The notes beneath the pieces were generated by a model. That model searched no databases, was not told where the DNA came from, and worked only from the letters and a program-made list of their open reading frames with translations. Both the position numbers and the translations under genes were made by a program. Positions 1 through 64,000 of a stretch of 64,000 nt of DNA are shown here, in pieces; position 1 is the first letter of the stretch; the number at the start of each line of letters is the position of its first letter. Origin of the DNA: Lotus japonicus (taxonomy: Eukaryota > Streptophyta > Magnoliopsida > Fabales > Fabaceae); NCBI RefSeq assembly GCF_012489685.1, contig NC_080046.1:26418223-26482222 (forward strand). The letters are read 5' to 3'.

Positions 1-174
1 TTGTTTTCCTCTTAGGAGAGACAATTGTGCCGCAAATTTCAAGCCTCTGAACTCTTCTTCACCAACATTGTGTGGGTAGAAGAGACTGATCATGTCTTTT
101 TCTATTATCCATTTATCCGCTATGATGTATTGCCTTCTTAACCTATTTCTTATGAATTAATGAAATTATTTAAC

Positions 175-313
175 TGGTCCCCAAAAGATAGCTCAAGTAG
201 TAAGAGCTAGGGACATAAGAGTTGGTTGAGATAAACGGTGAAGGATACAGGGTTCGAATCCTGAGGAATAATTTACTAACATTACTAACAACTAACATTT
301 GCCTATAAAAAAA
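175..313 (+). mobile_element. tRNA-derived SINE with 15-bp TSD
   Basis: A pol III box A (TAGCTCAAGTAG, 189-200) and a box B (GTTCGAATC, 252-260) lie at tRNA-like spacing, followed by a tail ending in an A-run (about 306-313). The unit is flanked by direct repeats of ATGAAATTATYTAAC (160-174 and 314-328, one mismatch), a normal SINE TSD. It has no cloverleaf or acceptor stem, so it is a SINE and not a tRNA gene. The family name is not determined. Confidence 0.8.
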
Positions 314-889
314 ATGAAATTATCTAACCGAAAACGGCTAAATAAATGACATAAAAGTAAAGGCTGAAAGCTGAATAAATAAAGTGATGAAAAGTAAATG
401 ACAAAAATTTGTATTTTTGATTGATGAATTGATTGTGTTTTTGTACAAATGACCACTAACCCATTTCCTTAACCCTACACAAGCCACTTATAAATTATGG
501 GGTATTCGTGTTTTTTCACTCCTAGTTGGACCCCGGAAGATTATCTTGACCAAATTTTCCTTGTATTCACTGACTCCCAATGAGCAACTATTGTCCACTC
601 CCTATTTTCAAGTGATGGAGCTATGCTATTTCCACATAATTAAACCTAGATTATGAGTATATTTAGGAAAATATCTTCCCTTATGTACAGGACCGTGTAA
701 GTCATAAGGCTAATTAAGCACATGCCTAAGGCCTCAATTTTTTTTTTTACTATCTATAGGCCCCAAAATTTTTTAACAATAACCAGAGGAAAAAGTGAAA
801 AATTACTCTACACTAGTTTACATGGTCAACTATTTATTAGGAAAAAAATATAAAAACAAATAAAACAATAAAATTTAAGGGAATATGGG
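314..889. other. AT-rich intergenic stretch, no gene seen
   Basis: No coding potential on either strand. Around 705-770 there is a short run with 'aaggcctcaa' and 'ggccccaaaat' that resembles the interior of the hAT-type MITE at 36786-37256 and may be an old fragment of that family. Confidence 0.4.
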
Positions 890-1385
890 TCTTGTCGAAA
901 CCAGGGTTGCGACGAACGATGCTAAAATATTTAGAATTCAGAAGAGTCGCCACCAACAATTTTAAAGCGGGAAAACGTCAGAAAACTCGTAGGAATATGG
1001 TCTTCGCAAACGGAGTTGGATCCAGAAGTCGATTACGCATAGGGAAAGTACTACCACCCTAAGACGTTCGTTTATAAACAGTTAACTCTAATTAAATGTG
1101 TAAAATATATTAGCTTTTTAAATACTTATTTCATTGCAAGAAAATATTTTTTTGTTTTATTATATATCATAATAATTGAATTTAATTAGGAAAGGGAAAA
1201 AAGATTATTAATAAATTTGGCTTGACAAGTCTTAGAGACTTACGCCTGTGCAATGGGGTCTTCAAAGCCACGTAATTCTTAGGGCTTAAATAAATTTTAA
1301 ATTTGGGGTGTCTGATGGGAATCGCGTCCCGGCCTACGTATTCTCTTTAGAGAGACATCAAGACAACGTAATTCTGAGGGAAAAC
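890..1385 (+). repeat. Degenerate Ogre-like (Ty3/gypsy Tat) LTR fragment
   Basis: The stretch contains words I associate with legume Ogre-type LTRs: 'gagtcgccaccaa' (near 945), 'gggaaaacgtcag' (near 970), a run ending 'gggaaagtactaccaccc' (near 1040), and 'ggcctacgtattc' (near 1330). No ends, TSD or coding part remain. The assignment rests on remembered family resemblance only. Confidence 0.35.
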
Positions 1386-4265
1386 TTGAGAAAACTTGGT
1401 TTGAAAGGACTGGAGAAAGTTTGAAGAAGCTTGATTACGAAAGACTTGAAAAAGCATGAGCTTTACTAGGAAATTTTGAAAAAGCTAATTACGAATGGCT
1501 TGAAGAAGTCGGAGCTTGACCACAAAAGCTTGAAGAAGCTTGATCATGAAAGACTTGTAGGAGCAAGAGTTTGATTTTGTGATAATGATATTTCTTAAAG
1601 AAGGTTTTTTATTTAATGTATATGTATGATCATGAAGTATTTTATTTATTTTGGAGTTGTATATTGTCTTGAAATTTGAGATCTTTACAAAATATTCCTC
1701 TGCCATTTTACCTTAGAATTTCACTCGTTGCCACTTGATTTTTTGTGATTAAAATCGTATCTTAGACAGTTGTCATATTATGAAGATATTTTATCTATTT
1801 AATTTTTATTTTGATTATGAATGATTGAATCAAAGTAATTCAAATTACTTTTGTTTTATTAGTATCCTAATTGTTTTATGATCTCGAAATCTAATCTAAC
1901 CAAATGAAGAAAAAGGCCCTAGTAATAACTTCTAAGATTAGCAGAGCCAGTATTCCTTGTTTCTATATTTGTTATTTCATTTTTATTTTATTTTTCTTAA
2001 TTAAATAAAACTTGAAGGGAAATAGACGTCGTCTAATTACGACCAAACATGGCATAGAAGAACAGAAGGAATAGAGAAAACAGAGGTGATAAAAGATGGA
2101 AGAAAACGATAGAGAGAAATCAAGAATGAGAAAGACAAAAGCGAATTCGATCCCGCAGTAGCCTCGGCGGCGTAACTGCAACGTTGAGTTGAGGAGGAGG
2201 AGGAGGGATAAGGTTAAAGTTTCAACTTCTTTCATAACGTCTAACACTTTTAGTAATGGAGCATAAACCAAGTATTTAAAATTACTATGTCATTCATTTC
2301 CGAACATATTATATTACCAAAGTAGACATGCAAGTTTAACAGAGAAGGCAAATGTAATTAGATCAATATATTGAAGCATAACAGCATGACAAACGCATAC
2401 GAAAGTTTATAAGTTCACAAATTCAATATGTGAAGCAAGAAGACTTACCCTGAAAGACGCATAGATAAACCGTTGTTTTTAGATGGTTGCTTCTGCTCTT
2501 TCTGTTCTCCTATTTGATGGAATTCACTCTCACACTCGATGTAACTTAGTTTTAGAGTTGTGGTTTAAAGATGGAACCACAACTCATGTGATCATGTTGT
2601 TTTTTTCCCCTCTAACCATCTACCTAGGGTTTTGGTGCCTCTAGGCAGCCTCCCTAAATTTTATTCATCATATATTTTATTCATCCTTTCCTAAATTAAA
2701 TAATATTATCTAATTATTCCTTGGAATCATTCTCCAGTTATTCTTGTAAAAAATAAAATGATTGACTAAGAAAATCTTCTAATTAATTTTGTATCATTTT
2801 ATTTTATTTTAATTTTTATTTTCCGAATTATTTAATCAATTATTATTATAATTTATAAATTATTTAATTATTATTATTATTGTAATTTTGAGTGTTAATT
2901 TTTTATATTTTAGATATATAAGATATATTAAATTAAATGAATAGTATTAAAGTAGAACAAAATTAGTTGTTCACAATCTTATCACTTATTTAAAAAATTA
3001 TAGGAAAAATAAATTTACATTGCCTTTAGAATCCACACAAAAATAGACATCGAAATAGATATAAAACCAAAATTTAGCGAAAAATGTAAAATTCATAGAC
3101 AACCTCATTTTGATGAAAATATTAGTAGTGAGATCACACGTTTATTTGAAGAATCTTTCTGTATTGAGTATTTTTCTACATATTAGATAAATCAACTAAT
3201 TTTATTGAGACACGACAAGCTAGAAGATTAATATAAAAATTAAAAATTTATATAATATATTAAGCATCTTTAAGTCCGTAAATAATTTTTCTTAAACCCC
3301 CAAATGTTTATACACGGTATTTGTCCATTATCCTTTCATATGCAATATTTTCCTTCAGCTCGAATACCTTTCCCCAACGACTAGCTACTTGCTTCCGCTA
3401 AACGTTATAAAACTAGTGAGATAATTAAAGTTGATACAACTTCATAAAATTTCGAGATAGAATGATACTCACTAGTCACTACACTATATAAGACTGGGTA
3501 ACTGGGTTGATGTAAAGCTGATGCGAATTGTTTAAATAAGGTTTTAAAATATAAATAATATATAATGAATTGAGTTGAATTAAATTTTTATTTGTATGAA
3601 ATAATTGCAATCATATATATCATGAATGTCTCAAATCAACCGTAATGAAAGTTGTCATTTTTTTCACACATATTAAAAAGAAGTAAGTCCCTTGGGACTG
3701 GAATATAGAAGTAATTAATGGCCTTGGCAGCCACCTGACCAAGTAAAAAGTTGGAAAAAAATGTTAAGATATTCATAAAATGTACATAAATATATTGTTG
3801 CTATTTAAGTAGACAAACATTATTGTTTTACCTTGCGTATCACAAATAGTTTCCTCTAGATGTCAAAGATTACTATTGATTTCCCTATTCAGTTCAAAAG
3901 AATCACAACTTTCACCTTAATTCATAGCATTAATGTCATCTAATGAAAGAATTAGGTCAGGTATGTGTGATGAGGGTGCAGGTGTCACTGGATGTGCCCT
4001 CTGGCTGGATCCATAAATGAAATCGACGGAATGAATTAGCATAGGGTAGGTGTCAAAACTGGCGAGGGTGCGCACTGATCGCTGAAGAAGATAATTTGCA
4101 TGAGCCTTCCCGCGAGCAGGTTGCAACCATATGATAGTCGTGTGATGACACATGTGCTTAATTTTTAACAAGTTATGCATAACCTAAATTTTTCTAATTT
4201 TATAAAAGACTATTTTTTCTTAACTTTTAACTTTGATATATACAACACTTATAAATTTAATTAAT
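1386..4265. other. AT-rich non-coding region, no recognisable gene
   Basis: Mostly A/T runs with short spurious ORFs. A minus-strand open stretch at 4180-3917 (87 codons) is less biased than its surroundings but matches no family I recognise; it could be a decayed gene fragment. A G-poor pyrimidine stretch with possible exon-like sequence near 2100-2230 (minus) is equally unassigned. Confidence 0.4.
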
Positions 4266-4451
4266 GAGGAGGGCTCCATTTACTCCAGAAGTAACTCTTT
4301 AAATTTACTCCTCATCCTAGCCTTTCATTTTAGTAAAATTTAACGGTTGTGATTAACATCTAATTAAGCCTCACGTGATTTTCATTTTATTCCTATTCTG
4401 AAATTCATTACCCTAATTTGATCACAAAAGGCTTTATGCTGCACAGATCTC

Positions 4452-5669
4452 TGAAGGTATGAAAAACGATAAAAGAGGGGGGGGGGGGTTTGAATAGCGT
4501 TTTCAGAATAAAACTTCCCACTTAAGATTTTAACAAATCTTTCGAAACACAAGTAAAGTGCTTAAGATAAGAGATGAGAAAAGCACACAAGGATTTTATC
4601 CTGGTTCACTTGATGAATCACTCAAGCTAGTCCAGTCCACCCGTGAAGGTGATTTCTTCCTTCTTAGAATGAAGACAATTCACTAATCAGAGATTTGTTA
4701 TAACTGCACTTGAAACCTACAAGTAAATAACAATACACTGACTTATCTCACACTAAGATTCACTCTCTTAGTCTTCTCGAGGATCCGATCAACCTTGATC
4801 TCCTAAAGGTAAAAATAAACAACTGTTTAAAAAAATATTGTTTACAATGAGATTGCTTCTGAAAAGCTTTTAGTAAACACAATGAATTCGATGAAGAAAG
4901 ATTGCTAAGAAGATTTGAATATTGCTTGCGCGTATAAGTTTCATCGACAGCATCTTTCAGTCTTCAGCCTCTATATATACTCCAAGGATTAGGGTTTGAA
5001 CATTGCATGAAAATGCTACCATTGGAGGGCAGATATGGGATTTTCAGCTTCTGCTGTGGCTGAGAATGTTAGGTTAGGTCGTCAGGATAGTACACTACTT
5101 TTGTACTTTGGATAGTGACGTGACCTTTAACCTTGTTGACTTCTGATCAGAGGAATGCTTCGTGTTGGAACTTGTGAAGCTTGTTGATCAGAGTCAGAGG
5201 GAAGCATGGATCCTCTGACCGTTGTAGCTTCTGATTCTGAACTCAGAGGAGAAGTACTTGGTCTTCAGAGCCAGTTTGCTTCTGGACTTCAAAGACTTCA
5301 CTTTTCAGCTTCTGGATCTTCAGAGTCTTCTAAACTATCAGAGCTTCTGAGCCTTCAGAGTGTCTGGGTTATCAGAATGTCTGGATCTTCAGAACTTCAA
5401 GTGAGCTGAGTCCACATCAGAGCTTGACTATCTTCAGATCTTCTAAAGCTTTTCTACTGTTTAGTTTGAACATAGAGATTGCGAAAGCGTTGCTAGGGTC
5501 ACTCTTTAAGCTAAGTGCTTCTGATTTGTGTGAGATTATATCAAGGTCAGAGCCTGTCATGAACACACTCAGGAAACACGTTAGAGTACCATAATTGTTC
5601 ATACTAAAACGTTAACTTGTAATCATCAAAACATAGAGTTGTACTACATGGTCAAAACTTGATCTTACA
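4452..5669 (-). repeat. Sirevirus 3' LTR (1,218 bp)
   Basis: Pairs with 13330-14381. It keeps about 165 bp (roughly 5040-5203) missing from the other LTR. The missing block is bounded by the short word GGGA, suggesting a microhomology deletion in the 5' LTR after insertion. A run of about ten G at 4480-4490 is expanded relative to the other copy. Confidence 0.9.
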
Positions 5670-5670
5670 A

Positions 5671-6212
5671 TCTCCCCCTTTTTGATGATGACAAAACCAT
5701 GTATTTTGATGAACAATTCTTAAACAATAAACTGAATTCACTCAAAGTAAAAAGAATAGAAATAGACTTATCCTGTTGTGAATGGTTTATTTTGCTCATT
5801 CTGAATCCAAGTCACAGCTTGATTCTGAGCTTAGCTCCCCCTGAATCTAAGACTTAAAGAAAACATTAGTGATATCTAGATTCTGAGCTTAAATAATAGA
5901 AGAGTTCAGAGTGGAAACGCATGACATAGATGAAATGAAATAATCAGAGCGCATAAGTATTCAGAGTCATGAGCAGAGTAAGGTATCAGAGTCAACCAAT
6001 ATCACTTCAGAAGAAGTGAAAATGTATTCCTTGTATTTGCCCAGTGACACATCTATGGTCATAAAGGTGGAACTCTTAAATTCTCCAAAAGAAAAAGAAA
6101 TCACACTAACACAGCTTACACATCAAAAACTGGGTTATACTCCCCCTTTTTGTCATAAGCAAAAAGCTTGGGGTGTGAAAAACTTAGCTTGAAGTACAAG
6201 GTACTTCCCCTT
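5671..6212 (-). promoter_or_regulatory. Polypurine tract and repeated polypurine-tract motifs
   Basis: On the minus strand AAAAAGGGGGAGA (5683-5671) abuts the 3' LTR and is the plus-strand priming tract. Related blocks occur upstream: AGGGGGAG (5842-5835), AAAAAGGGGGAGT (6151-6139) and AAGGGGAA (6212-6205). Multiple polypurine-tract repeats in front of the 3' LTR are a known Sirevirus feature. Confidence 0.7.
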
Positions 6213-6409
6213 AGAGAAGGTCTAAGTTTCAAAAAGATGGAGAAGGAAATAATGATGTATATAAAAAAAAATTAGCGAATTAATGAAATGAGTTAATGCA
6301 TATGCAGAACGTTTACCACCGGCCAAGGGAGTAAAGGTAAGCTTCAGTTACCAATAACTTATCCTCGAGAAACTGCTTCAGCATTAACGTCTGGAGACTG
6401 AATTGAGCT

Positions 6410-6418
6410 TATAAATAG
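6410..6418 (+). promoter_or_regulatory. TATA box of the ORF inside the Sirevirus
   Basis: TATAAATAG lies 62 bp upstream of the ATG at 6472 on the + strand, opposite to the direction of the retrotransposon's own transcript. An A/C-rich leader follows (6441-6471). The spacing fits a plant pol II promoter with transcription starting about 6440. Confidence 0.6.
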
Positions 6419-6471
6419 CGGTTAAATCATAACAGTCTTCACATCCCAGATACAGAAGAACACAACTAGCA

Positions 6472-6861
6472 ATGGCTTCCTACATAGATTGTATCGAAGA
6501 GCTGAGGAGGAAGACATTTGATGAGAGTTTGTTCTTTAACGTGCGCCATCCGGAAGAGCCAACAGTATATGATCTGACCAACCGGCTATTGGGAATGGAT
6601 CTGAGTCCAGAAATGGACACAATCCTCAAAGGCTTCCTTGCCTTTGTAGAGGAGCTACAGGACCTCTTCCAGCGGGAGCTGGATAACAAGGTGAGGAGAC
6701 AGGAAGTGGGGGATGCACTGGTGTCCATGGCAGAGGGTCCTGAGAAGCAGGAGCTTCGTCTGACCTTGAATCGTCTGGAATATGAGCAGCATCGTCTGGA
6801 GCTAGAGAAAGCAGCGATGCGTAGAGAATGTAGGAACTTGAGGAGAAATCCTCGTTTTTAA
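6472..6861 (+). CDS. 129-aa antisense ORF within the Sirevirus, unknown function
   Basis: A complete ORF on the strand opposite gag-pol, between the envelope-like ORF and the polypurine tracts. I do not recognise a domain. The C-terminal half (from about residue 70) is rich in E, R, L and Q with charged heptad-like spacing, so a coiled coil is likely; the tail is basic (R/N-rich). There is no signal peptide or membrane segment. The ATG has a good context (AGCAATGGC), sits 62 bp after a TATA box, and the stop is followed at 6893 by an AATAAA-like signal. Unlike gag-pol it contains no stop. It may be an accessory gene of this lineage, a captured host gene, or a silencing or packaging factor; nothing here decides between these. 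Confidence 0.6.
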   Translation: MASYIDCIEELRRKTFDESLFFNVRHPEEPTVYDLTNRLLGMDLSPEMDTILKGFLAFVEELQDLFQRELDNKVRRQEVGDALVSMAEGPEKQELRLTLNRLEYEQHRLELEKAAMRRECRNLRRNPRF

Positions 6862-7081
6862 TTGTAACGATGCAAATGTATGATATTGCCATTAATAAAA
6901 AAACGGTTGTTTGTTGGTTAATTTTAAAACATTTTATGATGAATAACTAATATGGAGCACATAATGGAAAATGTAATAGAAAAACATAACATAAAAAGCA
7001 ACGTGAAGAAAACATAGTTTAAAAAGAAAGGAAATTAAAACAAAGAAATAAAAACATATAAGAAGAGAGAGTTCCTAAAAT

Positions 7082-9859
7082 CTAAGGATTGGGTGTTCTC
7101 CGTAGAAGCTCTGTGCACATCTGCTTTAGCTCTTGAAGAATGACATCATGAGAGTCAAGGCGTTGTTCAATGAGATCAGTCCTAGGATCTGACTGAGGTG
7201 GAACAGATGTTGTAGCTTGATCAGAGTGAGAAGCTTGACCTGATGCAGAAGCAACTGGAATAATGCTAAAAGCTTGATTTCTGAGAGCCTCAGCTTCAGC
7301 TTGAAGTTGAGCAGCTTGTTCCAGAGGTTGCAACCTTGCAGCTTCACGTTGCTCTTCTTCAATCCTTGCAGCTTCTTCTTCTTGTTCTTTCTTCTTTCGT
7401 GCTTCTTCAATAGCAGAGTAGAGTTGTTCCCTTATCTGTTGTTCAGCCAGAAGTTCTCTTCGTCTGAGACGTTGAGTAGCAGCTTCAACACATTTTGCCT
7501 TCTCAGAGTTGAGAAACCCCATCATCAGAGGAACTTTGTCAACCATCCAAGAACACAGACGTTCCCATTCTTCAACAACCAAGTCTGGACTTGCACTTAG
7601 GTCAGTGCGACCATCCACATTTCTGATCCTTAATGATGCTTCATGATTAAATGCATTGATGCAGTCAAGGAGGGTGGTTGGTCCAGAGTAAGTGTAGGGA
7701 ATAAGGGAAAGGTTTGGTTCAGGTGATGAGGAGTGGTTCTTGCTGGCAACTTCAGAGGGAGAGCCAATCTGCAGAGTCTGAGGTGCAGAGTTATTGGTCT
7801 CAGGGTTTGGTTGAAGAGTTTCAGTCTCAGGATTCTGTGTGTTATCTGGTGAATGGTTGGAGACTGACTCAACATTCTCTTGAAGAGGAGAAAGAGGATG
7901 AGGAGGAGGAGGAGGAGGAGGAGGCATTGAGGCAAGAGGAATTGCCTGGATGGGGAAATCAGGAGGAACCAGAGGTTCTGGCCTAGGTACAGGGAAGCAG
8001 CGAGGACTAGGAACATTGATGAAATGCTCAGGGATTTCAGAGAGCATTTCTCTAGCAATTTGAAAGAATTTCCTAGAGGCTTTTGACTTGTTGGATGGAG
8101 AAGAAAATGGAACATTTGTGGGAAAGGATACAGATGGAGTAGGAGAGAGGTTGTCACGATCAGATGGATGACGTGATTGTGGATTGGTAGTGGTTTTATC
8201 AGAGTCTTGAGGTTCAGGGGCTTGTGGTGCGGAGGTTTGTTGTTCAGAGGCTTGTGGTTCAGAGGTTTCTGAATGGTATGGAAGAATGATAGGTGTAGTG
8301 GAGGCAGAGGGTTTGTTGGCTTGAAGCATTTTCCAGAGGGGTTCTTCCTCAATGGTAGGTTGAAAGAAGGAGTCTCTAGGGGGTGAAGGGTGAGAGGTTT
8401 GTTGATGAATTGGTGATGGTTCAGGATTGGTTGCATCAAGGGTTGCATCAAGCAAATTTAAATCATCATCAGAAAGGGCAGCAAACTTACTTGAAGCTCT
8501 TGCTGCAGATCTTGTGATTCTGATGGAGGGTGCAGGTCTAGCTTGTTCCTGAGTAGTTTCCATGATAACTACTTGAGGTGCAATCCTGACCTTCTTAGCC
8601 TTCTTCTTAGGCGGTGGAGCATCATCATCATCATTGTCATCACCATCAGAGGGATCCTTCTCCTCAGATGCTTCAACTTGCTTCCTCTTGGTCTTCTTCT
8701 TCCTTGGGGACTCAAAGTCTGGAGGCTCTGGGAGATTTCTGAAGAATTTGTTCACATCAATCTCAAAGCCTTGCTGCTTCAGATCCTCAAGATAGTATCT
8801 GATTGCCTCTGGATCATCAGCCTTGGACCAGAGAGGATAGTCCTTTAGAGGAATCCTTTTCCTTGGCCTTCCTTCAGCAGTGCTGGATTCAGCTTTGGTT
8901 TCGATCATGCCCATTCTTTTCAAGGATGTGGCATTGAAAGTATCTCCAACCATTGTTGTCAAGTCTTCAGAACATCCCAACCTTCGCAGGGCATGCACCA
9001 ATTTGGTTTCCACAAAGAAGTCAGAAAGCAAACTACCAAAAGGTATGTATTTTATGGCAGATTTTGGTGAAGAGGTGGGTTTGGACTTCTTGATGCACTC
9101 CTTCAGATAAGAAAAGATGAAGTAAGGCAGGCACACCTTTTTGTGGTCCTTGACGAAGAAAAACAACACCTTCTGGGTGAAGTTGATGTAATCAGGAGAG
9201 CTTCCCTTTGGTCTCTAGTTGATGCAGTGCAGAAGAATCTTGTGCCAGATTCTCAAATCAGGGTGAAGCTCCTTGGTCTTGCAATCATTCTTTCCTGGCT
9301 TCCATGTAGAGTAGAGAGCCATGTTGACTTTCTCCTTGGTGTTGGTTGAGACATTTGATTCTTGCAACTAAAACCTGTAGCCCTTGCTCGATTCTGGACC
9401 CATAAGCCTTGCAATTGTTTTCTCAGTTATGATGATCCTTTTTCCCAGAATGAAGGATACCACTTGGTGCTCATTGCAATCTGCGTGTTTCCAGAATTCC
9501 TTCACAAGCTTATCATACACAGGACCACTGATCCTTTGAAAATACCCTTCCCAGCCTTGTGCTTGAATCTCAGGACGCAGGTCAAACCCATTTGCAGCAA
9601 TGACATCAAAATCAAATCTCCATTCAGCAAGAACCTGGAGTTCTTCAGGAGCAAAGCAGCAGGTAACCACAAATTGTCTCTGAGAAAGTGGGACAATATC
9701 TTCAGCGTCTTGCACTTCATGTTGAGAACTCACAGTTGAACGAGGACGCAGAACAAGACCCACTTGCCCTGTTGGAAGACCCACAACCATTTTGGGAAAA
9801 ACTCTTCCATCGACGGAATCAGACTTGTCACCGGAGTCAGCTCTTTCTTGATTCACCAT
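7082..9859 (-). pseudogene. Sirevirus envelope-like ORF with two internal stops
   Basis: One reading frame runs from ATG 9859 to the stop at 7082 (about 925 codons), interrupted by TAG at 9370-9368 and TAG at 9217-9215. The N-terminal part (9859-9371) resembles the 'putative plant transposon protein' domain found in envelope-like ORFs of SIRE-type elements. The middle (about 8750-8540) has basic K/R-rich and acidic D/E-rich tracts, then a long P/S/T/Q-rich region with a polyproline run near 7910-7925, and a C-terminal E/A/R/Q-rich coiled coil (about 7440-7270). No convincing signal peptide or fusion segment is visible. Both stops are amber and the frame is otherwise intact over 2.7 kb, so decay is recent. 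Confidence 0.75.
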
Positions 9860-10338
9860 TGTTGAGGATGAAGGTTTGGGTAGAAGAGAAGAGGTTGAAA
9901 GCGAGAGAGAATTGAAGAAGATAAGGGTTTTGCAAAAGCAGGAGAGAGAAGGTAAAACCGAAAGTGATGGGAAACGTGTGTGCGTAGTGGTTTTAGAAGG
10001 TAACCGTTGTTCATTAAAAAGCAAAGTAAAATCAACGGTTAAAAATTAAAGACATCATTACAAACAGTTAATACACATATCACATGGTGGAGAGAAGCAC
10101 ATCTACACTCATTACAACAAATTGTCAGCACGGGAACAAGGAACGATGTATCATAGCAACTGACACACGTTTACTATCTCAGCTTCAGAGTAAGCACCAA
10201 TGGGTACTTAACCTCTGATAGAGTTACCTTATGAACTAGACATCTTCTGATAGAGAAGCATCGTAGCCAGAGGTTCTGATCCATCTTCATGCTGGACAAA
10301 AGTCCATATTCAGATTTTTCAGAATGAAATTAAATCTA

Positions 10339-13257
10339 TCATCTGCTAAGGGCTTTGTAAAGATATCTGCCCATATGATACTTTACCTCAATTTGTTTTG
10401 CCCTTGAGTGTAAGATAGGATTCTTACTCAGTGAAATTGCAGCAGTGTTATCACAATAGATTGGGATGTTGCTCTCAAGGATTTGATAATCCTCTAGCTG
10501 ATGTTTCATCCAGAGCATCTGAGTGCTGCAAATGGCTGCTGAGATATATTCTGCCTCTGCAGTGGATAGTGCAATGGTTGATTGTCTCTTGCTTGCCCAT
10601 GAGACTAAGTTACTTCCCAGAAATTGACAATATCCAGAAGTGCTTTTTCTCTCAGTTCTATCTCCAGCATAATCAGCATCACAGTAACCTGAAAGCTTAT
10701 ACTTTGATGTTTTCTTATACATCAAGCCAAGGTTAGTGGTACCATTCAGATATCTCAGGATCCTCTTAACAGCAGTTAAGTGGGTTTCCCTCGGATCTGA
10801 TTGGAAACGAGCGCATAGAAGAACACTAAACAGAATATCTGGCCTAGATGCAGTTAAGTATAGAAGTGATCCTATCATACCACGATAGAGCTTCTGACAA
10901 ACTTTACCACTTGCATCTTCTTTCTCCAGGATGCATGTAGGATGCATTGGAGTCTTAGCAATTGTAGATTCTGTCATGTTGAACTTCTTCAGAAGTTCTT
11001 TAGTGTACTTGCTCTGATGGATGTAAGTTCCTTCTGGTGTTTGATCAACTTGTATACCCAGATAGTACTTGAGTTCTCCCATCATACTCATTTCAAATTC
11101 AGCCTGCATCATCTCAGAAAACTCTTTGCATAGAGATGGATTAGCAGATCCAAATATAATATCATCAACATAAATTTGCACAATTAAGATATCATCTTTG
11201 TAAGTTTTGCAAAAAAGAGTTGTATCTACTTTACCCCTTACAAACTTATTTTCCAGAAGGAATGAGTTGAGTCTCTCATACCATGCTTTGGGAGCTTGCT
11301 TCAGACCATAGAGAGATTTCTTCAATTTGAAAACATGGTCAGGGTTCTTCTCATCTTCAAAACCTGGAGGTTGATGAACTTAGACTTCCTCTGAGATGTA
11401 ACCATTTAGGAAGGCACTCTTAACATCCATCTGATGAAGAATTATGTTGTGATTCACTGAGAATGAGATCAGTAGTCTGATAGCTTCCAGTCTTGCTACC
11501 GGAGCAAACGTTTCAGTATATTATATTCCTTCTTGTTGACTGTAGCCTTGAGCAACTAGCCTTGCCTTGTTTTTGACTACATCTCCTTTCTCATTCAGCT
11601 TGTTTCTGAAAACCCATTTGGTTCCAATCACGTGAACGCTTTGAGGTTTCTTCACTAGGCTCCAAACATCATTCTTGGAAAATTGATTCAGTTCTTCTTC
11701 CATAGCCAGAATCCAGTCCTTGTCTTGAAGAGCCTCATCAATTTACTTAGGTTCAATTAAGGACATCAATCCTTTCAGACTGAGCAGAGTCTCTTCAGAG
11801 GGTCTAAAGGCTGATCTGGTTCTGACTGGTTCATCTTTGTTACCCAGAATCAATTCCTTAGGATGAGACGCAGTGATTCTGCTCTTCTTCTGAGGTTGTG
11901 AATCAGAGGGACCAACTTCTTCTGGTTCATCTTCCTCTAGCTCAACTTCCTCCTTCTCGTTGCCACCAAAGCCAACTTCGCCTCTAGGCTTAAGTTTTAG
12001 CTCTTGGAACATACGCCTTTCTCCCGTCATGTGACGCGAGCATCCACTATCCAGATACCATGATTGGTGTTTCAGTGGAGCGATCAAGGATATCTCATTT
12101 TCATCATCTGAGTTAGGATCTTCCTCTGATGCTGATTTAGAGTTAGTTGCATCTTTTGACTCTGCTTCTTTGTCTTTGACAATAGCCATGAGTCCTTGAA
12201 CTTCACCATCAGAGTCAACATCTTCTGACTCTGATTCATCAAAAGTCACCATCAGACTTTTCTTAGTTTTGAAGTGCTTCTTTGGCTTCTTGTCCTTTTT
12301 CAGCTTTGGACAATCACTCTTGTAGTGCCCTGATTCTTTGCATTCAAAACAAGTGACTTCCTTGACTGAGGACTTCTTCTGGCCAGATGAGGATTCAAAC
12401 TTTCCTTTGGCCTTTCCAGAGACTCTGTACTTGCTCTGCCTGTGCTTCCAGATGCGGTTGAGCCTTTTGGAGATCAGAGTTAGCTCATCTTCATCAGAAT
12501 CTTCTGATGCTTCTTCAGATTCTTCTGCTTCAGCTTGGAGAGCTTTCGACTTCTTAGATTTAGACTTCTCAGATTTGGATTTCAAAGCTATAGACTTCTT
12601 CCTCAGATCCTGCATTTCTGAGCGCTTCAGTTCATGACATTTCAGTATGCTGATGAGTTCTTCTAAACTCATATGCTCAACATCTCTTGTAAGCTCTATT
12701 GAAGTCACTAAAGGCATCCAGCTTTCAGGAAGACTTCTAATAACCCTTATGACATGATCTTTTGTAGTGTAGCTTTTGTTGAGAGGTCTTATTCCAGCTA
12801 CAAGCAATTGAAATCTGGAAAACATATCCTCAAAGGACTCGTTAGGTTCCATGATGAAGGATTCATACTTCTGGATCAAGGACAGCACCTTTGATTCTTT
12901 CACCTTCTTGTTTCCTTCATGGAACATTTTCAAGGATTCAAAGATACCCTTGGCAAACTCACGATCTGTAATCTTCTGGTACTCTTCATATGAAATAGCA
13001 CTAAGAAGAATAGCTCTAGCTTTGTGGTGCTGTGAGTAAAGCTTCTTTTGCTCAGCAGTCATCTCTTATCTGGATATCTTCTTGCCATCAGCATCAACTG
13101 GACGCTCATAGCCATCCACAATGATATCCCAGAGATCTGCGTCAAAGCCCAGAAAGAAACTTTCGATTCTGTCTTTCCAATATTCGAACCTTTGACCATC
13201 GAACATAGGAGGCTTTGCATTGTAACCATCTTTTTGCGTTTCACTGGTGGTAGCCAT
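10339..13257 (-). pseudogene. Sirevirus gag-pol remnant, integrase deleted
   Basis: A single frame from ATG 13257 to 10339 is broken by stops at 13068-13066, 11745-11743, 11523-11521 and 11382-11380. Domains in order: UBN2-type gag (13257 to about 12400); a CCHC knuckle, CFECKESGHYKSDC (near 12350); a protease start with the DSGCSRHMTG active-site motif (near 12040); then directly the linker that normally follows integrase; copia RT with YVDDIIFG (near 11165); RNase H with DADYAGD (near 10680) and TAEAEY (near 10555). The protease remainder and the whole integrase are absent. Near 10360 a deletion plus frameshift removes the end of RNase H, although the usual C-terminal words remain in another frame downstream. 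Confidence 0.9.
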
Positions 13258-13329
13258 TTGTTTTTCAGACCGGCCCGGATCATTGAACACTGTTAGGTGT
13301 GGTAATCAGAACTTGCGCTACATACCAAT

Positions 13330-14381
13330 TGAAGGTATGAAAAACGATAGAAAGGGGAGGGGGTTTGAATAGCGTTTTCAGAATAAAACTTCCCACTTAA
13401 GATTTTAACAAATATTTCGAAACACAAGTAAAGAGCTTAAGATAAGAGATGGGAAAAGCACACAAGGATTTTATCCTGGTTCACTTGATGAATCACTCAA
13501 GCTAGTCCAGTCCACCCGTGAAGGTGATTTCTTCCTTCTTAGAATGAAGGCAATTCACTAATCAGAGATTTGTTACAACTGCACTTGAAACCTACAAGTG
13601 ACTAACAATATACTGACTTAGCTCACACTAAGATTCACTCTCTTAGTCTTCTCTAGGATCCGATCAACCTTGATCTCCTAAAGGTAAAAACAAACAACTG
13701 TTTAAAAAATATTGTTTACAATGAGATTGCTTCTGAAAATCTTGTAGTAAACACAATGAATTCGATGAAGAAAGATTGCTAAGAAGATTTGAATATTGCT
13801 TGTGCGTATAAGTTTCTTTGACAGCATCTTTCAGTCTTCAGCCTCTATATATACTCCAAGGATTAGGGTTTGAACATTGCATGAGAATGCTACCGTTGGA
13901 GGGCAGATCTGGGAAGCATGGATCCTCTGACCATTGTAGCTTCTGATTCTGAACTCAGAGGAGAAGTACTTGGTCTTTAGAGCCAGTTTGCTTCTGGACT
14001 TCAGAGACTTCACTTTTCAGCTTCTGGATCTTCAGAGTCTTCTAAACCATCAGAGCTTCTGAGCCTTCAGAGTGTCTGGGTTATCAGAACGTCTGGATCT
14101 TCAGAACTTCAAGTGAGTTGAGTCCACATCAGAGCTTGACTATCTTCAGATCTTCTGAAGCTTTTTTACTGTTCAGTTTGAACATAGAGATTGCGAAAGC
14201 GTTGCTAGGGTCACTCTTTAAGCAAAGTGCTTCTGATTTGTGTGAGATTATATCAAGGTCAGAGCCTGTCATGAACACACTCAGAAAACACGTTAGAGTA
14301 CCATAATTGTTCATACTAAAACGTTAACTTGTAATCATCAAAACATAGAGTTGTACTACATGATCAAAACTTGATCTTACA
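13330..14381 (-). repeat. Sirevirus 5' LTR (1,052 bp)
   Basis: Matches 4452-5669 apart from substitutions and the roughly 165-bp deletion near 13914. A minus-strand TATATATA (13853-13846) is the probable core promoter of the element. Both LTRs contain many short 'TCAGAG' and 'CTTCAGA' words. Confidence 0.9.
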
Positions 14382-14966
14382 ACCTCTTCAAGTTGCCATC
14401 CACTCCGCTCAATTACTATATTAACTTTGTCTATTATATGTATCACTCCTTCCAATTATGCTGCATATGTGTGTTTTTCCATAATTTTTTATGTCAAAAA
14501 CACCTCACATGGAAGCTAAAAGGATCTGGGGCCTGGGCTATAGAATTAAAATGATACAGATCGCTCAAAAAGAAGAATGAGACAGTTTAAAAAATTATTT
14601 GCTGATGAAGCTTTGTAGGAGAAACAATGGATTAAAAGAACACAAATTTACAAAGCAATGATGAGAAGAAAATCGATCCATGTCAAAATCTCATTAGTGG
14701 AATTATCAAATTGGATAGTAAATGGAGGGTTTTCTCACCGGAGATCAAATCTAAGCGAAATTAAGAAAACTTTCTTTGTCATCACTGTGTGAATAGAGGT
14801 GACAATTTGGAGAAACAAAACTCGGAGCAATTGCAAGATATGAGAAGAACAGGTCACGTGATGATGAATTATATGTTAATCACAACCGTTAAGTTTTACT
14901 AAAATGAAGGGTTAGGATGCGGAGTAAGTTTGAAGAGTTACTCCTAAAGTAAACGGAGCCCTCCTC

Positions 14967-15249
14967 TTAATTAAAATACATATGTAATTAAGAATAAAAT
15001 GTAAAATACTAATCTCGAAGTGGAATATGAAGAATATTGCAAACAGTCTTAGATGAGAGAACTTGCCACACTACAATGCAACAAAATACAAAATAAAAAT
15101 AATGAATTTTTAAGTAAAAGGAAATAAGACAAGATTTTTTTTTTAAGTGGGAAATAAGACAAGATATATCAAATAATAACCTTAAAGAATCTTGTAACAT
15201 GCATTCACTAACATGTGAAAGTGAATCAATTGGAAAAATGTACTTATAT
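14967..15249. other. Short AT-rich spacer
   Basis: No gene or element end seen. It contains a duplicated 'gaaataagacaagat' phrase near 15120 and 15150. Confidence 0.4.
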
Positions 15250-15823
15250 AAGTTAGCGAGACCATAATTGTCGGTATCCTACCAACGACTATGGACTATG
15301 ATTTTAAAATTTAATGTCGGTCTTATCCGTAAGTACTACTTCTCCAATGATTTAAAACCGTCGGCCTCAAAACATTTGGATCAAATTTGAGCGGGAGCTG
15401 TTACTGCCTATAGGTTACCTACGGTCTTAAACCTGACGGCCTCAAAACATTTGGATCAAATTTGAGCGGGAGCTGTTACTGCCTATAGGTTACCTACGGT
15501 CTTAAACCGTTGATAAAATGTGTCCAATCTTCGGCGCGAACAACTCGCATTCAAATATTTTTTCCTCCAATTTTAGCGATGGTATGATTTTAAACCGTCC
15601 CTAAATTGGAGAATTTTTCACCAGCCAAAGGAGTTGATTTCCCGCTATATTACCGATAGTTAATTCGTCGGTATTACCGGCACCAAATATTTCCGCCAAA
15701 TCTTATAACTTACTGAGCATTAAATTCATCAAAATTTTATGCTTCTTTTTTCCGCCCCCGAAAATGAAGTTGTCGATTTTCCATTGATAAAAACCGTTGC
15801 TGTAGAGCTATTTTCTTATAGTG
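15250..15823 (-). mobile_element. CACTA (En/Spm) terminus, truncated
   Basis: The right border read on the minus strand begins CACTATAAGAAAATAGCTC (from 15823), a typical CACTA terminal inverted repeat. Inside are subterminal words such as 'taccgtcgg' and 'cggtcttaaacc'. No matching left terminus is seen, so the element is truncated. A 75-bp block is tandemly duplicated inside (15362-15433 and 15437-15508). No transposase sequence remains. Confidence 0.65.
15362..15508. repeat. 75-bp tandem duplication in the CACTA fragment
   Basis: Two virtually identical copies (15362-15433 and 15437-15508), each running from CGGCCTCAAAAC to GGTCTTAAACC. The near identity implies that the duplication is young compared with the surrounding decay. 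Confidence 0.9.
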
Positions 15824-18396
15824 AATGTTCAAAACGAGATGTCTAAATTCGAGTAGTTCCTACTGATGTTCTCAAAAGTGGATGGACTAAATCTCAGCCA
15901 AAGATCAGGTGGAATTGTCCCAATATGTGAGTTGCTGGTTATTGAACATCCACTGCTAAAAGCCTCAACTTTCATGTAGTATGCAATCATCAATTCTAGT
16001 TGTTTTTCAAGCAGAGTTAGGTGGAAGTGAAAGAAGAAATTGTTGAGTTGTGATTTTAGTGATTTAGGAAGGGATATGGTATGTGTGAGCAAGATGTGAC
16101 ACCCTAATTGGGGCCTAGGTTGGGCGAAATGAGGGTTCTAAGTGGGTGACGTTGAAAGTTGGGCTACCTTTTTCGTGAAATATTTGAGAGCAGTGAACAC
16201 CTCATTTTTAGAATCATGTTGGTCATGTCTACACATAACTGGAGTGAGCTTCCCATTTATGGAAGCCGGCATATTTGAGTGGGAATCTGGCTTGAGAAAT
16301 TTAGTGCAAAGAATGAAAGCACCAATTAATAGTATAAAATAGCTTATCCAAGCCTAAGAATTTTTTTTTTTTTGAACGACAAGCGTAAGAACTCTAAATG
16401 TATGAAAGAGAGGAAAAGATAAAACAAAATTGAAGAGCGAACAACACAATTTTCTCCTTGCTTTTCATTTTAATTTGTATAGGTCTTCCTTGTATTTATG
16501 GTAGGCTCCTTGGAGTGAGGAGAGCTTATACTTGTCAGAAATCTAAAACATATTTTAGGCCCAAAGGGTCCAAAAGATATAGGTTTCAAAATCAAATAAA
16601 AACAATAAAATACTTTTTTTTTTGTCAGAAATACTTCTATATAAATATAATTTACTAGCCACTTGGGCTCATTAACGCTTTTGTTGGGCCTTTTAGTAGT
16701 GCCAAATGCGCTACCAGTGAACCACATTATAGTGTTACCTACATTATTTTCTTTTATGCTAAAAAGTTGAGGTGAGAGGACAATGCCCTAGTCCAAAGGT
16801 GGAAGATGTCAAACCTAAATAGCACTTACATAAAACTTACATTTTCTTTTTTATCAACCAAAGAAATGCATTAAAGGGAATACAATGGGTACTCCAACCC
16901 TTAATATATAGATTAGAAAGATAAGAAAGATATGAATAAAGGATAAATAAGGCTACAGAAAGATAAAGAGCTCAGAAAATCAGGATGATCTCAGTTTTGT
17001 TGCTTGAGACAGATGAGAAAAACAATCCAATTGTAAAACTTACATTTACCTCACATTAAAAGGAATAACTGGATTTCAAACTTGCAACGTGTGAGGTATG
17101 AGACTATGTCATGTTCCACTACTATACCAACCCGTTGAGGTTGTTACCCACATTATTTTGTTTCTACGATTTATGAGAGTGATAAAGGGGGAAAAAAATC
17201 AAACGCCCCATGTCTCGGCCATATGGACTCCATAAAGTATTCTACACCACCTCAGGTATGCAACAGATCAAAATTTCCTTGCCGGATATGTCTCATTCAT
17301 CATCAGATATTCCTGGGTTGAATCGTATCAGGTCACATTATTTACCAGATTTCATTTAGCTTATAGCATTATAGTATTCTATATAGGCAGACAAAATAAA
17401 CCGGTGAATAAATAAGCATATCATATATATTAGCAAAAAAATATGGTGTTGTTTGACTCTTTCTTTTCTAAACGAAAACAAGGTATGGACAATTTAAAGT
17501 GGTGGACACATGTAGAATCCTAGACGGTGGCAAATTAAGCGGTATGGGATGGTAGATGGAGATCATGTATCTATCTATCTTATATCTAATCTCTAATAAC
17601 CTGTGCAGTGTGTACCAACTTCGTCTGGTAGCTAGTTAATTTCACGTGAAATGGCGTCATTTTCTGCTTGGCTTCACATCTTAATAGTAGCAAAGGAAAA
17701 AACCCCATCCCCTGCTAATTCAACGCAAGCCATATGCTTGATAAAAAAGCCCTCAATCATTCATCAGAATGCTACCTAATGCTCTGTTTGATCCCCTGTT
17801 TCTTTCGTTGTGTTCGGAAGCAAGGGTCTCCTTACACAAAGAAAATTGATAAACTACAATTACATAAGTTATATACTTATATGTTCGATCGAAGAGTATC
17901 AACTAACGCAAAGGTGCATGCGTTGGATGTGATCAAGTGAAACATTATATGGATGAGATGTTACATATTGCTTACTAATGAGTTAAAAAATAAATTACTT
18001 CTTTCCATGTGAAAATAAGAGATGATTTTTTAAGGAGAAAGTTGAGTTAGAGCCTTCGAGGGAGAGAGTCAGAGAGGATCAATCTTGTTTCTTAGGGAAT
18101 AGTAATATAGGGAAGAGATGAAAACAAGTTGAATTGAATGACTCACTATCTTTGGTTTAGTACGTCTTCCTTTTTTTAATTTTTTAGGAAATCTTTGTGT
18201 AGTCTTTTTAATTTGAAGAGAGAGAGAGTGTAAAAGTTTTAATCAGACCGGACTAGCTGGTTCGATCAAAACTATGAAATTGATCGGTTCAGTCCTCTCT
18301 TTTAATCGAATTTGTTAAAAATCGTAGGAAAACTGGTATAATTGTTCAAAAACTTGTTACAACCGATGAAGTCTATTTTATGTTTTTTTACCTTAT
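15824..18396. other. Gene-poor region with a LINE tail fragment
   Basis: No ORF of interest. At about 16844-17030 the minus strand ends in 'atgcatttctttggttgat' followed by A, which I recognise as the 3' end of a plant L1-type LINE, here 5'-truncated. The rest is AT-rich with T-runs (16361, 16615). Confidence 0.45.
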
Positions 18397-19038
18397 TAGG
18401 GCTCACATGGGTTGGGTTTGATGGACTTTCAGGCTAATCAGGATCCGAACCGATCAAAACTGTTTCGATTGGTTTGGGTTGGATTTCGTGAATTTTCACC
18501 TACGAACCCGAACCAACCCAATCCGACAATTATCGGGTTCGTTTGGATTGATTGATTGGATCGCTAAATTAAAATAAAAATAAATTTGGAATATTGAAAA
18601 ATATTAAAAAACAAGTACTACAAGTCTTTAACATGCAATTACTTCATAAGTTCATAAATATCGTCTACACACATCTATATAACAACAAATAACTAAGCAA
18701 GTACTTCAAGTCTTTAAATATGACAAATAATTACAAACAAATTAGTCTTCATGTCTCCTAAAAATCACTCAAGTAGTAGAACTCCAAGTCTCCATAAATT
18801 ACATACCCTACTAGTAGGTTAGGTAAAAATTAAAATTATTAAAAATATATATTAAATAATATATTTATTATTTTGTGATTGGATTTCGGGTTGGGTTGGA
18901 TGGATTATTATGGAATCCGATATCCAATCCAAAGATGATTGGATTGTAATAAAATTGATCTGACGGACCTGCAATTTTACCATTGGATTGGATTAGATTG
19001 GATGGTTCATTGGGTTAACCCGGTCATGTGCACCCCTA
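18397..19038. mobile_element. hAT-type MITE (about 640 bp)
   Basis: The left end TAGGGCTCACATGGGTTGGG (18397) and the right end read inversely (TAGGGGTGCACATGACCGGG from 19038) are imperfect terminal inverted repeats of the TAGGGGTG class found in plant hAT MITEs. The interior repeats 'ggattggattgg'-type words in both orientations. The 8-bp flanks (TACCTTAT and TAACGTAA) agree at only five positions, so the TSD is decayed or the borders are slightly off. No transposase. Confidence 0.5.
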
Positions 19039-19771
19039 TAACGTAACTTACCATGATGCACCATGTTCCTTAAAGTGATTAAGTGAATGTTAAAAATCTA
19101 TATATTGAAGGTTTAAAATTTGACTTTCTGACATATTTAAAATTAAAAATCGTAGTGTGTATTAACTTTTGTTATACACACACACACGATAGAAAATATT
19201 TTTATTGCCTGCCGGTTCGATCATGGTTTGATCATGATCTGACCATTACTCAATCGGTTAAATGGTCGGTCTAATTTGAAAAAGATTATTTTATTTTCTC
19301 TCCATTATTATCGTACATATAAATATTTATATATTTTAGATAAAAATGTCGTTTCATAAAAAGTAATATTTTCAATGGTCTACAAAGGTGGGGTTTAATA
19401 ACTAAGTGATTTGACAATCCAGAAATTAAATATTTTTTGTGATTATAAAAATGGTAGAACGAAGAGAAAATACACCTAGACTACCGAATAGGGTGTCTGA
19501 CATCCATAAAATAAATAACTGGTATAAATCAACAACAAAAATGTTTCATAGACATTTTCTTTTTCTCAATATTCAATAGACACATTGCATAGTCACGATT
19601 TTCACACCGGGGAACCAAGGATCAAACAAAGCATTTTTGTGTGCATGTTTGAAGACATTATAGAAAATTACTGTAAAGTCAAATGTCCATCACAATTATA
19701 TATTAGTATAATTGTAACAAAAAAAAATGTAACCAAAAAAAATATATTAGTGTAATTTCTATTGTGTATCC
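19039..19771. other. AT-rich spacer left of the gypsy element
   Basis: No gene seen. A short (CA)n run lies at 19176-19186. The last five bases, TATCC (19767-19771), are the TSD of the following element. Confidence 0.5.
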
Positions 19772-20463
19772 TGTAAGACCTGGATTTTCAGAACAAGTTA
19801 AGTTTCCGACTCACACGTAGAATCAGTGTAAGCGTGACAGGAGTTTGACATTTGAGAAAGATTAATGAAGAAGAAAGTTCAGGAATTGCTTGAGGAATGT
19901 TGCGTAGTTGTTTTCGGAGTTAGTGCGAGTCGTCTGCACACCTGCCTTATGGCGAGCGTGTCCAGAATAGGCTATTTCGCTCTTAAAGCAACGTTTTGAG
20001 TGAGATTTCGAACTCTCGGAAAATTTAAAGATTCTCTTTATTTTTCCATCGACCAGCGTTTCATTTCGGAACTCTGGACTGTACGCACGATAGGTTTCAC
20101 TTTCCGGAAGCTCGACGACTCTAATTTCTTTGCTTTGAAACCCTAATTTTGAGCGAAGGATGATGACTTTTTCTATTCTGGACTTCTAACGAAGATTCCG
20201 TCCGCGCTGCCAGATTTGTTTCAACATTTCCAATTTTTTTTCTGTTGGAAGTTTTGTCGTCTGAGCATCACAGCAAAAAGTAGTTTTTCGGGACAGACTA
20301 ACTTACACCGCTTTTGGCGTTTTGGATATCGTTTTTCCCAAATCTTAGATAATTGTTTTGAGTTCTGGAATTCCGACGCCAGAATCTCTCTTAGAATTCC
20401 TTGGTGAACGTGCTGCAAAAATCGGAATCGCGAAATTTTCATTTTCCCGCGATTTCGCCTGCC

Positions 20464-20472
20464 TATAAATAG
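20464..20472 (+). promoter_or_regulatory. TATA box in the gypsy 5' LTR
   Basis: TATAAATAG in a GC-richer context, conserved in the other LTR (28468-28476). It predicts a leader of nearly 3 kb before gag. Confidence 0.6.
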
Positions 20473-21886
20473 CTCGAAAAGCAAAAATTCCTTCATTTTC
20501 TTCCTATTGTGGCCGAATTTCGTGGAGAGCAAGGGGGGAGGAGATTTTCGCGAAAACTTGACTGATCTTCGTGCAGTTCGTCCCTACTTCTAGGTATCGA
20601 GGTAACTAACACGATTCCTACCTCTGATTGTTGTTTCTGTTGCGTTTCTGAAGTCGTTTCTGTGCTCACAGTTTTGAGCTTTTTCTAAAATTGTCCGTTT
20701 TCTTCGATTTCTTGCTTGGGTTATGTTCTCTAGGTTCCCATGAGCCTAAAACCTCTGTCAGTAAACGCTGATTGTGATCCAGTTGTTCAGGATCTGAAAA
20801 ACTGTTTCAAAACCCTTTTTGCTCACATTTCGAAACTTTATTGTCGAAAAGACTTAATCTGACTTCGTGCCTTTAGGATTTGTTGTCACGGATGTCATGA
20901 GGATCGTTGTTGTCAAATTTGTTTTCAGAACTGATAACTTTGAAGTTTTGAGCCTTTATTTTGGACCAAAATGCCCCTGGATAGTCATATTTCGACCCGA
21001 TTGTCCGAAAATTGTTCCGACAGTTTCTTTGCCTTAGTTTTATCCTAAAACTACCTTGTGAATTGATTTGATCAAAGAAAAAGAGCCGAAGCCCTTTTTC
21101 CTTTGAGGCCGTGGACTATTTCCTTTAGGGGGGAGTTTTTCGGTTTCGAAAACTTGTCTTTTCATACCTGATTGTCCTATTCTGAAGCTTTAATGCTTTG
21201 TCTATCGTTTATGTATTGTTTTGCGATCGAACTAATCGATTTTGTTTGGATTCTGCTTTGTTTTTCTCCGAGGTTCAGTTGAGGGAACTTTGGAAGACTC
21301 AGAGCAATTGTTTGAGGAGAACTTTGTTTGCGAAGCAGGAACAGCTCGAGGTTAGGGCAACTTACATATATATTAGCTATGATTGCATGATAGGCATCGA
21401 TAAATTCGACTTATGCTTTGCTATGATATTGATTATGATGATGGTTTATTGTTATGAATGTTTTCATAACTTATGATGTGATGTTGTGTTGAATTGAGCG
21501 TTTTGACGCGACTTCGGAGTGGAGATTCATTGATCTGGTGATCTTTGATATTTTGGGTTGGATGAGCAACCCTAGGCAAGTCCAAATGAGGGGTTTGAGA
21601 CCTAGCCTGGTTGGTATTTGTTGGTTTACTTAGACTTTCCCCGGGAAACTTCTTTTGGGTGGTTGGTTTTCGGAAAACGTAGAAGGATTATAATTTCGAA
21701 AACTAAAGACTTGGGAAACCTAGATTTTGAGAAATAAACTCATAACCTGACTAATCTGATTTGAAATCATTTTTATTAATGTTTAAGTATAGGAAAACTG
21801 AAGGGGAAAATATTTACGAAAGACGGGGAAAAGTCGACCTTTGTTGTGAGTTAATGGAATTGGGGAAAGCCACTAAGGTGAGCTAT

Positions 21887-22135
21887 GGTGATGATTGAAA
21901 GTCACCGAGTACTTTACGTACTCTTGTTGATGGGGTTGTGTTGTATTGACCGACATTAATCCCTTGGGTTCTCTTGTTGTTGGAGCGGTGTTGTATTGAC
22001 CGACACTTAGCGCTCTTGTTGTTTGGGCTGTGTTGTATTGACCGACACTAGACCCTTGTGTATTCTTGTTGGTGGAGTTGTGTTGTATTGACCGACACTT
22101 ACTCCGAGTTGTGTTGTATTGACCGACACTAACTC
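21887..22135 (+). repeat. Hairpin array A in the gypsy LTR
   Basis: Five copies of GTGTTG-TATTGAC-CGACAY form a 6-bp stem with a U.G pair and a constant 7-nt loop. Each is enclosed by a different outer stem: GGGGTT/AATCCC (21932-21963), GAGCG/CGCTC (21983-22015), GGGCT/AG(A)CCC (22025-22055), GGAGT/ACTCC (22074-22105), GAGTT/AACTC (22106-22135). Two further hairpins precede them: GGTGA/TCACC (21887-21906) and GAGTAC/GTACTC (21907-21923). The same array is in the other LTR at 29890-30138. Confidence 0.8.
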
Positions 22136-22221
22136 ATGGGTTTGTTGAGATTGGGTTGTGAGCTAAACACTTTCGTGGTAAGGGCGATTCGTTGTTTGGC
22201 TAACCACGTTGCATTCAATCG

Positions 22222-22465
22222 GGTGAATAACGGGAATGGTTCACCTGTGCATATCATGGTGAATAAAGGGAATGGTTCACCTTGCATAAATGATGAATAA
22301 CGGGAATGGTTCATCATATGGTGAATAACGGGAATGGTTCACCAAGGATGAATAACGGGAATGGTTCATCCAGGATGGATTTCATCCAGGATGGATAACG
22401 GGAATGGTCCATCCATAGTGAAGAACGGAAATGCTTCACTTGTGGCGAACGGGAACGCGTCACAA
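22222..22465 (+). repeat. Hairpin array B (AACGGGAATG loops) in the gypsy LTR
   Basis: Seven full units and one short one. The loop core AACGGGAATG is constant while stems differ: GGTGAA/TTCACC (22222-22245, 22258-22281, 22320-22343), ATGATGAA/TTCATCAT (22290-22317), GGATGAA/TTCATCC (22346-22371), GGATG/CATCC (22373-22387, short loop), GGATGGA/TCCATCC (22389-22414), AGTGAAG/CTTCACT (22417-22440), TTGTGGCG/CGTCACAA (22440-22465, with a G.U pair and loop AACGGGAACG). In most units the loop is closed by T.G; in the unit at 22417 it is G-C. Paired changes on both sides of the stem point to a maintained RNA structure. Confidence 0.85.
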
Positions 22466-23402
22466 ATCCGGATTCATATTGTGCATTTCACGCATACATT
22501 CATGCTGACTGAGACTGTGTGCTGTTTGTTTATTGAAGCAATGTTAGAGCCATAACATGCTAGGATTACTTATATGCTTATATAACAACTTATATATATA
22601 CCCTGTCACATGTTGAGTGTATATGTACTTATTGCTGTGAGTTGACCCTAGCGCCTTGGCTTTGTTTGTATGTTTGTGTTTGGGCGGTCGGCCTGCTGCC
22701 AGATGTCGATGGCCGACTGGTTCTCGGTGGTCTCTCCCTCGGGGGGGGATCAGATATGAGCTGCAGGATCGGGATGCCTCACCGCTTGGGTGATCGATGT
22801 TGCTGGTCACCGGGCGACGTATCGGGGAAGGATCATGGAGGACCGGACTGACGAGCGTGGACGTCTGACGAAAGGAGTTCTATGGCGCATGGAGTTGAGC
22901 TTCAACTTGCCGACTTCAGATCGTTGTGGGTTTGGCACTGGGAGGTTAAGTTTGGGCAGGCGTCATGTTTTGTGTAGAGCTCTGATTCGTTTTGCTTTTG
23001 GGATCGCGTAGGTTTCCGACGCATGACTTTTCGTGTGGTTCTCTTACTGAGGGATCACAGTGAGTCAGTTGGACCATAGGGGTCTTTGCTTAGGCCATAT
23101 TGAGGCCGACTTTCTCCTAGTGGTTTGTAATTATAATTTTCTCACTTACACTTCTGGGTCTGTATATATTTGCCTACGGGCACACTGCTTTGGAGTCACT
23201 GCGAGTGCGCGTGACATGGAGTGCAGCTGAGGCTGTACATGTATATATGTTGTATATCGGTTAGTTTAGTAGTTGGGTTTTGTCTTTACTTCCTTATCGT
23301 TTTGATTTAAAGGAAAGAAAACGAAAAAAAAATTACCTGTTTTCCGCGTAAAGATTATTTTTGGTTACTAAAGTGACACCTGGAAATCGGGGTGTTACAT
23401 TG

Positions 23403-23414
23403 TGGTATCAGAGC
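23403..23414 (+). promoter_or_regulatory. Primer binding site of the gypsy element
   Basis: TGGTATCAGAGC, the standard complement of the plant initiator tRNA-Met 3' end, three bases after the LTR end. Confidence 0.85.
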
Positions 23415-23596
23415 TTAGTCGAGTCTTTTGGGAGTCTTTGGGGAATAGGTCTTCTGTGCTAGGTTGTGTGACTCTGCAAAAAGTGAAAATTGATTGTCTG
23501 CAGAGCGATTTTCGCTCTAATTGTTTGCGTTACTACTTAATCGGATTGAGTGGTTTGTCTAGTGCTACCGTATGGCTAGTACTAATCGGACGTTTG

Positions 23597-24394
23597 ATGA
23601 GATATAGGATGGTGGACCTTAACCGGATGGCGGAGGCAATAGCTACACTGATCGAGGCAATGATGAACCAGGCTGCGGAAGACGCTTATATGCGCGCTGA
23701 AGAGGCTGCACGTGAGCATCACCAACGACTGATGGCGACGGCGATGTATCAACAAAGAGGAATGAACCGAACAGGAGCTGGGGGACCAATAAGATCAGGA
23801 TCTCAAGGCTACAACAGAAGGGAGAGCTACCATCAGTGGGGACCGTATCAGCGTTTCAAGGGAAGAGATCTTATCTCAAGAGTCTACAAACCAACGACTG
23901 CTGATACTGGAGGGGAGCCAGTTGGTGACAAAGGTGTGACATGTACTCGTTGTGGAAAGTTTGGGCATTTTGCTAACAAGTGCTCAGTGACTGGACGGAG
24001 ATGCTTCAAGTGTAACCGAGAGGGGCATCTGGCTGTGAACTGCAAGACACCCCAGGAGGAAACGTCTGATAGTAAGATGAAAGGGAATGATGCTACCGAA
24101 GGGACAGGAAACAAGACTTCGGGAAGAGCAGTGACGTGTTACAGGTGCAGGGAAGTAGGGCACTATGCTAGTAAGTGCAAGATCAAGGGAAAACTATGCT
24201 TTAATTGCAACCAACCGGGACATTTCTCCAGAGATTGTAAGGCACTCAAGGGCGAATCATCAAGGAATGTTGGGAAAGGAAAACAACTTGCTACAGAGGA
24301 AAGGATTCATATCAAGGAAGGAGCAAGAGTTGAGGAGTCGAACGAGGAAGAACGTGGGAACGATGGTAATATTTTAACTGTTCTCGTATTCTAG
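23597..24394 (+). pseudogene. Shortened gag with four CCHC zinc knuckles
   Basis: The open frame from ATG 23597 (or 23609) gives about 265 residues. A short N-terminal segment typical of gag is followed at once by the region just before the knuckles; the central capsid (retrotrans_gag) domain is missing, so an internal deletion is inferred. Four CX2CX4HX4C knuckles follow: CTRCGKFGHFANKC (about 23942), CFKCNREGHLAVNC (24002), CYRCREVGHYASKC (24137), CFNCNQPGHFSRDC (24197). They form two pairs of similar spacing, as if one pair had been duplicated. The tail is charged (K/E-rich). The upstream frame back to 23402 only reads through the primer binding site and is not the real start. Confidence 0.75.
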
Positions 24395-24399
24395 AATAA

Positions 24400-25391
24400 C
24401 TTACTCTTTTATATTCAAGCGAGTGTGACGTGCCTAACTTGTATTTACTACTTAGACTATGATCCTATGATTATTATCCCTAGTAGGACCTTATTCGAAG
24501 TTGCTCGTGATTTAACTATAGAGGTTACACGAGATCTAGAATAGCACGCGGAGCTAGGGAGTTGTTTTACCGAGGAGTCGATAAGGAAGCTAGGATCTCA
24601 GGGGAATTCCTTATGGGTACGATACGTAGGATTTTAGGGCGTTTAGTTTTGAAGCGGATTCGATGGAGGATCTTTCGGCAAAAGGATTCATTCGACCAAG
24701 TGTATCACCGTGGGGAGCGCCAGTGTTGTTAGTCAAGAAGAAGGACGGAAGGTTGAGATCGTGGGTGGATTATCGACAATTGAACAAGGCGACGATCAAG
24801 AACAGATACCCGTTGCCGAGGATAGATGATTTGATGGACCAACTACGAGGGGCTACCGTATTTTCCAAGATAGACTTGAGGTCAGGCTATCGTCGGATCA
24901 GAGTGAAGATTGAGGATATACCGAAGACTGCTTTCAGGACACGTTAAGGACACTACGAGTACCTAGTGATGCCATTTGGAGTGACGAATGTACCTGCTGT
25001 TCTCATGGATTACATGAACCGCATCTTTCAGGAGTTCTTAGATCGGCGTGTGGTGGTGTTTATTGAGGACATATTGATCTATTCGAAGGACACGAATAAA
25101 CATGAAGGACATTTGCGCCAAGTTTTACAAGTGTTGAGAGAGAAAAAGCTGTATGCGAACCCTTCCAAGTGTGAATTCTGGCTGGAGGAAGTCAATTTCT
25201 TAGGCCATGCTATCTCGAAGGAGGGCATAGCTGTGGATCCGGCGAAAGTGGAGACTGTTTTGGCTTGGGAGCAACCGAAGATGGTGACAGAGATCAGAAG
25301 TTTTGTGGATTTAGCTGGATATTATAGACGCTTCATTGAGGGATTTGCCAAGATTGTTGGACCTTTGACTCAATTGACGAGGAAGGATTAA
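24400..25391 (+). pseudogene. Decayed protease/RT region with mutated active site
   Basis: 24400-24650 retains protease-like scraps with several stops. From 24663 one frame shows the Ty3/gypsy RT fingers and palm: [13 protein letters not shown], then [10 protein letters not shown] and SKIDLRSGY, a TAA at 24945-24947, then MPFGVTN and FIEDILIYS near 25060. The catalytic pair, normally two aspartates (F-I/V-D-D), reads E-D, so the first metal-binding Asp has become Glu. The frame ends at TAA 25389-25391 in the RT connection. Confidence 0.85.
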
Positions 25392-27775
25392 TCTTTTACA
25401 TGGATTGAGGGTGTGTGGTTCCGTAGCGGAATCGTTAGGAACTTGATATCAGGATATTTGTGATTACTGGATGTTAGGAACTCATTGTCTGTTCCAGTGG
25501 GTTATTCTAAATTTCCACCTTCGATGTATTAGGCCTGATCAACCTAATATTGAGGGGGTGATATTCGGAATCACAGGTGGTTATGGACTTTGATAGAAGG
25601 ACGGGTAAGATGAATTTGAATTGATTGAGGATTAGTCGGATTTGGGAGGAAAGTTCGTGTTAAGCATTTGATTGTAAAAGATTAAGATTTGAATCTGTGG
25701 AAGTCGATGAGTGTCGTATAGACATTGATTGGTTAGTTCGTGTGATTACTCCAAGTAGAGGTAGACCAAGTCAAGAGATTTAGTGCTGGAAAAGTATTAA
25801 GTAGTTTCTCGGAAGTTATGAAGTCATAGGTTATGTGATTGCTGAGGGGAGTTGTTAGAGACTAAATAAGTTGGATTTAATCAGGTTTTAGATGATAGCT
25901 TGATGGTAGCGAGATTGAGAAGAATTAGCTCTGAACTAGATTGTTATAGTCGAGTTCGAGGAATAAGTTTTGCTAAACGTTTGATTAATATGTGGAGACA
26001 TTATAGTCTTAAGAGATGAAGTTTCGCTTGAAAAGTGTTGAATTAATGATTAAGTTGGAGAAAGAAAGTTTTAGCATAAGTTGAATACTTGAGGTTGTTG
26101 ATATGGATTCCAAAGATATATGCTGAGATTACTAAGTGAGATTTACTAAGTTGGATTGAAATCTTAGGGTTAAGATTGAATCTTGAGAGCCGAGAATCAC
26201 GTACGAGTAGGAGATCTTATGGTTGTAGGTGTGACAATAGGAGTTGAATCTTAGAAGATTGAAGACCTGAAGGTGAGTTTCGGGTTAAGACCATTGAGGT
26301 GTAGTATAAGAGAGATCTTGAAGTAAGGGAATTCTGGGTTGTGTGGAGTGTTAAGGTTGGTGATCGATTGATGTTGATTATGAGGTTGCGGACATAATGA
26401 CCATGTGATAAGATTTGAATGATGTTAGCATAATAAGTTGTGATTATGGATATCAGGACCAAGGGGTGAGTGTGGAAGCATGACGACACTTATCAGGTCG
26501 TTTGGGTAAGTGAAGGAGTTATAGTTTTAAGAAACGGATATTCATTTAAGAAGTATTGAAGGATTAAAGGTCATTAGAGGACCAAACTTGGTGAAGGTTT
26601 AGGTTTTAAATCTATGAATGTCTATCTAAGGTGTGTAGGACTCGAAGTTTGTCAGAATTTGATTGAGGGATTAAGAGGTTGATTGACAAGATGGTGATTG
26701 AGTGACAAAAAGGAAAGTGTTAGTATTAAGATGAATACTTGAAGTTGTTATGTTTGGACAAGTTTCTTAGAGCTTAAGAGTGGATGAAACTTTGTTATGG
26801 ATTTTGATGATGCATATTACGGTTAACAAGTGAATTTTACTAAGTTGAATGAGAATCCTAGGGCTAAGGTTGACCTAATGAGCTGAGATTCATGTACACA
26901 TAAGAGATTTAGTGGTGTTAGCGGTTACGATAACAGTTAAATCTCAGAATGTTGAAGGATTGGATGATAAAATGGCTAGTTAAGTCCCTTGAGGTATAGT
27001 TATGATTTAATCTTCTAGAGGATAAGTCTCGATTTGTGCGAAGTGTTAGGGATTTCAGTAAGTGTAAATAGGTTTGAGTGAGGGAAGTTCTAAGGAAGAA
27101 GACGATAATACTGGATTGTTAGATATTAAGAAGAGGATTATCTTATAAGTTGTTGACAAATTGATGTTGAAGGGGATAAGATTAGTGAAGGACAAGAAAT
27201 AAGGACATAAGTCGAGCTTTAATTCGAATAGTGACTAAGTAGAAGTGTGATTTCTTGGTGTGTGTAAAAATAGTTACGAAGTTAGAGGTGTTTTAATGGA
27301 CTAGCGGTTTCCAAGGGGGAGGATTCGTCTAGAAGTTATCGAACGAACAAGTGGAGTTTTGGACTGTAGATGAAGATCACGAGGACAAGTTGAGTATCTA
27401 CTTTGAGATGACAGAGAGGCACTGAGTTTAAGAAGAATTCCGGACGACCGAAAGTAAAGAAGTAAGTGGCTAAGGTTGTGCGACTGCACGGAGTGCCAAC
27501 CGGTATCATTTCAAGCAGAGGTCCGACGCAAGTAATCGAGTCAGACGACATGAGGTTGAATGATGTTTTGTCTTTTGAGACGCCGACAGTTAGCAGTGGG
27601 GATAGAAGAGTGAAACAGTTAAGGGGAAAGCAGATTGCTTAAGTAAAGATTATGAGGAACAATGACACAGGCACTACTACATGAGAATTGGAAGATAAGA
27701 TCGAGGAACTGTATTCCGGACTTTTCGCAGAACTCTGAGTTTCGAGAACGAAACTTTCTTTTTGGAGGGGAGTAT
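25392..27775 (+). other. Non-coding interior of the gypsy element
   Basis: About 2.4 kb where RNase H and integrase are expected, but no motif (HHCC, DDE, chromodomain) and no long ORF is visible. The + strand is G/A/T-rich and C-poor. Two segments, about 26040-26310 and 26710-27000, are diverged copies of each other: both carry 'gaatacttgargttgtt', 'actaagttg' and 'gccgag/gctgag..atgtac' blocks in the same order, at a period of about 660 bp. Confidence 0.6.
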
Positions 27776-30700
27776 TGTAAGACCTGGATTTTCAGAACAA
27801 GTTAAGTTTCCCACTCACACGTAGAATCAGTGTAAGCGTGACAGGAGTTTGACATTTGAGAAAGATTAATGAAGAAGAAAGTTCAGGAATTGCTTGAGGA
27901 ATGTTGCGTAGTTGTTTTCGGAGTTAGTGCGAGTCGTCTGCACACCTGCCTTATGGCGAGCGTGTCCAGAATAGGTTATTTCGCTCTTAAAGCAACGTTT
28001 TGAGTGAGATTTCGAACTCTCGGAAAATTTAAAGATTCTCTTTATTTTTCCATCGACCAGCGTTTCATTTCGGAACTCTGGACTGTACGCACGATAGGTT
28101 TCACTTTCCGGAAGCTCGACGACTCTAATTTCTTTGCTTTGAAACCCTAATTTTGAGCGAAGGATGATGACTTTTTCTATTCTGGACTTCTAACGAAGAT
28201 TCCGTCCGCGTTGCCAGACTTGTTTCAACATTTCCAATTTTTTTTCTGTTGGAAGTTTTGTCGTCTGAGCATCACAGCAAAAAGTAGTTTTTCGGGACAG
28301 ACTAACTTACACCGCTTTTGGCGTTTTGGATATCGTTTTTCCCAAATCTTAGATAATTGTTTTGAGTTCTGGAATTCCGACGCCAGAATCTCTCTTAGAA
28401 TTCCTTGGTGAACGTGCTGCAAAAATCGGAATCGCGAAATTTTCATTTTCCCGCGATTTCGCCTGCCTATAAATAGCTCGAAAAGCAAAAATTCCTTCAT
28501 TTTCTTCCTATTGTGGCCGAATTTCGTGGAGAGCAAGGGGGGAGGAGATTTTCGCGAAAACTTGACTGATCTTCGTGCAGTTCGTCCCTACTTCTAGGTA
28601 TCGAGGTAACTAACACGATTCCTACCTCTGATTGTTGTTTCTGTTGCGTTTCTGAAGTCGTTTCTGTGCTCACAGTTTTGAGCTTTTTCTAAAATTGTCC
28701 GTTTTCTTCGATTTCTTGCTTGGGTTATGTTCTCTAGGTTCCCATGAGCCTAAAACCTCTGTCAGTAAACGCTGATTGTGATCCAGTTGTTCAGGATCTG
28801 AAAAATTGTTTCAAAACCCTTTTTGCTCACATTTCGAAACTTTATTGTCGAAAAGACTTAATCTGACTTCGTGCCTTTAGGATTTGTTGTCACGGATGTC
28901 ATGAGGATCGTTGTTGTCAAATTTGTTTTCAGAACTGATAACTTTGAAGTTTTGAGCCTTTATTTTGGACCAAAATGCCCCTGGATAGTCATATTTCGAC
29001 CCGATTGTCCGAAAATTGTTCCGACAGTTTCTTTGCCTTAGTTTTATCCTAAAACTACCTTGTGAATTGATTTGATCAAAGAAAAAGAGCCGAAGCCCTT
29101 TTTCCTTTGAGGTCGTGGACTATTTCCTTTAGGGGGAGTTTTTCGGTTTCGAAAACTTGTCTTTTCGTACCTGATTGTCCTATTCTGAAGCTTTAATGCT
29201 TTGTCTATCGTTTATGTATTGTTTTGCGATCGAACTAATCGATTTTGTTTGGATTCTGCTTTGTTTTTCTCCGAGGTTCAGTTGAGGGAACTTTGGAAGA
29301 CTCAGAGCAATTGTTTGAGGAGAACTTTGTTTGCGAAGCTGGAACAGCTCGAGGTTAGGGCAACTTACATATATATTAGCTATGATTGCATGATAGGCAT
29401 CGATAAATTCGACTTATGCTTTGCTATGATATTGATTATGATGATGGTTTATTGTTATGAATGTTTTCATAACTTATGATGTGATGTTGTGTTGAATTGA
29501 GCGTTTTGACGCGACTTCGGAGTGGAGATTCATTGATCTGGTGATCTTTGATATTTTGGGTTGGATGAGCAACCCTAGGCAAGTCCAAATGAGGGGTTTG
29601 AGACCTAGCCTGGTTGGTATTTGTTGGTTTACTTAGACTTTCCCCGGGAAACTTCTTTTGGGTGGTTGGTTTTCGGAAAACGTAGAAGGATTATAATTTC
29701 GAAAACTAAAGACTTGGGAAACCTAGATTTTGAGAAATAAACTCATAACCTGACTAATCTGAATTGAAATCATTTTTATTAATGTTTAAGTATAGGAAAA
29801 CTGAAGGGGAAAATATTTACGAAAGACGGGGAAAAGTCGACCTTTGTTGTGAGTTATTGGAATTGGGGAAAGCCACTAAGGTGAGCTATGGTGATGATTG
29901 AAAGTCACCGAGTACTTTACGTACTCTTGTTGATGGGGTTGTGTTGTATTGACCGACATTAATCCCTTGGGTTCTCTTGTTGTTGGAGCGGTGTTGTATT
30001 GACCGACACTTAGCGCTCTTGTTGTTTGGGCTGTGTTGTATTGACCGACACTAGACCCTTGTGTATTCTTGTTGGTGGAGCTGTGTTGTATTGACCGACA
30101 CTTACTCCGAGTTGTGTTGTATTGACCGACACTAACTCATGGGTTTGTTGAGATTGGGTTGTGAGCTAAACACTTTCGTGGTAAGGGCGATTCGTTGTTT
30201 GGCTAACCACGTTGCATTCAATCGGGTGAATAACGGGAATGGTTCACCTGTGCATATCATGGTGAATAACGGGAATGGTTCACCTTGCATAAATGATGAA
30301 TAACGGGAATGGTTCATCATATGGTGAATAACGGGAATGGTTCACCAAGGATGAATAACGGGAATGGTTCATCCAGGATGGATTTCATCCAGGATGGATA
30401 ACGGGAATGGTCCATCCATAGTGAAGAACGGGAATGCTTCACTTGTGGCGAACGGGAACGCGTCACAAATCCGGATTCATATTGTGCATTTCACGCATAC
30501 ATTCATGCTGACTGAGACTGTGTGCTGTTTGTTTATTGAAGCAATGTTAGAGCCATAACATGCTAGGATTACTTATATGCTTATATAACAACTTATATAT
30601 ATATACCCTGTCACATGTTGAGTGTATATGTACTTATTGCTGTGAGTTGACCCTAGCGCCTTGGCTTTGTTTGTATGTTTGTGTTTGGGCGGTCGGCCTG

Positions 30701-31408
30701 CTGCCAGATGTCGATGGCCGACTGGTTCTCGGTGGTCTCTCCCTCGGGGGGTGGGGGATCAGATATGAGCTGCAGGATCGGGATGCCTCACCGCTTGGGT
30801 GATCGATGTTGCTGGTCACCGGGCGACGTATCGGGGAAGGGTCATGGAGGACCGGACTGACGAGCGTGGACGTCTGACGAAAGGAGTTCTATGGCGCATG
30901 GAGTTGAGCTTCAACTTGCCGACTTCAGATCGTTGTGGGTTTGGCACTGGGAGGTTAGGTTTGGGCAGGCGTCATGTTTTGTGTAGAGCTCTGATTCGTT
31001 TTGCTTTTGGGATCGGGTAGGTTTCCGACGCATGACTTTTCGTGTGGTTCTCTTACTGAGGGATCACAGTGAGTCAGTTGGACCATAGGGGTCTTTGCTT
31101 AGGCCATATTGAGGCCGACTTTCTCCTAGTGGTTTGTAATTATAATTTTCTCACTTACACTTCTGGGTCTGTATATATTTGCCTACGGGCACACTGCTTT
31201 GGAGTCACTGCGAGTGCGCGTGACATGGAGTGCAGCTGAGGCTGTACATGTATATATGTTGTATATCGGTTAGTTTAGTAGTTGGGTTTTGTCTTTACTT
31301 CCTTATCGTTTTGATTTAAAGGAAAGAAAACGAAAAAAAAATTACTTGTTTTCCGCGTAAAGATTATTTTTGGTTACTAAAGTGACACCTGGAAATCGGG
31401 GTGTTACA
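27776..31408 (+). repeat. 3' LTR of the gypsy element (3,633 bp)
   Basis: Near-identical to the 5' LTR; visible differences are scattered single substitutions and one or two small indels (for instance the G-run near 30747). It has the TATA box at 28468-28476 and hairpin arrays at 29890-30138 and 30225-30468. In this copy the second hairpin of array B keeps the consensus loop where the 5' LTR has a C-to-A change. Confidence 0.9.
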
Positions 31409-31413
31409 TATCC

Positions 31414-32035
31414 AAACATATTCCTTGACTTAAAAGAAAAAAGAAAAAGTCTCACAAACACTAGAGTATGTTTGGATACCTTCATTAAGTATGAAATTCT
31501 AAAAGATGGGAGAAATTGTGGCCCGACGGGCCATCCCCCGATGGGCCATCCCAGTCCCTTCACCCCTGAATGGAAATATGGTTTAATAACGACTTCTAAT
31601 AACCGCAAAATTTAGCAGGAGTTATAAACTGTCAATAAATTATATGTCGATTGATTATTTTTCTAAAAGTAGATATGCACCTATCATTACCCCATCAGCA
31701 AAGGTGATCATAGTTTAAATTGGTTGAAATCTTTCTCTCCTTTTAGATGGAAATAAAATTTCATTTTTCATTGAGACTTTTTTTCCACTCATACTTGAGA
31801 AAGATAAGAAGATAAATGAGTGATATGATAAGTGATGTGATAATTAAAAATGCATAAAGAAAAATGATAAAAAATAAGTGAAAATGATACGAAAGAAAAA
31901 GAAAAATATGAATCAATCATTACTCTTTCAATCGTATTGTCATTTGATCTTTGTTATGTTCGCACATCTATTTAATTTACCTATCATTTTCATTTTTTTC
32001 TTCATATCTCTCATATATTTCTATTACATCTCTCA
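31414..32035. other. AT-rich spacer
   Basis: No gene seen. A short GC-rich patch with the repeated word 'gggccatccc' lies at 31520-31550. Confidence 0.4.
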
Positions 32036-32125
32036 GAGCATCTCCAATGCAAAGTTCTTAATTCTTATTTTTTAGTTAAAAACTAAGAACTAAAGAACTT
32101 TACCATTGGAGGTGCTGACATGAAG

Positions 32126-33448
32126 GGAAAAATTTACTATGCACAAGTAAAAACTTGTGTATAGTTACACAAAGCACTTTTGACCCATTATAGTAGGTTT
32201 TAAAAAAATAATCAAAATACATATTTTCTTAATTAAACATTTATCTTTAATTAATTTCAAAAAAAATCATCTTTAATATGTTCTTCTTCTCTCTCCCTTC
32301 ACATATTCTCTTCATCACCAGATCCTGAGAAAGTTCATATCATATCAAAGATTCTTCACCCCACCTTGCTGAAACCAAATCAAAGACGAAAAACCTATAA
32401 ATCCTCAAACAGTAAAAAATTCTCCTCCTCTTTTTCCTCTCTTAGAAATACCTAAACTTCACATTCATTCCTTTTTTCATTCATCAATTTCCAAAATCCT
32501 CATTTCCGTCCTCTGAACATTCTCCCTAAGGTGGTGTCGTGTTGGCCATGGCAGCATAAACTGGGGGAAGAAAAAGCTCTCATCCCCACTATCTCTGCAA
32601 AGCCCATCCTTTCCTGCTCACCGACCTGCATCGAAACCCTCTTTCAAGAACCCAGATCACGAAAATCGCTCGATGACGGCGACGAACCCAGATTCCTAGA
32701 GCGTTGATGATGACGGCGACGAACCCAGATCGAGGTTGGTTGCTTCCTCTTGTCGAGTCGCTGCTACTTTGGCCACAGATTCCTCCTTCAATCTCACTTC
32801 CGCTTCCACTTCTAATTTCGTGCCCAAATCTTTCTCATCAACATTCGAAAGGGGTGCTCGGGGTGGAGATCGAGGAGGGTGCTTGGAGCCAGGTACGATG
32901 GAGAAGAAGGTAGACTCTGATCTGAGGTGGTGATTCCGTGCTCCAAAATCCATATCACCCTCAGATCTTCTTTCTCGACCCATGGCTGCTGAACGAGATC
33001 CAGATCGAGAGGGAGATGCAGCCCCAACGGCGAAGGGTGGTTGTGGGTTGCGGTGGGGATGGTGGTTCATCTGGCTCTGCCCCTTGCGTGCTTTCCAGGC
33101 GTTAGGCGAGATGGTGGTGCGTGATTCTGGGTGAGGAAAGGAGATGGCGCGAGTTCAGGGAAGAGAAGGATATGGTGGTGGCGGCGTAGCATGGGAGAGG
33201 AGGAGGAGGTGGCGGCTATAGCAGAAGAGGCCTTCGCAGATCTGTTTGGGTCTATGGCTTCTGGAATCTGGAAAATTCAAGTTTAATAGATCCATTTAAC
33301 TTAATTAAAATTATCACAGGTTAATTATTATAATTAATAAATCTGTATTTTTTATTTTTTAAAAAAACCGGGAAAACCTGCTAGTGCATGTCAAAAGGGC
33401 AATGTGTAACCTTACACAAGCTCTCATTTGTGTATGCTAAATTCCTCC
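32126..33448. mobile_element. Pack-MULE-like element with 9-bp TSD
   Basis: Inserted in MITE copy A. A perfect 9-bp TSD, GACATGAAG, occurs at 32117-32125 and 33449-33457. The ends are imperfect inverted repeats of about 60 bp (left near 'aatttactatgcacaag', right inverted 'gaatttagcatacacaa'). The interior is much more GC-rich than its surroundings (32520-33250) and has overlapping open frames on both strands, for example minus 33070-32696, rich in R, S and P. This suggests a captured gene fragment, but I do not recognise the source. Confidence 0.65.
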
Positions 33449-33744
33449 GACATGAAGCTCTTAGTTCTTAAAAATAAGAACTCAATTCTGATATAAAGAG
33501 TTTTACTTTTTGAGTTCTTAGCTTAAAATATTAATTATTTATCTCTCATCCAAATTGCTTTATTACTTTATGAGCTTTGTTTTATTACTTTATGAAAATA
33601 AAAAGTATAAATAATGTGGTTGGTGGGACCAAATGAATAATGTTAAGAACTAAGAACAAAGAACTCATGGTTGGAGCAAAATTACTTGAGAGTTGCTTAA
33701 GCACATGTGACAATACGAGCCCACATGAATAGTGCTAAGAACTA

Positions 33745-34057
33745 CTCCCTCCGTTCCTGATCTTTTATTATTTTAACTTTTAGTCTAAATTCCAAAACTT
33801 TTGTTGTTTTACAAACCCAATGCATTTTTTCTCAATTTATACCATGTATACTCTCATTTAATACTATATCTCTCACCTACCATTTCTTAATTTTACCAAT
33901 CAAAATCATAAAAGTTTCTTAACCAATAACTATCATTCTCTTTCTTCACTTTAACTCAACATTAAATATGAGTGTTTATGTCAACAGATATATCAATGAT
34001 TGCACTTTTAAACAATGTGTAGAGCCTTAAACAACAAATGATCAGAAATGGTGGGAG
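33745..34057. mobile_element. Stowaway-like MITE (313 bp)
   Basis: Starts CTCCCTCCGTTCCTGATC and ends in the inverse GATCAGAAATGGTGGGAG, flanked by TA on both sides (33743-33744 and 34058-34059). The CTCCCTCCG terminus and TA target duplication are standard for Stowaway/Tc1-mariner MITEs. It is inserted in MITE copy A. Confidence 0.8.
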
Positions 34058-35146
34058 TAAGAAATAAGAACTAGTATTTGAAGAGCATCTCCAATGCTAG
34101 TTCTTATTTCTTGGTTCTTAGCACTATTCATGTGGGCTCGTATTGCCACATGTGCTTAAGCAACTCTCAAACAATTTTGCTCCAACCATAAGTTCTTAGT
34201 TCTTACCAGTATTCATTTGGTCCCACCAACCACATTATTTATACATTTTATTTTCATAAAGTAAAAAACAAAACTCATAAAGTAATAAAGTAATTTAGAT
34301 GAGAGAGAAATAATTAATATTTTAAACTAAGAACTCAAAAAGTAAAACTCCTTATATAAGAACTGAGTTCTTATTTTTAAGAACTAAGAGCTCCATGTCA
34401 GCACCTCCTATGGTAAAGTTCTGCATCTCCAATGCAAGGTTCTTAGTTTTTATTTTGGAGTTAAGAACTAAGAACTAAGAACTTTATCATTGGAGGTGCT
34501 GACATGGACTCCTTAGTTCTTACAAATAAGAACTCAGTTCTTATATAAGGAGTTTTGCTTTTTGAGTTCTTAGTTTAAAATATTAATTATTTCTCTCTCA
34601 TCCAAATTACTTTATTACTTTATGAGTTTTGTTTTATTACTTTATGAAAATAAAAAGTATAAATAATGTGATTGGTGGGACCAAATGAATAGTGGTAAGA
34701 ACTAAGAACTAAGAACTCATGGTTGGAGCAAAATTGCTTGAGAGTTGCTTAAACACATGTGGCAATACAGACCCACATAAATAGTGCTAAGAACTAATAA
34801 ATAAAAGCTAGCATTGGAGATGCTCTTAGTTATTAATTCTTAACTCAAAAATAAGAACTAAGAATCTTGCATTGGAGATGCTCTAAGGAGTCTTACTTTT
34901 TGAATTTTTAACATAAAAAATTATTTTTTCTCTCTAATCCAAATTACTTTATGAGTTTTGTTTTGTTACTTTATGAAGAAAAAAATATAAATAGTGTGGT
35001 CGGTGGGACCAAATAAATAGTGTTAAGAACTAAGAACTCATGGTTGGAGCAAAATTGCTTGAGAGTTGCTTAAGCACATGTGGCAGTACGGACCCACATG
35101 AATAGTGTTAAGAACTAAGAATTAAGAACTAGCATTGGAGATGCTC

Positions 35147-36164
35147 TCATCATATCACACAATTTTTTTTCTTCTATTCCTATCTTTCATTAGAGATGGA
35201 AAGTGAAGAGGTGTGCTGAAAACATTAATCATAGTTATTTTTCTGCATTAATCACTTGAGTCAGGAAAAAAATAGAAAGCAATTGAAAGTAGAGTCCGGA
35301 AAAAAAATAAGAAAGCAATAGAAGTTAAAAAGGCAGAAATTGATTATTCCATTAATATCACATCAATGAAGGTTTTCTTTTGTGAACCTGCAAAAAAATC
35401 CCCTTCTTCAATTTCCAGCCAGTCATTCACCAAATGCTTTATCTCAGAATTGATTCTTTGAAAAGAAAGAAATGAATAATCAAAGGTCCCGAGAAGCATT
35501 TTCCAGATAATCCAGCAATGCTGCTTACATAAGCAAATGGAATCATCATTTTCAATAGAATAAAGTATCTGCACTAAGCCAATATCCCACGTGAATCACG
35601 AACCTCACATAAATCATTATTTTATTTTGCCCAAACCAAAAACGGAAAAGTCATATTAACAAGATTAATTAGACTTTCCATGTGATTCTGCTGTGTGAAA
35701 AAGGATAAGCAAGATGATGATCATATGTGCAAAAGCAAATCCCACAACTCCAGTCTGCCATCCACTCATTCTCAAATCTCAAAGTCATTGGTCCATTTCG
35801 CTATTCACACTCCAAATATCTCCAAGTGAAACGCACTGGCCATTTGTTGCCAACATCCCAATTCCCAAGCAATATTGCAATAAGCATGCTACTATTATAT
35901 TTTAGAGTTAATGGTAAATTAGTACTTGTGTTTATATTTTATTTTCATTCTTAATCTAAAAATAGTTGTCTATATACGAATAACGTTAGTTACACACCTC
36001 ATTTTGAGGTGGAACCTCATTTTGAGGTGGAATGAGGAGAGAGATACAAAGAAAAAAAAATGAGATGTGATATATGATAAAAGAAGAGAGATAGAAATTA
36101 ACAAAAATGAATGAAAATTAAGTGTTTAAAAAATGAGATGTGTATATATATATCATTGTTGCAA
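35147..36164. other. Intergenic stretch, no recognised gene
   Basis: A minus-strand open stretch 35574-35344 (76 codons) has no recognisable family. About 35975-36147 has near-inverted ends ('ttacacacctcattttgag' and 'aaaatgagatgtgtatata') and may be a small MITE. Confidence 0.35.
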
Positions 36165-38277
36165 TATATCCTTCCGTTTTTGGTTTTAGTCTTTGTTGGA
36201 GGATGAAATTCCAAAGAGCATGCCTAGTGCAATTATGCATGAGACAGTGGCAAAGAAATTTTTTCAAGTGTGAAAGTGGCTGGGGGCACTGTATCTGTAT
36301 CTCATCTACCGTTTGTAGATGATTTTTTGTTTATATGTGAATCGATAGTACATAAAATTCTAGTAATTAAGAGTGTGCTGAGAAATTTGGAGTTGACATT
36401 AGGACTCATAATTAATTTTCATAAGAGCAAGTTAGGGGCGTGGGAGTGAATAATGAGATGTTGGGTAGGTTTATAGCAATAATTCACAGCTCAATTATGG
36501 CAGTATATTTTGTTTACCTGGGTATCTTTATAGGGACATATCCAAGAAGGGTGGCCACAAAGGAGTCTGTTTTAAGTGGGGTGAAGACTGAAGAATAAAT
36601 TATCTCTGTGGAAGAAACACAACTTTTTCTTTGGTGGTCGGATTTGCGTGATCAAATGTACTCTCCCCTCTACCTCTTCTTTTCCTCTTATTATGAAGCA
36701 CATTTGTTGATGATTGCTAAGTTACATAATCATTTGAGAAATATTTTATAGGGGAAAATGAGGAGAAAACTAAGGTATCACTTGTTAGGGTCGTCTCAAT
36801 CCCTAGGTTAGTAAAGCCCTTGCTTTAAGCCCCAAAATATTTTAGGCCCCAAATGTTTTGTTTTTTTTAACTAGTATATATTTTAAAGGAAATTATCCAA
36901 GAATAGACTAATTAAATAACATATTGAGTGCCTAAAAGAATATATCTTTTAAGTGCAGCATTTATTTTTAATTAAATTCAATTTATTGTGTATTTTGAAT
37001 TGATAAAAAGCAGAGGAAAAATGTGACTTTTTATTTGGTCTCTCTGAATTCTTCTTCTTTTACTGTCTCCAATTCTTTCTCTATTGAAAAAGAAATTTTA
37101 AAATAAATCAATTATGATAATTTACTAAACGATTTTGCATCTCAAAAAGCACGAAAAATAATTTTTATTTAAATTATTTGTATACAAAAATTAATTTTAT
37201 AAAGGCCCAATTCTTAGAGTTCGCTTTAGGCCTCAATATTGGTTGAGACGGCCCTGTCACTTGTTAGTTGGTATGTTATTTGTAAAGACAAAAAAGAGGG
37301 TGGGTTAGCCATTAGAAATTTGGAGAAGTTTGATAATGCTTTACTTGGGAAATAGCGGTGGCATTTATTACCTAAGAAAGACACTTTGTGGGCTAGATAG
37401 GCGCGATGTATGGTGTTATAAGTGGTTTTGATGATAAAGAGGTTTTTAGATCATTGTGGTGGAGAGATTATGGGAGGGCGTCTATTACTTCTTTAGAGGA
37501 TAATTGATTTAATAAAAATCTATTGATTAAGTTGGGTGGTGGAGGTGGACGACGATTTTGGTTGGATCCATGGGTTGCGGAGGATGTGTTATTAAAACAC
37601 TGCCCCTAGAATCTCAATTCTGAGCAAAAGGGAAGTTTGGTAGGAGCGATCAGACGAATGTGAATGGTGTTTGGAGTTGAGATTTTGTGTGAAGAAGGGA
37701 CATGTTTGAATGGGAAAAATCATTAGTTGTCTCATTGTTGTAGGGGTATCAATCAAAGTTTATCTAATAAGTTATCAGGGTGTTCGTGATTAATGGTGTT
37801 GGAAAAATGATATTTGTGTTGGCTTCTCGGTTTGTTTTGCTTATTCATCTCTACAACAGACTTTTGGTCGAGTGGTTAGTGCGTTTCTAAAGTTGATTTG
37901 GTCTCGTGTTGTGCCAGCGAAGGTTTCTTCTTTTGGTTGGCGAGTTTATCATGTAAGGTTGAATACAAGGGATAATTTGCTGGGTATAGAGGTTATCTTA
38001 GAACTCAATGTTGATTCGTGCCCTCTTTGCAAGGGTGGTTGAGAAATATGCACTTGTTTGTTGTTCACTTGCCGAGTATCACACTCTGTTTGGCAGCATT
38101 GCCTTAGTTCGTTTTGTGTCTTAACAACACACTCCATCTTATTGTTGGGCTAACTTTTCAGAATCTTTTGGACTCTCTTATGAAAAATTTTCCAAAATGG
38201 TTTTCATAGCTATTTGGTTCGTGGTTGTTTGGAGTATTTAGTTAATGTGTAATGTTATTGATTTTAAGAATGGTGAT
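36165..38277 (+). pseudogene. LINE (L1-type) reverse transcriptase remnant
   Basis: Broken RT sequence on the + strand in several frames: an F-V-D-D core near 36315, then residues typical of the L1 RT C-terminus such as a FGGRICVIK-like motif (near 36635), GGLAIRNLEKFDNALL near 37300, and zinc-binding zf-RVT residues to about 38260. It is interrupted by the hAT MITE at 36786-37256 and ends where the Tat element inserted at 38278. Confidence 0.75.
36786..37256. mobile_element. hAT-type MITE in the LINE (471 bp)
   Basis: TSD TCACTTGT at 36778-36785 and 37257-37264 is perfect. Ends are inverted repeats: TAGGGTCGTCTCAATC at the left and, read inversely, CAGGGCCGTCTCAACC at the right. A related LINE copy at 48190-48560 lacks the insertion. 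No ORF. Confidence 0.8.
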
Positions 38278-38503
38278 TGGTATGGTATGGGCTGATCAAT
38301 ATGTATATTACTTAGGCTGACCGAATCATGTATTAGATGGGCCGGGTAACCCATGATCCAACCGGATCAAAACCCAACTATAAATAAAGAAGGACCGCCC
38401 AAGCGGCGGGGATCCTATCATTTTCACGCATTTTACTCACTTTGTTTAGTCTCGCTTGCTCTCGATATTGGTTAGCCTTAGTCTGCGGTTCCATACCGGA
38501 ACA
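38278..38503 (+). repeat. 5' LTR of the Tat element (226 bp)
   Basis: TGGTATGG...CCGGAACA. TATAAATA at 38389-38396 gives a start near 38420. It is unusually short for a Ty3/gypsy LTR. The leader to the gag ATG is only 54 bp after the LTR. Confidence 0.93.
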
Positions 38504-38557
38504 TTGGCGCCCACCGTGGGGCCCTGGATACTTTCCTAGGCTTCAATTTTCACCGCA

Positions 38558-40777
38558 ATGGTGACTCGATCCGGGGCGAACGGAGAGAGGAATCATGTTC
38601 AACAAAATGATGTTCCTCCCGATGTTCTTCAGCGGATCATGGACGATCTCAATGAACTTCGTCAACATAATCAACAGTTACAGAATCAACTTACTGACAT
38701 CAATCAGACTCAGGGTTTACGAGAGGGCGATCGAAGAATGGCTGAGACGGTGGTGGACTTTCAACCTTTTACAGAGGAAATAGCGAACACTGCCGTCCCA
38801 GACAATTTAAAGACATTGAAACTTGACTCGTACTATGGCGATTCAGACCCAAAGGACCATTTAGTGTATTTCAACACGAAAATGGTCATTGTAGGCGCAT
38901 CAGACGCGTTGAAGTGCAAAATGTTGCCATCAACTTTTAAGAAATCAGCGATGATTTGGTTTACCACTCTACCGTCAAGGTCAATTGTCAATTTTACTGA
39001 ATTATCTACAAAGTTCTTATCTCAGTTTTCTACCAGTCGTGCACAAAAAGTAACTCCGGCGACATTATTTAATGTTCGTCAAGGACCAAATGAGACTTTG
39101 CAGTCTTACATGGGGCGTTTCAATCAATTATCTGTTCATTTGGAGGATAAAATGCCAGAAATTTGCATTGCAGCTTTTGAATTGGGCTTGAAGCCGGGTG
39201 GTTTGAACAGTAATTTGAGTAGAAAACCTGTGGAGACAATGGTGCATTTGCGCGAAAGGGTACAAGGGTACATCAGGGAGGAGCAGAGTGATCGGATCAA
39301 GAACAACCGCCCGAATGCAGCGGTTCCAGGGCAGAAACAGCAGTTTGAGACGAAGAAGGGGGCGGTTGCAGATCAATATTCGAAGGGATGGACCGAGAGT
39401 AGCAGCGCAGGGTATAATAATCGTAACCGTTATGACGGCCGATTTGATAACCGTTCTAATTTCAAAAATCGTGCTCAACCGTATGGAGTGCGTGGGCCAG
39501 GACACTCGATGACGTGGACTCGGAACCAAAATGACCGTGCAGTACCTTTGGCGGTTAATTTGACTGAAGCTTTGCACACGTGTTTGGAGGCGAATGTTAT
39601 TCGTTTTCCACGGCAGCCAAAGCCGTCAACAGGTTACGTGGACAAGAAGAAGTGGTGCGAGTATCATAGGATTTCAGGGCATAATACTGATGACTGTTTT
39701 ACTTTGAAGAAGGAGATTGACAAATTGATAAAGGCTGGGTATATGAAGCAGCTTGAAGGGCGAAGCAATTCAGATGAAGCAGGAACTTCAACAAGACGAA
39801 CTGAAGATGGAAAAGAGATTGAGGGCGATGGTCAAGATAGACAGTCAGATGGAAAAGCAAAGGGGCGAATTCATTCTATTTTTGGTGGATTTCGTGGCGG
39901 AGGAATGACTAATTCAGCTCGTAAGAGGTACGTTCACTCCATTAATGCTGTTTACTCTAACGATTGGGGAAGTTGGGCAACCAATCAACCCGATATAACG
40001 TTTACTGTGCGAGATTTTGAGGGAGTACAGCCTCACGAAGACGATCCAATTGTTGTAATGCTGAGGATTGCTGATTATGAAATTGAGAGGGTACTTCTGG
40101 ATCAAGGAAGCTCGGCGGATTTGATTTATGGTGACGCTTTTGAAAAGTTGGGGCTAAATGAATCTGATTTGTTGCCTTATGATGGTTCTTTAGTGGGTTT
40201 TTCTGGAGAAAAAGTATTTGTTCGAGGATATGTGGAATTGAAAACTGTCTTTGGAGAAGGGAAGAATGCGGAGGCATTTGCTATTAAGTTTTTGGTAGTA
40301 AAATGTACTTCACCGTACAATGTACTCATTGGGAGGCCATCACTAAACAGATTGGGGGCGATCATTTCTACAAGACATTTAACGGCGAAGTATCCATTGA
40401 GCAAAGGAGGAGTTGGAATTTTAAAGGCTGATCAAATGGTTGCTCGAAAGTGTTATTCAGAAAGTTTTAAGCAGTATGGGCACATGGGTAAGAAAGCAGT
40501 GAAAGAGGGGCATCGAGTCTATGAGGTGGATTTAGAACAGTCAGAAATTATTTTGGATCCTCGAGAAGGATTCAGTGAGTACAAGATGAAATCAGAAGAG
40601 GAAACTAAGGCGATCCAAATTGGTGAGCGGAACTTGAAAGTTGGTGTCAATTTAACTACAAGTCAGGAAAACAGGTTGCTCAAATTATTATCTGAGAATA
40701 TGGATTTGTTTGCATGGAGTGCAAGAGATTTTTACCAGGAATCGATCCGGAATTTATATGTCACAAATTGGCTTTAA
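38558..40777 (+). CDS. Tat gag-protease polyprotein (739 aa)
   Basis: Structural protein and aspartic protease of the element. Residues 1-60 form a Q/N-rich coiled-coil-like start; about 85-260 is the retrotrans_gag capsid domain; 300-340 is R/N/G-rich nucleic-acid binding; a CEYH...H...DDC zinc-knuckle-like motif lies near residue 370 (39656). The protease active site LLDQGSSADLIY lies near 40095, the DQGSSAD form usual in the Tat lineage. The last dozen codons after FAWSARD (40720-40777) are out of frame relative to the family, which continues in the -1 frame as RT. ATG 38558 is the first ATG after the primer binding site. Confidence 0.88.
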   Translation: MVTRSGANGERNHVQQNDVPPDVLQRIMDDLNELRQHNQQLQNQLTDINQTQGLREGDRRMAETVVDFQPFTEEIANTAVPDNLKTLKLDSYYGDSDPKDHLVYFNTKMVIVGASDALKCKMLPSTFKKSAMIWFTTLPSRSIVNFTELSTKFLSQFSTSRAQKVTPATLFNVRQGPNETLQSYMGRFNQLSVHLEDKMPEICIAAFELGLKPGGLNSNLSRKPVETMVHLRERVQGYIREEQSDRIKNNRPNAAVPGQKQQFETKKGAVADQYSKGWTESSSAGYNNRNRYDGRFDNRSNFKNRAQPYGVRGPGHSMTWTRNQNDRAVPLAVNLTEALHTCLEANVIRFPRQPKPSTGYVDKKKWCEYHRISGHNTDDCFTLKKEIDKLIKAGYMKQLEGRSNSDEAGTSTRRTEDGKEIEGDGQDRQSDGKAKGRIHSIFGGFRGGGMTNSARKRYVHSINAVYSNDWGSWATNQPDITFTVRDFEGVQPHEDDPIVVMLRIADYEIERVLLDQGSSADLIYGDAFEKLGLNESDLLPYDGSLVGFSGEKVFVRGYVELKTVFGEGKNAEAFAIKFLVVKCTSPYNVLIGRPSLNRLGAIISTRHLTAKYPLSKGGVGILKADQMVARKCYSESFKQYGHMGKKAVKEGHRVYEVDLEQSEIILDPREGFSEYKMKSEEETKAIQIGERNLKVGVNLTTSQENRLLKLLSENMDLFAWSARDFYQESIRNLYVTNWL

Positions 40778-43700
40778 ATCCCGTGGTGAAACCTATTGTT
40801 CAGTTTAAAAGAAAGATGGGCGAAGAGAAGGCAGAGGCTGTAAAGGTGGAAACAAATAAGTTACTGGAAGCTGGATTCATTAGGGAAGTAAAGTATCCAA
40901 CTTGGTTGGCGAATGTTGTTATGGTGAAGAAGGCTAATGGCAAGTGGCGAATGTGCACAGATTATACAGATTTGAACAAGCACTGTCCTAAGGATTCTTA
41001 TCCTTTACCGAATATTGATAAGCTTGTGGATAGGGCATCTGGATTCGGAATGCTTAGCCTTATGGATGCATACTCAGGATATCATCAAATAAGAATGTAT
41101 CAGCCTGACGAGGAGAAAACAGCTTTCATGACAAATCAGGCGAACTATTGCTATCAGACTATGCCGTTTGGGCTGAAGAATGCGGGAGCAACATACCAAA
41201 GGTTGATGGATAAGGTGTTTGACAAGCAGGTGGGGCGGAACATGGAGATTTATGTAGACGACATGGTGGTCAAGTCAGAGGAAATGGTGGCGCATTGTTC
41301 TGATCTCGAAGAAGCTTTTGGCGAACTAAGAAAGCATAACATGAGACTTAATCCGGAAAAGTGTTCGTTTGGAATTCAAAGCGGAAAGTTTTTGGGTTTC
41401 ATGATCACGAGGAGAGGAATTGAGGCGAACCCTGATAAGTGTAAGGCGATACTCGATATGCAGAGTCCAACCTCAGTTAAAGATGTGCAGAAGTTAACAG
41501 GAAGAATAGCAGCTTTATCCAGGTTTCTTCCGTGTTCGGGGGAAAAATCAGCACCATTTTTTCAATGCTTAAGGAAGAACAAAACTTTTCAGTGGACTGA
41601 AGAATGTGAGAGGGCGTTCCAAAGTTTGAAGGATCATTTATCCAAGCCACCAATTTTAGCCAAACCAGTTCCAGGTATTTCATTATCAATGTTTATTTCC
41701 ATCTCTGATAATGCAGTTAGTTCAGTTTTGTTGCAAGAAAATAAGGATGATATGAGGATCATATATTTTGTGAGTCATGCTCTTCAAGGAGCTGAAATTA
41801 GATACCAAAAAATTGAAAAGGCTGCATTAGCTCTAATCATATCCGCCAGGAAATTAAGACCTTATTTCCAAGGCTTTCCAATTGTGGTAAAAACAGATTT
41901 GCCACTTCGCCAAGTTTTACAAAAGCCTGATCTGGCTGGACGAATGGTTTCCTGGGCTGTTGAATTGTCAGAATTTGAAATCACTTTTGACAGGAAAGGT
42001 CTGGTTAAAGCACAGGTATTGGTGGATTTTGTTAATGAAATGTCTTCCAGTGAGAAAAATATGGAAGTTGGCGAATGGAGTTTGTCTGTAGATGGTTCGT
42101 CTAATGTCAAGGGAAGTGGAGCTGGAATAATCTTAGAAAGGCCAGGTGGCGTGACAGTTGAGCAGTCGCTCAAGTTTGACTTTAAAGCAAGCAATAATCA
42201 GGCAGAGTATGAAGCTATAATTGCAGGTTTGAAGTTGGCGATCGAGATGGGGGTCAAGAGCATAATGATTAAAACAGATTCTCAGATAGTTTCCAGGCAA
42301 ATTCAGGGTGAATATCAGGCGAGGGACGCACAGCTGGCTAAGTATTTATTGAAAGCTCAGGGATTGATAAAGCAGATAGGCACAGTGCAGGTCAATTATG
42401 TTCCGCGGGAGGAGAATACAAGGGCGGATATTCTATCAAAGTTAGCAAGCACAAAGAAGCCGGGAAACAATAAGTCAGTTATCCAGGAAGTTTTAAGTAG
42501 CCCAAGTATTGAAGAAGATGAGACAATGATGGTGTTAAATTTAGCGAATTCAGATTGGATGGGGCGTATCAAACAGTGTTTGGAGGCAGAAGGCTCTAAT
42601 GTGTTGACATTCTCTAAGGATCAAATTCGCGAGGCGAGTCGTTACACATTGTTGGGCGATCAATTGTACAGAAGAGGGATTGGAGTTCCTTTATTGAGAT
42701 GTGTCTCTAAGGATGAGGCGGAAAGAATCATGTTTGAAGTTCACGAAGGTGTGTGTGCAAGTCATGTAGGGGGAAGATCTTTGGCGGCGAAAGTGCTCAG
42801 GGCAGGGTTCTATTGGCCAACTTTACGAGGGGATTGTATGGAATATGTGAAGAAGTGTGGTAAATGTCAAATTTATGCAGATTTACATAAGGCGCCGCCT
42901 GAGACTCTTAGCTCAATGAGTTCATCGTGGCCATTTGCAATGTGGGGAGTAGATATTCTGGGACCGTTCACTCCAGCAGGTTCTCAAATCAGATTTATTT
43001 TGGCGGCGGTGGACTATTTTACTAAGTGGATTGAGGCGGAATCAATGGCGAAGATAACAGCAGAAAAAGTCAAAAAGTTTTATTGGAGAAAATTGGTTTG
43101 CAGATTTGGCGTTCCAGCAACTATCGTCTCAGACAATGGAACACAGTTTACAAGCAGGAGTGTGAAGGATTTTTGTGCAGGAATGGGAATTGAGATGCGT
43201 TTCGCCTCAGTTGAGCACCATCAGACAAATGGACAAGTGGAGTCAGCGAATAAAGTCATTCTCAATGGAATTAGAAAGCGTCTAGGCGAAGCTAAGGGAT
43301 TATGGGCTGAAGAGTTAATCACGGTCATTTGGGCGTACAATACTACTCCTCAATCAACTACTGGCGAATCACCTTTTAAATTGACTTACGGGGTAGATGC
43401 GATGATATCAGCAGAATTACAAGATGTAACTTTCAGGGTGGCAACTTATAATGAAGAGCAGAACGACATGAATAGAGTGGTTGATCTCAATTTAGCAGAG
43501 GAAACGCAAGCAGAGGTTCGTTTGAGGCAGGCAATGGTAAAACAGAGGTCTGAAAGGCGATACAATTCTAGAGTGGTTCCGAGGCAAATGAGAGTTGGTG
43601 ATTTGGTTCTGCGTAGGAAGGCAAAGGGGCCTGATGATTCGAAGTTATCACCTAATTGGGAAGGACCTTACAGGATTCTGCGTGAGCTTGGTCAAGGGGC

Positions 43701-43779
43701 GTATCATTTGGAGGAGTTATCGGGGCGAAGGGTCCCAAGGGCTTGGAATGCACAGCATCTCCGTTATTATTACAGTTGA
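40714..43779 (+). CDS. Tat pol: RT, RNase H, second RNase H, integrase (1,021 aa)
   Basis: Intact frame overlapping the gag-protease ORF by 64 bp in the -1 frame. RT (about residues 40-240) with MPFGLKNAGATYQ and the catalytic IYVDDMVVKS (near 41250). First RNase H to about residue 440. Second (archaeal-type) RNase H beginning WSLSVDGSSN near 42080. Integrase with an H-H-C-C zinc finger ending CGKCQIY (near 42860), then the DDE triad in WGVDILGPF (42950), IVSDNGTQF (43130) and HHQTNGQVESAN (43220). The C-terminus has the GPYRIL-type chain end. ATG 40714 is the first Met of the frame, but in the family pol is translated as a fusion with gag-protease. Confidence 0.92.
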   Translation: MECKRFLPGIDPEFICHKLALNPVVKPIVQFKRKMGEEKAEAVKVETNKLLEAGFIREVKYPTWLANVVMVKKANGKWRMCTDYTDLNKHCPKDSYPLPNIDKLVDRASGFGMLSLMDAYSGYHQIRMYQPDEEKTAFMTNQANYCYQTMPFGLKNAGATYQRLMDKVFDKQVGRNMEIYVDDMVVKSEEMVAHCSDLEEAFGELRKHNMRLNPEKCSFGIQSGKFLGFMITRRGIEANPDKCKAILDMQSPTSVKDVQKLTGRIAALSRFLPCSGEKSAPFFQCLRKNKTFQWTEECERAFQSLKDHLSKPPILAKPVPGISLSMFISISDNAVSSVLLQENKDDMRIIYFVSHALQGAEIRYQKIEKAALALIISARKLRPYFQGFPIVVKTDLPLRQVLQKPDLAGRMVSWAVELSEFEITFDRKGLVKAQVLVDFVNEMSSSEKNMEVGEWSLSVDGSSNVKGSGAGIILERPGGVTVEQSLKFDFKASNNQAEYEAIIAGLKLAIEMGVKSIMIKTDSQIVSRQIQGEYQARDAQLAKYLLKAQGLIKQIGTVQVNYVPREENTRADILSKLASTKKPGNNKSVIQEVLSSPSIEEDETMMVLNLANSDWMGRIKQCLEAEGSNVLTFSKDQIREASRYTLLGDQLYRRGIGVPLLRCVSKDEAERIMFEVHEGVCASHVGGRSLAAKVLRAGFYWPTLRGDCMEYVKKCGKCQIYADLHKAPPETLSSMSSSWPFAMWGVDILGPFTPAGSQIRFILAAVDYFTKWIEAESMAKITAEKVKKFYWRKLVCRFGVPATIVSDNGTQFTSRSVKDFCAGMGIEMRFASVEHHQTNGQVESANKVILNGIRKRLGEAKGLWAEELITVIWAYNTTPQSTTGESPFKLTYGVDAMISAELQDVTFRVATYNEEQNDMNRVVDLNLAEETQAEVRLRQAMVKQRSERRYNSRVVPRQMRVGDLVLRRKAKGPDDSKLSPNWEGPYRILRELGQGAYHLEELSGRRVPRAWNAQHLRYYYS

Positions 43780-44872
43780 AGTGCAGGGTGGTTCGTTCGG
43801 TTTGTTTGGTTTTGTACAGTTTGTTTCAGTGTATGTTTGTCCAAGACTATGTTTCGTTGTTTCAGTTTGTGTGTGTTGAAGTCTACGTTTGTTGGTTGTA
43901 TTGTTTAAGACTATGTTTGTTGTGTAAGACTAAATTCGATGCACTCTTTTCTCTACCCCAGGCGGGAGAGTTTTTAACGAGGCATCAATTATTAATGAAT
44001 AACAGGTATGCACTCTTTTCTCTACCCCAGGCGGGAGAGTTTTTAACGAGGCATAACCTTTTTAAAATGATCAAGGGCTTATCATTTTACTTATTTCTTT
44101 TACCCATAGCGGAAACTTATCAACTAAGGTCTATCAATTGGGCGACGTCAGACAATTGAGAAAAAAGTAAGTCTCTTAAAACAAGAGCATTCGGCCACGA
44201 ATTCATAAGCACAGTCTTAAATTGGATTTAAGCTTGTCCAAACTAAGCACAAGTCTCCACGCGAGCATACTAATGAAATCAAATATGTTGACTTTGATTT
44301 CCATGAGTAACTATGTCAAAAATGAAAAATTTGACTAAGTTATGTTCACAAAGGCCTTATGATTCCAAAGTAGTTGGTTAAGTTTAAACTTTACGACATT
44401 TAAAGAGATTCATTCAAGGGTATTTTACCATGTACAGTAAAATGAGAGGGTAACGTCTTCAGCTAAATGACGAGGGCGGACTGATTTCGGTGAAAGGTTA
44501 GTAAATGTCATTTGTGTTAAGTTATATGTTTAAGTTATGTGATAACTTGAATAACTAAGTAAAGTTATGCTTATATTTTTAAGTTGTATGGTAACTTAGA
44601 TGACTTAGTAATGATATGTTTAGTTATAGAATTAGTTACTGTGATAGTTGTTTGGGTGCGAAAAGGATAATGTTATTTCTGAAGTCATGAAGTTTTAGGT
44701 TTTTGGCGAGACAATTAGAATATGAAGTATTCATATAATGCTGAAGGGAAATTCATTACGATATGGGAAAAGTTCGGTACATGAGAGCAAGGAAAATAAA
44801 TAAACGAAGATTAAAGAGACCGGAGGTCTTTTACATAATTTTCTAAAAAGGAAAAGGGAATGAGACTTGTTG
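43780..44872 (+). other. Non-coding region after pol in the Tat element
   Basis: No conserved ORF. Two direct copies (43939-43985 and 44009-44055) of a 47-bp unit starting ATGCACTCTTTTCTCTACCC and ending AACGAGGCAT lie at a 70-bp period; such 'TTTTTAACGAGGC' blocks are common near the ends of plant Ty3 elements. Confidence 0.6.
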
Positions 44873-46764
44873 CTAATGGTTTTCTCCCTCTCCTTCTTTG
44901 CGGTTGACATTTTCTTCTTCATTCTTTTCTTCTTCTTCTTCTTCTTCTCCTTTCCCATCCGCGTTATCCGGGCTGATCAGTTTTCCATCAACAATACGAG
45001 CATAAGGGTTTGCACCCTCCAAGTTGACCGCCAGGTCAGGATTGAGAAAGGAGATTTGATTTAGTGCTTTGGCGAAGCCAGCCTCAAATTGATCCAAAAC
45101 AGAACATTGCAATTCAGCAATTTCTGTTTTCATTTTAGAATTCTCATCCAGGGTTTGGTTATGAACAGTAGTTATTTGGGCGAGGTCAGCTTTCACTTTG
45201 TCATTTTCCTCAGTTAATGTCTGAACAGAAGCTTTGTGATTTTCAGCAGTCTTCTTCGCATCCTCAATCTCTACAGCCAAATCAGCAGCCTTTTTCTCAT
45301 TCGCTTTGTTGGATTTATCTAACAACTTCAACGTTGCTTTCAGCTTCCCAATTTCTTTTTCTTTTTCTTTAACAAGTTTGGCATTGGTGAGGCCATCGAA
45401 TCCATTAGATTCTAGGTCAATCATCTTGGCGACTGCAGCAATTTCTAAGCCTTTGGTCATCATAGCTTGGCAGGCCTCTTTTAAACCCATCTTCCTCATC
45501 TTCTCATGGTCAGCTTCAAAAACCAAGTTTGTCTCCACCAGAGAGTTGAAATCTATCTTTGAATCCCAAAGTGAAGTTACTTCAGTGGAGGTCAGTTCTT
45601 CAAACTCCTTCAGCAAGTTCTTCCAGCAAATAGGCGGAGCGCTTGATGAGCAGCCTTTATTCGCCCCTGGCGAATCATTTCTGTTCATAAATTGCTCTAA
45701 GGAAGTCTGGTTCGAAGCTTTGTTCTTCTGAGAGGCAGGTTCTTCAGTCTTTTTTTTTTCTTGGCGGGGCGACCAACTTCTGTGCCAGAATGGCTGGTGT
45801 CTTGGTCGGCAACAGACTTTGAAGGATTCCTTTTTTCACGGGCGGCCTGTTGTTCACGGCGAAAGCGGAGGAGATCTTCTTCAGTAAGGCGAGCCATTTT
45901 ACCTGCAGTAGTATAGTGGTGTTAGAATATAAGAAGATTTTAATATAAAGTGGAAAGGTAAAATGCATAATGAGATGCCTTACCAATGTATTTACCCACT
46001 TCATTCTTAGAAAGGGCGGCCATAAAATCTGCAAGGTTCAATCCTAAGCCAGATAAAAGTTGGCAATCTACTAATTCTGATTCAGTCAAGGCATCCTCGG
46101 AAATTTTGATGATGCCTTCATATTGGTTCGTCCAGTAGAACGGAAATCGGGGACTCCCGTCATCAAAGTAAAAAATATCTTTACAGGGTTCTGATTCACG
46201 GAGTTTGAAAAATTTTCCTTTGAAGTGTTTATAGTGACTTTTGAATAAAGTGAATAGCCCTAAACCCCTAGCAGTAGCAAGCGAAACGTATTCACCTCTA
46301 ACGTTTCGCCCACATGTCTCAAAAAAGTAGAAAAACTTATTACTGGTGGGTTCAATTTTTAGAGTTAGGCATAAAATTTCAAAGGCTTTTAGATACGCCC
46401 AAGCATTGCCATGAAGTTGGGTAGGAGCTACATTCAGAAGGGTTAAAACGGAACAGGTGAAATCAGAGAAAGGCAGAGTATACTTCAAATCGGAAAATAA
46501 GTTTTCAAAGAGATAGGTGAAGTTTCGCCCCTGATTATCTGGTCCCCCAAAACAACACGGCTCATCAGGGGCGCAGGGAATTATGTCCAAATGTGCATCT
46601 AGGCCATCTTTCCTAAAGTTGTATTTAGTGACTAAATCTATAATAGCTTTTGGAGTAGAGTATTTAGAGAATTGTTTTTTGATTTTACTAGCCACCCATA
46701 GGGAATCGGCAATAGGTGGAACACTAGGAGTAGAAGCCTCTTTACGGGTGCGTTTAGAAACCAT
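44873..46764 (-). CDS. Antisense gene of the Tat element, spliced, one frameshift
   Basis: Runs opposite to gag-pol. Exon 1 is ATG 46764 to 45984; an 81-bp intron (45983 to 45903; donor GTAAGG, acceptor TACTGCAG) rejoins the frame at 45902 as G-K-M-A-R-L. The frame breaks in an A10 tract (about 45751-45761, lysine codons) and continues shifted to the stop at 44873; with that shift the product is about 600 residues. The N-terminal 240 residues resemble the 'putative gypsy type transposon' domain (PF04195-like) known from antisense extra ORFs of Tat/Grande elements. The C-terminal 200 residues (45500-44960) are a K/E-rich coiled coil ending in an acidic E-run. The A10 tract may reflect slippage, mutation or an assembly error. 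Confidence 0.75.
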
Positions 46765-46776
46765 TTTCAAAGTGTC

Positions 46777-46960
46777 CTGAAAGTGAAAGGTTTAGAAGTA
46801 AGATGAAGAAGGAATAGAGTATAAGTTTTTAGTTTACAATGCAAGGTTTATGAAGTGTTTCTGGGTAGAGAAAGAGTTATGGGTATCAAAAATAGAAACT
46901 TTTATGCGCAAGTTCATGTGAAAGTATGAAATAAAGAAGAAAAGGGAAGAAGATTGTTAC
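46777..46960 (-). other. Candidate 5'-UTR intron of the antisense gene
   Basis: On the minus strand TCTCTCAG|GTAACA (donor at 46960) and CACTTTCAG|GACAC (acceptor at 46777) bound 184 bp lying just upstream of the ATG at 46764. Both sites fit plant consensus. Inferred from sequence only. Confidence 0.5.
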
Positions 46961-47134
46961 CTGAGAGAAAGTTTGGAACTTCAAGGACTCTGCTGGGTTG
47001 GTTGATGACGAACGCAGGAAATAGGAAAGCGGGTTTGGCAGAGAAGAAGCAGTATGTGGGTTTGTGTTTTACTTGAAAAGAATGTTGGTAGTAAGGAATT
47101 GCAGGTAAGTGTTGAGAGGGGTAAAATAGGGGGC

Positions 47135-47142
47135 TTTATATA
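47135..47142 (-). promoter_or_regulatory. TATA box of the Tat antisense gene
   Basis: TATATAAA on the minus strand in the context CTCTATATAAAGCCCCC. It predicts transcription start near 47110, 350 bp before the ATG, with the candidate intron in the leader. Confidence 0.6.
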
Positions 47143-47780
47143 GAGAAGGAAGGAGGATGAAAGGGTGAGATGAAAAGGTACATTAATTACCAGATGAGTG
47201 AACACGTGCTTACATTTGGGTATTCAAGAGTCAAGTTTGATGTTCATATTAAAAGAGGACACGTCGATCAAGGATTTGAATTTGAACGGACGTGATTCAT
47301 TGAAAAGGCCAAGTGGAAAGGACATTTTAGTCCGGCAATCATGACGTTCCAGGAGTCGCTGGAACGGTACAACTTTTTGTGTTTGAATTCATTTTATGTG
47401 CTTTTAATCGCATTTATTTTTTATGATGGTAATCATGTTGGTGGGATTTAAAGACGCGGTAATGCTGCGGCTCAAGTTCCAAAATATTTGTGGATATCTG
47501 TTGATGTAATTGTAGCAGGAAAAGCAATGATGATTCTTTCCACAGTCAGGGCGTAGCAGGTAATAGGCTCAGAGATTTGACAGGTTAGGTTGAACACGCA
47601 AGAAAAGAAGAAGGGGAAAGAGCTGGTTTGACGTGGTTATTATTATTATTTACTTTTACTCAAATGAACACATGTTATGATTTACACGCCCATTCTAATT
47701 GCATCATGAGGGCTTTAATGGTTGAGGGCTTATTAAAGACACTTTCGCCTTATACTAAGCCTCAATGTCTTGAGGGCTTG
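47143..47780 (+). other. Region between the antisense promoter and the Tat 3' LTR
   Basis: No ORF. It should hold upstream elements of the antisense promoter and, just before 47781, the plus-strand primer; the purine run there (CTTGAGGGCTTG) is weak. Confidence 0.45.
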
Positions 47781-48006
47781 TGGTATGGTATGGGCTGATC
47801 AATATGTATATTACTTAGGCTGACCGAATCATGTATTAGATGGGCCGGGTAACCCATGATCCAACCGGATCAAAACCCAACTATAAATAAAGAAGGACCG
47901 CCCAAGCGGCGGGGATCCTATCATTTTCACGCATTTTACTCACTTTGTTTAGTCTCGCTTGCTCTCGATATTGGTTAGCCTTAGTCTGCGGTTCCATACC
48001 GGAACA
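47781..48006 (+). repeat. 3' LTR of the Tat element (226 bp)
   Basis: Identical by eye to 38278-38503. Confidence 0.93.
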
Positions 48007-48011
48007 GTGAT

Positions 48012-48665
48012 TATGTATTTATTCACTCTTGAAAAAAGATAATGACGCAGCTTGGTCTTGACTTAAATTTAGACTTACTGTTTATACTTTTTTGGAGACC
48101 TCTAGGAAGCACAAGTTTTTTCTTGTGTAACCTTACGCAAAGGTGGGTTCTCCTCTTATCTGGTAATAATATTTATTTTTAATATTTGATCGTGGTTCAT
48201 AGAGGCGTGATCAAATATGTAGTCTCCCCTCTACCTCTCTTCTTTAAATCTTATTATGGAGCACATTTGTTGATGATTGCTAAGTTACATAATCATTTGA
48301 GAAATTTTTTATAGGGGAAAATGAGGAGAAAATTAAACTAAAGTATCACTTTTTTAGTTGAAGGGTGGGTTAGCCATTAGAAATTTGGAGAAGTTTGATA
48401 ATGCTTTACTGTGGAAATAGCGGTGGCAGTTATTGCCTAAGAAAGACACTTTGTGGGGTAAGTTGATAGGTGCGAGGTATGGTGTTATAGTGGTTTTAGT
48501 GATAAGGAAGTTTTTTTGTCATTGTGGTGGAGGGATTATGGGAGGGCGTCTATTACTTCTTAAATTTGGACTTATTGGTTATACTTTTTCGGAGACCTGC
48601 TAGGAAGCACAAGTTTTTTCTTGTGTAACTTTACACAAACTTACCTGGTAATATTATTTATTTTT
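48012..48665 (+). pseudogene. Second LINE fragment between direct repeats
   Basis: 48190-48560 is a diverged copy of the LINE RT stretch at about 36640-37500 (shared 'gggtgggttagccattag', 'aaatagcggtggcag', 'gggagggcgtctattac') and lacks the hAT MITE. It is bracketed by direct repeats of about 100 bp (48060-48180 and 48558-48665; shared 'aggaagcacaagttttttc'). Reading frames are broken. Confidence 0.65.
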
Positions 48666-48839
48666 AATCCAAAAAAATAAAATAAATATAGTTTTTTAAC
48701 ATGTTTCTTAAAAAATATTTATTGTTCATCATCTTCAACATTTTGTCATCACCCAACCTCCAGGAAAAAAAACCATCAATTCTCATAAAAATCCTAAATA
48801 TTACTTATGTTACTTCTTTCTATTTATAAGTTACTTTTA

Positions 48840-49030
48840 CCTTTTTTTTTGTCCTTTGGTCACCAGTCTTTACGGGGGAAAAGGGTCTAACGTGACTAAC
48901 TGGCTCGGGATACAGTAGTGATGTCTCTGACCACAAATGTTTTTTTTTTTTTTACCTCAGAGGGAATCAAACCCGGGCCAAAAGCCTAGGTGAAATCCCT
49001 TAAGAAAATGCACATTCACCACTTGTATTT
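48840..49030 (-). mobile_element. Possible SINE on the minus strand
   Basis: Read on the minus strand: a box A-like AGTGGTGAATGTGC (about 49025), a box B-like GGTTTGATTCCC (near 48970), an A-run, then a 100-bp body ending in a second A-run at 48840-48850. Each box has a mismatch to consensus and no clear TSD was found. Confidence 0.4.
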
Positions 49031-49364
49031 AAATTAATTTTTAAAATTCTAAAAAAGCAATATTAAGATAAATTTATAAAATAACTTATATTTATTAAAA
49101 AATCATAAAATATGATCAATAAATAAGAACAGAGAAATAACATTAAAGAAAATTACACTCACCGTTCGGTAAGGTCACAACAACATAACTAATTCACGTT
49201 GACCGGAGAGTAATGATATACTCACCCCCTCACTTTCTCTTCCATTTCTTATCCACTCATTTTTTTTTCTATTTCTCTTTACATTTTCTATCACACCACA
49301 TGTCATATCACTTACACATCTAAAAGAGGTGAAGGTGAAAATAGATGGGGTACCAAACATTATT
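49031..49364. other. AT-rich spacer
   Basis: No gene seen. AACATTATT (49356-49364) is the TSD of the next element. Confidence 0.4.
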
Positions 49365-49629
49365 GGCTAAAAAGCACTTTTGGCCCCTGATGTTTTAAGT
49401 TTGTGCAAATTCTGCCCCTACTCTATTTTTGTCGACGTTTCTACCCCTCATGTTTTCAAACAGTGCAGCGTCTACCCCTCATGTTTTCAAATAGTGCACC
49501 GTCTACCCCTCCGTGAGGGGTAGACGGTGCACTGTTTGAAAACATGAGGGGTAGAAACATCTACAAAAATAGATAGGGGCAGAATTTGCACAAACTTAAA
49601 ACATCAGGGGCCAAAAATGCTTTTTAGCC
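49365..49629. mobile_element. Fold-back MITE (265 bp), 9-bp TSD
   Basis: Almost the whole element is one inverted repeat: GGCTAAAAAGCACTTTTGGC at the left and its near-complement at the right, meeting near 49505. The TSD AACATTATT (49356-49364 and 49630-49638) is perfect and 9 bp long, which points to the Mutator superfamily. A short unit ('ctacccctcatgttttcaaa') is also directly repeated in the left arm. Confidence 0.85.
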
Positions 49630-49887
49630 AACATTATTCTTCACTGAATCAAAGATTAACATGTGCCCATATTATTAAACTCGGAGCCATTGTAAGAGTT
49701 TATGTACAGTTATAATTACAAAAATTATACAATCTTCATGATTATTCCATCTCCTCCTCCCCCACCCCGATTAAAAAAATTAGAATATATAAAAAAAGAT
49801 ATAAGCTACAAAAATTTCCATTTTTTTTTTGTTGTAGTTCCATGTGTTCTTATGGTTTATTCTCTATATATTTTTTGTGAAATTTAC

Positions 49888-52445
49888 TCAAGCTTCTTGG
49901 CCTGGGGAAGATAGATCTAGAGGAAAACACGTGTCATCGCCACCTGTGTTCCATAGAAAATGAGCATAGTTTGCAGCGTAGTATGTGTTGTTTGGTTCAG
50001 CAGAAATGGCCTCCAAATATGTCTCCTCTGCACCCCACAAATCGTTCTTCACTTTCCAAAGAAACGTTGCGTATTTACTATACGCCTCTGCATCTGGTGG
50101 CTCCACCTCTATTGCTCTCTTGAAGTACTCCTCTGCCCTGGAACAACAACCCAATTTGTCAACACCAATTACCACACCAACCACATTTCACATGATGCAA
50201 ACTGCGACTCTCTACAACTTGTAAAAAGATCTACCTCTTTTTTTCATTTATAACTAGTATAAATTAATTAATGTCATTTTCATTTTAATTTGACACTAGA
50301 AAGTTGAAGTCAACACGATTACGTGTAGATCTTTCTTATAAACGCACGCGGATGTCACGTGCGGAGAACGATGTATCTTGCTCATCATGAACCAGTGGTG
50401 CAGGCAAACTACACCACAGACTCCACTATCAAGGTTCAATTCGACAAAAAGGGTATTGTTTTTTTCCTCATTTTGGTTAGATCTTCCAAGGCGATAACCA
50501 TCTTCGCCAGCTGAATTGGCATATTCTTTCCCTGTATAGGAGATCCCACCAAATATCTTCCGGCCAAATTGAAAGTGTTGGTATTTGAAACTGTTGGACG
50601 TAAACAAATTCGTGTCTCAACTTTGAAAAAACCCTTGTGATTGCTATTCCATTCCAGATTGTGTAAAATATCGGTCAAATTAGTAACTGTTGTTCAGTAT
50701 AATTAGTTTCTGACCGATGTTTTACACAATCAGGACAAGTGAAAGTTATTTCCATCTTCAAAAGACGAACTCCCCGTCCAACACTGTCAATGACGAATTT
50801 GATAATTCGAAGATAGGAAACAATTTTTTGGTAATATACTAAATTAGTTGCATTGAGTAAGAAATGATCTGAAAATCATAAACTAATGACATATGACGAA
50901 AGGGGTTAGAACTCACAAGTTGTTAATTGAAGTTCAAGAAATCAGAAAGCTACCAAAATTGGGAATTAAAATGAGATTAACAGAGAATCTTAAGAAAGTG
51001 GAAGACGTCAACATATTCATTCAAACGCACCTGTCATTATCGTGAGCAACAACGTAGAGAAACTGAGCATAGTTGGCAAGCAGAAGAGCATTGTTGGGTT
51101 CCTGAGACAACCCCGTTTGGTAAACGAGCTCTGTTCTCAAATACTCAGCATAATCATCGGATTCGATCTTTGCAGAAAACGGTGAAACGAACCGTTTCAT
51201 GGTGTCGTGATCCAGATCCACCACCTCCATGCTCGATGAAGCTTCCTCCACCATGGAGTTCCATAGCTGAACCTCTTCTTCCTCTGACACCGACTCTGTT
51301 TCCCCTGTTTTGTAAGCCTGTGAGGTCCCAGCACCGCCACCTCCGGGGATAACCGCTCCGTGCCGGGAGTCTGACCGGTCAAACCTCCCGTCCCCGTCGG
51401 TGCCATGAGCCGCCGGCCTGACCTTCCCGCCGCCGCCATTGCCGCCGCCGACGGAGGTTGTTTTATTCCCGTTTGTAACAGAGAATGTTTTGATGGCAGA
51501 GGAGTCGAATTTGCGATACTGGGTTTGATTCTCGTGGCTCAGAACCTCTGCTACCTCAGCCTGCGGTGCGACGGCGGCGAGGGCGGCGCTGTTTCCCATT
51601 GAGTGAACTGTGAAATTGGCGAGGAGAATCATCACATACACCATGAGAGTTGGGGTCTGAGAGAACACTTGCTGGAAGAGCCAAACGAAAGACGCGTGCA
51701 TTTCGTTCTGCACTCTCTGCAGAATCCCTTGAAGGTCTACGAAAAACAGAACCTCCCTCATCTGCAAGGTGAAGCTGTGAAGCTCTCTGATGATGAACAC
51801 CATGGAAGAGAAAGCCTTCTTCACAGAGCAGCATGCTGATTCCCCTGCCTCTCTGAACCCATCTTTCAGCTGGAGCTTCTTCTTGATGATTCTGAGAGAA
51901 AACGGAAGCTCCACACTCTTCGCTTTCCACTCGATGATTTTCGGTATTATCTCCTCTCCGGCGGTCCACGGCGGCTCAAACTCCGTCGCGAAGTTCACCG
52001 ATGAAGAGGAAGGTAGCTCCTCGCCGGAGGAGTTCGAAGAGAAGGTTTCTGTACTCGAACTCGAACTCGCTGCATCGGTGTCATCGGAGAGCTGGAACCT
52101 GAGAGCTAAATTCTCGATCTTCTTGGCAAATTCCTCATCGGAGAAGGAGAAGGATGACTCAAAGCTTGCGCTGCAGGTTCTGGTTATGGTTCCCCCTCTG
52201 CGAGTGGGAACTGGGTAGTGGTCAAACGATCTAGACCGGTGAAGAAGCTGCTGCGTCGATCGGAGGAGACTCGAGCGGTGCTGGACAAATCTGCAAACTA
52301 GAGAATCCACCGCTCCACCACCTCCTCCATTGTTGCGGGTTCGTGATTTGGAAGAGGGAGATGAAATTGCAGAAGCTAGAGCTTGTGATGAAGATGGAGA
52401 ATGAGGTAGAACTGGTTGTGACAATTGCAAAACCTTCAATCCCAT
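49888..52445 (-). CDS. TPR-like superfamily protein, two coding exons (554 aa)
   Basis: The only ordinary host gene seen. Exon 1 is ATG 52445 to 51031; intron 51030 to 50138 (donor CAG|GTGCGT, acceptor TTCCAG|GG); exon 2 is 50137 to 49888. The junction is in frame and rebuilds a tetratricopeptide array: LLANYAQFLYVV before it, then AEEYFKRAIEVEPPDAEAY and AEETYLEAISAEPNNTYY after it, so at least two to three TPRs make the last 130 residues. Residues 1-150 are S-rich and low-complexity; about 200-300 has hydrophobic helices (VYVMILLANFTV), possibly a membrane segment; 330-370 is G-rich. The layout matches plant TPR-like proteins of unknown function. The stretch upstream of 52445 in frame begins with TTG, so 52445 is the first ATG. 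Confidence 0.85.
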
Positions 52446-52642
52446 GATGATGTTTTTGATGATGTTGTTCAAAAATTGAACAAGAAGGGAATATGAACAA
52501 GAAGAAGAAGAAGAAGAAGAATGAAGAACAGAGATCCCAAAAAGTTGGAGATTTCAATAGAGTTGAGAGAGGGAAAAGTGTGAAGTGGGAAAGAGAGGAA
52601 CCACCCCTTTTGAAACCTTTGTTCCTTTTAGCCCACTCCAAC

Positions 52643-52885
52643 CTGCAAAATCAACCAAGCAGATTCATTGAAAAAAGGCACACATGAGAAAGAAAATTGA
52701 AAGAAACATGAACCTAAAAATTCACTTTATCGAAAAACAAGTCAATTGTAAGTGATTAGAATTAAACAAACCGATGAAAAATGATTACAATTGCCACAAA
52801 AATCGGATCGGAGAATGAAACTTTCGAGGAAAATGAGATCCAAGAGAATGGAAGTGGAAGTTAGATTTACTATTAATTAACTTAC
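52643..52885 (-). other. Candidate 5'-UTR intron of the TPR gene
   Basis: Minus strand ACACAA|GTAAGTTAATT (donor at 52885) and GATTTTGCAG|GTTGG (acceptor at 52643). The interior is AT-rich, whereas the sequence on either side is richer in G/C. Upstream, a minus-strand TATATATA near 53042-53035 is a plausible TATA box. Confidence 0.5.
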
Positions 52886-53034
52886 TTGTGTAACGGAGAA
52901 GGAGGCGGTTTTTGTCGTATTAATCGCAGGCGGTGAGTGCTTTCCGACGAGGGTGGTGGCGGCGAAGTGCAATGGGGTGTTTGCAACTTCGGTTTATATG
53001 ACTTCAAAGGTTGCAAAGGGTAGAGGGTGAGATG

Positions 53035-53042
53035 TATATATA
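53035..53042 (-). promoter_or_regulatory. TATA box of the TPR gene
   Basis: Minus-strand CTATATATACATC about 590 bp upstream of the ATG; with the 243-bp leader intron removed the 5' UTR would be about 320 nt. Confidence 0.5.
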
Positions 53043-53391
53043 GGCGAAGGCGAATTGAGAGGGGGAAAATATCAGTAGGTCCGAACCGGTTGCGACGGTA
53101 TGGGGGGTCCCACCGTATTCAATACGGACCGTCATGGTGTGTTACAGCTGCTTCAGGTTGCCGGTTGTTGTGTGGGCCCGCGTTGGTCCTTGTTCATGCT
53201 CCCCACTACTACAGTGTTTTTGTTTTTATTCGTTTGTTAATTTAATGGTGAGGTAGCGGAAGATTTATTAATTAGATTTAATTAATAAAGTCTTGAGCAC
53301 ATGGTCTTTTGGTTTTAGTTACAATTATTACAATTATTTTCATGTTAAAAGTTGCGATTATGACTTGGATACTTTAACCATTTAACCATTT

Positions 53392-53818
53392 GGGAGGCGT
53401 TTGTTTCAAGATTTGAAAAGAGATTCCCGAAAATATGAAGGTTGGAAATGAGCATTCCTGCGTTTGTTACAAGATTAGAAACTATGATTCCTGGGTATCA
53501 ATCATTTCCGGAAATAAAATAACTTCCACAATTTTCATGATTTCCTTCATATTAATTCTCATGAAAAAGGTTGGGAATCTTACATTCCCATGAGAAAGAT
53601 AATGTAACTTCCCACTTCTCCCACAATTTATCATTTTTTCCACTATTTTTAAGTTTTTTTAATTTTTAAATTAAGAAAATTTTAAAATGTTCCCGGGAAT
53701 ACTAAATACTTACCAAACACATTTATAAAATTTATCCAGGAATAACATACCCGTTAATCATATTCCTGGGAATAACATTCCCGAGAATGTGAACTCAAAC
53801 CTTGTAACAAACGCTCCC
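53392..53818. mobile_element. MITE with GGGAGCGTTTGTT ends (427 bp)
   Basis: The left end GGGAGGCGTTTGTTTCAAG and the right end read inversely (GGGAGCGTTTGTTACAAGG) are imperfect terminal inverted repeats. The interior repeats 'attcccgggaat'-type palindromes. The 3-bp flanks TTT and TTA would suit a PIF/Harbinger-type TSD with one mismatch. No ORF. Confidence 0.6.
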
Positions 53819-55106
53819 TTAGTAGTACCCTTTCTCGACCAATTGAAAGGTTTCAAATCATATGATAATCCACTTTTTCAATTCAAACCTATAAATCATA
53901 ATTATTAATTAATGTTTAAAATTATATTAATTAACAAAACTAATACATAAAAGGAAAAAAAAAAACTTATATTATGCACCTTATAACCATTACATTAAGT
54001 TTTCCACTCAATCAATGAAAAATATATTTTATTTCTAAAAATAAATATCATTCATTGAAAAAATTATTAAAATAATAAATTATACATGTATCGTAAAAAT
54101 ATCTATTAGTTGAGCATGTTTTTCAACAACATTTACATTTATACACTAGTGATTTGTGATGTTGATGAGTGTCTATCAATCTTTTTAATTTTTTAGTTGA
54201 TGATTATAATTTAATTTGATATCTTGTTTTTTAAAAAATATTATCACTATCCTAGAGACAACTTTCAAATTAAAAAAAAAAATCTAGCTAATTAATAAGT
54301 TTTTAATTTATGAGGCACCCATAGACACATGTTTAAATTGGTGTCTTTGGATTTTTTCTTTGAATCTTGTCTTTGGATGTTAAATTCAAGAAATAATGCA
54401 ATAAAGTTTTTATATTATATTATAGTAAGTTTATGGATTTTTTTTAACCTAAAAACATCTGATATGACATTTCATTTCATTTCATGTGAATTACGATTCA
54501 TTGTTAAATTCATAACATATGCATTATTTTGTTTGGAGAAGAGAAAAATGAATGAAAGAAAACACAGAATTTAGAAAATGAATTTGGTCTATATCTAGTC
54601 GAAATTCATTCCTCGGTCTCTAAGTTTAATTTTAGTGGGTTTGAAGATTTTGTACATTCTTAAACAGTTAGATTTTATTAAAAAAAACTGTTAGATTTTA
54701 AAATTATATAAGTACCTTAATCGTATCGATAATCGGTTAGACTTTTATATCCCTAGAGAAGAATCTAGTAAGGACACTTTTCATCCCACGCGGATTCTTT
54801 CACGGGAGCCAGAGGATGCGATCTGGCCGTTAACCTCTTCCCACGTGTTGAAGGATGTATTTATTTATTACATTTATGTGAAAATAATTGCCAAAAAGGG
54901 TGTGAAAATACCGTGATTCACCACCGACCCTTCCTTCCAGTGTCTTAAGGTTCAAGTGACACGTCCCCTTACCCTAAAAAATCATTGCCATTTTCTTCCT
55001 TTGTCCTCTCCTTCATTATAGGAGTTTGTTCCCAAATGAATACATACACCTCCCTTTAAGATATTTATTCACATTTGATATTTAAGGGAAGCATTATTAT
55101 AGTACT
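53819..55106. other. AT-rich intergenic region, no gene seen
   Basis: Long A/T tracts with no coding signal. A GC-richer patch at 54780-54960 containing CACGTG (54843-54848) could be promoter-like, but no gene follows it. Confidence 0.4.
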
Positions 55107-55947
55107 GATTTCTTCGGGTAAATGGTCACAATGGTCCCTGGAAGTTCCCACCGACTTCAGAATCGTCCCTGGATGAATTTAATTAGGCTCGCGGTCCCCA
55201 GAAGTTACAAAAAATAGTCATAGTAGTCCCTGACGTTAAAATCATATAACGTCCGTTAACCTTTTACTGACATGGAATTTTTTTTTCCCACAATCAATGC
55301 CTACGTGGAAATAGAAAATGTTCCCCCCTAAAATGAAAGATCCAAAAGAAGTCAAATTGGTCCCTAGGTATGTGTTGGATTCTGATTGGGTTAGAAGGAG
55401 GTCACATTGGTCCTTGTTACAATCTCCCTCCATTTTAGAAACTCCTACTATTCTCCATGAAAGCAGAACGTTGGTGAAGGTTGAGAGAGAGAGAAGAGGA
55501 AGAAGAACGACACTAGTTGGAAGCTTGGAAGCTCTCTTGCTCGCTGGTGTTGTGAAAAATCGCTCTGTCGCTCGCTGAGGAAGAAGAACGAAGGAGGGCG
55601 AACCCTTCGTTTGCAGCGTCAAGGTATGTCTCCCAAACCCCAAGTCCTTGCAATCTGCAGTTGAAAGTTCTTACCTTTATGCATGTTAACCCTAAATTTT
55701 GACACATCTGTACCTTGTCTGCGATTTTGAAGTTCAAGTTATGATTTTTATGGAAAAGACATGAATTTTTGTGGAAAAGATATGATTTTTATGGTTTATG
55801 TGGTTCTCTGAAGTTGGTATGTTGGTATATTAGAGTTGGGTTTGGGGTTTTATAAGGAATGAGATTGATTGTGGGTGTAAGATTGTGAAATTTTGAAACC
55901 CTTAAGATTGTGAAATTCTGAGATTTTATTTTGCTATTGTGGTGTAG

Positions 55948-57421
55948 ATGGATTCAAGGATCACTGTGATATTGATGCATGGTGGTGAGATAAGTTTGCA
56001 TGTGGATGGCACTGCCTCATACTTTGGGGGAACTATGTGTGTGTGGGAGGATCTTGATTCTGACAGGCTGAACCTATTTGATCTGGAAGCTATGGCAAGG
56101 GAACATGGATATGTTATGACTATGAAGATGTGGTGGCGTAATCCTCAAGTTCCAGATGTGCTTAAGTTAAATGAACTTTGCACTGATTCTGACCTAATGG
56201 ATGCATGCTTAGCATCTAAGTCCAACAACCAAGAGATCGAGATTTACTATGAGCATTTGGAACCAGTCCCTTTTGAGGTTATTCCACCCCCTAATTTTAA
56301 TGAGGATGAGAATGTTGTGATTGTGATTACACCCCCTGTGGTCCATGTGGTGGATGAGGAGGAAGTTATTACACCCCCTGTGATGGAGGAGGTTGAAGTA
56401 ACCCAGAATGCCCCCAACGGAACTCCTCAGACACAAGCACCCCAGGTAAAATGGTAGCATTCTCTTCTCTTTAATATGACTTATTTCATTAGAATAGGAG
56501 GAGGGATGGAAATGAGGAACCAGTTGCTGGATCAAGAAACAGGAGTAGGGCTGGAAGTGAGCCACCTGTTCCTGCCACAAGAATCAGGAGGTCATATCCT
56601 CCAATTACTTGTACTAGGTGTGGCCTAACTGGTCACAACACCAGAAGCTGCCATAACATTGGTGCACCAATAAGGCCAACAAATTGGGTTCCACCCCCAC
56701 CTGAAGTAATTGAGGATGAGGTTGATGTATCCCAGAATGCCCCCAATGGGACTCCTCAGCAACCCCAGGTAAAATGGTAACATTATGTTCTCTTTAATAT
56801 GACTTAATTCATTATATTAATTAATGTTAATTTTTTGAACTGTGATAGGAAACTCCTGCTGCTACAAGACCTAGAAGGAATGCCAACAGACCTAGAAGAA
56901 ATGCTACTCCTGCTGATACAGCTCCTGTGCCTACAAGTAGTGGAACTGCCCCTCTTTCAAACACTATGCCTGCTGGAATTACAAGTAGGCCTGCTGCTAC
57001 AAGACCTAGAAGGAATGCCAACAGACCTAGAAGAAATGCTACTCCTGCTAATACAGCTCCTGTGCCTACAAGTAGTGGAAATGCCCCTCTTTCAAACACT
57101 ATGCCTGCTGCTGCACCTATTGGGTTTGTGATTTGGCCCAATAGACCAACTGGAATTGCAAGTAGGCCTGCTGGAATTGTTTATAGGCCCACTCCTGCTC
57201 CTGCTGCCTATAGGCCCCCTTCAATTAGGCCACCTAGGCAATCAGTGGAAGCATCTTCCTCAACTCGTCCACAATTCCAAGCTTCAACTTCAGTACCACC
57301 AAGGGCAGAAACAGCAAGAAGCTCACCACCACCAGGGCAAGTGACATATGCTTATCCTGGACGAAATATGTGTTTCATGCCAACACCTTCTATGTTCCAA
57401 AACACCTCAGAGGACAATTGA
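55948..57421 (+). CDS. MURA-derived protein lacking the transposase core (448 aa)
   Basis: Three exons, all phase 0: 55948-56445, 56493-56768, 56849-57421, with GT...AG introns (CCCAG|GTAAAATGG; TTCATTAG and TGTGATAG acceptors). Exon 1 (166 aa) matches the PB1-like N-terminal domain of plant MULE transposases (MHGGEISL...YFGGTMCVWEDLD). Exon 2 has a CCHC knuckle, CTRCGLTGHNTRSC (near 56610), usual at the MURA C-terminus. Exon 3 is P/A/R/T-rich with a 45-residue tandem duplication (RRNANRPRRNATPA... twice). The DDE and SWIM regions that should lie between are missing, yet the frame stays open through three exons. Confidence 0.75.
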
Positions 57422-57918
57422 TGACAATGAAGTTCCAGAAGAGTCTTTTTGTGATGCAGCAGCTAGCCTATGTCTCTTTTTTGTTTTAAAACTGGTTGTG
57501 TTATGTACTGACTGATGACATTATATTTAGTAGCCTTAGTAACTTGGCATTGACATTATGGTTGTCTATTTAAGTTCTGGTTGTTGTTATGCTATTTAGC
57601 ATTGAACTTTGTAATGGTTGACAGTATTGTGTTATGTGTTTGTTCAGACTTTGTAAGGGTTGATCTTTTATTATGAATGGTTATCTATTTCACATTATGG
57701 TTGTCTATTTAAGTTCTGGTTGTTGTTATGGAATATGTGTTTGTTCAGACTTTGTAATGATCTTATATTATGAATGGAGTAGAAGATTTGGTGGAAATGA
57801 CCAAAAGCAAGCATGACAAAATGCATACCAAAAGCATCAATAATGCATTTCATTGATAATTTGACAATATCATTACATTCATCACTCAAAAGACTACATT
57901 GTTACATGATCCCCCACA

Positions 57919-58584
57919 TTACATGAACTTCCCAATCATCATTACAAACACAAACAAAGTCATCAATATGACACAAATTCTCATCAATTGAACTTGTTGA
58001 GCTGCAAGGTCATTGTTCTTGCACATGGCTGCATTCATGTACCTAATTTGTTCAATCACCATCTCATTTTTCTTCAAAATAGCTTCCTTCATAAGCACCA
58101 CCTCCTGCATCAACACTGCATTCTTCAGAGAAATCTCATTCAACACCCTCACAACTTCTTCATTCTGCATACAGTTTGGGGCATTCGATTCAACTTCATT
58201 TCCATCTTCAACCCATCGAAAGAAGTTGCAATTAGATAAATGACCCTGTACAACAAAACCCATACAACCCAGAAATTATGAATTCATGCCAACATATGCA
58301 AAAATGAAGAACCCAGAAAATCATTTACTTGCCTTTGGTAGATAGCAACTATAGAAGGGTTTTCCTGGGTTGGCATCAGTTTTGGAAACCCTAACCACTG
58401 CTTCTTCACCACACTTGCAATGGGGCACTCCATCGTTCATCCCTGAGCTAGAACTTCCCATGGGTTTTTTCGATGGCCTCTGTGGAAGTCGCGACCTAGA
58501 ACTACCACTCATCTCCCTTCTCCCTTTCAGATTGAAGGTTGATGAATTTGGGATTTTCCCCCAAATGTTAGGGTTCATCTTCAT
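57919..58584 (-). CDS. GRF-type zinc finger protein with coiled coil and membrane helix
   Basis: Exon 1, ATG 58584 (alternatives 58578 and 58512) to 58333, and exon 2, 58245 to 57919, give 193 aa. The 87-bp intron has a non-canonical GC donor (AAAG|GCAAGT) and a normal acceptor (GTACAG|GG). Together the exons form one GRF zinc finger: HCKCGEEAVVRVSKT, then FYSCYLPK|G, then CNFFRWVED. An M/L/E-rich coiled coil (about residues 125-175) follows, and a hydrophobic segment near the C-terminus (ICVILMTLFVFVMMIGKFM) should span a membrane. Proteins of this GRF-coiled coil-TM design are common in plants and often sit in MULEs. It ends about 500 bp from the convergent MURA-like gene. Confidence 0.75.
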
Positions 58585-58844
58585 ATAGATGATTTCAGGG
58601 ACTAATTTGAAGTGTTTAACATAAACCCCCAACGGCTATTTCCACGTAGGCATTGATTGTGGGAAAAAAAAAATTCCATGTCAGTAAAAGGTTAACGGAC
58701 GTTATATGATTTTAACGTCAGGGACTACTATGACTATTTTTTGTAACTTCTGGGGACCGCGAGCCTAATTAAATTCATCCAGGGACGATTCTGAAGTCGG
58801 TGGAAACTTCCAGGGACCATTGTGACCATTTACCCGATTTCTCC

Positions 58845-59252
58845 CAATTTGGCAAAGTTAGTTGACAGAATGACGGTTGCATGTGTTTCTTGGGAACCTA
58901 ATATGCATCACTTTTAGGTGGTGTATTACACCACCTATTTTGGTTGGGTATAATAGGTTGACACATTATTTTTTTTAAGAAAAAAATATCATTAAAAATT
59001 TATCATATATTAAATTTCTTTAAAAAAACCTATGTTAACCTGTTATAGCAGGTTAAAAAAAGTGGTCTAAAATTAGACCATTTTAAAAGTGGTCCATATT
59101 AGGGTTCATCGTGTTTCTTACCCATGCTAAAGAGTAGAGTTGGGACCTTTATCATATGTGAGAAAAATGGTTTACTGCGGGAGATAAAACTTACTGTCTC
59201 AGTCTATGAGTATTTGTAGTCTTTATTTCAGAAAAAAAAATGCACCTCATCT
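58845..59252. other. AT-rich spacer
   Basis: No gene seen. CCTCATCT (59245-59252) is the left TSD of the next element. Confidence 0.4.
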
Positions 59253-60274
59253 TTTTTTTTTGGTCAAAGGTGAACATTTCATTGATAACATGGGCCAGGC
59301 TCATAACCCAAAAGGGTAGTACAACTGCTTGGGCAAGCCCACAGAGAATTACAAGTCAGTTTCTTACACTTGAGCTCATGACTCCTATCTACACCTAACC
59401 CAAAGTTAGAACTAGGAGATTAATGACAACTACTTGCAAAAACAAACAGGCCCAATAGCACTGAGCCCATGAAGACTAGGCCAGACAAACCCTAGCCTTC
59501 AGGGTCTCCAAACCCTAACCAGGGTAGCGGAACAGTAGCAGTGGTGGCGGGGATCAGCGGCGGCTCCATAGCTCAAATCCAAAGTAAATCTGCTGCAAAC
59601 AGAAGAGAAAATTTGATATTCACATCTTTAAACGTCACTTCTTATACCTTGCCGGCTCTGCCGTCAGCAATCTCTGCTACAAGGCTATCATAAACTCAGG
59701 TGTTCAACACCTTTAAGTCAGGGGCAAGCCCCGCAGCAAACAAACCAGATCTGGAGGAAAGAAAGGATGAGACCAAGAAACTGTTATGAGCGATGGAAGC
59801 CGCAGTTGGTGGATGGTGGTGGAGGTCACGGTCGTGGCACCAGAGGCAGCAACAAGGAGAAGCAAAACAGGGGTGAAAAACAGGCGAAGGTGGTCTTCAG
59901 AACAAAGCCAACAACATATGAAGATGACAGCGGCGGAGGAAGCGGTGGTAGAGACACAGAGACGACGGTAGAGGCACAAGGCTGCAGAAAGGTGCGACGG
60001 CGGCGGCCGGTGGGTGGAGGTAGGCGGGGAGGACGGTAACATAAAAGGGAAAATAAGCAAAAGGAGAAAACAACCCACTTATTGGGTAGCAAATCCACCT
60101 ACTGTGGAAGGGAACCCACCTATTGTGGGAGAAAACTACCTACAAAGAGCAGTAGAAACCTCCATGGAGGAGGAGGAGCCCCCCAAGGGGGGAGGAGCAC
60201 CCAAAAGGGGGTGGCGGCTAGCTTCTCTTCAAACCCTAGCAGAGGAAATTAATTGAATTTAGAAAAGGCCCGCT
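59253..60274 (-). mobile_element. Polyadenylated retroposon, LINE-derived non-autonomous
   Basis: On the minus strand a 1.0-kb unit ends 'gaaatgttcacctttgacc' followed by an A-run (T-run at 59253-59261), the usual plant L1 tail, and is flanked by an 8-bp direct repeat CCTCATCT (59245-59252 and 60275-60282). The 5' half is GC-rich (59760-60200) and the 3' half resembles a LINE 3' UTR; no endonuclease or RT is present. A minus-strand open stretch 60078-59713 (S/P/L-rich) has no known family. Confidence 0.6.
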
Positions 60275-60469
60275 CCTCATCTCCCTTGACACATAATTTT
60301 ATATTTTCTCAATTTTTAAAATGTCCGGCCCAACAATAACATCACCTCACGTATATTTTATTTTATATTTATCTTTCTCTTTACTTTTTTTTTATCATAT
60401 AATATATCATATAAATTATTTATCTAAATTCTCTTTCTTTCCCCCTTTTTTTTTCATTTGGTATTCGAT

Positions 60470-61289
60470 GTTGCACTTTCCTAAACCAGTCATGCGAAGG
60501 TTTCATAGGAAATTGACCCCTTGGAAGATGAAAAATTTGTCCTTTGGCGGCCGCATTTGCCTCTTGAACTCGGTACTCTCCTCTATTCCTCTCTTTTATT
60601 TATCTTTTTTTAAAATTCCTACAACTGTTGCTAACAGGATTATAAGTTTGCAGAGAACATTTTTATGAGGAGGGAATGAGGATGTAAGGAAAATACCATG
60701 GGTAAGTTGGGATATTGTGTGCAAGCCTAAGGAGGAGGGGGGATTGGGGGTAAGGGACATTGTGAAATTTAATAGAGCGCTATTAGGAAAATGGAGGTGG
60801 AGGTTGTTGCATGAGGGGAACAGTTTGTGGGGAAGGGTTTTGAGGGCAAAATATGGTGAGAAAGTGTGGGTTGGGGATGATGGGTGCTTTGATAATGGGT
60901 CAAGATGGTGGAGGGATGTTGGCCGGGTTAGTTCAGAGAGTAATGAGGGAGCTTAGTTTAAAAATAATATTAAGCGAGTAGTGGGTGACGGGAAAGAGGT
61001 GTGTTTCTGGTTGGAGCCTTGGGTGGGAAGGGAGAGTTTAAAACATAAATATAGAAGGTTGTTTGAGGTTTCAGAGGGGAAAGAGAGCACAGTGGCAGAT
61101 ATGGGAAGGTGGGGTATTGAGGGATGGGAGTGGAGGTTTATTTGGAGAAGGGATTTATTTGAGTGGGAAAAGGAACTTTTACAAGTTTTATTGCAGGAAC
61201 TCTCCTTAATACAGATGAACAAAGATGCAAAAGATAGATGGGTTTGGCTACAAGAACCTCATGGCTGCTACACAGTGAGATCTGCCTAT
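60470..61289 (+). pseudogene. LINE (L1-type) RT C-terminal fragment
   Basis: Broken + strand frame: WKMKNLSFGGRICLLNSVLS (near 60523), KPKEEGGLGVRDIVKFNRAL (near 60723), then WRDVGRV, FWLEPWVG and a zf-RVT start with GCYTVRSAYH (61263-61290). Stops at 60666 and 60954. It is cut off in mid-domain by the CACTA end at 61290. Confidence 0.85.
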
Positions 61290-62013
61290 CACTACTAGAA
61301 AATATAGATTTAACATCAGAGTTTTTACATCGGGTACACAAACACCTGATGTGAAAGATAAAGCGGTGGCAAAATTGAAATTATAGTGAACTTTAATGAG
61401 AGATTTCACATCGGTTGATAATATATCTGATGTGGAAAGTAATTAGTAAACATTTTTTACAACGGTTGATATAACAACCGATGTGAAAGATAAATGCGGT
61501 GGCATTTTTGAAATTTTAATAAAGTACTTTTCACGTCCGGTATAATACAAGCGTTGGGAAAAGTCCCTCACACAACACTGAAAATATCCAAACACGCACA
61601 ACTCAACCATTCACGGCCGGAAAAAACCTAAGTTTGCTAACACTCACCGCTGCTCGTTGCTAAGCCTCGCCCTCGCTCCTGCTCGTGAATCGCCGCCGCT
61701 CCTGCTCGTGACTCGCCGCCGCTCGTGCTTCTCTCAAAACCTAAGTTTGCTAACACTTGGAGGAAGAAGATGGAAGTCGCTTAATTTGGTGGGGTTTTGC
61801 GATTCATACAAGGTAAAGCATGATTCTAAGAAACTGGCAGTATACGTGAATTCCATTCAATTTGTCATTGTGAAACTCTGTTATTCATGATTGTACAAGA
61901 AAATTCAGATTGTACTAGTGTTTTACATATAGTGGCTTTTCAAAATTCATTGAAGATCAATTAGGTTGACTTACATATGGTAGTAGTTGAAAATACACCA
62001 GTGAATTGTGTTT

Positions 62014-62366
62014 GGAATTGGCTCTCTTGTCTCAATTTTCTTTAGCTGTATCTCATTTTTGGTCCTGCAATTTATAGTTTGGGGAGGGAGCATTGTAGTT
62101 AGGCCTAGTATTGAGTAGGCTTTAATCTTTAATTTGGGCTCATTGGTTTAGTACTTGCAGGGTCTGTAGTTTCTTGATGGAATCTTGGCTAATTTAGCTT
62201 GATAGTTCCTTTGGTTTTGCTGTCGTTACAGTTAGTTCTTTGCTGCATAAACAGCAGCTCTTGTTTTTCTGTTTTTCTCCAGCTGGTTTTTCCCTTTCTT
62301 TGTATAGGGTTGGGGTACCCCTAGTACCCCTTTATATTTATATCACTTTAGCTTATTAAAAAAAAA
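62014..62366 (+). mobile_element. 5'-truncated LINE insertion with 19-bp TSD
   Basis: Ends in an A-run (62357-62366) and is flanked by a perfect 19-bp repeat, ACACCAGTGAATTGTGTTT (61995-62013 and 62367-62385). The 353-bp body has no ORF. Inserted in an intron-like part of the captured sequence after the capture. Confidence 0.8.
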
Positions 62367-62475
62367 ACACCAGTGAATTGTGTTTTTTACAGTCTTCTCT
62401 TCATGTTCTTTAATGGTCTTGTGAATAAAGCTTGGGTGTATAAAAAAGTGATTAGAAACTACAACTTTCTGTCTT

Positions 62476-63064
62476 GTAGGTGGAGCAATTGCATAAAATT
62501 TTCAAACTTTGTGGCTCACCTTCTGAGGACTATTGGAGAAAATCAAAGTTGCCTCAGCATCTGCTTTGAAGAGTGAGGTGTGAAAATCTTGAGTGTCTTT
62601 TGTATTGTTCACACTTATGAAATGCAACTCTATGAGTACATATAGAGAGTGGATGTTGGTATTGGGAAAATCATAAACTTTTATGAACGAAGGTTGTGGG
62701 TTTCCTTGCAGCCTTAAGTTTTTTAATGTCATCTTTTTGCATATTTACTCATGTTTTAAAAATAATGCTTCTATATCATCTCTTTCTCATGTGTTCTCCT
62801 TTATGTATACATATTGTCTCCACGACTTGAATATGATTGAAAATGGATGCAGTATGTCTTGCTCAACTAAAATTTTGCACTGCTTTTTTAGTTGTAGATT
62901 ATTGTTTTAAAACTTGAGTATGCATTGCTCACTACTCTTTCATTTTGGTTTACTATTTAGTTCTTCTCAACGAAGCCTCTACCTTGTGATCCTTCAAGCT
63001 TGCCAAAGTATCCTCCTAGCAAAGAATTCGATGCCAAAGTACGAGATGAAGAAGCTAGAAGGTG
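62476..63064 (+). pseudogene. Captured exons of a CDK-like Ser/Thr kinase
   Basis: Exon at about 62480-62576 after a TTGTAG acceptor reads VEQLHKIFKLCGSPSEDYWR, then in another frame ASALKSE just before the GTGTG donor. The next exon at 62960-63061, after a TATTTAG acceptor, reads FFSTKPLPCDPSSLPKYPPS and DAKVRDEEARR up to a GTGGGTG donor. These are the kinase-domain end and the segment just after it in the At1g54610-type (CDK-like) plant kinases; the part between is deleted. Joining the exons keeps ASALKSE-FFSTKPLP in frame. Confidence 0.75.
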
Positions 63065-63301
63065 GGTGTTCACTTTTGGTGTGGAATTCTAGTTATATGT
63101 TAGTATTGCCAAAATGCACTAATACAAATTGCACTAATACAAATTGCAGTTCAAAGGGGATCCTTTATGTTTGTGTATCTCTGCAGTTATTGTAGTTGCA
63201 TCTTTTTGTGTAAAATTTGGTTGACTTAGGGTATGATGGTGATTAGAAATCGGTTTCCAATTTTTACTGGAATTTGATTTTTTTTTTGTCTTGTTTGTGC
63301 A

Positions 63302-63424
63302 GTATTACTATGAGCCAGGCACTGGAAGGCAGTTTCGCTCTCTGATAGTTGTTCAGCGAACTCTTCCACCTACTCCAGCTCTGGCAAACTCTTCCAGCCA
63401 CTGCAGAACTCTTCCATCTTGCTG
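63302..63424 (+). pseudogene. Captured exon of an MBD5/6-like methyl-CpG-binding protein
   Basis: After a TTTGTGCAG acceptor the frame reads YYYEPGTGRQFRSLIVVQRT, close to the C-terminal half of the plant MBD domain in MBD5/6 proteins (DKYYYEP...GRKFRS). The rest of the exon (63361-63424) is repetitive ('gcaaactcttcca', 'gcagaactcttcca') and probably not original; a GTAAG donor follows at 63425. Confidence 0.65.
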
Positions 63425-63556
63425 TAAGTTTATTTTCTAAGGTTGTGTTTAGCTTATCATTTGAAAAATGTTGATGAGTTTGGTCCCAGTGTCAATAATG
63501 TTAACTTTGGATCTAGATTAGCACAATAAAGTAATTTAATATCTGTTAATTTTCAG

Positions 63557-64000
63557 AACGTAGCTATGGATCGTAGTTGGATGAGAGCTAATCGATTAAG
63601 TCATGAGTTTAATAATGGAGTGACTGAATTTCTAGAATTTGCTGATAAAAATCTTCCAAACAACAATGGACTTTTTCCATGTCCTTGTGTTTCTTGTGGG
63701 AACCGGGAACCAAAACTTACTAAGGATGAAATAAGGGACCATCTAGCTTGGACGGGGATTTGTCAAAATTATACACGATGGATATGGCATGGTGAAGTAG
63801 TAACTCCAAGTGTATCCCAAAGAGAGGAAGTTTGTGTAGATACGGATGATCGGCTGGAAGACATGATACATGATCTTGGAGAAGAATCATTTAAGAGAGC
63901 GCATGTGTATGATACTTTATGTAAAGACAAGGAAGAACCTTTGTACCCGGGATGCACAAACTTTACACGGTTGTCAGCTGTGTTAAGATTGTTTAATTTG
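63557..64000 (+). CDS. TNP2-like CACTA transposase, N-terminus (partial)
   Basis: Exon starts at 63557 after a TTTTCAG acceptor; ATG 63566 opens a frame that is still open at the window end (145 codons). The first 75 residues are the transposase-associated domain of En/Spm TNP2 proteins: MDRSWMRANRLSHEF, FPCPCVSCGN, IRDHLAWTGICQNYTRW. The next part (DDRLEDMIHDLGEESF) is the usual acidic linker. The catalytic domain would lie beyond 64000. It encodes the DDE enzyme that excises CACTA elements, and the frame has no defect in the visible part. Confidence 0.88.

Follow-up and report, generated by a model that had tools for sequence, protein, structure and literature searches.

The packaging and dimerisation signals of retroviruses and LTR retrotransposons, such as psi and the Ty1 TIPIRT, comprise several stem-loops in the 5′ leader, as described in the available parts of two sources (PMC5454406, PMC7395439). 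According to the same excerpts, the nucleocapsid part of Gag takes exposed guanosines and mini-elements are moved by helper proteins (PMC5454406, PMC7395439). Repeated inverted repeats are also described from plant LTRs: in the accessible portion of the account, the palindromic boxes of Sireviruses have constant CGG-CCG arms and a variable middle, and lie upstream of the TATA box (PMC2829016). LARDs, together with further non-autonomous LTR elements of plants in which RNA structure is conserved, form another near system; as far as their partial description goes, LARDs encode no protein products.

The subject of this study is a hairpin array in an LTR of Lotus japonicus, referred to as array B, within a window of 64,000 nucleotides (the whole stretch of DNA analysed). 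It would resemble psi and TIPIRT in placing several stem-loops in a 5′ leader, as presumed here, but those signals are sets of unlike stem-loops, whereas array B presents one loop eight times on differing stems. It shares repeated inverted repeats with the Sirevirus boxes, but its arms vary, its loop is constant and it lies downstream of a TATA-like box; the constant CGG-CCG arms of the Sirevirus motif are absent. Unlike array B, the alphavirus packaging signal belongs to an RNA virus and lies in a coding region, and no relation by descent is claimed. The host element also differs from LARDs, as its internal region holds a 261-codon mini-Gag ORF and a reverse transcriptase (RT) remnant.

Literature searches, outside which most subscription papers lay, returned no description of such a hairpin array. 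Structured leaders and packaging signals are themselves already known; as far as these searches and the partly available sources show, a plant LTR with a loop-identical, stem-variable run of hairpins represents a new form of them. Little is known of the way in which LTR elements of plants select their own RNA, or of how non-autonomous ones borrow proteins.

The host element and its mini-Gag

Array B is carried by a complete LTR element at positions 19772–31408 of the window, with the following features.

19772..23399, + strand: 5′ LTR, with ends TGTAAGACC...GTGTTACA (self-comparison, ends read directly)
20464..20471, + strand: TATA-like box TATAAATA, LTR position 693 (pattern scan)
23403..23414, + strand: primer-binding-site-like sequence TGGTATCAGAGC, just inside the 5′ LTR (sequence read)
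23609..24394, + strand: mini-Gag ORF, 261 codons, with an N-terminal part and four CCHC zinc knuckles
24630..25388, + strand: RT remnant, two open pieces parted by a stop, with RVT_1 (generic) in both
27776..31408, + strand: 3′ LTR (self-comparison, ends read directly)

The two LTRs are 3628 and 3633 bp long and 99.34% identical in self-comparison, and a 5-bp target-site duplication, TATCC, flanks the element at 19767–19771 and 31409–31413. The primer-binding-site-like sequence is presumably a match to plant initiator tRNA-Met. The TATA-like box lies 1.76 kb upstream of array B, in agreement with the 1.7 kb given in an earlier first-pass annotation of this DNA; TATATA-type matches were also found by pattern scan at 22591 and 22593, downstream of both hairpin arrays described below. 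A strong skew of G over C, 0.37–0.54 per kb, is seen at 25000–28000 in the internal region.

The mini-Gag is the first ORF of the element and gives a Pfam zf-CCHC match with four CX2CX4HX4C motifs; no Pfam match to Retrotrans_gag or another capsid domain was found in the ORF. The host is a Ty3-type element present in many copies, and its mini-Gag has four knuckles but no capsid. Its intact LTRs, TATCC duplication, recent mobility and RT broken by a stop mark it as a non-autonomous LTR retrotransposon. Given the young insertion and the interrupted RT, foreign proteins probably mobilised the element.

A genome search with the window mini-Gag gave 146 scored matches of 9015 candidates, 86–100% identical and including the window's own copy. 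A stop was present in 65 of the 146 and absent from 81, so that the mini-Gag may be dispensable in cis. Two other Lotus proteins, P0001 with four knuckles and P0003 with three intact ones, have the same layout as the mini-Gag. The P0001 family, about 50% identical to the window mini-Gag family, yielded 128 scored matches among 9912 candidates, and 117 of these 128 had no stop. Capsid-less four-knuckle Gag proteins were in this way observed as a large family in the genome, most or many with open frames.

The Gag relatives of the host are presumably Tekay/Del-type Ty3 elements. Among these relatives is the Lotus protein P0004, which, unlike the mini-Gag, combines a capsid domain (Retrotrans_gag) with two knuckles. 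By comparison, the host element lacks the capsid part and has twice the number of knuckles and an interrupted RT.

Other elements were observed elsewhere in the window. At 4452–14386 lies a Copia-type element on the minus strand, with LTR-like repeats, an RT piece and a gag that encodes a single zinc knuckle. A Ty3-type element (36646–48561) has long gag and pol frames; an additional ORF, on the minus strand, gives a match to PF04195 (putative gypsy type transposon). MITE-like inverted repeats form long self-complementary stretches at 34065–34842 and 49363–49631. The window also includes a host gene, whose best-matching named relatives are from legumes.

Two hairpin arrays in the LTR

Array B consists of eight full hairpins and one loopless hairpin at 22220–22465 on the + strand of the 5′ LTR, with the common loop AACGGGAATG.

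22220..22247, + strand: hairpin B1, 9 pairs, loop at 22229–22238
22258..22281, + strand: hairpin B2, 7 pairs, loop at 22265–22274, AAAGGGAATG here and AACGGGAATG in the 3′ LTR
22290..22317, + strand: hairpin B3, 9 pairs, loop at 22299–22308
22319..22344, + strand: hairpin B4, 8 pairs, loop at 22327–22336
22346..22371, + strand: hairpin B5, 8 pairs, loop at 22354–22363
22373..22387, + strand: loopless hairpin GGATG-GATTT-CATCC, inside an exact 16-bp duplication, present in the + strand fold
22389..22414, + strand: hairpin B6, 8 pairs, loop at 22397–22406
22417..22440, + strand: hairpin B7, 7 pairs, loop at 22424–22433, G-C closing pair
22440..22465, + strand: hairpin B8, 8 pairs, loop AACGGGAACG at 22448–22457
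30223..30468, + strand: second copy of array B in the 3′ LTR, with seven loops AACGGGAATG and one AACGGGAACG

The first-pass annotation had placed the array at 22222–22465, where the sequence is as it described. It had counted seven full stem-loops; the constant loop and the differing stems stand, but the number is eight, with the loopless hairpin in addition. The closing pair of the loop is T.G in six units and G-C in two, much as had been stated. The copy in the 3′ LTR and the second array upstream, array A, went unmentioned there. Array B clearly grew by duplication; a tandem repeat at 22365–22396, the exact 16-bp duplication, holds the loopless hairpin. The loop changes of B2 and B7 are confined to the 5′ LTR copy, being absent from the 3′ LTR and from four other genomic copies (L028–L031; + strand loci alone were used in this comparison), and therefore probably arose after insertion.

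With at most one mismatch, the loop AACGGGAATG occurs at 20 places in the window against 3.5 expected. Sixteen of these belong to the two array copies and carry 7–9 flanking pairs; the other four carry none. At least 7 pairs around a 10-base loop were found outside the arrays at 146 of 63,373 positions. Array B has the top hairpin density on the + strand of the 64 kb (87% of 250 bp), and the next-best value after its two copies is 55%. An Rfam search of 20000–32000 gave no matches at E up to 1, and hence no described RNA family.

Pairing within the window is nearly complete. All 56 inner cells (p1–p7) of the eight units are paired, as are 62 of 64 (96.9%) when p8 is included, while slid registers gave 31–53%. 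Two-sided changes affect six of the eight stem pairs, a result that, like the paired share of the 64 cells, was matched by none of 500 shuffles of the 3′ letters, and the claim that the stems change on both sides together thus held; the number of further pair types was equalled by 5 of 500 shuffles. RNAalifold, which had been suggested as a check, recovered the same eight stem pairs. In the arm-swap test each unit's own arms were best (4 of 40,320 permutations as low, these being ties of like arms; 1/720 once redundancy was removed). Between columns, variation in the 3′ LTR copy falls on 1 of 10 loop positions and 12 of 16 stem positions (p = 0.004).

The upstream array A (21932–22135) consists of five hairpins with the constant core GTGTTG-TATTGAC-CGACA, whose outer stems differ between units but pair within each.

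21932..21963, + strand: hairpin 1, outer stem GGGG.., core GTGTTG-TATTGAC-CGACA; −12.2 kcal/mol; core repeats
21983..22015, + strand: hairpin 2, outer stem GAGCG/CGCTC; −12.1 kcal/mol
22025..22055, + strand: hairpin 3, outer stem GGGCT/AG-CCC; −12 kcal/mol
22074..22105, + strand: hairpin 4, outer stem GGAGT/ACTCC; folds
22106..22135, + strand: hairpin 5, outer stem GAGTT/AACTC; −11.6 kcal/mol; included in the arm-swap test
29935..30138, + strand: second copy of array A in the 3′ LTR

As a whole stretch, array A folds unremarkably (z = −1.59; 8 of 100 shuffles as good) and its hairpin density is within the range of shuffles, so its case rests on the arm tests. In the window, the own arms were the best of 120 permutations. 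Over the diverged copies described below and the window, 38 distinct outer arm pairs were collected, and own partners beat all 20,000 shuffles; one unit with an empty arm adds a constant to all sums in this test. The outer stems of array A thus behave like the stems of array B, varying yet staying paired, with less data.

The + strand of array B has a more stable fold than any of its 200 shuffles (z = −3.96). In its minimum-energy fold the loopless hairpin is formed along with B3 to B8; B1 and B2 are paired otherwise. The − strand also folds well against its own shuffles (z = −4.47). A unit model scored all 16 array B units on the + strand at 20–47 bits, and no − strand score exceeded 14.6 bits. 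Since the eight 5′ LTR units served to build the model, it is informative only for the strand contrast and for absence elsewhere in the window. T.G and G.T pairs are present at p1–p8 of the eight window units and A.C pairs are not; over the 34 distinct arm pairs described below (p2–p8), G.T exceeds A.C modestly, by 14 to 8. The first-pass annotation had left the choice between a folded RNA and cruciform DNA. A sense-strand RNA is most likely the selected fold, favoured by the unit model and the missing A.C pairs, and DNA cruciforms are less likely, though the other strand folds too. Viewed by eye, the loop as RNA, AACGGGAAUG, may perhaps form an AA bulge, C-G and G.U pairs and a GGAA tetraloop; energy folding yields this GNRA form only in B8.

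Two further structural ideas were considered. A Dicer-type long hairpin is rejected on the stem length of 7–9 pairs in array B, and kissing between the two loop types would, by eye, involve only about four weak pairs.

Stem and loop variation in diverged copies

A genome search with array B yielded near-identical places (the best 40 of 1567 candidates were scored, all 99–100% identical), and mini-Gag matches were therefore used to reach diverged copies. The sample comprised 20 of the most diverged mini-Gag matches (751 bases each) and 20 more (441 bases each). Loop-bearing units were found in all 20 copies of the first sample, at 2–9 per copy, and in 8 of 20 copies of the second. The other 12 had no loop-bearing unit in their 441 bases, and only one of them (L132) matched the window LTR there.

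Units were picked by the loop alone, leaving out seven with two loop mismatches, which gave 199 units in 28 of the 40 copies. Their p1–p7 cells are paired in 1383 of 1393 cases. The 34 distinct arm pairs have 253 of 272 cells paired, against a shuffled maximum of 232, and beat all 20,000 arm shuffles. The first-pass annotation had named chance-level pairing among family copies as the outcome that would speak against its proposal; in these diverged copies the pairing is far from that level. Under a looser rule allowing two loop mismatches, 206 units in 34 copies were obtained, 190 with 7/7 pairs and 16 with 6.

Variant arm pairs in the copies include TGGTGAAT/GTTCACCA, TGGTGAAG/CTTCACCA, CGATGAAG/CTTCATCG, GGATGAAT/GTTCATCC and GGATGGAT/GTCCATCC. 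The B6 stem, GGATGGA/TCCATCC in the window, is GGATGAA/TTCATCC in many other copies. Over the 199 units the closing pair is T.G in 142 and G-C in 57, and two copies (L118 and L123) have G-C in every unit found, with stems largely intact. The B8-type unit, with ACG replacing AUG in the loop, recurs in many copies.

When orthologous cells of the 28 copies were compared with the window, pairing survived 31 two-sided changes (13 of them one B6 change) and 10 one-sided ones, and was lost with 3 two-sided and 17 one-sided changes. These changes are non-independent events counted without a tree. One misaligned copy with two units (L110) was retained, and it contributes 9 of the 17 broken one-sided changes, all three broken two-sided ones and one of the 31 kept.

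Divergence from the window is lowest in the loop, at 1.7% (34/2043), followed by the stem at 3.8% (109/2877), the flank at 6.9% (360/5237) and the linker at 7.7% (97/1259). In L118, 26% of aligned stem sites and no loop sites differ. Array B is thus a set of tandem hairpins with a nearly fixed loop and stems that vary but stay paired, both in the window and in diverged copies. That its pairing and loop are under selection is well supported, in line with the selected fold that the first-pass annotation had proposed.

The related P0001 family provides a comparison. Among 40 of its 3-kb leaders, none had such a loop hairpin (at most 2 loop mismatches, at least 5 pairs) and none had the exact array A core; hairpin coverage on the + strand never exceeded 49% in any interval scanned. 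Parts of the window LTR were matched by 38 of these 40 leaders (not by L070 and L103). A mini-Gag of this type therefore does not need array B, and the arrays are no general part of mini-Gag elements.

One member of the P0001 family, L095, has LTR blocks in common with the window on both sides of the array site, and a 494-residue open frame runs across its mini-Gag match. At 1050–1250 on the element's strand, the position equivalent to array B, a weaker series of short hairpins was observed (GGAAAGTGTGCTGCTTTCC, GGAGCGTGCTGCTTC, AAAGCGAGATGCTTT). An arm test on this series (17/5040) is biased, since the units were picked by eye. Between two conserved LTR blocks, L095 thus seems to bear a different hairpin array, whose loop also differs.

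Candidate functions of the arrays

The reading we prefer, tentatively, is that the multi-copy loop is a multivalent dock for a zinc-knuckle Gag, serving dimerisation and packaging of the selected leader RNA. Judging from the TATA-like box, both arrays would lie within a long LTR-encoded leader of the genomic RNA. The sense-strand fold would present many copies of one loop, in which three consecutive G are available and a GGAA tetraloop may form; the repetition suggests avidity. The docking protein could be the capsid-less mini-Gag, a helper's Gag or both. Such a Gag would pick out array-bearing RNA for dimerisation and packaging, and an element with a broken pol might thereby be mobilised by proteins from elsewhere. 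Template switching may supply the paired changes in the stems.

By analogy, the natural candidate for a partner is a zinc-knuckle Gag, since proteins of this type, such as nucleocapsid in the available part of the source (PMC7395439), take up guanosines that are exposed. The same excerpt reports that in HIV-1 replacement of a GGAG loop abolished binding but affected packaging little (PMC7395439). Further points against a Gag dock are the lack of such hairpins in the 40 P0001-family leaders, the 12 second-sample copies without a loop-bearing unit in the bases examined, and the stops in 65 of 146 mini-Gag matches.

As partners, host proteins with an effect on translation or stability are almost as good a fit. 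A selected RNA structure may, through host RNA-binding proteins, serve translation of the leader, export, stability or poly(A) control without any part in packaging. This is possible, although we consider it less probable than a Gag dock. All of the covariation evidence fits it equally, and the related family has a mini-Gag without having the array. The presumed leader holds 63 ATGs in 3.1 kb and would thus need special translation if the mini-Gag is made from it, and the loop itself contains an AUG in the context GGAAUGG, which we take to be favourable for a translation start. Against a role of this AUG, the units with ACG in its place recur across copies; nothing ties the array to the ORF, and the mini-Gag frames are interrupted in 65 of 146 matches.

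A more specific form of the preferred Gag-dock reading is doubtful but worth stating. The arrays may be a family-specific address label, in which a loop on drifting stems acts as a high-avidity dock for a mini-Gag adaptor and couples non-autonomous RNA to foreign particles; such a label would turn over between families.

Template switching has also been proposed, in the accessible text of one study, to give rise to hairpins with compensatory changes and to preserve them without selection (PMC8794818). Applied here, tandem duplication and template-switch mutation at inverted repeats would keep the arms complementary with no selected function. The published proposal and the clear expansion of the array by duplication favour such an origin, but it leaves the fixed loop and the rise in divergence from loop to stem to linker unexplained. 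Arm copying would also make Watson-Crick pairs, whereas p1 is T.G in most units. In a crude simulation, run both with arm overwriting and without it, 5 of 48,000 runs resembled the observation; four of these five combined the lowest mutation rate with the highest switching rate in the range used. We regard an origin without selection as improbable.

Slightly less credible still is an element acting as DNA, with binding sites or cruciforms as an enhancer. Each of the five array A units contains TTGACC and [AG]CCGAC, and TTGACC and ACCGAC look to us like WRKY and DREB sites; the good folding of array B on both strands would also suit cruciforms. However, a fixed spacer with varying arms, as in array B, is the reverse of a dyad binding site. 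The G.T pairs on the + strand and the lack of A.C at p1–p8 in the window also disfavour it (more weakly over the 34 arm pairs), as does the position of the arrays 1.5–1.7 kb downstream of the TATA-like box.

Within the array, one loop on naturally varied stems amounts to a ready-made mutational experiment, in which the loop bases seem to matter and the stems need only pair. A multicopy family (the best 40 of 1567 array candidates scored), a legume model and an adjacent zinc-knuckle protein make the packaging question directly testable.

That the array descends from a coding repeat (one frame reads Asn-Gly-Asn-Gly), with the loop fixed by the protein, is very hard to credit. This reading was rejected because the unit spacing in array B (36, 34, 28, 27, 43, 27 and 24) does not keep the frame, although viral contigs bearing the loop twice seem to hold in-frame repeats of this sort. 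In GTDB genomes, the loop with an arm stub gave 5 matches against about 7.5 expected by chance, with stems of 3–4 and no second loop within 300 bases. IMG/VR held no exact match to the loop with arm stub or to the array A core. A two-loop pattern was found there on 20 contigs at 26 places, all 26 with stems of 0–2 pairs, and these places are apparently coding repeats.
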